DNA of 39,879 bases, from the NCBI GenBank assembly GCA_947378965.1, contig CANCMG010000035.1:1-39879 (forward strand), read 5' to 3'. Positions 1 to 39,879 of the stretch are shown here, piece after piece; the stretch's first letter is position 1; each line of letters opens with the position of its first letter. The stretch comes from Alcaligenaceae bacterium (GTDB lineage: Bacteria > Pseudomonadota > Gammaproteobacteria > Burkholderiales > Burkholderiaceae_B). The notes below the pieces were generated by a model. It ran no database searches and was not told the origin of the DNA. It saw only the letters and a list, made by a program, of their open reading frames with translations. A program made the translations under genes and the position numbers.

Positions 1-3000
1 ACTGCGACTCAAGGTATCGACATTGAGCAGGCCTTGAGTTTTCACGTTCAAGGCCTTCTCGAAATGCGGCCAACTCATGTTTTGAATTAAGCCGTCGTGC
101 AACTGTCCTGCTAAAAATAAAATGCCTTTGACAGCTCTTTTTTGATTGGCCTGCTCAAGCCACTGCGCGGTTGCTGAATAATCAAGAACATCGACCTGCG
201 AAACCTCAATCTGTACGCCAGACAGTTTGAGCTGGTTGAGTTTGTCCGAAAGCTCGCTGGCTGGCAGGCTTCGGCCACACAAAGACAAATGGCGAGCGCC
301 TCGATCAATCAGGTTTTTGGTGAGCAAATAGCCTAACCCACCTAAGCCGCCAACAATTAAATAGTGGCCGTCTGCGTCTGGCTGAAAAGATTCAACGGAC
401 GAGTGACTCAAGACCTTCAAACGCTGTACCCACCGCTTTTTGCTTCGCAAAGCAATTTGGTTGTCGTGTTGTTCAGCGACCAGCGCTTGCTGTTGCATGT
501 CGATGATGACTTTGCCAGTGTGTTTGGCTTGTTGCATCGTACGAAAAGCAGTCTCGACAGCGTCAGCCGCAAAGGTCTGGTAGGGCAGTGGGGTGAGTTC
601 GCCGGTGGCAAAGCGCTCAAGCAGCTTGTGCAGTAACGCCTGTAGCACGTCACGCTGCTCTCGGTAGAGCACCATCAGATCAATCGGAAAATATTGTATG
701 GCGGTTGAGAATTGCGCGACTTGTTCGGGAGTACGCAAATCGGTGATGCCGATCTCTAGAAAACGCCCGCCTGCTCTTAACAGGCGCAAGCTGGCATCGG
801 TAAACTCACCGCGCAGACTATTGAGCACGGCGTCTAGACCTTCTCCGTGAGTGAGCGTTTGGATGGCTGCTTCAAACTCAGTGGTGCGCGAATCAAAGAT
901 GTGCTCGACCCCAAGGTCTTTGAGAATCTGCCACTTTCCCTGACTTGCGGTGGCAAACACCACAGCCCCTGCAGCCTGAGCGATTTGGATAGCGGCTTGA
1001 CCCACGCCACCGGTGGCAGCGTGAATCAGTACGCGTTCACCGGGTCGCAGTCGCGCCAAACTTTCTAACGCGTAAGCGGCAGTCAAAAAGGTAATCGGGA
1101 TGGTGGCCGCCGCGCGATCATCAATGGCCGCAGGAAGCGAAACCGTGGTGGCGACGGGCGCGCAGATGAAACGACTTAAACTACCAGGGACCATCGCCAA
1201 CACGCGCTCGCCGAGCGTAAATGTTGTGACACCGGGGCCGAGTTTGATCACGCGCCCCGCACATTCAACGCCCAGGCCATCACCCATCGCGGGTACACGG
1301 TGCAAGGCCAGCAACACATCCTTGAAATTTAACCCCGTGGCGTGCACTTCAATTTCGACTTCACCAGACTGAGGCTCGGCGCGCTCGCAGGCTTGCCAGG
1401 CTAAATCTCCTAAACTGCCCGAGGCCGGAATCGTGAGGCGACAGGCTTGCTCAACAGACTGCTGAACGTGTTGACAGATGAATTGACTATTCTCAGACGC
1501 GCTAGCGGTTGAATCCAAATCAAGCACTGCACATTTCACGTGGGGGTATTCAAGCGGTATGTTTTTTCCAAAACCTGACAGAATTGACTGCTCAAGATTG
1601 AACGGAGCATCACGACCCGCAGCAGAAATCAACTGCGCGTTCGCTGTCAAAATAAATAACTGTTGAGAGATTTGTTCAGAGGAGTTGCCAATCAGCGCCT
1701 GCAGCGTATAGAGCAACGGCTCAACCGCGCCTCGCTTGGTGTCTTCCAACGAGCCATCCGACCCCAAGCCCCAGCCGTAAATGATGCTTGCTAAGGCGTT
1801 GTCCGGACGACTTAGGGCTTCGGCAAGTTGTAAAAACTGCTCTTTCACTTGCGGATTCAGCGAGAAGGTATCGCTGTCAATCAAGCTGAAAGTCGAGCCT
1901 TTTTTGATGACTGTCACCCGATGGCCTGCGGCACGAAGTTGTTGACAGAGCATATTGTCAAACTCTTGATCCGCCGCAAACAACACGATCGCGCGTGAAG
2001 AGAGGCCACTAGCGCCTGCTAGCTCTTGGTTTTCCCAATCTTGGCTGTAACACAGTGAGTGACGAGTATCTTGAAGTAATTTTTCAAGACTATCCAGACT
2101 CACCTCACGACCTTCGATCCCCAGACATTGGCCGACTAATTGCCCGCGATCGTCAAAGAGATCGATATCGCCAATTGTTTTACCTGAAGAGTTGAGTCGA
2201 TCTCGCAGCGTTGCAATCGCAAAGAACTGAGTGCCACTGACGTGCTGATTAAGATGAAAAGACTCTACCGCAAAAGGCACAAGCGTTTTTGCCCCGTCAG
2301 GGTTGATGAGAGACGCGAACAAACAAAAACACGAGTCTAGAAGCCCCGGATGGAGGATGAAGCCGTCGTGCTTGCCTGCGCGACTATCGATGCTTGTTGG
2401 CATTGATAAGGTTGCCAACGCGGTGTGATCGCTCAGGCGGATCTCATTTAGCCATTGATGCGAGTCCCCGAGCTTGATCTGACTCTTTTCAAGCTGTTGG
2501 TAGATTTGCTTTTTTGAAATTACGGTTGAAAGCGTTGCCCACGAGTTTTCAAAGCTTAGGCGTGAAAACGCACTCTTTGATTGAGGTGAGCTTGGCTTGA
2601 GCTCGATCAAGCCCGAGGCATGCGTCGAGTAGGCTGCTGCATCTAAAGTGTCTAGGCTAATTAGCTTAAATTTTCTGCTCGAAGGGTCAAGCTTTTCTAG
2701 AGCGAGTTGAATATTTTTTGAGCCGACTTCAGGAATAACAAGCGGCAATTCAAATAAAACGTTGCGGATGGTCAGGGCGCCAATAGCTTGGCTAGCAGGG
2801 CTTGATAAGAGCTGCACACTTTCGATCAGCAGCGAAATATAGCTCGCTGCCGCAAAAATAGTTTTTCCTAGTACCTGATGTTGGTTGAGAAGAGGGAGCG
2901 TCTGGCTGCTCAGGCTGCCACTTACGATATCCCAGGTAAGCAAAGGTGATTCTGTGTAGCGAAGCGCAAAGGGCCCCGCATCACCGGCGTGTTGATCTTG

Positions 3001-5889
3001 GTGTTCACTGGGTCTGTGCGTGATCGCTTGCCAGTGCTTTTTCCTTTGAAAAGGGTAGTTCGGAATAGTCGACCACTTGGCCTGTTTGTTCGCAAAGACG
3101 TTTTTCCACTGAATGTCAGCGCCCATAATATACAAGCCTGCCAGCGCACGATACATTTGAAGTTGGTCCGGCACCGACTTTCTTAAGCTGGCAAGCCAAA
3201 CCGGTGTTCGCGCAGTGTTTTGCTTGGCGAGTCCTAGCAAAATCGGTTCGGGTCCAATTTCGATATAAGCGTCAATCGCTTTGTCTTCGATCGTTTGCAT
3301 TCCGGTTGCGAATTCAACCGGTCGGCGAATGTGCTCTACCCAATATTGACTGCTAAAGAGCGAATCGTGCGCGTCTTTGCCCGTGAGATTTGAAACGATT
3401 GAGTGCTCTGGCTCGTTGTATTGAATGCGTTCGGCTTCTGCCTGAAATTCAGACAAAATATCGTCCATCAAATAAGAATGAAAGGCATGAGACACGGTCA
3501 GAATATGGCTATCAATCTTAGCCGCGGCTAAATCTTTGCAAAGACGTACGATTGCGTCCTTGTCTCCGGAGACAAGAATTTGCTTGGGGCTATTGACCGC
3601 GGCAATTTCAACCTGCTGTTGATAGCTAGTTAAAAATGGAGTGATCGTTTCTCGAGAGCAAAACAGGGCGGCCATCCCACCACCTGCCGGTAGACTTTGC
3701 ATCAGAGCGGCGCGTTGACTGATGAGCTTCAGGCCATCTTCTAAGCTAAAGACCCCGGCTGAACACGCTGCAGCGTATTCGCCAACGCTATGCCCCATGA
3801 CAGTCTGCGGTTTGATGCCCCAAGCTGACCAGAGTTGGCATAACGAGTAGGCAAGGCTAAACAGGGCGGGTTGAGTGGTGCCGGTCTCGTGGATTCTGTC
3901 AGAACCTTGTTCAAAAATAATAGACTTAATCGACTGTTGAGTCAGTGCCTGAAAGATGTCATCGCAGCGGTCAAACGCTGTTTTAAATACAATTTCTGTG
4001 GCATAAAGATGCGCGCCCATGGTCGCATATTGAGAGCCCTGGCCGGTAAAGAGAAAGGCGATCTTAGGCTGTTGTGTGGCGACATGGCCGAAGTGGACAT
4101 TTGGGTTGGCTGTGCCCTCGAGATAGGCTTTCAAGCCTTCGACTAAATCTTCTCGCTCTTGACAAACGACAGAGAGGCGATAAGGCCAATGCGTCCGACC
4201 AAGGCTGGCCGAAAAACATAGGTCTTTCAGACTAAGATCGTCGGCATTCAATATCTGCAAGTAACGAGTCGCTAAATCCGCCAGGCCGTTAGTATCTTGT
4301 GCAGAGAGATTCAGTATCTGGTACTGCTCAGCACCTTGTGCTGAGAGATTCAGTATCTCGTACTGTTCAGCACCTTGTGCCGAGAGATTCAGTCTCTCGT
4401 TCTGCTCAGCACCTTGTGCCGAGAGATTCAGTCTCTCGTGTTGCTCAGTACCTTGTGCCTCTATTTGTTTTTTTGCTGTGTATTCAGAAATAATCAAATG
4501 AGCGTTGGTGCCACTAAAGCCAAAAGAGCTCAAGCCCGCAACCCTTAGTGCGTCATTTTTTTTCCAGACAACCGCTTCCTTCACCACGCGTAGTGGGATT
4601 GAATCCCAAGGGATATGAGGATTTGGAGAGTTGAAGTGAAGATTCTTAGGGATCCGCTCGTGTTCAAGCGAGAGGAGTATTTTGGATAGACCAGCCATTC
4701 CAGCGACAGGCTCTAGGTGGCCGATGTTGGTTTTGACTGAGCCCAGAAGCAAATCATGAGTTCGGTTTTTTCCGTACAGGGCGGATAACGCTTCAACCTC
4801 AATTGGATCACCGAGTATGGTCCCCGTGCCATGCGTCTCGACATAGTCCACCGCATTGGGGCTTAGGTTGGCATCGGCGAGGGCTTCTTGTATAACGGCT
4901 TGTTGCGCCTTGCCATTTGGGGCAGCAAGCCCATTGGTCTTGCCGTCTTGGTTAATGGCGCTGCCTTTGATGATGCCAAGGATTCGATCACCGTCTCGTT
5001 CTGCGTCTTCGAGGCGCTTCAAGACGATCATCGCGCAGCCTTCGCCACGCACATAGCCATTGGCGCTCGCGTCAAACGTCTTACAACGGCCATCTGGCGA
5101 AATGGCCTGCAATTTAGAAAACCCTATATGCATATAGGGATGCAACATGAGGTTCACCGCCCCAGCAAGAGCTAAGTTGGTTTCTTTATTCTGTAAGCTT
5201 TTAACCGCCTGATGAATCGCGACAAGCGACGAAGAACAGGCAGTATCTAAGGCCATGCAAGGGCCTTGAAAGCCAAAGATGTAAGAAATCCGGCCCGCTG
5301 CTGTGCTGAACGTTGAGCCGGTAATCGAGTATGCATCGATCGCTTCAGGGCGTGCAGAGTGTCGATGATTTAACGCGTAATCATCACCTGAAATGCCAAC
5401 ATAGACCCCTGTTCTGCTGTATTTCAGTTGTTCAGGCACTTGAAAAGCATTTTCAAGTGCCTCCCAACTGACCTCTAAGAGTAAGCGGTGTTGAGGATCC
5501 ATCGCCCGAGCTTCATTGGGCGAGATGCCAAAGAATTGGGCATCAAACTGCTCAATATCCTCGTTGAGAAAGCCACCCTGAGCGGTATACATCTTGCCTG
5601 GGGTTTTCAGGTCTTTGTCTAAAAAATCGTAAGCTTCCCAACGAGAGGGTGGAGCCTGAACAATCGCATCGACACCTTCAGTGAGCAGATTCCAGAATTG
5701 ACCTGGCGTATCAGCACCACCTGGAAATCGACAGGCGATACCGATCATCGCAATCGGACTTTTGTGTTTCAGTGCGTCGTTTTCAGCAATTAATTCTTTA
5801 ATTGACGCGGCAGCCTGGCGTAACGCCTGTTTAAGCTTCGCTTCATTGTCAGACGGCGAATCCGTTGCTTGGGTCGGTGAACGATTCAT
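1..5889 (-). CDS. Type I polyketide synthase, KS-AT-DH-ER-KR, C-terminus cut by window edge
   Basis: This is a modular cis-AT polyketide synthase with 1963 residues visible; the frame is open to base 1. An N-terminal helical, charged segment (about 15-43) resembles a coiled-coil docking region. The KS (about 44-470) has TACSSS near residue 211, ETHGTGT and the NIGHL histidine. The AT (about 595-905) has GHSVGE near 695 and HAFHS near 800, the malonyl-CoA type. The DH (about 975-1260) keeps His (HQVLG, near 1001) and Asp (LLDSC, near 1180), but its accessory motifs are degenerate. The ER (about 1460-1790) has LNFKDVL near 1518 and a GGVGQAA nucleotide loop. A KR starts near 1840 and is truncated, so the carrier protein and any later domains lie outside. 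The ATG at 5889 overlaps the upstream TGA as ATGA, implying translational coupling. A 13-residue repeat fills the KS-AT linker. Family and domain order are secure; its place in biosynthesis is inferred. Confidence 0.95.
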   Translation of the reverse strand, partial: MNRSPTQATDSPSDNEAKLKQALRQAAASIKELIAENDALKHKSPIAMIGIACRFPGGADTPGQFWNLLTEGVDAIVQAPPSRWEAYDFLDKDLKTPGKMYTAQGGFLNEDIEQFDAQFFGISPNEARAMDPQHRLLLEVSWEALENAFQVPEQLKYSRTGVYVGISGDDYALNHRHSARPEAIDAYSITGSTFSTAAGRISYIFGFQGPCMALDTACSSSLVAIHQAVKSLQNKETNLALAGAVNLMLHPYMHIGFSKLQAISPDGRCKTFDASANGYVRGEGCAMIVLKRLEDAERDGDRILGIIKGSAINQDGKTNGLAAPNGKAQQAVIQEALADANLSPNAVDYVETHGTGTILGDPIEVEALSALYGKNRTHDLLLGSVKTNIGHLEPVAGMAGLSKILLSLEHERIPKNLHFNSPNPHIPWDSIPLRVVKEAVVWKKNDALRVAGLSSFGFSGTNAHLIISEYTAKKQIEAQGTEQHERLNLSAQGAEQNERLNLSAQGAEQYEILNLSAQGAEQYQILNLSAQDTNGLADLATRYLQILNADDLSLKDLCFSASLGRTHWPYRLSVVCQEREDLVEGLKAYLEGTANPNVHFGHVATQQPKIAFLFTGQGSQYATMGAHLYATEIVFKTAFDRCDDIFQALTQQSIKSIIFEQGSDRIHETGTTQPALFSLAYSLCQLWSAWGIKPQTVMGHSVGEYAAACSAGVFSLEDGLKLISQRAALMQSLPAGGGMAALFCSRETITPFLTSYQQQVEIAAVNSPKQILVSGDKDAIVRLCKDLAAAKIDSHILTVSHAFHSYLMDDILSEFQAEAERIQYNEPEHSIVSNLTGKDAHDSLFSSQYWVEHIRRPVEFATGMQTIEDKAIDAYIEIGPEPILLGLAKQNTARTPVWLASLRKSVPDQLQMYRALAGLYIMGADIQWKNVFANKQAKWSTIPNYPFQRKKHWQAITHRPSEHQDQHAGDAGPFALRYTESPLLTWDIVSGSLSSQTLPLLNQHQVLGKTIFAAASYISLLIESVQLLSSPASQAIGALTIRNVLFELPLVIPEVGSKNIQLALEKLDPSSRKFKLISLDTLDAAAYSTHASGLIELKPSSPQSKSAFSRLSFENSWATLSTVISKKQIYQQLEKSQIKLGDSHQWLNEIRLSDHTALATLSMPTSIDSRAGKHDGFILHPGLLDSCFCLFASLINPDGAKTLVPFAVESFHLNQHVSGTQFFAIATLRDRLNSSGKTIGDIDLFDDRGQLVGQCLGIEGREVSLDSLEKLLQDTRHSLCYSQDWENQELAGASGLSSRAIVLFAADQEFDNMLCQQLRAAGHRVTVIKKGSTFSLIDSDTFSLNPQVKEQFLQLAEALSRPDNALASIIYGWGLGSDGSLEDTKRGAVEPLLYTLQALIGNSSEQISQQLFILTANAQLISAAGRDAPFNLEQSILSGFGKNIPLEYPHVKCAVLDLDSTASASENSQFICQHVQQSVEQACRLTIPASGSLGDLAWQACERAEPQSGEVEIEVHATGLNFKDVLLALHRVPAMGDGLGVECAGRVIKLGPGVTTFTLGERVLAMVPGSLSRFICAPVATTVSLPAAIDDRAAATIPITFLTAAYALESLARLRPGERVLIHAATGGVGQAAIQIAQAAGAVVFATASQGKWQILKDLGVEHIFDSRTTEFEAAIQTLTHGEGLDAVLNSLRGEFTDASLRLLRAGGRFLEIGITDLRTPEQVAQFSTAIQYFPIDLMVLYREQRDVLQALLHKLLERFATGELTPLPYQTFAADAVETAFRTMQQAKHTGKVIIDMQQQALVAEQHDNQIALRSKKRWVQRLKVLSHSSVESFQPDADGHYLIVGGLGGLGYLLTKNLIDRGARHLSLCGRSLPASELSDKLNQLKLSGVQIEVSQVDVLDYSATAQWLEQANQKRAVKGILFLAGQLHDGLIQNMSWPHFEKALNVKTQGLLNVDTLSRS
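4296..4458 (-). repeat. 39-bp tandem repeat, about 4.2 copies, inside the PKS KS-AT linker
   Basis: Copies begin at 4296, 4335, 4374, 4413 and, partially, 4452, so the period is exactly 39 bases. Because 39 is a multiple of three, the repeat is in frame and encodes a 13-residue unit of the form AQGAEQYEILNLS at about residues 477-531, between the KS and the AT. Copies differ by a few bases each, mostly at the two residues after AEQ. A plus-strand open frame through this stretch is only the antisense image of the repeat. Confidence 0.95.
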
Positions 5890-8800
5890 AAAAGGTCTTC
5901 AGTCGAGCGAGACAAAGTTTGATTGATGGCTGATGCCAAAATCGGGCGAGTCAAAGTTTGATTGATGGCTGATGCCAGAAGTTTGACATGAGGCAGTTGC
6001 ATCATCGTTAAATGATTTCCGGGCACGTACTTTAACGTGGGCGTTTCAACACTAAATTGAGCCCAACCTAACAAAGGATCATTTTTCATCTCGTCTGGCA
6101 TGCCTTCAAGAAAGCTTTCATGCATATCTTGTGCGCGAATCAGGCTCAGATGCTTGACTTTCAAATTCTGTGGTGCGTAGAGGATCTGAGCTTGAGACTT
6201 ATACATTTCGACAAGAGATTGCACATCGCGCAAACCGTCCTGCTCATCAATCAAACCATTGTCCTTCATTCGATTGAACAATTGTTCGATTTGCTCATCC
6301 CAGGTTAAGGTCTTTAGCTCGTCGGCAATCAGGCCCAGAGGCTTGTTGTACGTTTCGCCGACCGTAGCGGCGATAATCGTCAGCCACTCGGCATCGTCCC
6401 AATTTTGAATTCTCGAAAGATCTTTTTCTGACGGAACACCCGTATCAATAATAAACAGATGCCCAAGCTCGTGGCCCGCCTGCTGCAGTTGAAACGCCAT
6501 TTCGAGCGCTACCCAACTGCCAAACGAATGTCCGCAGAGATAATAAGGGCCTGTTGGTTGCACGCTTTGCATCGCCTCAATGTTTAAGCGAGCAATCTCT
6601 TGAATCGAGGTGAACGGCTTTTGAGTCTCTGGCGATACGATGGCTTGCAGGCCAATTAAGGGGCGATCTCCAACTGCGAGTTCGTTGGCCAGCGCTCTTA
6701 AATAAATCACAGAGCCCCCGGTGCCTGGAGCACAAAAAAGCGGAGGTTGTGCGCCCTTGGCTTGGATCGATACCAAGATCGAACTCTTATCGCCAGCGAT
6801 TGGTAGCTCTAGGGCAAGTGCGATTTCTTTGATCGTTGGCTTATCCAGCAGTGTGGTGAGCGGTAATTGCTGTTGAAACTTTTCTTTGATCGCGCTCATT
6901 AAACGGATGGCCAGCATGGAGTCGCCACCAAGTTCAAAGAAGTTGTCGTCAACACCGATCGAGGAATAGCCAAGTAAAGATTGCCAGATTTGACCTAGCT
7001 TGTGCTCGGTTGGGGTCGCCGCTGCAATAAAGGTGCTGTCGAGGTCAGGGCGCACATGGAGCTCGCCGCTTTCTTCAAGTGTTGACTGAGCGCGCCAATC
7101 TTCGCGGATGACCCAGTTTTTAAAGCGAGATTCAAGGTCGCCAGTGGCAACAATGACTCGACCTGAGGGCAGATTTTTTAAGATACATTCGAGCGCTTCG
7201 ATGGACTCTGCAGGAGACATCGAAAACTCTTGTGTTTTCGAAAAGCTTGTCGACGCATCCGAAAATTTCCAGGCATCCCAATTAATTGAAAGCCAGCGAG
7301 TCGCCTCTTGACGTGAGTTTTCTCGCGCGACAAAGTGATCTAAGAAGATATTTGCTGCGCTATAGGCCGCATAACCAAGGCCGCCAAGCACTGCAGAGCT
7401 TGATGAGATCAAACAACAGAAATCGACCGGCTGTTGCTCAAAGAGCGCTTTTAAGCCATAGGTACCAAAGACTTTAGTTGCATAGTGCTCGTTGATCACC
7501 TCTGGTGTCAGTTCCATAAAGGGCGTGACAAGCGAAGGTGCTCCTGCGGCGTGGAAAACGCCATTCACTTTTCCAAAGCGCGTGACACAGGCTGAGAAGC
7601 AATCGGCTAAAGAAGACGGGTTGGCGACGTCACCTGATAGGACGAGAATTTCTGCGCCAGACTTCTCGATATTTAAGATCGTCTGGATGGTTTCGCTAAA
7701 GTGCAAGCCCTTTGCGCAGATGTCTTGCCACTGACTGCGTTCAGGAAAAGGTGTTCTGCTCACTAAACAGAGGCGAGCCCGCGCTTTTTCGCCTAAATAG
7801 CGTGCAAACGTCAGGCCGACCTTGCCTAAGCCACCCGTAATGACATACACCCCTTGATCGACTAGCGCCGCGGGCAAGCCAGCGGGGTTTTTCAATTGAA
7901 CGCGCTGATAGCTTGGAACGAGACGTTGATCGCCCCGATAGGCCACCATGGGATCCAACGAGCCGTTTTCAATTTCACTCAACACTTTAGTCACGATTCG
8001 GCTCGTGTTGGTATTGGCCAGCGCCAAATCAATACAGTGAATTGTGATTTGCAACACTTCTTGCGGAATCACCAGGCTGGGCCCGATCAACGTTGCTTTA
8101 CCAGGAGAGCCATGTCCGGTGCCGTAAACGTCATGCAGTCTATCTGCGACAACAGTGATATCAATGGACTGATCGGTAGGGATCAGATTTGCCAAGGCAT
8201 GGCTGATATTCATCAACGAATAAAAGCCTTGCTCTTGCTGTGTTTCAAAGTTCAGCAATTCGTGGTCAGGCTGCGAAGCAGTGTCTTCGTGAACATCGAG
8301 TGACCAGCAATGCACAACCTTGTAAATATTTTTATTGCGTAATTGTTTAATGAGCGCATCGTAGTCGTCGCGTTGTCGAGGCGACACGATAAAAGCCGTA
8401 TCCGATATTTTTTGAAATCGAGTACCGCTCGTGACCTGCACGACCTCTTGATTGTGCTGACGCAACGTCTGCAGCAGACTTTGGCATAGTGTCGACTGGT
8501 TGGCGAAGATCAACCATACACGCTTGTCTTTCGCAAAGTCCTCGATATTCAGCGTCTCGGGGTAAACAGTGGGCCGCCAATGCGGCAGATAAAACCATTC
8601 TTCGAGCGGGCGACGTGCTGTTAGGTCATCGCTTTGATTCGTGCTGCCTGGCTTAGGCGCATCAATCCAATGCCGTTTACGCTCAAAGGGGTAAGTGGGT
8701 AGCGACATACGCGACAACTGGTCGTGTTCGTAGAAGCGATCCCAAGACACGGGTAAGCCCGAGTTCCAAATTTTGGCAAGGGCATCAAAGACACCTTTGT

Positions 8801-11800
8801 CTTCAGGCAGACGATCTGTATCGAGCGAGGTGATGATTGCTCTGGGCTGTTGACTGTTCTGACGCCGTTTCACTAAACGACTCAGAATCGATTTAGGCCC
8901 AACCTCTAAACAAACCAGGTGACTTTCAGCCAGCAAGGTCGTAGCGCCTGCCGCAAATTGCACTGGAGCACGCAGGTGCTTAACCCAGTAGTCGGCACTC
9001 TGTGCCTCGTGGGCCGAGATCCAGGTACCTGTGACGTTTGACACAAACGGAATCACTGGCGCAGATAGCTTATGTTGCTGTACTAACAGTCGAAACTCTT
9101 CAAGGATTGGATCTAACATGCTTGAGTGAAAAGCATGCGAAGTCTGTAACGTTGTGCAGGTGATATGTTCTGCGTTGAGTTTGTCAGCAAGTTGCTTGAT
9201 CGACTGTGTCGGGCCGGCGACAACGACTCCGCTGTCTTCGTTGATACTAGCAATCGAGATATCTGAAAAAGTCGAAAGGTCAAGTTGTGAAGCTGGCTGT
9301 GCAATGGCAAGCATTGAGCCTTGCGGCAAGCTCCAGACCAGACGACCACGGTGAGCGATCAGAGTTAAGGCGGTATCTAACTCAAAAACGCCTGATAAGC
9401 ACGCGGCAACGTACTCGCCAAGACTGTGGCCAAGCATCGCAAAGGGTTTGACGTTCCAATGCATCCACAGTTTTGCCATTGCATATTCAGTGACAAACAG
9501 TAAAGGCTGAGTGATCCACGTCTCATTAATCAAACGAAGCAATGTTGGATCGGTAATTTTTTCTTGGGTAAAAAATTCTCTCAGATCAATATTTAACAGT
9601 GGTTGCAGTCTAGCGGCACAATAGTCGACGGTGTCGCGAAACAGCGGCTCGGTGTTGTAAAGCGATATTCCCATGCCCACATACTGAGTCCCTTGGCCCG
9701 GAAACAAAAATGCCACGCGCGGCGACTCAGAATTTTTAAGCGAAGACAGCTTAAGTTTTTCGCTATCTTGGTTAGCCAGTTGCTCGCGTAACTGCTCAAG
9801 CGATTGACAAACAAAGGTCGAACGATACTGAAAGGCCTTACGTCCGACAGCGAGCGTAAACGCTAAGTCAGCAAGGCTAGTGCGCTCGTTGTGCTCAATG
9901 AACTCTTTAAGCTGTGCCTCTGTTGCTCTGAGGGCTTGTTGCGATTTGGCGGCTAGCGTGACGATATGCCAGGGACGAGAATAAGACGAGGGTGCTGCAA
10001 CAGGAGCCTCCTCAACAATCACGTGGGCGTTTGTCCCGCCAATACCAAAGGAGCTAATGGCAGCGCGACGCGGATGCTCATGTTTTGGCCACTCGGTTAA
10101 TGAGGAGGGAACATAAAAATGGCTATCTGTTAAACCAAGCTTTGGGTTTGCTTCGGTAAAGTGCAGCGTTCTAGGAATCTCTTTGTGCTGTAGCGCTAAT
10201 ACCGTTTTAAGAAGCCCAGCGACACCGGCTGCAGTATTTAAATGACCAATATTTGTTTTAACTGAGCCTAACGCGGCAGGGCGTACTCTTGCGTCGACTG
10301 AGGCATAGGCTTGTTTTAACGCGGTGATTTCAATGAGATCACCAAGCGCTGTTCCAGTACCGTGCGTTTCGATGTAATCAATCGTGTCAGCAGACACCTG
10401 CGCATGCGCCAGCGCCTGTTGAATCACGCTCGCTTGACCACTCACACTCGGGGCTGTAAAGCCAACCTTGGCAGAGCCATCGTTGTTGACCGCACTGCCT
10501 TTAATCACTGCGTGGATCTTGTCGCGATCTTTGAGCGCTTGGCTGAATGGTTTCAGGATCACGACTCCGGCGCCGCTTCCCCAAACTGTGCCGTTGGCTT
10601 GGATGTCGAACGCGCGACAATGACCATCTGGTGAGCTGATATTACCTTCTTCGTGCAGATAGCCACCGTGATGAGGCACCTTAATCGCGACACCGCCTGC
10701 CAAGGCAAGATCGCATTCGCCCAGCAGCAGACTTTGGCAGGCTTGATGAATCGCGACGAGTGAGGTTGAACAAGCCGTCTGTACCGTGAGACTTGGCCCA
10801 GTCAGGTTGAAGGCATACGACACGCGCGTGGCAAGAAAATCTTTGTCATTTGCCAGAATTAACTGAAAAACAGAGGTATCTTGATGCCTTGCAACATAGG
10901 GGACAACATTACGAACCAAATAGTCGTTGTGCCCAACGCCTGCAAACACACCAACGGCAGAGTGTTTAGGGTCTGCATAGCCAGCGTTTTCGAGCGCTTG
11001 CCAGGCAGTTTCTAAAAATACCCGCTGTTGTGGGTCGATAAATTTGGCTTCAGCAGGCGTGAACGAGAAAAACTCAGCGTCAAAGTCAGTGATATTTGAC
11101 AACACACCCGTGCCACGGATGTAATTTGGCGAAGCGATCAGTTCAGGTTCTACGCCAGCGTCCTCTAGTTCTGTCTCGCTAAAGAAGCGAATCGATTCTT
11201 GGCCTGAGCGTAAATTCTCCCAAAACGTATTGAGATCATCGGCACCAGGCACACGAGCAGCGACTCCAATGATTGCAATGGCATCATGCTCAAGCCTGTT
11301 GTGAGTGTTCTTTAAACGCTCGGGTCTCTCTTGCGCACTATTGTTTTGATCTAGCCAATTTGATAAAGATCGAATGGTTGGATATTCAAATAGCTGAATT
11401 AACGGGATATCGCGTTCGAACTGCCGCTGCAGCTCTTCATTCACGCGGCTTAATAAAAGAGAGTGTCCACCCAGGTCAAAAAAATTGTCGTCAAGGTGGA
11501 TCGTTGTTCGTTGCAATACCGAACACCAGACATCAGAAATTAACTTCTCGCTAGGTCGTTGTGGGGCAACGCTCGCTGAGCTTGGCAGAGCAACAGACTC
11601 AGGCTCAGGGAGTGCTTTCCGATCAATTTTTTCATTAGGCGTGAGTGGAAAAACCTCCAAAACCAAGATGTGAGCGGGCACCATGTACTCGGGCAGAACG
11701 TCTTTCAGAAAGACTCTCAGTTCTTTATCGGAGTGTGCCGCGCTATCTTTGAGCGTGAGGTAGGCCAACAGGCGCGCAGAAGAATCGCTTGTGCTGGTGC

Positions 11801-14684
11801 GAGCGATGACAACCGCCTCTTTGGTGTTCGAGTGCTGGCGTAGTCGGGCTTCAATCTCACCTAGCTCAATGCGGTAGCCTCGAATCTTGACCTGCTGGTC
11901 TATTCGTCCTAAAAATTGTAGTGTCTGATCTTCTGACCACGCAACCAGATCACCTGTTCGATAGAGCCTCGCACCGGGCCGTTGACCAAAGGGGTCGGGT
12001 CGATACGAATCAGCGGTTAGGGCGGGGCGCTTTAAATAACCGCGCGCCAAGCCTTCACCACCAATGTAAAGTTCACCGGGCAAATGATTGGCTTGGGGCA
12101 AGAGATGGCGATTCAGGACATACAGCTGTGTATTTAGGATGGGATGCCCGACTGGCTCGACTGAGTAGTCAGTTTGTGCGCTAGCAAGCACGCGCCTCAC
12201 GGCAGACCAAATGGTGGTCTCTGTCGGGCCGTAGAGATTCCAGAGCTGAACACCCGCTTGTGTCAGAGCGGCCGACAAGTCAACAGGTAGGGCTTCACCA
12301 CCGCAAAAGGCTGCAAACTGCGAAGATGGTTTCCAGCCAGTCTCAAGCATGACTCGCCAAGTCACCGGCGTAGCTTGCATCGTTGTGACGCCGTGCTGTG
12401 AGATCGCTTTTTGCAGTGCACGGCCGTCAACCGAGGTTTCACGCGAGGCAATCACAACCCGCCCGCCTGTGATGAGAGGCAAGAATATTTCTAGACCAGC
12501 GATATCAAACGAAATTGTGGTGACGGCAAGCAGGGTATCGGCTTGTTCAAAGCCTGGCTCATTTTGCATCGAATGCAAAAAGTTATACAGCGCACGATGC
12601 GTGACTTGAACGCCTTTTGGTCTTCCGGTCGAGCCAGAAGTAAAAATCACGTAAGCGGTATTGAGCGAAGACAGCGAGGGCACTGAATGCTCGAGGTCAG
12701 CGCGTAGGTTGCTGGTTTGAGCGATCAGCGTATCTAAAATTTGGATGGGCACAGACGTTTGGTTCAACGTCTTTGCCAGGGCGGTCTCAGTGACGATGAG
12801 CTTTGGCTTAGCATCTTCCAAGATCCAGGCGATACGATCAGCAGGAAAATTAGGGTCTATCGGTATATAGGCACCTCCGGCCTTCATGATGGCGAGCATC
12901 GCCACAATCATTTGTGCCGAACGCTCGACATAGAGGGCAACCAGATCCTCAGTGACAACGCCAGCCGAGCGCAACAGCTGGGCGAATCGAGTCGACCGAA
13001 CCTCTAACTCGCCATAGCTGATTGAGTCATGAGCAAAGGTGATGGCAATACGATCCGGAGCCTCTTTAGCCCGCTCTGCGATCAAGGAGAGTACATTTGT
13101 TTCTGGTAGTAGCTCGTACGCTGTTGTGACTTGTTGAGCAAACAGATGACGTTTCTCGGTAGCATTCAGGATTGAAATTTCACGTATTGAACGCTTTGGG
13201 TTTGCAACCATTTGCTCAAGAATGCTGGCATAACGCGTTGCGAACTGAGCAATACGCTCACCTACAAAAAGGTCTTCACTATAATTCCAGTAGGCGACAA
13301 GTCGTTGCCCTTCATCCTCGAGACTTAAGCTCAGATCAAATTTTGCAGAATGATTGTCTTGTGCGATGGGTTCTATTTGTAGATTGGCAAAAGAGTTGCT
13401 CTGTTGTGTTGAAGTCTGTAAGTCAAAGGCCACTTGATAAAGCGGCGCATGATTGAGGCTTCTAGGTGGATTCAAGACTTCGACAATTTTTTCAAACGGA
13501 ATTTCTTGATGATTAAAGTCGCTCACACAAGCGGACTTGACCCGCTTCAGAAATTCTTCAACCGTAAGATCGCCTGAAAGATCGAGACGAATCGGAAGAG
13601 TATTAATAAATAACCCGATAAGATCTTCAAGCGCGCCATCGTCTCTGTTGGCGACCGGACTGCCAATGACCAGGTCGTCTTGACCTGAGTGTGCGGCCAA
13701 AAACACAGCAAACCCGGCTAATAAAGTCATGTACAACGTCGAGTTTGTTGATTGACTAAGCGCCTTTAATCCCTCAGCCAGTTTTGAATCGATTTCGCAG
13801 ACATGGGTATTGCCCGTATAAGACAAATAGTTTGGCCTTGGATGGTCGGTCGTCAAGGTCAGTCGTTCGGGGCAACCTGCCAAACGGGTCTTCCAATAAT
13901 CAATAAAGGCTTGAAGATTGGCGCCGTCGAGTTCGTTGGATTGCCACTGTGCGTAATCAGAATACTGAATCGCTAAAGATTCTGGTTTGACAAATGTCTG
14001 GTGACAAAATGCCGTGTAAAGGTCTTGTAACTCTTTAAACAACACACCAATTGACCAGCCATCTGCAACGATATGATGTAACAGTATCGTGACTTGAAAT
14101 TGCTGTTCAGCGGTTTTGATCACAGTTGCTTTGATCAGATCATCGCGGGTCAAGTCGAAGCTAAAGTGCTGAAGGGCCTGTGTAATGCTTTGGGGTGTAC
14201 GCGTAGGGTCTGTCGTTAAGTCTATCCACTCGCAAGTAAAAGCCTTTGCCTCTTTAATGACAATCGCTGGGCCGTTTGCAGTGCTAACAAAGTTGTAACG
14301 AAGAATCTCGTGACGCTGAATAATCTGACTCAGCGCCTGTTCGAAGTATTGTTGTTTGAAGTCACCGCTGATGCCAAAACAAAGTGGCATGTTGTAGGTG
14401 GGTGATGCCCCTTCGAGTTCATATAAAAACCAAAGACGTTTTTGACCGAACGACAATGCTAGTGGTAATGAGCGATCGGCTTTCTGAATTTTGCTTGAAG
14501 TCGCTGACAGGCCTTTAGCTTGCTTCAAATACTGCAAAATCTCTTGTTTACGTGCAGTGATCGCCGAGCCTAGCTCTTTGGTGATGACGCCCTTAGGTGC
14601 ACGCACGCTAAGCTGGTCTCCGTCAACAGCCAGCGTCACTTTCAACGCGCGCAATTCGTTCAGAAAAAGATCAAGTGACATCAC
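5886..14684 (-). CDS. Hybrid NRPS-PKS: docking-C-A-T-KS-AT-KR-T-TE
   Basis: A 2932-residue megasynthase. Residues 1-60 resemble the TubC-type beta-hairpin docking domain (pattern RAPKGV and ARKQEI). The LCL-like C domain has HHIVADGWS near 203. The A domain (about 530-1040) has TSGSTGRPKG near 677 and YGPTETT near 817. Its specificity residues, read by eye, are DILQFGLIWK, close to the glycine code. The T domain serine (GGHS) is near 1070. The KS (from about 1133) has TACSTS near 1300. The AT has GHSLGEY near 1750 and HAFHS near 1850, malonyl type. The KR has TGGLGKVG near 2278 and a YSAAN tyrosine, with no LDD motif. A second T domain (GGDS) is near 2583. The TE (about 2630-2900) has GHSFGS near 2716 and GNH near 2886. 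It should add glycine, extend by one malonate, reduce to a beta-hydroxyl and release the chain. Start is GTG at 14684 (overlap GTGA) or ATG at 14681 (one-base overlap). Confidence 0.96.
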   Translation of the reverse strand: MMSLDLFLNELRALKVTLAVDGDQLSVRAPKGVITKELGSAITARKQEILQYLKQAKGLSATSSKIQKADRSLPLALSFGQKRLWFLYELEGASPTYNMPLCFGISGDFKQQYFEQALSQIIQRHEILRYNFVSTANGPAIVIKEAKAFTCEWIDLTTDPTRTPQSITQALQHFSFDLTRDDLIKATVIKTAEQQFQVTILLHHIVADGWSIGVLFKELQDLYTAFCHQTFVKPESLAIQYSDYAQWQSNELDGANLQAFIDYWKTRLAGCPERLTLTTDHPRPNYLSYTGNTHVCEIDSKLAEGLKALSQSTNSTLYMTLLAGFAVFLAAHSGQDDLVIGSPVANRDDGALEDLIGLFINTLPIRLDLSGDLTVEEFLKRVKSACVSDFNHQEIPFEKIVEVLNPPRSLNHAPLYQVAFDLQTSTQQSNSFANLQIEPIAQDNHSAKFDLSLSLEDEGQRLVAYWNYSEDLFVGERIAQFATRYASILEQMVANPKRSIREISILNATEKRHLFAQQVTTAYELLPETNVLSLIAERAKEAPDRIAITFAHDSISYGELEVRSTRFAQLLRSAGVVTEDLVALYVERSAQMIVAMLAIMKAGGAYIPIDPNFPADRIAWILEDAKPKLIVTETALAKTLNQTSVPIQILDTLIAQTSNLRADLEHSVPSLSSLNTAYVIFTSGSTGRPKGVQVTHRALYNFLHSMQNEPGFEQADTLLAVTTISFDIAGLEIFLPLITGGRVVIASRETSVDGRALQKAISQHGVTTMQATPVTWRVMLETGWKPSSQFAAFCGGEALPVDLSAALTQAGVQLWNLYGPTETTIWSAVRRVLASAQTDYSVEPVGHPILNTQLYVLNRHLLPQANHLPGELYIGGEGLARGYLKRPALTADSYRPDPFGQRPGARLYRTGDLVAWSEDQTLQFLGRIDQQVKIRGYRIELGEIEARLRQHSNTKEAVVIARTSTSDSSARLLAYLTLKDSAAHSDKELRVFLKDVLPEYMVPAHILVLEVFPLTPNEKIDRKALPEPESVALPSSASVAPQRPSEKLISDVWCSVLQRTTIHLDDNFFDLGGHSLLLSRVNEELQRQFERDIPLIQLFEYPTIRSLSNWLDQNNSAQERPERLKNTHNRLEHDAIAIIGVAARVPGADDLNTFWENLRSGQESIRFFSETELEDAGVEPELIASPNYIRGTGVLSNITDFDAEFFSFTPAEAKFIDPQQRVFLETAWQALENAGYADPKHSAVGVFAGVGHNDYLVRNVVPYVARHQDTSVFQLILANDKDFLATRVSYAFNLTGPSLTVQTACSTSLVAIHQACQSLLLGECDLALAGGVAIKVPHHGGYLHEEGNISSPDGHCRAFDIQANGTVWGSGAGVVILKPFSQALKDRDKIHAVIKGSAVNNDGSAKVGFTAPSVSGQASVIQQALAHAQVSADTIDYIETHGTGTALGDLIEITALKQAYASVDARVRPAALGSVKTNIGHLNTAAGVAGLLKTVLALQHKEIPRTLHFTEANPKLGLTDSHFYVPSSLTEWPKHEHPRRAAISSFGIGGTNAHVIVEEAPVAAPSSYSRPWHIVTLAAKSQQALRATEAQLKEFIEHNERTSLADLAFTLAVGRKAFQYRSTFVCQSLEQLREQLANQDSEKLKLSSLKNSESPRVAFLFPGQGTQYVGMGISLYNTEPLFRDTVDYCAARLQPLLNIDLREFFTQEKITDPTLLRLINETWITQPLLFVTEYAMAKLWMHWNVKPFAMLGHSLGEYVAACLSGVFELDTALTLIAHRGRLVWSLPQGSMLAIAQPASQLDLSTFSDISIASINEDSGVVVAGPTQSIKQLADKLNAEHITCTTLQTSHAFHSSMLDPILEEFRLLVQQHKLSAPVIPFVSNVTGTWISAHEAQSADYWVKHLRAPVQFAAGATTLLAESHLVCLEVGPKSILSRLVKRRQNSQQPRAIITSLDTDRLPEDKGVFDALAKIWNSGLPVSWDRFYEHDQLSRMSLPTYPFERKRHWIDAPKPGSTNQSDDLTARRPLEEWFYLPHWRPTVYPETLNIEDFAKDKRVWLIFANQSTLCQSLLQTLRQHNQEVVQVTSGTRFQKISDTAFIVSPRQRDDYDALIKQLRNKNIYKVVHCWSLDVHEDTASQPDHELLNFETQQEQGFYSLMNISHALANLIPTDQSIDITVVADRLHDVYGTGHGSPGKATLIGPSLVIPQEVLQITIHCIDLALANTNTSRIVTKVLSEIENGSLDPMVAYRGDQRLVPSYQRVQLKNPAGLPAALVDQGVYVITGGLGKVGLTFARYLGEKARARLCLVSRTPFPERSQWQDICAKGLHFSETIQTILNIEKSGAEILVLSGDVANPSSLADCFSACVTRFGKVNGVFHAAGAPSLVTPFMELTPEVINEHYATKVFGTYGLKALFEQQPVDFCCLISSSSAVLGGLGYAAYSAANIFLDHFVARENSRQEATRWLSINWDAWKFSDASTSFSKTQEFSMSPAESIEALECILKNLPSGRVIVATGDLESRFKNWVIREDWRAQSTLEESGELHVRPDLDSTFIAAATPTEHKLGQIWQSLLGYSSIGVDDNFFELGGDSMLAIRLMSAIKEKFQQQLPLTTLLDKPTIKEIALALELPIAGDKSSILVSIQAKGAQPPLFCAPGTGGSVIYLRALANELAVGDRPLIGLQAIVSPETQKPFTSIQEIARLNIEAMQSVQPTGPYYLCGHSFGSWVALEMAFQLQQAGHELGHLFIIDTGVPSEKDLSRIQNWDDAEWLTIIAATVGETYNKPLGLIADELKTLTWDEQIEQLFNRMKDNGLIDEQDGLRDVQSLVEMYKSQAQILYAPQNLKVKHLSLIRAQDMHESFLEGMPDEMKNDPLLGWAQFSVETPTLKYVPGNHLTMMQLPHVKLLASAINQTLTRPILASAINQTLSRSTEDLL
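5902..5979 (-). repeat. 39-bp tandem duplication at the 3' end of the NRPS-PKS-TE gene
   Basis: Two adjacent 39-base copies (5902-5940 and 5941-5979) share an uninterrupted identical core of 26 bases (5913-5938 and 5952-5977). They encode two successive 13-residue units, ILASAINQTLSRS-like, at the extreme C-terminus beyond the thioesterase. The frame is preserved and the protein ends six codons later at the stop that overlaps the next gene. Confidence 0.92.
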
Positions 14685-17600
14685 AGTTTAAATTCTTCTT
14701 CGTCATCATTTAAGGGCGATTGCTGCATGTCGTGCTCCTGAGTACTCCAGAGCAAGTTATCAATATGTTGTCCCAATTGCGCGATCGTTGGCTTTTCGAA
14801 TAAGGTAGAGGCTGGAAAATGAATGTCGTAGTGTTGTTTAATGCGCGTCACCAAGCGCGTTGCCAGCAAAGAATGGCCCCCTAAATGAAAGAAATCGTCC
14901 TCGCGGCTGACTTGATCAAGGTTCAGGACTCCAGACATCATTCGTTCTAGTACCTGCTCAGTCTCAGTCGTCGGTGGTTGATAGTCGAGTTGCTGACGTC
15001 TGTCAGGCTTGGGTAACGCCTTTTTATCGAGCTTGCCGTTTGGTGTGAGCGGAAACGCTTCAAGAACCACCCACTCGGTGGGCACCATATACGCGGGTAG
15101 TTGTGTCTGTAACCAGCTTTCTAACGGTTCGAGCGCCGCCTCTGCGGGCCGCTCGAACGTCACGAACGCGGCCAGGCGCGTATCACTTGCTGAGATTTCA
15201 AAGACCTGCACAACGGCTTGTTTGACAGAATCATGCTTTTGAATAACGGCTTCAATTTCGCCGAGTTCAATCCTGAAGCCTCGCAACTTCACTTGTTGAT
15301 CCAGACGTCCCAGACAAACTAGGTTTTCACTATCGTCGTACTTTGCAAGGTCGCCTGTCGCATACAGTCGTGCGCCCGGCTCAGCGCTATAGCCGTCAGG
15401 TACAAATTTTTCAGCAGTCAAGGCAGGGCGATTGAGATAGCCATTGGCCAACCCCTTGCCACCAATGAACAGTTCACCGGCAAGACCATAGGGCAGTAAG
15501 TTGCCAAATTTGTCTTGAAGCACAAGCGTGGTGTTGCTCAAGGGTTCGCCAATCGGAATGCTGACCTCATACTCACGATCGGAGCTAAGCTCAAAGCGGG
15601 TTGACCATATCGTCGTTTCGGTCGGGCCGTACAGATTCCAGAGCTGTGCGGGAGTGCGTCTTAATTGATTAGCGAGGTCTACCGGAAAAGCCTCGCCGCC
15701 GCAAAGAATCTTTCTCAAGTCTTTTCCATCCCAGCCGGCCTCTAACAAGAGACGCCAAGTGATTGGCGTTGCTTGCATCACAGTCGCACCGCTATTTTTC
15801 ATCACCTTGATTAAGCTAGCACCATCCGAAGCTTGTTCTCGTTCTAGCAGAACAATCGTCGCGCCAGTGATCAGCGGTAAATAGATCTCTAGGCCAGCGA
15901 TATCAAAAGAAATGGTCGTGACGGCGAGTAAGGAATCTGTCCGATCTAGACCGGGCTTGTCTTTGACAGACAGTAGAAAATTGACAAGATCCGCTTGGGT
16001 GATCTGTACGCCTTTCGGATTGCCAGTGGACCCAGACGTATAAATGACGTAGGCGGGATTGAATGGGGATTGCAAGTCAGTCAGATTGTGGCTTGAAAAA
16101 GCCTTCAAGCTCTCAAGACTCAGTGGCAATAACTGGCAGGTCTCACTCAACGAGCTTGTGTGACGCGTGTCTTGTGGATCGACGATGAGTACACTGGCTC
16201 GGCTGTCCGAAATCATATACGAGACCCGCTCGCTCGGATATTCGGGATCAATCGGCACATAAGCGGCAGCTAGTTTTTGTATACCAAGCAGAGCAACGAT
16301 TAAAGAGGGTGATCGCTCTAGGCAGACTCCAATTAAGTCACCGGGCTTGACTCCGATGCTTTGAAGTTGTCTTGCAAACTGATTTGCTGCGCCATTAAGC
16401 GCCGCATAGCTCAAACTGTCATGCCCTAAAGTGATCGCAATTTTGTCGTGAGCTTGTTGAACTTGTGTCTCAAATAATTCAGGCAGGGTCAGTGCAAGCT
16501 CTGGAAGCTGGCGTTGACTGGTCATCATCGCTGCCCTCAGGCGGCGCTGGTCGTACTCTGTGGTCACACTAGCGTGCCAGCGACTGACGCTTGCCTCGGG
16601 ATGTGAACCGGCAAAGCTCAACAGACGGTGCAAGCTCTCTAAAAGCTGACTCACTGCCTTTTCATCAAAAATAGCCCGATCGTAAGACATCTTGACAGGG
16701 ACACGGTCGCCGCCTGACGCCGTAATGGTCAGCGGTAAGTTGGTTTGTTCGTGCAACTGAAGCGCATTGAAGGATAAAGCCTGTGCCTGCTCATCGATAC
16801 TGTCGTCTAACGGATAGTTTTCGAAGACCAAAATGCTGTTGAACAGCGCTGTTCTAGGAGGCAGTTCACTACAGGCCTGTATCGTCACCAGAGGCGTGTA
16901 TGCATATAAATCACTATCCATCTGCTTGTGCAAAAGCGTCGTCATGAACTGAACGATCGTTTGATTGGGTTGCAGTTTTGCACGTACGGGTAGGGTATTG
17001 ATAAAGAGACCGACCATCCCTTCGACCCCATCAAGCTCAGGAGGGCGGCCAGACACCGTTGCACCAAACACAATATCGTTAGACTGGCTGTAGATATGTA
17101 ACAGGGTGGCCCACGCACTTTGCAAGATATTGCTAAGCGTCAAACGATGCCGTTTGGCGATCTCAGCAAGCGCTCGACTCAGATCCTCGCTTAAGAGAAG
17201 ATTTAATTCAGCAAACTGTGAGGCCGACCCTTGAGTGTCTTGCCGAAGACTTTTTTCGATACCTAAAAAGGTAGGCGCCGAAAAATCTGCCAGATAGTTC
17301 AGCCAATATGTTTTTGCAACCTCAAGGTCTTGTTGTTGAAGCCAGGCGATATAGTTGCGGTATGGAGTCGGTAGCCGTAAGCCAGAATCCTCTGGGTTGT
17401 GATAATAATGAAGAACCTCTTTCATCAAAATCGGCAAGCACCAGCCATCAGTCAAGATATGATGATGGCTCCAGAGAAATTTCCAGTGCGTCGCAGAGAG
17501 CTTGAGCAGATAACAACGCATTAAGGGCGCAGTCTCGAGCGAGTAGTCTAGCAGCCGATCACGCAAGACCAGCTCTTGCCAGGCCTCTTGCTGTTGTATG

Positions 17601-20600
17601 GCTGAATCCTGCGCCCAGTCTAGCGTTGTCCACTCGAGCGTGACTTGACGCAGTACGACTTGGTGATCCGCTGTGTCACCACCTTCAAATATAAAAACAC
17701 GCAGGCTAGGGTGGCGCGCTAAAACCCGATCCCAAGCCTTGACGAAGGTGTTGGGTTCAAACTGACCCGACATTTCGCAACTCAACTGGATGATATAGGC
17801 GCCCGAGGCGGAGGCAAAGCGGCTATGAAAGGCCATCCCTTCTTGCATCGGTGAGAGCGGGTAGATATCTTCGAGGTTTTCTGCGTGAAGCGAAGTGAGG
17901 TCTGCGAAATGTTTCTCGCCGAGTGTTGCAAGTGGGAAGCTATCGCCAATAAACGGCTTGGCCTGACGCTCGGCACAGTGTCGGACGATGTTACGCAATT
18001 CGTTTAAATATAAAGCGGCAAAATCTTCAATTGTTTTGGTGGCAAAGACATTTTTGCTGTAGCTAATTTGCAAAATGAACTGGCCCGACGATACTCGCGA
18101 ATTGATATCGATCAGCGCTTGTCGCTGAGCCGCGCTCCCGACATCTGAGCCGGTGCGACCAGTCGCCTCATCGAGCAGTAGTTGCCCTTGCGCGCCTTGA
18201 TCAAACTGACCAAGATAATTAAAGCTAAGCGGACTTGGCGCTTGTTGAGTCAGTGCTAGCCTAGTCTGCTCGTTTGAATTGAGATAACGCAGCAAACCAT
18301 AGGTGAGACCATTTGCCGGAATATTTCGCATACGGTCTTTCATGCGGCGAATCGTTTGGGCAAGGTCTTCGTCTTTTCGGTAGCTCAGCCGTACCGGAAA
18401 CAACGAGGTAAACCAACCGATCGTCCGTGTCATATCGAGATCGTCAAATAAATCCTCTCGTCCATGCCCTTCAAGTGAAATTTCAAATTCTTGTAAATTC
18501 GTCCAACGACCAAGCGCATTGACCAACGCGGTCATGAGAATGTCGTTGATTTGTGTTCGGTAGACTTTCGGAACCTCAGTCAACAAAGACTGTGTCATTT
18601 CGGCGTCAAGTGAAGACTCCAAATGGATGGTCGACTCGAAGGTATTGCTTGATGGAACTGCGACAAAGTCAACCGGGAGGCTCGGCACTCGTTGGTTGAC
18701 TTGCGTTTGCCAGTATGTCAAATCTTTGAGTGCGTGCTGCGAATCGGCGTATTGGCTCAGAGCAGTGGTCCACTGGGCAAACGAGGACGTTTTGGGCTTC
18801 AGTTGCAATGGCAGATTCTGACGATGCAGAACAAGCAAAGACTCTAAGTCTTCGAGCAAGATTCGCCACGAGATGCCGTCAATCACGAGATGATGCACAA
18901 TCAGTAGCAGGCGATTTGCTTGGCCCGTTGGCATTTTAAAAAGAATCGCGCGAATCAGATCGCCAGTTTGTAACGCTAAAGACGTTTGGGCCTGTTGAGC
19001 AATATCGCCAATCAAAGCCTCGGCCTGATCAGCTGGGCTCGCTGACAGATCGTGAGACTCTACAATCGTAAATGGACTGTCGTGTTGGATGATGGCCTGA
19101 GTGATTTCAGCGTTGTCTGAAGTCACTAAAAATGTAGAGCGTAGTAGGTCGTGATGTTCAACAAGTCGGTGCAGGCTCTGCTCTAGGGCAACGGTTTCGA
19201 TTTGCTGGCTGACATTCAGGTACACCGACTGGTTAAAGTGCTGTGGACACACAGTAAAGTTTTCAAAAAACCAGTGCTGAATGGGGCCGAGTCCATAAGA
19301 GCCCGTCAGTTTGTCTTGAGGCGCAACGATCCGCTGAGTCGCGTTTGCGATGGTGGCCAATTGGGCAACCGTCTGTTGTTGAAACAATTGTTTAACTGAA
19401 AGCGTGATGCCGGATTGCTTGAGTCGACTGACGATTTGAATGCTCAGAATTGAATCGCCGCCCAAGTCAAAGAAATTGTCATGGATCCCGACATGATCAA
19501 TATCCAGCACGTCTTGCCAAATTTGACATAACAGTGCTTCAGTTTCATCGCGAGCCGCAACGTATTGAGTGCTCTCGTCTTGAAAAATCGGTGCTGGCAG
19601 TGCGTCGACATCTAATTTGCCGTTCGTTGTGACCGGTAGCGCGTCTAAAAAAGACATTCCTGCGGGCAGCATATATTCAGGCAGAAGGTTTCGCAGAGAA
19701 TTAAGCACCTCTGCCACACTGCTAATACCCTGCTGCTTCAACGCGAGATACGCATACAGTCGTGGCGAATTCGCCTGCGCCACGATGGTGACACACGCAT
19801 CTTTAATGTTAGGCAACGACAACAGAGCATTTTCTATTTCTGTCAGCTCGATCCTAAAACCTCGAATTTTGACCTGTTTATCTTTTCGGCCTTGAAACAG
19901 CAAAGGTCCGTCTGCAAGGTAGCGCGCAAAATCGCCCGAGCGATACAGCCTTTGCCCCGGTTGCGTCGCAAACGGGTCAGGAATAAATTTTTCGGCGGTC
20001 AAAGCGGGTTGATTGAGATAGCCGCGACTGACCTGCGGTCCACCGATCGATAATTCACCACCAAGATGAAGTAACCCAAGGTCTAGAAACTGGTCTAGCA
20101 ATCTGATGTTGGCTTGACTGACCGGTTTGCCGATAGGAATGTGGTCTTGCTTTTGCTGGCGCGGCACTGTGTACGCAGTACACATAATGGTTGTTTCGGT
20201 CGGACCGTACTCGTTAGTGAGTGCGATGTCGGGATATTTTTGATAATGATCTTCGGCAAGTTTGGGTAACAGGCTATCGCCACCCAAGATAATCTGACGC
20301 AGAGCTAAAAACTGACTCTGAGTGGCGAGTGTCAGTACCGGGCTGTAGAGGAGTGGTAACAGAACAAGATGTGAAATCTGTGTTTCAGCAATGCGTTGCA
20401 GCAGGGCCGTAGGGTCTGCAGCTAAGTCTTTCGGAGCGAGGTGTAAACAACCGCCCTGACAGAGCGTCCAGAAGATGTTTCCTGATGAGATGTCAAAGGC
20501 GTAAGGTTGTAAAAGCAATAAGCCAGAGACAGGGTCTGGATAAAAATCGTTTCGAGACTGTAAATAGGCAGCAAGATTCGAGCGTGATACACCGACCCCC

Positions 20601-23600
20601 TTGGGTGTTCCGGTCGATCCCGAGGTGTAGATGACATAAGCCAGAGACTCTTCGAGGTTTGCCCACGTTGGGTTGCCATCGTAGGTAACCGTGCGCAAAA
20701 GATCGTTGAGGTTGAGTGTTTGCACGCTCTTGTGTCGTGCCCCGTCTTCGGTGACAGCGCAAAGCAGGTGTCTAACCTTCGCTTCACTGAGCATGACCTC
20801 TTTGCGTTCGAACGGGGTCGCGGGCAAGATAGGAAGATAGGCTGCGCCTGCCTTCAAAATGCCCAACATGCTGATCACCATTTCAGGTGAAGGCTCAACA
20901 ATCAGGGCGACGACTGAGTCGTGACCGATTCCGAGGCTTCTGAGTTGTCGAGCTAGTTTGTTCGCTTGTCGGTTTAGTGCATCGAAGGTCAGTGCGTGGT
21001 TGCTGCCATCGGTTAGCGCAATGGCATCTGGCCGCAGCGCGGCCTCACGCTCGAATAAAGTCTGTGCACAGGGATAGTGCTGCGTGACAAGCGTTGGGTT
21101 GAACTCGACTAAGAACTGATGACGTTGCGCCAACGTTAACAAGGGCGTTTGTAGAAGCGTCGAGTAAGGCTTTTCAACCATTCGGCGTAGCAGTTGTGTG
21201 AAATGCTCGGCGAGTTCTTCTAGGGTACTCTCTTCGAAAAGATCAATGTTGTATTCAAAGACGCACCGTAAGCGATTTGACTCTTGTTGTATCGCTAAGG
21301 TCAGGTCAAACTTAGTGCTTGAGGTTTCGGCCTCGAGCGGCAACATTTTCAGATCGGAGTGATGAATACTTTCTTCGATCGCATTTTGAAGCACAAACAT
21401 TGTCTGAAAAATAGGCGCATGACTCAAGCTACGCTCAGGATGAATCGCATCGACAATCGATTCAAACGGTGTGTCTTGATTAGCTAGTCCGTCAAGCATC
21501 GTCTGGCGTATCTGTGCCAGCAGTTCGACGGTCGTGCTTTGAGGCTTGTGCAATATTCTGATCGGCAGTGTGTTGACGAACAGCCCAATGAGTTCATTCA
21601 GCTCAGAACGATTACGATTCGTGACAGGCGTGCCAATCACCAGATCACGCGTGTCGCAGTGCTTAGCCAACAGCGTGGCATAGCAGGCGAATAAGCCCAT
21701 AAACAGAGTCACGTCATTGGCTGCGCATAACCCCTTTAATTGCTGACTCAAGATATCGTCGATAAAAAACGTCCACGCACGCCCTTGATAGCCTTGTATC
21801 GACGGCCTCGGTTTGTCGATTGGTAAATTCAAAAGAGTGGGTGAGCCGTCTAACGTTTTTTTCCAGTAAGCGAGTTGGGTGTTGAGGGCTTCTGGATTGA
21901 GCCAGCGCTGTTGCCACGTGGCAAAATCGGCGTATTGAACTTTCAGCGAAGGCAAGTGATCAGGCTGATTGTGAGCGAACGCCTGGTATAGCGCTAACAA
22001 CTCTCGCTGCAGCACTAACATTGACGCTTCATCTGAAGCGATGTGATGCAAGGTGATCGCTAAGGCCCAGTGATTGCTGCTTAACTCAAGTAAATCGGCA
22101 CGAATTGAAATATCTTTTGCAAGGTCAAAGGGCTTTGTGTTCTTCTCAATGAGCCATTGTTGAACCTCTGCGTGTTGCTGCGAAGACGCTTCTAGTCGCG
22201 TTATCTCAAGCAGCGAGCGAGGTGTATCGACCACAACTGCAGCTGGTGCGCCATCTGTCTGCGTATAAACCGTTCGCAGAACTTCATGTCGCTTAACGAT
22301 TGTGACCAAAGCGCTGTTGAGCGCCTCTACGTTAACGTTACCGAGCAACTCAAGCGCGGTAGAAATATGATAATTGCTGTTGAGGCCTTCAAGCTGATCC
22401 AAGAACCATAGTCGTTTTTGTGAATACGACAGCACGGCTACCCGCCGTTGCTCTACGGTTTGAGCCAGAATGGGTGGGCTGACCTTTTTAATGCTTGAGT
22501 GGTGTGAGGATAAAAACTCGACCAATAAGGCAAGCGTCGGATGATCGAACAACGCTTGTACTTGAATATCCACGAGAAACTCATCACGAATTTTCGTGAT
22601 GATTTGAAGAGCAAGTAATGAATGGCCACCCAAATTAAAGAAGTTGTCGTGAATGTCAATGCGTTCGACCTTTAGCACGCTTGCCCAGACGGCTTCCATA
22701 CGCCGTTCGTGTTCATTGCGTGGGCCAATATATTCGGCCTGACTCGACAGACTCTTGATCTTAGGCAAAGCCTTGCGATCAATTTTTCCGTTGGGGGTTA
22801 AGGGCAAGTTCTCAAGAATCGCAATGTTTGAGGGCAACATGTACGACGGCAATTGTGCGGCGATCAGATTGCGTAATACCGTAGTCAGTTCTTGTGGATC
22901 AGAATACTGCGGATCCACGCTATCTTTTATTTCGATAAACGCGTTGAGCGTGACGTGATCTTGGTCGCTGACCTGGCAAACGGCGACCGCATTTTTTACC
23001 AACGGATGCTGTGCCAAGACTGACTCGATTTCACCTAGCTCAATCCGAAAGCCACGCAGCTTGACTTGAAAATCTGACCGACCAATATATTCAATATTGC
23101 CATTTTCTAGAAAACGCGCGACATCGCCAGTTTGATATATACGTTGCCCTGGCGTCAGACTAAAACACGACGGAATAAAACGTTCAGCTGTTAAGCCCGG
23201 TTCGTTCAGATAGCCGCGGCTCAGCCCTAAACCACCGATGTAGAGATCACCAGGGATCCCTAGCGGTGTCGAGTTTAAACTTGGATCAATGATAAAGATT
23301 GAGGTATTGGCAATTGGTTTGCCAATCGACGGATTTGTGTGTCCGTTGATATCGTTCAGATATAGTTGATTACGTGTTGACCAGATCGTTGTTTCGGTTG
23401 GCCCATAAACGTTCCACACTTCGGCATCACTCTTGAGCAATCGCTCGGCAAGCTCCGCCGACAAGGCTTCTCCTCCGCAAAGTGCTTGTTTGAGACCTAA
23501 CTGGGCAGGCTCAATACTTGCGAACAGTAATCGCCAAGTGGCTGGAGTGGCTTGCAGCGCGGTTGCCTGAGTCGCAAATAATAATTTAACCAGCGCGTGG

Positions 23601-25813
23601 CCGTCTCCTGCAGTCTCTTTGGGGACGAGAGCAATACGTGCGCCGCTGATTAAAGGCAGGTAGAGCTCAAGCGCCGCAATATCAAAGGATATCGTCGTGA
23701 CGGCTAGCAGAGTGCTGTCAGGCTTGAGACCTGGTTTTTCAAGCATGGTCTCAAGAAAATTATGTAAGGCGCCGTGGGTGATTTGTACGCCTTTGGGTTT
23801 TCCGGTCGAACCCGAAGTAAAAATCACATAGGCCAAACTGTCGGACGGCAGTCTGTTGCGTGTTGCAAGAAAATCTGTCGCCGAGGCGCGCTTGATGAGC
23901 TCCCAGTCAGAATCAAGACAGACCACTTCGACAGGATCTAGCGCAAAGATGGGCTGGGTGGCGGTCTGCGCAACAATCAGTCGAATGTGCGCGGTGTCAA
24001 CCATGTCTTTGATGCGATTTTTCGGATAACTCGGATCGATCGGAACATACGCAGCACCACTTTTTAAGATGCCGAGTAGTCCAACAATTAAAAGGATCGA
24101 GCGCTCGACACATAAACCAATCAACGTCTCAGTGTTCGCGCCTTGACCCCTTAAGTAAGACGCCAAGTGTGAGGCTCGCGCATTAAGCTCACCAAAAGAA
24201 ATCTGCTCAGTTTCAAATAAAACCGCAATGCGGTCTGGATATCTGATCGCTTGTTCTTCGAACAAGTCACAAATTGATTGCTGCGTCGGGTATTGCTGAT
24301 GCGTTTGGTTGAAGTCAAGCGTGAGTCGTTTGACTTCAGAGTCAGACGACAGCCGCAGGGCAGAGATTTTTTGCTTAGGATTTTGAAGAACTTCATCGAG
24401 AATGTTTTCGAAGTGCTCAATGAAGCGTTCAATGGTGCTGGCTTTAAACAAGTCGGTGTTGTATTCAAGCTCGGCAAATAATTGCTCGCTTTGTTCTTCG
24501 AACTTCAACGTGATGTCAAACATCGCCGTATTAGCGGCGATCGGGACGGCATTTAAATGCAGATCACCAATACGCAAACCGTCTCTTTCTTCATTTTGAT
24601 TTTGCAGAATCAACATGACCTGAAAGAGTGGAGAAAAGCTAGGGTTGCGCTCTGGATCGACCGCTTCGACTAGCCTCTCGAAGGGCAGATCCTGATGCTG
24701 ATAGGCTTCTAAGAAATTATCTCTGACATGAGTCAGCAGGTTTGCAAACGAGGCATCAGGATCTATGTCAGCGCGTAAGACCAAAGTGTTCACAAAAAAA
24801 CCAATGAGTTGTTCAAGCTCTATGGTCGTTCGATTGGCAATTGGCGAGCCAATGACAACAGTCTGTTGCCGACTGTAGCGTGCGATGAGCGTACAAAATA
24901 CGGCTTGTAGCACCACGAATAGTGAGGCGCCGATTGGTTTTCCAAGCAGTTTTAGCGACTGTAGTCGCTGCGCATCGATCGTAAAGTAAGTTGTTTTCCC
25001 TGCGTAACTCTGTCTAAGTGGGCGAGGGTAGTCTGCTGGTAGTTCAACTAGGCTCGGGATGCCTTTGAGTTTGTTTTTCCAGTATTTGACTAAGACGTCT
25101 GAGCGAGGACCGTCTAGTAAACGTCGTTGCCATTGCGCAAAGTCTGCATATTGAATTGGTAGGGGTAAGAGCGGGGACGAGGCGCCCTGTGAGAACGCTT
25201 CGTATAGTGTGCAAATCTCTTTTAAGAGGACATTGCCATTTGACCAACCATCTGAGACGATGTGGTGTACGACCATCAGAAGAATGTAACGTTCTTGACT
25301 GAATCTCACTAATTTCAAACGCAACAAATGATCTTGCTCAAGATCGAAAGGAGCGTGGCAGGTTGCTAAAGCAAGCCGTTCGTATTCGTCTTGCTGCTTG
25401 TTCGGCGCTAAGTCTTCTAAGTTAACGACCGCAATCTCTGTGTCTCTTGAGGGTCGGATAACTTGATAGGCTTGCCCGTCAATTGTATGAAAATTAGTTC
25501 TTAAGGCTTCATGGCGATGGCAAATCTCGCTAAAAACATTTTGAAGTACCGTAACGTTTAGGGGCCCAAGCAACTCGATCGCCGAAGGCATGTTGTAAGT
25601 CGCGTCAAGGCCATCTAACTGAGTCAAAAACCAAAGACGTTGTTGCGCAAACGACAACGGAGCTGGACTCGTCGGATCGTTTCGTCGCGCAATGGCTTCA
25701 CCGCGCTGCTGCTCAGCTGCACTGGCCTGGACTTTCGCCGCCTTAATTTTTTCTAGGAGCGCACGCTTAGCCGGGGATAGTGAACCAAGCCGAGCTTCAA
25801 AATTCTCATCCAT
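14681..25813 (-). CDS. Non-ribosomal peptide synthetase, C-A-T-C-A-T-E-C-A-T
   Basis: A 3710-residue, three-module NRPS, the first gene of the operon. C1 (about 50-480) has HHIVSDGWS near 184. A1 (about 500-1000) has TSGSTGKPKG near 665 and specificity residues DILQLGVIWK, glycine-like. T1 GGHS is near 1061. C2 has HHIASDE near 1255, with the motif glycine replaced by Glu. A2 (about 1560-2065) reads about DIGLIGEIMK, which I cannot assign. T2 GGDS is near 2116. The E domain has HHLVIDGISW near 2306, EGHGRE, and FNYLGQFD near 2530, so residue two should be D. C3 (YPLSPMQEG near 2648, HHHILTDGW near 2783) is the DCL type expected after an E domain. A3 reads DILQLGLIWK, the classic glycine code. 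T3 GGHS is near 3643. It has no TE and ends in an acidic tail (DDEEEFKL) suited to the next protein's docking domain. Beginning with a C domain implies an acylated donor. The shine-dalgarno before ATG 25813 is weak. Confidence 0.96.
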   Translation of the reverse strand: MDENFEARLGSLSPAKRALLEKIKAAKVQASAAEQQRGEAIARRNDPTSPAPLSFAQQRLWFLTQLDGLDATYNMPSAIELLGPLNVTVLQNVFSEICHRHEALRTNFHTIDGQAYQVIRPSRDTEIAVVNLEDLAPNKQQDEYERLALATCHAPFDLEQDHLLRLKLVRFSQERYILLMVVHHIVSDGWSNGNVLLKEICTLYEAFSQGASSPLLPLPIQYADFAQWQRRLLDGPRSDVLVKYWKNKLKGIPSLVELPADYPRPLRQSYAGKTTYFTIDAQRLQSLKLLGKPIGASLFVVLQAVFCTLIARYSRQQTVVIGSPIANRTTIELEQLIGFFVNTLVLRADIDPDASFANLLTHVRDNFLEAYQHQDLPFERLVEAVDPERNPSFSPLFQVMLILQNQNEERDGLRIGDLHLNAVPIAANTAMFDITLKFEEQSEQLFAELEYNTDLFKASTIERFIEHFENILDEVLQNPKQKISALRLSSDSEVKRLTLDFNQTHQQYPTQQSICDLFEEQAIRYPDRIAVLFETEQISFGELNARASHLASYLRGQGANTETLIGLCVERSILLIVGLLGILKSGAAYVPIDPSYPKNRIKDMVDTAHIRLIVAQTATQPIFALDPVEVVCLDSDWELIKRASATDFLATRNRLPSDSLAYVIFTSGSTGKPKGVQITHGALHNFLETMLEKPGLKPDSTLLAVTTISFDIAALELYLPLISGARIALVPKETAGDGHALVKLLFATQATALQATPATWRLLFASIEPAQLGLKQALCGGEALSAELAERLLKSDAEVWNVYGPTETTIWSTRNQLYLNDINGHTNPSIGKPIANTSIFIIDPSLNSTPLGIPGDLYIGGLGLSRGYLNEPGLTAERFIPSCFSLTPGQRIYQTGDVARFLENGNIEYIGRSDFQVKLRGFRIELGEIESVLAQHPLVKNAVAVCQVSDQDHVTLNAFIEIKDSVDPQYSDPQELTTVLRNLIAAQLPSYMLPSNIAILENLPLTPNGKIDRKALPKIKSLSSQAEYIGPRNEHERRMEAVWASVLKVERIDIHDNFFNLGGHSLLALQIITKIRDEFLVDIQVQALFDHPTLALLVEFLSSHHSSIKKVSPPILAQTVEQRRVAVLSYSQKRLWFLDQLEGLNSNYHISTALELLGNVNVEALNSALVTIVKRHEVLRTVYTQTDGAPAAVVVDTPRSLLEITRLEASSQQHAEVQQWLIEKNTKPFDLAKDISIRADLLELSSNHWALAITLHHIASDEASMLVLQRELLALYQAFAHNQPDHLPSLKVQYADFATWQQRWLNPEALNTQLAYWKKTLDGSPTLLNLPIDKPRPSIQGYQGRAWTFFIDDILSQQLKGLCAANDVTLFMGLFACYATLLAKHCDTRDLVIGTPVTNRNRSELNELIGLFVNTLPIRILHKPQSTTVELLAQIRQTMLDGLANQDTPFESIVDAIHPERSLSHAPIFQTMFVLQNAIEESIHHSDLKMLPLEAETSSTKFDLTLAIQQESNRLRCVFEYNIDLFEESTLEELAEHFTQLLRRMVEKPYSTLLQTPLLTLAQRHQFLVEFNPTLVTQHYPCAQTLFEREAALRPDAIALTDGSNHALTFDALNRQANKLARQLRSLGIGHDSVVALIVEPSPEMVISMLGILKAGAAYLPILPATPFERKEVMLSEAKVRHLLCAVTEDGARHKSVQTLNLNDLLRTVTYDGNPTWANLEESLAYVIYTSGSTGTPKGVGVSRSNLAAYLQSRNDFYPDPVSGLLLLQPYAFDISSGNIFWTLCQGGCLHLAPKDLAADPTALLQRIAETQISHLVLLPLLYSPVLTLATQSQFLALRQIILGGDSLLPKLAEDHYQKYPDIALTNEYGPTETTIMCTAYTVPRQQKQDHIPIGKPVSQANIRLLDQFLDLGLLHLGGELSIGGPQVSRGYLNQPALTAEKFIPDPFATQPGQRLYRSGDFARYLADGPLLFQGRKDKQVKIRGFRIELTEIENALLSLPNIKDACVTIVAQANSPRLYAYLALKQQGISSVAEVLNSLRNLLPEYMLPAGMSFLDALPVTTNGKLDVDALPAPIFQDESTQYVAARDETEALLCQIWQDVLDIDHVGIHDNFFDLGGDSILSIQIVSRLKQSGITLSVKQLFQQQTVAQLATIANATQRIVAPQDKLTGSYGLGPIQHWFFENFTVCPQHFNQSVYLNVSQQIETVALEQSLHRLVEHHDLLRSTFLVTSDNAEITQAIIQHDSPFTIVESHDLSASPADQAEALIGDIAQQAQTSLALQTGDLIRAILFKMPTGQANRLLLIVHHLVIDGISWRILLEDLESLLVLHRQNLPLQLKPKTSSFAQWTTALSQYADSQHALKDLTYWQTQVNQRVPSLPVDFVAVPSSNTFESTIHLESSLDAEMTQSLLTEVPKVYRTQINDILMTALVNALGRWTNLQEFEISLEGHGREDLFDDLDMTRTIGWFTSLFPVRLSYRKDEDLAQTIRRMKDRMRNIPANGLTYGLLRYLNSNEQTRLALTQQAPSPLSFNYLGQFDQGAQGQLLLDEATGRTGSDVGSAAQRQALIDINSRVSSGQFILQISYSKNVFATKTIEDFAALYLNELRNIVRHCAERQAKPFIGDSFPLATLGEKHFADLTSLHAENLEDIYPLSPMQEGMAFHSRFASASGAYIIQLSCEMSGQFEPNTFVKAWDRVLARHPSLRVFIFEGGDTADHQVVLRQVTLEWTTLDWAQDSAIQQQEAWQELVLRDRLLDYSLETAPLMRCYLLKLSATHWKFLWSHHHILTDGWCLPILMKEVLHYYHNPEDSGLRLPTPYRNYIAWLQQQDLEVAKTYWLNYLADFSAPTFLGIEKSLRQDTQGSASQFAELNLLLSEDLSRALAEIAKRHRLTLSNILQSAWATLLHIYSQSNDIVFGATVSGRPPELDGVEGMVGLFINTLPVRAKLQPNQTIVQFMTTLLHKQMDSDLYAYTPLVTIQACSELPPRTALFNSILVFENYPLDDSIDEQAQALSFNALQLHEQTNLPLTITASGGDRVPVKMSYDRAIFDEKAVSQLLESLHRLLSFAGSHPEASVSRWHASVTTEYDQRRLRAAMMTSQRQLPELALTLPELFETQVQQAHDKIAITLGHDSLSYAALNGAANQFARQLQSIGVKPGDLIGVCLERSPSLIVALLGIQKLAAAYVPIDPEYPSERVSYMISDSRASVLIVDPQDTRHTSSLSETCQLLPLSLESLKAFSSHNLTDLQSPFNPAYVIYTSGSTGNPKGVQITQADLVNFLLSVKDKPGLDRTDSLLAVTTISFDIAGLEIYLPLITGATIVLLEREQASDGASLIKVMKNSGATVMQATPITWRLLLEAGWDGKDLRKILCGGEAFPVDLANQLRRTPAQLWNLYGPTETTIWSTRFELSSDREYEVSIPIGEPLSNTTLVLQDKFGNLLPYGLAGELFIGGKGLANGYLNRPALTAEKFVPDGYSAEPGARLYATGDLAKYDDSENLVCLGRLDQQVKLRGFRIELGEIEAVIQKHDSVKQAVVQVFEISASDTRLAAFVTFERPAEAALEPLESWLQTQLPAYMVPTEWVVLEAFPLTPNGKLDKKALPKPDRRQQLDYQPPTTETEQVLERMMSGVLNLDQVSREDDFFHLGGHSLLATRLVTRIKQHYDIHFPASTLFEKPTIAQLGQHIDNLLWSTQEHDMQQSPLNDDEEEFKL

Positions 25814-25862
25814 GGCTCAACTTAAAACAATTTTTACGTAAAGATCAATAGCACTTTGAAAG

Positions 25863-25882
25863 CTGAAATATTACGATTTCAG
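25863..25882. promoter_or_regulatory. Inverted repeat upstream of the NRPS operon
   Basis: Perfect 7-base arms CTGAAAT and ATTTCAG are separated by six bases, centred about 60 bases before the NRPS start codon. Position and symmetry fit an operator or a leader hairpin for the minus-strand operon. I could not identify a convincing pair of -35 and -10 hexamers around it. Confidence 0.4.
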
Positions 25883-25994
25883 GAAAAATGCTTGTACTTT
25901 CAGGTAGGTAGCTAGATTACCTCAAAATGTCCTACGGAGAGGCTCAAAGCGCTGGTCGTTGAGGTTTTGAGAGCTTTGTTTCAGCAGAATCTAG

Positions 25995-26024
25995 ATACTT
26001 ATCGTGCTTGAATGCGATAAGTAT
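25995..26024. promoter_or_regulatory. Perfect 10-base inverted repeat abutting a consensus -10
   Basis: ATACTTATCG at 25995-26004 and CGATAAGTAT at 26015-26024 are exact reverse complements with a 10-base loop. The right arm ends one base before a perfect TATAAT (26026-26031) read on the plus strand. The repeat thus covers the -35 and spacer region of a likely promoter for the amidohydrolase gene, which fits a regulator-binding operator in this divergent region. A rho-independent terminator is less likely, since no gene ends here and no uninterrupted T-run follows. Confidence 0.55.
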
Positions 26025-26025
26025 T

Positions 26026-26031
26026 TATAAT
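26026..26031 (+). promoter_or_regulatory. Candidate -10 box of the amidohydrolase promoter
   Basis: The hexamer TATAAT matches the sigma-70 -10 consensus and lies 57 bases before the ATG at 26088. No good -35 hexamer sits 16-18 bases upstream; TTGAAT at 26008 is only 12 bases away. The promoter may therefore depend on an activator bound at the adjacent inverted repeat. Confidence 0.4.
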
Positions 26032-26087
26032 CTTTCAAAGCAAGTTAGCACATCATTTTTTTCAGGCAGAAATTTTGAGGTTTTATC

Positions 26088-27248
26088 ATGATTGATTTGA
26101 CACCGTTTATTGGCAAGATGAACGACCTAGACACGCACATTACGCCAACGCCTGATTTTTATGAAAATGTTGCCGGAAAAGAAGCCGGTAAGTTTTATGC
26201 CGACATGTGCCGAAAAGCCATTGAGGACATGTCAGAGGATGAAAAAGATTCAGTCCCCGAGATCATGGGCACCGAGGCGACCGACTATAACGAGAAAACG
26301 GTTTGGAACTTAAAGGGTTCTGGTGCTGCGGGCGCTTACACCTCTGAGGGGCGTTTGAAGGCACTCGATTACATGGGCGTGAACCGAGCCTTTGTATTTG
26401 CTGACCCAGCGCTTCAGATGGGTGCGTTTTCTGACTCACCGATGGGAATATCCGCGATGCGCGGTTGGAACGATTATTCGATCGCGTTTAGCCGAACCGA
26501 ACCGAAGCGTTTGTTACCGGTCGCGATTTTAAATACGCACAACATTGCAGCGGCGCTAGAAGAAACAAAGCGTCTGCTCAAAGCGGGCATTCGGGCGTTT
26601 GTCATTGCAAGTGCGATTCCTCCAGGCGGTGGCTCACCTGCGCACGCCAATTTCGATCCACTGTGGGCGCTGCTTCAAGAGGCAAACGCGACCGCCATCC
26701 TGCATGCTGGCGGCGAGCAAGGGTTTATGGCAAGCGACGCTTGGTCAAAAGACGTTGAGCATCTTAGCTTCGAAACGTCGTTCCGCCATCATGGCGAGCC
26801 TGGCGACACGTACATGATGGCAAGCTTCATTTTTTCGCCCCAAAATTTTTTGGCAACGATTATTTTGGGCGGCGTATTTGAGCGCTTTCCTCGTTTACGT
26901 TTTGCAGTCGTTGAATTGGGCTCGGTGTGGTTTGCTCCTCTCGCGATGCACTTAGACCACGTTGCGAAGATATTCAAACATCGCTTGAAGGGCGTTTTGT
27001 CGATGACGCCTTCCGATTACATGCGTCGTAATATCAGAGTGACTCCTTATCGCTTCGAGCCTGTGGGCGATCTGGTAGAAAGGTTTGGTTTTGACGAATG
27101 TTATTGCTATAGCAGCGATTTTCCGCATCCTGAGGGTGGCAGAACGCCAATCCAGGATTTTGAGAAACATATTGAACGCCTCGGTCAGCGTAACGCCGAG
27201 AAGTTTTATGTCACAAATGCCGAGTGGGTGATGCCTGAAACGGTATAG
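26088..27248 (+). CDS. Amidohydrolase family 2 metal-dependent hydrolase or decarboxylase
   Basis: A 386-residue protein of the amidohydrolase-2 TIM-barrel family, which includes aminocarboxymuconate-semialdehyde decarboxylase and related hydrolases and non-oxidative decarboxylases. Visible metal-site elements are D15-x-H17 (LDTHIT), H206 (ILHAGGE) and D344 (SSDFPHP), in the expected order. No signal peptide is seen, so it is cytosolic. The start is supported by GAGG nine bases before the ATG. It is divergent from the NRPS operon across a 274-base promoter region and is followed after 30 bases by the cupin oxygenase gene, probably as one transcript. A role in tailoring or precursor supply for the NRPS product is possible only by position. 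The substrate cannot be deduced, and it could equally belong to an unrelated catabolic route. Confidence 0.85.
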   Translation: MIDLTPFIGKMNDLDTHITPTPDFYENVAGKEAGKFYADMCRKAIEDMSEDEKDSVPEIMGTEATDYNEKTVWNLKGSGAAGAYTSEGRLKALDYMGVNRAFVFADPALQMGAFSDSPMGISAMRGWNDYSIAFSRTEPKRLLPVAILNTHNIAAALEETKRLLKAGIRAFVIASAIPPGGGSPAHANFDPLWALLQEANATAILHAGGEQGFMASDAWSKDVEHLSFETSFRHHGEPGDTYMMASFIFSPQNFLATIILGGVFERFPRLRFAVVELGSVWFAPLAMHLDHVAKIFKHRLKGVLSMTPSDYMRRNIRVTPYRFEPVGDLVERFGFDECYCYSSDFPHPEGGRTPIQDFEKHIERLGQRNAEKFYVTNAEWVMPETV

Positions 27249-27278
27249 ATCGCGACGCGTTGTAAAAGGCTATTTTTT

Positions 27279-28136
27279 GTGAAAGCGATGACGAAAGAGT
27301 CAAGTCAACTTAATCTGTATCCCGGCCAAATCCCTCAACGAAAATTGAAGGATCTGGTCGACTCTGGGGTTGACATCGGATCCTTTTGCTCGCAATCAAA
27401 ACGGCCGTTGTTGATCACAGATATCTATGAGGTTTTTCCAAGTCTGGCGCAATGGAGCCCAGAGTTTCTTCATGAGAAAGTTGGAGACAAAACAGTCGAG
27501 GTAAATACGTCTGAGACCGATGTGTTTCAGGAATACCACCGGCCGATTCAGATGAGTCTGAAAGAGTACTCTCATGAAATGAGTACAGATAGTCCCAAAG
27601 TCGGAAGACGCTTATACCTAGGTGCTTTGGGGATTAATCAGTCTTTTCCCGAATTAAAGTCAGAGATCCTGTTTGATACTTTGCTACCGCAAGACAGATT
27701 GGGGCTTAAGTATTTGTGGTACGGCCGTGGCGGTAATACGACGGGGCTGCATTACGACACGTCAGAAAATTTCTTCATGCAAATGTATGGTCAAAAACGT
27801 TGGTTGATCTCTGAACCCAATAGTTTTTTAAATCTACATCCGCGCTCAGCTTTATCAAATTATCCAAAGATTACTGACTTTAATCCGCTCAAGCCTGACT
27901 TTGACAAGTTTCCGAAAGCACAAAAAGTTAAATTTTATGATCTGACGATGAATCCGGGCACGGTTCTGTATGTGCCGGCCTATTGGTGGCATCAAGTTAC
28001 TAGTCATAGCACGATTATCTCAGTCAATATTTGGTGCAAAACCAGTATTTTCAAAGCTGAGTGGGGGGCTCTTCAACTGATCCCGCTCTATATGAGAAAT
28101 TTGTTGGGCTTTAACATTTTTCCAAAGCGGTTTTGA
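27279..28136 (+). CDS. Cupin_8/JmjC-type Fe(II)/2-oxoglutarate-dependent oxygenase
   Basis: A protein of 285 residues with the JmjC-like cupin fold signature. The iron-binding H158-x-D160 lies in GLHYDTSENF and the distal H238 in YWWHQV, giving a complete 2-His-1-carboxylate facial triad. Members of this family hydroxylate amino-acid side chains in proteins, ribosomal proteins, or peptidyl and free amino-acid substrates. The GTG at 27279 is chosen because AAGG lies nine bases upstream; an ATG nine bases downstream (27288) is the alternative. It lies 30 bases after the amidohydrolase gene and is probably co-transcribed. Beside an NRPS operon, hydroxylation of a residue of the peptide is a reasonable but unproven guess. 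Confidence 0.85.
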   Translation: MKAMTKESSQLNLYPGQIPQRKLKDLVDSGVDIGSFCSQSKRPLLITDIYEVFPSLAQWSPEFLHEKVGDKTVEVNTSETDVFQEYHRPIQMSLKEYSHEMSTDSPKVGRRLYLGALGINQSFPELKSEILFDTLLPQDRLGLKYLWYGRGGNTTGLHYDTSENFFMQMYGQKRWLISEPNSFLNLHPRSALSNYPKITDFNPLKPDFDKFPKAQKVKFYDLTMNPGTVLYVPAYWWHQVTSHSTIISVNIWCKTSIFKAEWGALQLIPLYMRNLLGFNIFPKRF

Positions 28137-28206
28137 AGTTAGTCGTTTAGCTCAGACGGCAAGGATTACAGAGCTTTGCTCATAGAAGCAGGTGGGCAGA
28201 AAACGG

Positions 28207-28257
28207 CTAAAGCTGCTTCGCCTTAAACTGCTTCGTCTTACGCCGCTTCGGCTAAAG
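28207..28257 (-). repeat. 15-bp tandem repeat spanning the stop codon of the fusion gene
   Basis: Three 15-base units (28207, 28222, 28237) plus a partial fourth share the core YTGCTTCG or CCGCTTCG. Read on the minus strand in frame, they give AEAA-stop, DEAV-stop, then GEAL, so the gene's termination codon lies within the repeat and a second in-frame stop follows 15 bases later. It sits in the gap between two convergent genes. No clear terminator hairpin was found there. Confidence 0.8.
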
Positions 28258-30466
28258 ACAATTCAATCTGGATATTGCCCTTTAACGCATTCGAGTAGGG
28301 GCAAATTTTATTTGCGGCGTCAATCAACTCTTGTGCTAGCAAGTTCGCAAGTCCCGGAAGACTGATCAGCAGATTGACTGCGATCGCAATCCCTTGCGGT
28401 GAGGTTCCTAGAGACACTTTGGCTTCGATTGAGGTGGTTGCCGGCAGTTCAACGAGCTTCTGGCTGGCCGCCATTTCTAGAGACCTGAAAAAAGATGCCG
28501 AATAACTCGAAGCAAATAATTGCTCGGGATTAGACGCCTCGCCTTGGCCCCCCATGACTTTTGGCACGCTAAGCTTGATGTTTAGCATACCGTCATCGCT
28601 AGACGAGTAACCTGAGGCTCCGCCGGTGGTACGTACAAGCGTCGAGTAAATGATATTGTCAAGCTTTGTACTAGTCTGCTTGGGTTTCAGATGGCTTGGA
28701 ATTTCATCTTTTAATAATTCTTTATAGCGCATCAGTAGAGAGGGCTGATCGTAAAAGAATCGTTTGCCATTGCTCAGCATGCGCAATAAACGTCTTGAAA
28801 AGTTTTTTAGCGCGTCGTCGTGAATATTCTCGGTGGTAAAGCGTTCGCGTGGCTCGCATATTGAACTGACATATTCAACTAAAAATCCGCGTCGTGGTCG
28901 ATCTGTCGTATTTGAGGCCGCGCCATGCCAAATATGACCGATTGCCAAAATTGCCGAGCCTTTTGGCACCACCACTTTTATCGCATCGTTTGGTATTGGC
29001 CCTTTCGGTGTGTTGCCGCCCCAAGGTAAGTTCACGCGTTGGCGTTTTTTATGCGAATGAGGCACAACATACAAAGGCCCATTCGTTTCTGTAAAAGCAT
29101 CAAAAGCAATGATGGTCTGTATGACCAGAGGGTACTCGGCGGGCGGAAGAGGGCAGCCGGGATTCTGTTCGAAAGGCGAGTCTTGATGAGGTCCAAGCGC
29201 GTAATTATCAGGGGCGACACGACTTGTGCTTGCCGCAAGATTATCGATTTTGCAATCCCAACCTAGAAGCGCCTGAACAATCAGAGACACTATAGGGTGA
29301 TCAACTAATTCAATAGTCTCTGGGGCAGTATTGAAAATACTATCTTTAGTGTGAGCTCCAAAACCATCCCATCGTCCCAGTTTCTGCATTTTTCCTGCAT
29401 CGAGAGAGGGTAGTAGTCGGTCAGCAAGATCCTTGAAAAGCTCTGGCAGAATGACAAAACCCGCGCCTTCTGTCAGTGCGAATTTCACCTCAGCTAAAAA
29501 ATTTGTATCGTACAGATGCGTTGTTTTAAAAGATCCGTCTGGCGTCAGAAACCTGGCCTCAATGTTTGGAACATCCTGCCTCAGGTACCGGCTCTCGCGA
29601 AAATACTGACCAAATTCGGCGTAGCAATAAGCCTGTTGATTTAATTGATCGATTGCTCTGACATCAGAAGCGTCAAGAACAATCGATGGCGCATTCGCAA
29701 TCTCAGCAATGTGCTCTAGCTTGGTGCTGCCGGGGATTGGAATCACACCATGGGCACAGCCCCACGCCAGAACGACTTGAGCAGGCGTCTTTTGATATTT
29801 TTTGGCAAGATCAGTGATGCACGAATGCTCTAGGATCGCTAAACGAGACTCTTTCCAACCAAAATTGAAGGGCGAGTGAGCGACGATCTGAATATTATTT
29901 TTTGCACAGAAATTCTTTAGCTCAGGATTAAACGCAAAGGGGTTGTATTCGACTTGATTGCAGAAGGGTTTAATCTTTGCAATATGCAATAGGCGTTGAA
30001 GCTCGATGATATTAAAGTTAGAGACGCCGATCGACTTGACCAACCCACTCGCGACTAACAGTTCTAGGCGAGGCCATATTTCTTCAATAATAAATTCTTC
30101 AGGGTAGCCTTCGTCATCGGTTTTAACCGGCCAGTGAATCACCAATGAATCGATAAAGCCTATTTTTAAATCTTCAATGTAAGCTTTGATATTGTCATCG
30201 ATGGATCGATCGACCGCGTCATAGTCAAATTGACGATTTTTTCCGAGCGACGTCACCCAAAGCTTGACGCACAGATGGACGTCGCTACGGTTGATGTGAT
30301 TGTCGATTAAGCAATCCGCAAACTGACTTAACGCACCAACGGGATAATAGGTTGATGTATCAAAAAAACGTATTCCAGACTTTAAGGCATGATCCAGAGA
30401 CGGATAGCTGATGCCGTCTTTTAATCCAAGACCGAGTCCAATTGGAAATGTGTTGTTATTGATCAT
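28238..30466 (-). CDS. Three-domain fusion: aldo/keto reductase - phytanoyl-CoA dioxygenase - degenerate Ohr/OsmC
   Basis: One uninterrupted 742-residue frame joins three enzymes normally encoded separately. Residues 1-295 form an aldo/keto reductase with the full tetrad D36, Y41, K68 and H111 and the segments SIGVSNF and IPGSTK, so it should be an NAD(P)H-dependent carbonyl reductase. Residues 296-600 form a PhyH-type Fe(II)/2-oxoglutarate dioxygenase with H427-x-D429 (GPHQDSPF), distal H514 (WHGAASN) and a following RRGF arginine. Residues 601-742 are clearly Ohr-like (GGASG, NPEQLFAS, CPYSNALKGNI). However, the peroxidatic cysteine position is Ser658, and the usual GGRDG arginine is Ala617. 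The resolving-type Cys722 remains, 64 residues on, as in Ohr. The start ATG has no strong ribosome site. The gene lies 105 bases after the binding-protein operon, on the same strand. Reductase and oxygenase activity are likely; peroxidase activity is not. Confidence 0.9.
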   Translation of the reverse strand: MINNNTFPIGLGLGLKDGISYPSLDHALKSGIRFFDTSTYYPVGALSQFADCLIDNHINRSDVHLCVKLWVTSLGKNRQFDYDAVDRSIDDNIKAYIEDLKIGFIDSLVIHWPVKTDDEGYPEEFIIEEIWPRLELLVASGLVKSIGVSNFNIIELQRLLHIAKIKPFCNQVEYNPFAFNPELKNFCAKNNIQIVAHSPFNFGWKESRLAILEHSCITDLAKKYQKTPAQVVLAWGCAHGVIPIPGSTKLEHIAEIANAPSIVLDASDVRAIDQLNQQAYCYAEFGQYFRESRYLRQDVPNIEARFLTPDGSFKTTHLYDTNFLAEVKFALTEGAGFVILPELFKDLADRLLPSLDAGKMQKLGRWDGFGAHTKDSIFNTAPETIELVDHPIVSLIVQALLGWDCKIDNLAASTSRVAPDNYALGPHQDSPFEQNPGCPLPPAEYPLVIQTIIAFDAFTETNGPLYVVPHSHKKRQRVNLPWGGNTPKGPIPNDAIKVVVPKGSAILAIGHIWHGAASNTTDRPRRGFLVEYVSSICEPRERFTTENIHDDALKNFSRRLLRMLSNGKRFFYDQPSLLMRYKELLKDEIPSHLKPKQTSTKLDNIIYSTLVRTTGGASGYSSSDDGMLNIKLSVPKVMGGQGEASNPEQLFASSYSASFFRSLEMAASQKLVELPATTSIEAKVSLGTSPQGIAIAVNLLISLPGLANLLAQELIDAANKICPYSNALKGNIQIELSLAEAA

Positions 30467-30571
30467 TGCGTGATGGATAGATGCCGACTGCGAGTGATAA
30501 CAGTGTGATCATGATAGAAACAGGAAGTGATTTTCCATGTAAAGAGATCGCCGGTCACCTCGAGGGGCTAC

Positions 30572-31705
30572 TCATTTACTTGTTTTAAGTTCAACTAATT
30601 TTTCGAGCGCTTCGGTATTGTAGTCAAACTCTTGGTCTTGATCGCTTCTAAACCACTTCCAGATTAAAACCAATATAGAGAACAAACTCATCAACAATTG
30701 AAACACGGTGCTCAGTTTATCAGTGAACTCTGGCGTTACCATCGGCTTTTTACTATTAAGGTAAAGCATCGTGCCGGCAGAGACTGGATAGCCAGAAGGA
30801 ATCAGCAGATCCTCCTCAACAAGCTTCTGACTAAAACGACTATTAACTTGAGGCCCATATAAGGCTTTTAATAACTCGGCGATGGCCTTAGGCTCAACCT
30901 TTGCATTGGCCACTAAATGAAGATTGACACCAGCGAGCGTCATGTCTTTTGACGGTACGGGTGGAATAATGCTGTACATGTATTCACTAAGCGTCACCTT
31001 CGTAATCCAACTTAAGCGCTTGGCGAGCGCGGCAGGAAATGGCATGGCTAATACGTGGTAATCGTGCCTCTTGACAAAAAAATCTACTAAAACAGAGGGC
31101 GCATAGGACACCTCAACAATGACGTCTGGCAAGGTTTCAGGGCGCATACCGATCAGTTCTTCGTTCGAAAAGTTTGTTTCCACATAGTCTGAATCAGCAA
31201 CAAAGTCTAGATGAGAGAGTATTTGACGAGCCAGAATCCTGGTGGTTTCTCGGCGCTCACCCATGTTGATCACTTTGCCTGTTAAGTCCTCCAGATTTTT
31301 GATGCTTGGTTTCACTAAAAAATGAATAAACTCTGGGGGCAGGGTTACCACATGCCTGACGTTTGGAAAGGAGTTGACGAGGCCCCCTGGAACTAACGCC
31401 AGATCCACTTTTCCTGAGTTCACCAATTCTAAGGCGTCGAGCGATCCAGCAGTTTTGACGACTTTTAACGACAAGAAGTTTTCGGCTGCCTCATCTTGAA
31501 GAAGTTTGATGAGGAAATGACGCTCAGATAAAACACTTCCACTCGTCACAGAAAGTATGTAATTGTGAGGAATCAAGTTAAAGATGAGTTTTGCAGAAAA
31601 AAGCAGCAAGAGCGCAATTAAAACGCTTGCCAAAATACGTCGACCCTTTTCATGGCGTCGCGCTTTTTCTAAATGTGTGACGACTTGCTGTTTCAGATCT
31701 ACCAT
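30572..31705 (-). CDS. Membrane-anchored TAXI/NMT1-like solute-binding protein
   Basis: A 377-residue protein with a hydrophobic segment at about 24-45, a periplasmic-binding fold resembling TAXI-type TRAP or NMT1 receptors (segments SGSVLSERH, DLALVPGG and LTGKVINMGERRE), and a second hydrophobic segment at about 335-352 followed by a charged C-terminal tail. The two membrane segments suggest a tethered periplasmic domain with both termini in the cytoplasm rather than a free receptor. GAGG lies five bases before the ATG. The gene begins two bases after the preceding binding-protein gene ends, so it is the third member of a tight operon. No TRAP or ABC permease is present nearby, so a role in sensing rather than transport is possible. 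The ligand is unknown. Confidence 0.75.
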   Translation of the reverse strand: MVDLKQQVVTHLEKARRHEKGRRILASVLIALLLLFSAKLIFNLIPHNYILSVTSGSVLSERHFLIKLLQDEAAENFLSLKVVKTAGSLDALELVNSGKVDLALVPGGLVNSFPNVRHVVTLPPEFIHFLVKPSIKNLEDLTGKVINMGERRETTRILARQILSHLDFVADSDYVETNFSNEELIGMRPETLPDVIVEVSYAPSVLVDFFVKRHDYHVLAMPFPAALAKRLSWITKVTLSEYMYSIIPPVPSKDMTLAGVNLHLVANAKVEPKAIAELLKALYGPQVNSRFSQKLVEEDLLIPSGYPVSAGTMLYLNSKKPMVTPEFTDKLSTVFQLLMSLFSILVLIWKWFRSDQDQEFDYNTEALEKLVELKTSK

Positions 31706-31707
31706 CG

Positions 31708-32556
31708 CTACCTCACCCTGAGCGCGCCGCTATCTGCCAGAAGCGTTTGGCCTTCGTCAGAAAGAACGAATGCTATCAATGTCTTTGAGATATCACTGGC
31801 ATCATCGCGAATCACCAAAAATAGTTGCCGTACAAGTGGATACAGGCCCAAGCCTATACTTCTTTGATCCATCTCAATGCCATCAATGCTAAGTGGCCTA
31901 ATTTTTAAGGTCGACTCTTTAGTGCTCAGGTATCCCTGTTGACTGATAAAGCCAATCGCCAATGGATTATTCGAAACGTGTTCGGCCATCGCCTGATTTG
32001 AGGGCAAGACTTTGGCTTGCTCGTGAACAAAGCCACCTTCTAATAAGACTTGCTCAACGCTTTTTTTGGCGGTTTCACCATCTGGTCGACTGTACACCTG
32101 AATCGGTGCGTCTGGCCCACCTAGTTCTTTCCAATTTGTGATCTCTCGCTGAAAGACCTTGCGAGCGTGGATCGTAGAAATATTTTTAATCACTGAGTGA
32201 TTGTTAACGATGATTCCAACGGTTTCAACGCCGATCAGATATTCAAGAAAATTGAGTTTATCTTCTGGTACGAGACGATTAGAAATCATTGCAACATCAA
32301 TTGACCCGCGTTCTAGCGCGATCAATCCGCCATGCGAGTACCCGCCTTCTATGAGTACGTCAGCCTCTGGATAGTATTTCAGGAAGGCCTCAATGACTCG
32401 AGCCTCTAGCAATCGCTTGACGACCGTTGCACCGCCGATAATCAGCGGTTTGCGTCGCCGAGATTTTAGAAGCTCATTGTAAAAATTAGCGGCACCAACC
32501 GCACAGATTGCACCGATGCCTACGCCCACTCCTTTGAGAACAGTTCTGCGGTTCAT
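31708..32556 (-). CDS. PstS-like substrate-binding protein with twin-arginine signal
   Basis: A 282-residue protein of the phosphate-type (PstS, PBP-like) periplasmic-binding superfamily, with segments GGATVVKRLLE, GSIDVAMISNRL, REITNWKELGG and PLAIGFISQQGY. The N-terminus NRRTVLKG followed by a glycine- and alanine-rich hydrophobic stretch matches a twin-arginine export signal, predicting a folded protein in the periplasm or tethered to the membrane. It starts three bases after the preceding homologous gene and ends two bases before the TAXI-like gene. No PstC, PstA or PstB homologue lies in the window. Phosphate itself as ligand is not established; the family also binds other oxyanions and organic ligands. 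Confidence 0.8.
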   Translation of the reverse strand: MNRRTVLKGVGVGIGAICAVGAANFYNELLKSRRRKPLIIGGATVVKRLLEARVIEAFLKYYPEADVLIEGGYSHGGLIALERGSIDVAMISNRLVPEDKLNFLEYLIGVETVGIIVNNHSVIKNISTIHARKVFQREITNWKELGGPDAPIQVYSRPDGETAKKSVEQVLLEGGFVHEQAKVLPSNQAMAEHVSNNPLAIGFISQQGYLSTKESTLKIRPLSIDGIEMDQRSIGLGLYPLVRQLFLVIRDDASDISKTLIAFVLSDEGQTLLADSGALRVR

Positions 32557-32559
32557 GAA

Positions 32560-33381
32560 TTATCCAATCGAAATCCAACCCATGTCTTTGATGATTGCCT
32601 GTCCTGTTTTTTGGGAGACGCAGTAGTCCAAGAACTTCTGTACTTGGTCGCTGGCATCAATCTTAGAAAACAGTCTCAGTTCTTGGCTCAGCAAATATTG
32701 TTTTTTCGAAATTGTTTCGCTCGAAGGGTAGTGATCATCGACCCGCACAATCGTAGAGCCCGCCGTGTACGCTGGAACCCAACTCAAATAGGCAATGGAT
32801 TGCCGATTATTCTCAACTGACTGGGTGATCGCTTTATTACTGTTCAAGGTCTTCGATTCAATCGTGACATGAGAGTTTTCACCCATCACCAAACTCCGCC
32901 AAATCGCAAAAGCTTGATGAGTAGGATGCGGCGAATAGAGGTCGATTTTTCCTCCGTCTTGCCAGCCAAACTCTTTCCAATCTTTTGCCCGCCCAGAGAA
33001 TATTCGTTTGAGATCGTGTTGCGTTAAGTTTTTTACAGGATTAGATGGATGAACAATCACAGCAATGGCATCGTGTGCGATCAGCGTGTATTTGTATTCG
33101 CTAATTTTGTCGTGTATTTTTCGATGTAATTCATCTGGCATGTTGCTAGCCACCATGCCAATATCTGCCGTGCCTTGGAAGACTGATTTGTATCCATGCA
33201 CGCTGTGACCCATCGTTAGGGTAAGCTCGACTGAAGGGAAATCAGTCATATATTGATAGCCAATCTTTTGAATGATCGGTTTGACTGACTCTGACCCGCG
33301 GATTTCTAGTCTGTTGATTGGGCTTGACTGCGCCTGTGTCATGGTTTTTCTTGGCTCCGCTTGTGACATGACTGCTTGCAT
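32560..33381 (-). CDS. PstS-like substrate-binding protein lacking a signal peptide
   Basis: A protein of 273 residues related to the adjacent PstS-like protein: GSESVKPIIQKIGYQY, GTADIGMVASNM, RIFSGRAKDWKEFG and QSIAYLSWVPAY are typical of this superfamily. Unlike usual members, its N-terminus is hydrophilic (MQAVMSQAEPRKT), with no recognisable Sec, Tat or lipoprotein signal. An in-frame stop lies two codons before the ATG at 33381, so no upstream extension is possible. Other starts are ATG 33369 and ATG 33342; the last has GGAG 12 bases upstream. The 5' end coincides exactly with a 37-base duplication, so loss of an ancestral signal peptide by rearrangement is conceivable. First gene of the three-gene binding-protein operon. 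Export is uncertain. Confidence 0.75.
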   Translation of the reverse strand: MQAVMSQAEPRKTMTQAQSSPINRLEIRGSESVKPIIQKIGYQYMTDFPSVELTLTMGHSVHGYKSVFQGTADIGMVASNMPDELHRKIHDKISEYKYTLIAHDAIAVIVHPSNPVKNLTQHDLKRIFSGRAKDWKEFGWQDGGKIDLYSPHPTHQAFAIWRSLVMGENSHVTIESKTLNSNKAITQSVENNRQSIAYLSWVPAYTAGSTIVRVDDHYPSSETISKKQYLLSQELRLFSKIDASDQVQKFLDYCVSQKTGQAIIKDMGWISIG

Positions 33382-33454
33382 AGATTAATTTAGGTCATTC
33401 ATCTAACGAGCTCACTATAGATTAATTTAGGTCAGTCATGACACGAGCTTACTA
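33381..33454. repeat. 37-bp direct tandem repeat, two copies, at the start of the binding-protein operon
   Basis: Copies at 33381-33417 and 33418-33454 each begin TAGATTAATTTAGGTCA and contain CGAGCT. They differ at only a few bases. On the minus strand each copy carries a five-codon mini-frame (MNDLN or MTDLN then stop) just before the first binding-protein gene. It may contain the promoter, an operator pair or simply a slippage duplication. Confidence 0.85.
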
Positions 33455-33688
33455 TAGCAAAAACATGCGGGCCCAGAAGAACACCCTCAATGCTCACAAT
33501 GACTCTCGAAAGGTGCGTTGGCGTCGGTTTCATGAAAGAGGCGTTGGCGTTGGTCTCATGAAAGAGGCGTTGGCATCGGTCTCATGAAAGAGGCGTTGGC
33601 GTCGGTCTCATGAAAAGTGCGTTGGCATCGGTCTCATGTGCGACCTTTGATAGAATTAGGCATCGATTTTTTAGACGTTTGTCTGAGC
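33382..33688. other. Gene-free 307-base interval with two families of tandem repeats
   Basis: Between the binding-protein operon (starting at 33381, minus) and the end of the enoyl-CoA hydratase gene (33689, minus) I see no credible coding frame. The interval holds the 37-base duplication at its left and a 26-base repeat array (33515-33638) at its right. The promoter of the binding-protein operon should lie within it, but I could not pick convincing hexamers. No clear terminator hairpin was found for the hydratase gene. Confidence 0.6.
33515..33638. repeat. 26-bp tandem repeat, 4.8 copies, intergenic
   Basis: Units begin at 33515, 33541, 33567, 33593 and 33619 (the last is 20 bases). Each begins GCGTTGGC and contains GGTCTCATGAAA or a one-base variant. 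Copies are contiguous with no spacers, so this is a minisatellite and not a CRISPR array. It lies downstream of the hydratase gene and upstream of the binding-protein operon. Confidence 0.95.
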
Positions 33689-34486
33689 TTAGGAATCTGA
33701 CCTGTTCTTCGCCTTTTTATGTGCCAAAAATTGATTCATAAATTTTTGAGGCTCGCCTGTTTCGAAAGCTTTGCCAAATTCCTGAACGCTATCTGCGATT
33801 GCATCGGGCAAAGAGAGCTGCTCCCAGCGCCTGAGCAAGGCCTTTTGTTGCTTAAGTACAGCGGGGCCTAAGGCGGCAAAGTTTTTTGCAATGGTTGTGA
33901 TGCGTGGGTCAAGCTCAGTGAGGGCGACCGCTTCGTGAATCAGACCCCATTGCACCGCTTGCTCGCTACCGATGTTTTCACCGCTCAACAGTAACCAAGC
34001 GGCGCGCGCTTGACCAATCAGTTTAGGCATCAAGGCAGCATGAATGACTGACGGAATTCCGACTTTGACTTCGGGCATGCCAAATTGAGTATTGAGCGCC
34101 GCAACACGGACATCACAGGCCATGGCAAGCTCAAGGCCGCCGCCTAAACACCAGCCAGGTATTCGAGCAATAACCGGCATTGGAAACATCCGGGTTGTTT
34201 CGCATAGGTCGCGCAGGTTTGAAATAAACGTGACCGCCGAATTGCGTGTGAGTCGCGCCATTTCATTGATATTCGCGCCTGCGACAAAGGCTTTGTCTCC
34301 TGATCCCCTGAGTATCAGAGCCCGAATCTCAGTGTTGTGAGCCAGTTCGCTTAACGCCGTTGTTAAGTCGTGAATCACCGGAGTCGACAGGATATTGAGC
34401 GTACCCGCATCAAAGATAGTGAGGGTCGTAACACCGTTCGGATCGATGATTGCTTGGGCGTGTTTCAGTGAAATTAGGGTTTTCAT
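33689..34486 (-). CDS. Enoyl-CoA hydratase/isomerase (crotonase) family protein
   Basis: From ATG 34486 the product is 265 residues, the normal crotonase length. It hydrates enoyl-CoA thioesters or performs a related CoA-ester reaction in the cytosol. The oxyanion-hole segment FVAGANINEM is at about 67-76. GWCLGGGLELAMACDVR carries E119, and FGMPEVKVG carries E139. The 20-residue gap matches the two catalytic glutamates of classical hydratase. The frame also extends upstream to an ATG at 34594, adding 36 residues. I prefer 34486 because homology begins there and part of the extension is simply a repeat of the gene's own first codons. Neither start has a good ribosome site, and a 38-base duplication has disturbed the leader. 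It is divergent from the Bug receptor gene and plausibly belongs to the same catabolic set. Confidence 0.87.
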   Translation of the reverse strand: MKTLISLKHAQAIIDPNGVTTLTIFDAGTLNILSTPVIHDLTTALSELAHNTEIRALILRGSGDKAFVAGANINEMARLTRNSAVTFISNLRDLCETTRMFPMPVIARIPGWCLGGGLELAMACDVRVAALNTQFGMPEVKVGIPSVIHAALMPKLIGQARAAWLLLSGENIGSEQAVQWGLIHEAVALTELDPRITTIAKNFAALGPAVLKQQKALLRRWEQLSLPDAIADSVQEFGKAFETGEPQKFMNQFLAHKKAKNRSDS

Positions 34487-34526
34487 ATTGCTTGGGCGTG
34501 TTTCAGTGAAATTAGGGTTTTTATAT
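34451..34526. repeat. 38-bp tandem duplication over the hydratase start codon
   Basis: Copies at 34451-34488 and 34489-34526 both contain TGCTTGGGCGTGTTTCAGTG and differ by one visible substitution. The downstream-of-start copy (34451-34488) includes the ATG at 34486. In the other copy the same codon is ATA. Since 38 is not a multiple of three, a retained ATG in that copy would have been out of frame. Confidence 0.9.
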
Positions 34527-34715
34527 TGCTCGGTTGCGTCATTCAAAAGGTCACGAAAGCGAGAATTCGTCGAGTCGAATTTTGACTGGATCATAGCGTT
34601 TTCAAGCCGACACTGTGAGGTGAAGCCTTCAGCTTTGTACCGGACCTCTTAAAATTAGAGTAAAACAGTGGTTGCTGTTGCACCAGATAACAATAACTGA
34701 GACGTGAGGCAGAGA

Positions 34716-35678
34716 ATGAAAAAAATCCTGATAGGGTTTGTGTTAAGCATGCTTGTTGGCGTCAGTCAGGCTCAAGCGGACTACCCGAACCGCTCTGTGA
34801 GAGTCATTGTGCCGTTTCCGGTAGGGCAGACCGCCGATCTGATTGCTCGGATGTTGGCGCAAAAACTGACTGATTCACTGGGCCAGAATTTTTGGGTCGA
34901 AGATAAGCCCGGCGCCGGTGGCATTATTGGAATGGAAGCGGCCAAGGGGCAAGCGCCTGATGGCTATAACCTGCTCTTTGCCTCGAGTGGTCCTTTGGCA
35001 ATTAACGAGGCGCTATATCCAAATATTCCGTATAAAACCCTGCGAGACTTTACCCCGATCGTGATGACGGTAGAGGCTCCACAATTTATCGCAGTGCGAA
35101 GCAATTTTCCTGCCACGACGCTTAAAGAGTTGATTGCTTTCGTGAAATCAAAGTCGGGCCAAGTCAATTATGGCTCTGGCGGAACAGGCTTGACCAATCA
35201 TCTGACCATGGAGTTGCTAAAGGTCGAAACTGGTATGCAAATGACCCACATACCCTATAAAGGGGCGACTCCAGCCATGACTGCGCTCATGGCCGGTGAT
35301 ACGGACTTGATGTTTGAGTCTGGCCCTGCTGTGATCCCCCATGTGACCAGCGGTAGGCTCAAGCTAATTGCTGTGGGTAGCGGGCATCGCTCGTTGGCTT
35401 TGCCGCAGGTACCAACGGTGGCTGAGTCTGGTGTGCCTGGCTTTCATGCGACAACCTGGGCGGGGTTTCTAGCGCCAATTGGCATCGCTCAACCAATTGT
35501 TGATAAGCTCAATGCAGAAGTCAGAAAGGCGTTGGCAGACCCTGGTTTGCGTGAGCGTTTAATCAAGCTTGGGGCCGAGCCCCTAGATCTATCGCCGGCT
35601 GATAGCCGCGCCTATGTCGCGAAGGGCATCGCCTTGTGGGCGGGTGCCGTGAAAGCGTCTGGGGCAACTGCTGACTGA
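34716..35678 (+). CDS. Bug/TctC-family periplasmic tripartite tricarboxylate solute receptor
   Basis: A 320-residue receptor of the Bug family, abundant in Burkholderiales, that captures carboxylates or amides in the periplasm. The ATG at 34716 gives a standard Sec signal (MKKILIGFVLSMLVGVSQAQA) with likely cleavage after AQA and has GAGG seven bases upstream (34706-34709). The longer GTG start at 34704 would put charged residues before it and destroy that spacing. Characteristic segments are YPNRSVRVIVPFPVGQTADLIAR cut into parts, DKPGAGGIIG, NYGSGGTGLTNHL, HIPYKGATPA and ESGVPGFHA. The membrane partners TctA and TctB are absent, as is common for Bug proteins. It precedes an SDR gene by 86 bases and is probably the uptake component for the substrate of the downstream dehydrogenases. 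Ligand unknown. Confidence 0.9.
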   Translation: MKKILIGFVLSMLVGVSQAQADYPNRSVRVIVPFPVGQTADLIARMLAQKLTDSLGQNFWVEDKPGAGGIIGMEAAKGQAPDGYNLLFASSGPLAINEALYPNIPYKTLRDFTPIVMTVEAPQFIAVRSNFPATTLKELIAFVKSKSGQVNYGSGGTGLTNHLTMELLKVETGMQMTHIPYKGATPAMTALMAGDTDLMFESGPAVIPHVTSGRLKLIAVGSGHRSLALPQVPTVAESGVPGFHATTWAGFLAPIGIAQPIVDKLNAEVRKALADPGLRERLIKLGAEPLDLSPADSRAYVAKGIALWAGAVKASGATAD

Positions 35679-35720
35679 TTGTCCAGTCCCCTGTTTAGGG
35701 GCGCGCGTCGACTGATTGTC
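35673..35720. repeat. Short direct repeat (period 37) after the Bug gene
   Basis: GACTGATTGTC occurs at 35673-35683, overlapping the Bug stop codon, and again at 35710-35720. Between them is a small hairpin CCCC-TGTTTA-GGGG (about 35687-35701) that could slow transcription, but it lacks a T-run. Confidence 0.5.
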
Positions 35721-35764
35721 GAGCCAACGATTTGTTATCGCAATGAATGAATGAGTGATTAAAA

Positions 35765-36541
35765 ATGAAAAATTCTGAGCAAAGTTTTGAACAAGTTGCA
35801 GCCTCACGTATTGCAATTGTCACAGGAGCAGGGGCGAGTATTGGGCGTGCGATCGCGTTGAAGTTAGCCCGTCAAGGTGCGACGGTTGTGATTGCTGACC
35901 GCGATCTTAACGCCGCGCAAAGCGTTCAAACAGAGATCACCTCGAACGGGGGGCAGGCCTTGGCGTTACAGGCTGATGTGACTGAAGCGGCTGCGCTTCA
36001 GCATTTAGTCGACACCACGATTGAGCAATATGGGCGTATTGACTATCTAGTGAACAATGCAGGTACTTTAGGGCCGATCAAACCTATGTGGGAGACCACC
36101 GACGCGGAAGTTGATCGCGTGTTTGCGATTAATGTGCGTGCAATCTTCGCGTTAACTCGCTTAGTCGTGCCGCACATGATGAAGCAAGGTTCAGGGTCGA
36201 TTGTCTCGTTGGCTTCGGTTGCAGGCAAAGATGGGCCGCAAGAGCTCTCGATCTATGCGGCTTCTAAAGCTGCCGTGATCGGTGTGACGAAGTCGTGGGC
36301 CAAAGAGTTTATTCCACATGGTATTCGTGTCAATTGTGTGTCGCCGGCGCTAGTCGAAGCCACTGGCATGCGCAACGAGATGCCCGATTACATTAGCACC
36401 GATGCAGCAAAAAAGATTCCGATGAAGCGCTTGGTACGTGTCGACGAAGTGGCGAATGTCGTGTCATTTTTGCTGTCGGATGAGGCAAGCTTTGTGACGG
36501 GTGCCTGCTATGACATTAGCGGCGGCCGTTCAAACTATTAA
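35765..36541 (+). CDS. Short-chain dehydrogenase/reductase (classical SDR), first copy
   Basis: A 258-residue classical SDR: TGAGASIG cofactor loop at 20-27, acidic D45 after beta-2 (NAD rather than NADP preference), NNAG at 97-100, and the S151, Y164, K168 triad (YAASK). The C-terminal SFVTGACYDISGG segment is typical. It should oxidise a secondary alcohol or reduce a ketone in the cytosol. It lies 86 bases after the Bug receptor gene and 33 bases before a second SDR, so the three are probably co-transcribed. The ATG has only a weak GAG-containing upstream site. Annotations such as 3-oxoacyl-ACP reductase would be over-specific; a catabolic dehydrogenase is more likely from context. Confidence 0.9.
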   Translation: MKNSEQSFEQVAASRIAIVTGAGASIGRAIALKLARQGATVVIADRDLNAAQSVQTEITSNGGQALALQADVTEAAALQHLVDTTIEQYGRIDYLVNNAGTLGPIKPMWETTDAEVDRVFAINVRAIFALTRLVVPHMMKQGSGSIVSLASVAGKDGPQELSIYAASKAAVIGVTKSWAKEFIPHGIRVNCVSPALVEATGMRNEMPDYISTDAAKKIPMKRLVRVDEVANVVSFLLSDEASFVTGACYDISGGRSNY

Positions 36542-36574
36542 TGTCAAACATTCATTTTTTTTAAGGCAAACGCG

Positions 36575-37312
36575 ATGTACGATTTTCAAAACCGAGTATT
36601 ACTTTTGACTGGCGCGAACGGCGGGATCGGGCGCGAGGTTGCCAAGATTTTTTATGCCCATGGCGCTCAGTTGGTCTTGACCGATCTTGATCATGAGGCG
36701 CTAGCGCTCTTTGCAAATGAGCTAGATCCAACGGGTACGCGTATCGCGACGATCCGGATGGATGCCAGCGATCCTAAAGACTCAGATGCTGCGGTTGAGT
36801 TGGCCGTCAAGCGTTTTGGAGGGATCGACTTCTTAGTGCCAGCTGCGGCCATCTACTTGGCCAGGCCGGCAAAAGAGATGTCAGATGCCGAGTGGCATAA
36901 AGTGATATCGATTAATTTGGATGGAGTGTTTTATATCTGCCAGCGCTCAATCAAAGCGTTGCGTCAGAACAGTGCAATCTGCAATATTGCCTCAGTGGCA
37001 GGTCATCGTGGTTCGTTTGCCAATTCGCACTATTCGGCGACGAAAGGCGCTATCTTGTCGCTGACGCGCAGCCTGGCACGCGAACTGGGGCCGCACACTC
37101 GTGTCAATGCGGTCTCGCCTGGCATTATCGAAACGCCGATGACAACCGAGTTGATTAAGTTGCGCGGTGCAGACTCAATTGAACAGTCGTCGCTCAAGCG
37201 CTTAGGGCAACCCGCTGAAGTTGCCACAGCGATTGCCTTTTTGTGTAGCAGTGGTGCAAGCTTCATCACCGGTGAAGCGTTGCAGGTGAATGGCGGCTTG
37301 CATATTGGCTAA
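36575..37312 (+). CDS. Short-chain dehydrogenase/reductase, second copy, with altered NNAG motif
   Basis: A 245-residue SDR with TGANGGIG at 12-19, D37 after beta-2 indicating NAD preference, S140, Y153 and K157 (YSATK), and the C-terminal SFITGEALQVNGG. The structural NNAG motif is replaced by PAAA (89-92), a known but uncommon type of substitution that does not remove the catalytic residues. AAGG lies eight bases before the ATG. It follows the first SDR by 33 bases and is convergent with the third. The pair may catalyse successive oxidations of a diol-like or alicyclic substrate; that is inference. Confidence 0.88.
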   Translation: MYDFQNRVLLLTGANGGIGREVAKIFYAHGAQLVLTDLDHEALALFANELDPTGTRIATIRMDASDPKDSDAAVELAVKRFGGIDFLVPAAAIYLARPAKEMSDAEWHKVISINLDGVFYICQRSIKALRQNSAICNIASVAGHRGSFANSHYSATKGAILSLTRSLARELGPHTRVNAVSPGIIETPMTTELIKLRGADSIEQSSLKRLGQPAEVATAIAFLCSSGASFITGEALQVNGGLHIG

Positions 37313-37326
37313 CGATTTTTGTTGGT

Positions 37327-37366
37327 GTGCCGATTAGCTAAAGGGTTTTCACGCGTGCCGATTAGC
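37327..37366. repeat. 12-base direct repeat, period 28, between convergent SDR genes
   Basis: GTGCCGATTAGC occurs at 37327 and 37355. The outer sequences GTTGG (37321) and CCAAC (37366) are inverted, so the gap can fold into a long loose hairpin. As it lies between two converging stop codons it may serve as a bidirectional terminator, but it has no strong stem or T-run. Confidence 0.45.
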
Positions 37367-37376
37367 CAACAGCTGA

Positions 37377-38189
37377 TTAAGTCTGGTTTTTTGCAGAAGT
37401 AAATTGGGCTGCGCCACTACCTGTGGTGTAGCCCTTGCTCGCTGCCCAGCCACCATCTACTGGCAGCACGATACCGTTCACAAACTTCGCTTCAGTGGAG
37501 CATAAAAAGGCGATGGCATCAGCGATATCCGCGGGTGAGCCGCCTTGGGCTCCCATTGGCACCACTTCGTTGAGGCCTTTGATAAATTCAGGATCTTGAT
37601 AGTAACCATCCGTCAACGGTGTGCGAATCAACCCAGGTGCAACGGCATTGACGCGAATACCATCCGCGGCGCAGTCTAATGAGAGATTGCGGGTGAGGCC
37701 GATGATGCCGTGTTTGCTTGAGTTGTAAGCAGGGCGATGGGTGAGCCCCATCATGCCTGCAACCGAGGCAATGTTCACAATCGCGCCACCACCTGTTTTA
37801 CGCATACGCAGCACAGCTTCACGCGAGCAGTAAAACGGACCGTTCAAGTTAATGTCGATGACGCGACGCCACTCTTCAGGATCAAGGTCATAAATCTTTT
37901 GAACTTCACGTACACCCGCGCAGTTCACTAAAATATCAATTTGCTTGAACTCTTGGTCAATTGCAGTAAAGGCTTTTGCAACTGAACGATGGTCAGCGAC
38001 ATCAAACTGTATGGCCAACACCTTTTGCTTGGTCAGTGAGCGAACTTTTTCGGCCGCAGCCTCTGCCATTTTTTGTGAATAGTCTAAGGCCACGATCGCA
38101 GCGCCACCACGGGCGAATTTTTCGATAATTGCCAAGCCTAGACCACCACCAGCGCCGGTTACCACTGCGACTTTATTTTCAAAGTTCAT
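37377..38189 (-). CDS. Short-chain dehydrogenase/reductase, third copy
   Basis: A 270-residue SDR with TGAGGGLG at 11-18, D36 (NAD preference), NCAG in place of NNAG at 89-92, and S142, Y155, K159 (YNSSK). FVNGIVLPVDGG is near the C-terminus, followed by an extra tail of about 20 residues rich in Gly, Ser and Thr. AGGAG lies seven bases before the ATG, the strongest ribosome site of the cluster. It is on the opposite strand to the other two SDR genes, converging with the second, and downstream of the GldA-like dehydrogenase gene after a 234-base gap. The sequence resembles 3-hydroxyacyl or cyclic-alcohol dehydrogenases generally; the substrate cannot be read from it. Confidence 0.9.
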   Translation of the reverse strand: MNFENKVAVVTGAGGGLGLAIIEKFARGGAAIVALDYSQKMAEAAAEKVRSLTKQKVLAIQFDVADHRSVAKAFTAIDQEFKQIDILVNCAGVREVQKIYDLDPEEWRRVIDINLNGPFYCSREAVLRMRKTGGGAIVNIASVAGMMGLTHRPAYNSSKHGIIGLTRNLSLDCAADGIRVNAVAPGLIRTPLTDGYYQDPEFIKGLNEVVPMGAQGGSPADIADAIAFLCSTEAKFVNGIVLPVDGGWAASKGYTTGSGAAQFTSAKNQT

Positions 38190-38240
38190 GTTTGTCTCCT
38201 GTTTGATTGAAGCGTCGTTGCTTATTTGATTAAGCTTGAT

Positions 38241-38336
38241 TATCTGTTTGTATATCTGTATGTCTAGCTGTATGTCTAGCTGTCTGTTTGTATATCTGTA
38301 TGTCTAGCTGTCTGTTTGTATATCTGTTTGTCTATG
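38241..38336. repeat. Low-complexity repeat with four-base periodicity
   Basis: The stretch is built of four-base words such as TGTT, TGTA, TATC, TGTC and TAGC. A 28-base unit recurs at 38243-38270 and 38283-38310, and about 26 bases of it recur again at 38311-38336. It lies in the gap between the GldA-like gene and the third SDR gene, about 50 bases before the SDR start, where its promoter is expected. One frame through it reads as an artefactual repeat peptide. Confidence 0.9.
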
Positions 38337-38423
38337 CGTATGAAATGTTTAGTAGAGTGGCGGGTTAAGCGTCGCCGCCTATTGTCCTTAAGTTTTAGTG
38401 TCTCTTTGAGTAAGCATAACTGA

Positions 38424-39521
38424 CTATTTGCCAGTTGCGTGCCCCAGAGCGTCTGCATGACTAATGCAATGAGCAATGCGTTTGGCATCCGCTGCGGGGG
38501 TTAGATTACCGATATAGGGCGCTGCTGCGGTGAGTGTCGCCATTTGCAAGACTTCAGCCTCTGTTGCGTTCTTTGCCCCCAGTTGAGCAAGCGTAATCGG
38601 TAAGCCTAATGAATGACAAAAATCGATATGGGCCTGCACGTCAAGAAGAGGGCGCTCTTCGGCAATGAGTTGAACGATCGAGCCAAACGCGACAGTCTCG
38701 CCATGTAAGAAAGTACTCATGACCGCGTGAGCAGAAAACCCGCGCGTTAAGGCATGCGAGAGCGATAAGCCGCCGCTTTCAAAGCCCAAGCCACTTAGCA
38801 AGACAGAGGCTTCAACCGCGCGTTCAACGCTTTCGTGCGGAGTGCCGTGGTCTTGAATCTGCTTCAATGCTGGCAGGCCAAATTCGATGATTGTGTCGTA
38901 GCAACGTTCGGCGAGCAAACGTGCCGTGGCAAGCGACTCGGTGCCAAAGAAATTCTTCCCTCCTGCCAAATGGCATTGAGTTGCCTCAAATTTTTTGCTT
39001 AAGGCATCGCCCAAGCCCGCAGCAAAGAACCTGGCAGGGGCTCGTGCAATGATCGCTGTATCCACCAGCACAATATCAGGATTGCGCGTCAGTCGATCAA
39101 CTCGTGTCACTCGGTGCTGATCGTCGTACAACACAATCAGACGACTTGTCGGTGAGTCGTTCGACGCAATCGTCGGCACAATAAAGAGTCTAAGGTTATG
39201 CGCTTTAGCGATGCCTTTTGCTGCATCAATGGTTTTTCCGCCACCGTAGCCAATCACCACGTCGGCTTGCGTTCGCTCAGCTTTAAGCGCGAGCTGTTCG
39301 ATCGCTTCGCTGGTGCATTCGCCCGCAAAGCGAAGAAGAGTTGTCTGAATGCCTGCAGCAGCAAGTGGTTTGAGCAATAAATCACCCACATTCGCGCGTA
39401 CAAGATCATCCATCAAGACGATGGGTGTTGCTAATGAAAATTCTTTCAATAACTCAGGCAAATGCTGCACCGCATCAGGGCCTTGGAGGTAGCGCCCAGG
39501 AAAGCCGATTGTTTTAATCAT
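38424..39521 (-). CDS. Iron/zinc-containing alcohol dehydrogenase, GldA (glycerol dehydrogenase)-like
   Basis: A 365-residue member of the metal-dependent alcohol dehydrogenase family, closest in pattern to glycerol dehydrogenase. The NAD loop GYGGGKTIDAAKG is at 91-103 and VPTIASNDSPTS at 115-126. The metal ligands D172 (GLGDALSKK), H256 (LSHALTRGF) and H273 (FLHGETVAFG) are all present. Length matches the family. It would oxidise a polyol or secondary alcohol with NAD in the cytosol. An AAGGGA ribosome site precedes ATG 39521. It is divergent from the GMC oxidoreductase gene across 209 bases. In the context of SDRs and a Bug receptor, the true substrate may be another alcohol, so a gene symbol is withheld. 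Confidence 0.9.
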   Translation of the reverse strand: MIKTIGFPGRYLQGPDAVQHLPELLKEFSLATPIVLMDDLVRANVGDLLLKPLAAAGIQTTLLRFAGECTSEAIEQLALKAERTQADVVIGYGGGKTIDAAKGIAKAHNLRLFIVPTIASNDSPTSRLIVLYDDQHRVTRVDRLTRNPDIVLVDTAIIARAPARFFAAGLGDALSKKFEATQCHLAGGKNFFGTESLATARLLAERCYDTIIEFGLPALKQIQDHGTPHESVERAVEASVLLSGLGFESGGLSLSHALTRGFSAHAVMSTFLHGETVAFGSIVQLIAEERPLLDVQAHIDFCHSLGLPITLAQLGAKNATEAEVLQMATLTAAAPYIGNLTPAADAKRIAHCISHADALGHATGK

Positions 39522-39652
39522 GGTGTCCCTTTAGGGTAAAAAATTGGCGCACTACAGTAGGTTGCATCGCGGTTTTCGGTATCGATTGCTTGGTACCTAT
39601 CAACGGTTATTCATAGTACTATTTCAAGCAAGATGCTTGTGAAAAAATCGAC

Positions 39653-39681
39653 TTGGCTTTGATGCGATTTAGAAATAATAA
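39653..39681 (+). promoter_or_regulatory. Candidate promoter of the GMC oxidoreductase gene
   Basis: TTGGCT (39653-39658) and TAATAA (39676-39681) are separated by exactly 17 bases and lie about 50 bases before the ATG at 39731. Both hexamers deviate from consensus at two positions, so this is only a plausible sigma-70 site. Confidence 0.35.
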
Positions 39682-39730
39682 AAGCTTGAGCTTCTCGTCG
39701 TTATGTACGGTAAGGTTGCACGGAGAAAAA

Positions 39731-39879
39731 ATGAACTTTGACTACATCGTGGTGGGCGCGGGCTCTGCCGGTTGCTTAGTGACCAATCGTTTAATTCAAG
39801 CGGGGCATTCAGTGCTGCTGCTTGAGGCCGGTGGACCAGATAAAAACTTTTGGATTCATTTGCCGATTGGTTACTTTAA
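39731..39879 (+). CDS. GMC-family FAD-dependent oxidoreductase, 5' end only
   Basis: Only the first 49 codons are in the window; the frame is open to the right edge. The N-terminus [11 protein letters not shown] is the Rossmann FAD-binding loop, followed by LLLEAGG and a HLPIGYF segment typical of choline dehydrogenase-like GMC oxidoreductases, which oxidise primary alcohols with FAD. GGAG lies six bases before the ATG. It is divergent from the GldA-like gene. With two types of alcohol dehydrogenase side by side, the locus appears devoted to alcohol oxidation. Substrate specificity lies in the missing portion. Confidence 0.88.

Follow-up and report, generated by a model that had tools for sequence, protein, structure and literature searches.

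A single gene in the window, by which we mean the whole 39,879-nucleotide contig (C35) of a freshwater Alcaligenaceae bacterium analysed here, encodes a protein of 742 residues in which an aldo/keto reductase (AKR), a PhyH dioxygenase and a degenerate Ohr-like domain (pseudo-Ohr) are joined in one chain, and this gene lies inside a hybrid PKS-NRPS cluster. The architecture is new while the component families are known, and membership of the biosynthetic cluster is the best clue to the substrate of the fusion. From its sequence and gene context, we judge the chances to be evenly balanced that the fusion tailors, in one protein chain, the long, fatty-acid-like beta-amino polyketide chain of a lipopeptide-type product; in this enzyme PhyH would oxidise, the AKR would reduce and the pseudo-Ohr would hold the chain or dimerise the enzyme.

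The frame of the fusion runs from ATG to TAA with no internal stops, and its AKR, PhyH and OsmC matches all exceed the Pfam curated cut-offs. The features of the window that bear on this study are given below, where Sheuella stands for Sheuella amnicola NBD-18, also a member of the Alcaligenaceae and described in PMC10535154 as the type strain.

1-5889, minus strand: PKS1 (KS-AT-DH-ER-KR by Pfam), cut by the contig end; 64% identical to Sheuella PKS1
5886-14684, minus strand: NRPS-PKS of 2932 aa with a thioesterase at its end (Pfam)
14681-25813, minus strand: NRPS of 3710 aa with four Condensation, three AMP-binding and three carrier stretches (Pfam)
26088-27248, plus strand: Amidohydro_2 gene of the cluster (Pfam PF04909); an 82% identical gene lies beside the Sheuella fusion
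27279-28136, plus strand: Cupin_8/JmjC-like hydroxylase gene of the cluster (Pfam PF13621); a 70% identical gene lies in the Sheuella cluster
28238-30466, minus strand: AKR-PhyH-pseudo-Ohr fusion gene, 742 aa
28256-28651, minus strand: pseudo-Ohr domain, residues 606-737 (NCBIfam TIGR03561, Pfam OsmC and lost catalytic residues)
28493-28495, minus strand: codon of Ser658, which replaces the peroxidatic Cys (Cys in 17/17 stand-alone Ohr frames)
28616-28618, minus strand: codon of Ala617, which replaces the catalytic Arg (Arg in 17/17 stand-alone Ohr frames)
28886-29350, minus strand: PhyH domain, residues 373-527 (Pfam PF05721, E 7.9e-18)
29639-30400, minus strand: AKR domain, residues 23-276 (Pfam PF00248, Aldo_ket_red, E 2.2e-44)

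The three Pfam matches bear out the original prediction of one continuous frame with three domains, and the AKR tetrad (D36, Y41, K68, H111) and PhyH iron site (H427, D429, H514) that it had called complete were found at those positions. The tetrad is invariant in all four fusion members identified in this study, and the iron site is present in both full-length members. The iron site is of the HxD...H hydroxylase type, as opposed to the HxG of halogenases; the domain aligns with the 2-oxoglutarate dioxygenase SptF (E 1.2e-6), as does a pair of Arg residues (525-526) behind the iron site. The AKR domain is of the broad DkgA/DkgB-like kind, though it scores far under the cut-offs of those models. 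NADPH preference in AKRs is associated with Lys and Arg residues after the IPKS motif; in the fusion, Gly246 and His252 replace the Lys and Arg of two stand-alone AKRs (L009, L010).

The three-domain fusion is real. The homologue in Sheuella is 739 aa long, 71% identical and aligns without gaps across residues 1-739, which settles the worry raised in the original prediction that the domains might have been brought together by misassembly; an assembly join or frameshift is ruled out by the presence of the same frame in other genomes. Two further genomes of the genus carry the beginning of the fusion, each cut at a contig end: G004 has residues 1-302 only (90% identical) and G013 has residues 4-374 (81% identical), a fragment that spans the AKR-PhyH junction and reaches just into the PhyH domain as defined by Pfam. 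The last residues of the G013 fragment are odd because its contig (C506) begins with an adapter-like stretch, which we take to be Illumina adapter (L003 1-21). In all, three genomes show the AKR-PhyH junction and two show the PhyH-Ohr junction.

The join is also rare. The fusion was found in 4 of the 32 genus genomes. Outside the genus, no match spanning two domains was among those listed for 268 genomes of the family (E up to 1e-20), and none was reported from 399 genomes of the order or 398 of the phylum at E up to 1e-40, a threshold at which strongly diverged fusions would be missed; the family, order, class and phylum genome sets overlap. Within the genomes searched, this agrees with the original claim of an unusual architecture. 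The PhyH part alone matched in 5 of 369 class genomes, including its own, the other four matches being stand-alone frames of 273-315 aa, and in 1 of 379 order genomes, which was its own. On plasmids, none of 1537 matching records covered 80% of the fusion. Of the 14 plasmid records with a match to the PhyH part, one was matched across 80% of its length, and the three plasmid PhyH records inspected were stand-alone genes. Short exact peptides were also searched for in 84,980 species genomes, an approach that detects close relatives only; this returned Sheuella and the G004 record alone, and no description of an AKR-PhyH-Ohr fusion was found in the open-licence literature searched.

The original prediction of an Ohr-like C-terminal domain holds as far as the family is concerned. 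The NCBIfam Ohr model TIGR03561 accepts the domain, and Pfam OsmC matches residues 640-736 (E 3.5e-11). However, the prediction overlooked the loss of the peroxidatic Cys and the catalytic Arg. According to PMC5962072, the catalytic triad of Ohr is made up of Cys, Arg and Glu. In both full fusions, Ser658 and Ala617 occupy the first two of these positions, whereas all 17 stand-alone Ohr frames aligned (loci L005-L008, L013-L020 and L042-L046), which were selected on an NPE motif regardless of the Cys, retain the peroxidatic Cys and the TGGR Arg. Glu648 and the resolving Cys722 are kept in both full fusions. Because the peroxidatic Cys and catalytic Arg are lost, the third domain is termed a pseudo-Ohr and should not function as a thiol peroxidase. 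The nearest stand-alone Ohr frames are 48-51% identical to this part of the fusion, and in a midpoint-rooted tree of 19 sequences the Ohr parts of the two fusions form one fully supported branch. Between the window and Sheuella, the Ohr part is 66% identical with a pN of 0.20 against a pS of 0.68, so that the domain is under constraint despite its lost chemistry.

The cluster that surrounds the fusion gene continues beyond the window. Another contig of the same genome, C41, carries the end of PKS2, PKS3, PKS4 (3131 aa), PKS5, a glycosyltransferase and a Gfo/Idh/MocA oxidoreductase. C35 and C41 probably adjoin, since both break near a shared PKS repeat and the arrangement of genes in Sheuella is consistent with this; the repeat (window 484-856 and C41 near its end, L048) is 373 bp long, 98.1% identical and located between PKS1 and PKS2. 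PKS4 has KS and AT, recognised by motifs, followed by aminotransferase, luciferase-like monooxygenase, C and A domains; mycosubtilin synthase A and PuwE are the PDB matches of its aminotransferase and monooxygenase parts. On C41, a PKS protein with an aminotransferase thus leads into an NRPS module. The same arrangement, a PKS with aminotransferase and luciferase-like monooxygenase ahead of an NRPS module, is found in the beta-amino lipopeptide clusters for mycosubtilin, puwainaphycin and occidiofungin. PMC9494966 lists a hydroxylase, halogenase, transaminase and glycosyltransferase among the occidiofungin genes and describes an amino acid of polyketide origin whose side chain bears xylose. 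However, the ocf gene table there (PMC9494966) contains no AKR-PhyH-Ohr gene.

Further along C41 there is a 2OG-Fe oxygenase gene, and near the glycosyltransferase end of the cluster there is a Trp_halogenase gene (L047 7018-8511); both may or may not belong to the cluster. A 264-aa and a 260-aa protein (L047 11069-11863 and L058 7429-8211), 30% identical to each other and without a Pfam match, have by eye an HxD...H pattern like that of Fe/2OG oxygenases.

In Sheuella the order is fusion, two amidohydrolase genes, PKS1-PKS4, glycosyltransferase, MocA and Cupin_8, and PKS4 ends in the aminotransferase. No A-domain core motif was detected in 40 kb around the Sheuella fusion, compared to four in the window, and the Sheuella counterparts of the two NRPSs of the window are on another contig, one 43% identical over most of its length and the other 44% over nearly all. 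Since the Sheuella fusion adjoins the PKSs and the NRPS-like proteins are elsewhere, the fusion goes with the polyketide-aminotransferase half of the cluster. Those NRPS-like proteins, 43-44% identical to those of the window, are held by a second PKS-NRPS cluster in Sheuella (L051-L053; G023 contig C5, 120071-163602). A search of PMC10535154 for cluster terms found none. Around the fusion gene itself, the composition profile showed no sharp step, a promoter and terminator scan gave counts near the shuffled means (12 vs 10.4 and 11 vs 8.4), and PADLOC returned no match that would indicate a defence function.

The distribution of the fusion follows that of the PKS line. A full-length PKS3 orthologue (>2300 bits) is present in 5 of the 32 genus genomes; four of these five have the fusion, compared to 0 of the 27 others (Fisher p 1.4e-4, a value that ignores kinship and comes from a set with several incomplete genomes). 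The fifth genome, G027, is 89% complete; the contig with its amidohydrolase and Cupin_8 genes extends for about 5 kb into other genes, and the fusion is not among them. Conversely, G013 has the fusion but gave no Cupin_8 match. Because the cluster in G027 has no adjacent fusion, the fusion is either not essential to the cluster, and may be optional as a tailoring enzyme can be, or lies in the part of the genome missing from the incomplete G027 assembly.

These data suggest a role on the polyketide chain. Using Fe(II) and 2-oxoglutarate, the PhyH domain would oxidise a carbon of the chain, and the AKR domain would use NAD(P)H to reduce a carbonyl on the same chain; an alcohol set in this way might then be used by the glycosyltransferase of the cluster. 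The Ohr fold would have been kept for holding the chain or for dimerisation of the enzyme and not for peroxide reduction. Active Ohr is a homodimer whose substrates are elongated, hydrophobic fatty-acid hydroperoxides, as stated in PMC5962072. Counting against the tailoring role are the findings in G027 and G013 and the retention of Cys722 and Glu648, for which mere scaffolding would have no need. The original prediction had read the physical coupling as consecutive hydroxylation and carbonyl reduction of one substrate. The intact AKR and PhyH catalytic residues in one chain agree with that part, and by analogy oxidation followed by carbonyl reduction is plausible; however, the degenerate third domain and the biosynthetic cluster had been overlooked. 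The two domains may also act on different atoms or molecules. We would offer it as a speculation, and a rather doubtful one, that a former peroxidase fold now clamps the acyl chain and dimerises a two-step oxidase-reductase, which would act on a carrier- or peptide-bound beta-amino chain without release of the intermediate.

PhyH dioxygenases of secondary metabolism provide a precedent for the oxidation. The closest of these are SptF and TlxJ, both in the PDB, and TmuB; the HxD...H site and the Arg of the fusion align with SptF. However, identity to these enzymes is low, and those that were inspected or matched are stand-alone proteins. TmuB is a 2-oxoglutarate dioxygenase that hydroxylates the polyketide part of thiomarinol, according to PMC11956838. 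A PhyH protein of plasmid pTML1 (H32) is a remote match to the PhyH part of the fusion and is probably TmuB.

The strongest competitor to the tailoring role is that three activities were joined for common expression or stability only, for example an AKR acting against reactive aldehydes, a tailoring PhyH and an Ohr relic. Unequal conservation of the parts between the window and Sheuella (PhyH core 82%, AKR 66%, Ohr 66%, with synonymous sites saturated in the AKR and PhyH parts) would fit such independent activities, as would the broad kind of AKR to which the first domain belongs, though again far below the model cut-offs. However, the domain order is kept gap-free in both full-length members and the fusion gene follows the cluster, and for these reasons we regard this explanation as possible but unlikely.

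A special case of the tailoring role is an exchange of amine for alcohol on one carbon, in which PhyH would hydroxylate the amine-bearing carbon, ammonia would leave and the AKR would reduce the resulting ketone. The PKS aminotransferase of the cluster makes such an amine likely. However, it would be wasteful to remove an amine immediately after its installation, and related lipopeptides use this amine for ring closure. KanK, the reductase of the kanamycin pair compared here, is not known to be an AKR or a relative of the AKR of the fusion. In kanamycin biosynthesis, as described in PMC5533434, a 2-oxoglutarate dioxygenase (KanJ) turns kanamycin B into 2'-oxokanamycin, which a nicotinamide-dependent reductase (KanK) reduces with NADPH, so that an amine is converted via a ketone into an alcohol. 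These are two proteins with a sugar substrate, whereas the fusion is one chain, and the kinship between its PhyH domain and KanJ is not significant (kanamycin B dioxygenase, E 0.6). This exchange is considered improbable.

Lastly, a working organic-hydroperoxide peroxidase that shields the enzyme or product from peroxides of uncoupled oxygenase cycles is very improbable, since two of the three triad residues (PMC5962072) are missing from both full fusions, even though the domain scores 129.1 bits against the TIGR03561 cut-off of 88.85, automatic annotation would agree, Cys722 and Glu648 remain and none of the 32 genus genomes gave a separate Ohr match at E up to 0.001. Compared with Ohr peroxidases (TIGR03561, PF02566), the domain is alike over its whole length and shares the Glu and the resolving Cys; it differs in the changes of Cys to Ser and Arg to Ala and in its placement behind two other enzymes. 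An automatic name of Ohr peroxiredoxin would mislead on the function of such a domain.

If the tailoring role is correct, the Ohr fold can shed its redox function and take on the handling of long chains, and one protein can combine an oxidation with a reduction where another pathway uses two proteins. The cluster of Sheuella amnicola NBD-18 indicates a place in a type strain where this can be tested.

On the other side of the fusion gene, the window has three consecutive genes for periplasmic-binding-like proteins (30572-33381), one NMT1_3/TAXI-like and two PstS-like, and the PstS-like protein at 32560-33381 has no obvious signal peptide by eye. The trio is absent beside the Sheuella fusion, at least two of its genes lie beside the fusion in G013, and all three do so in G004.
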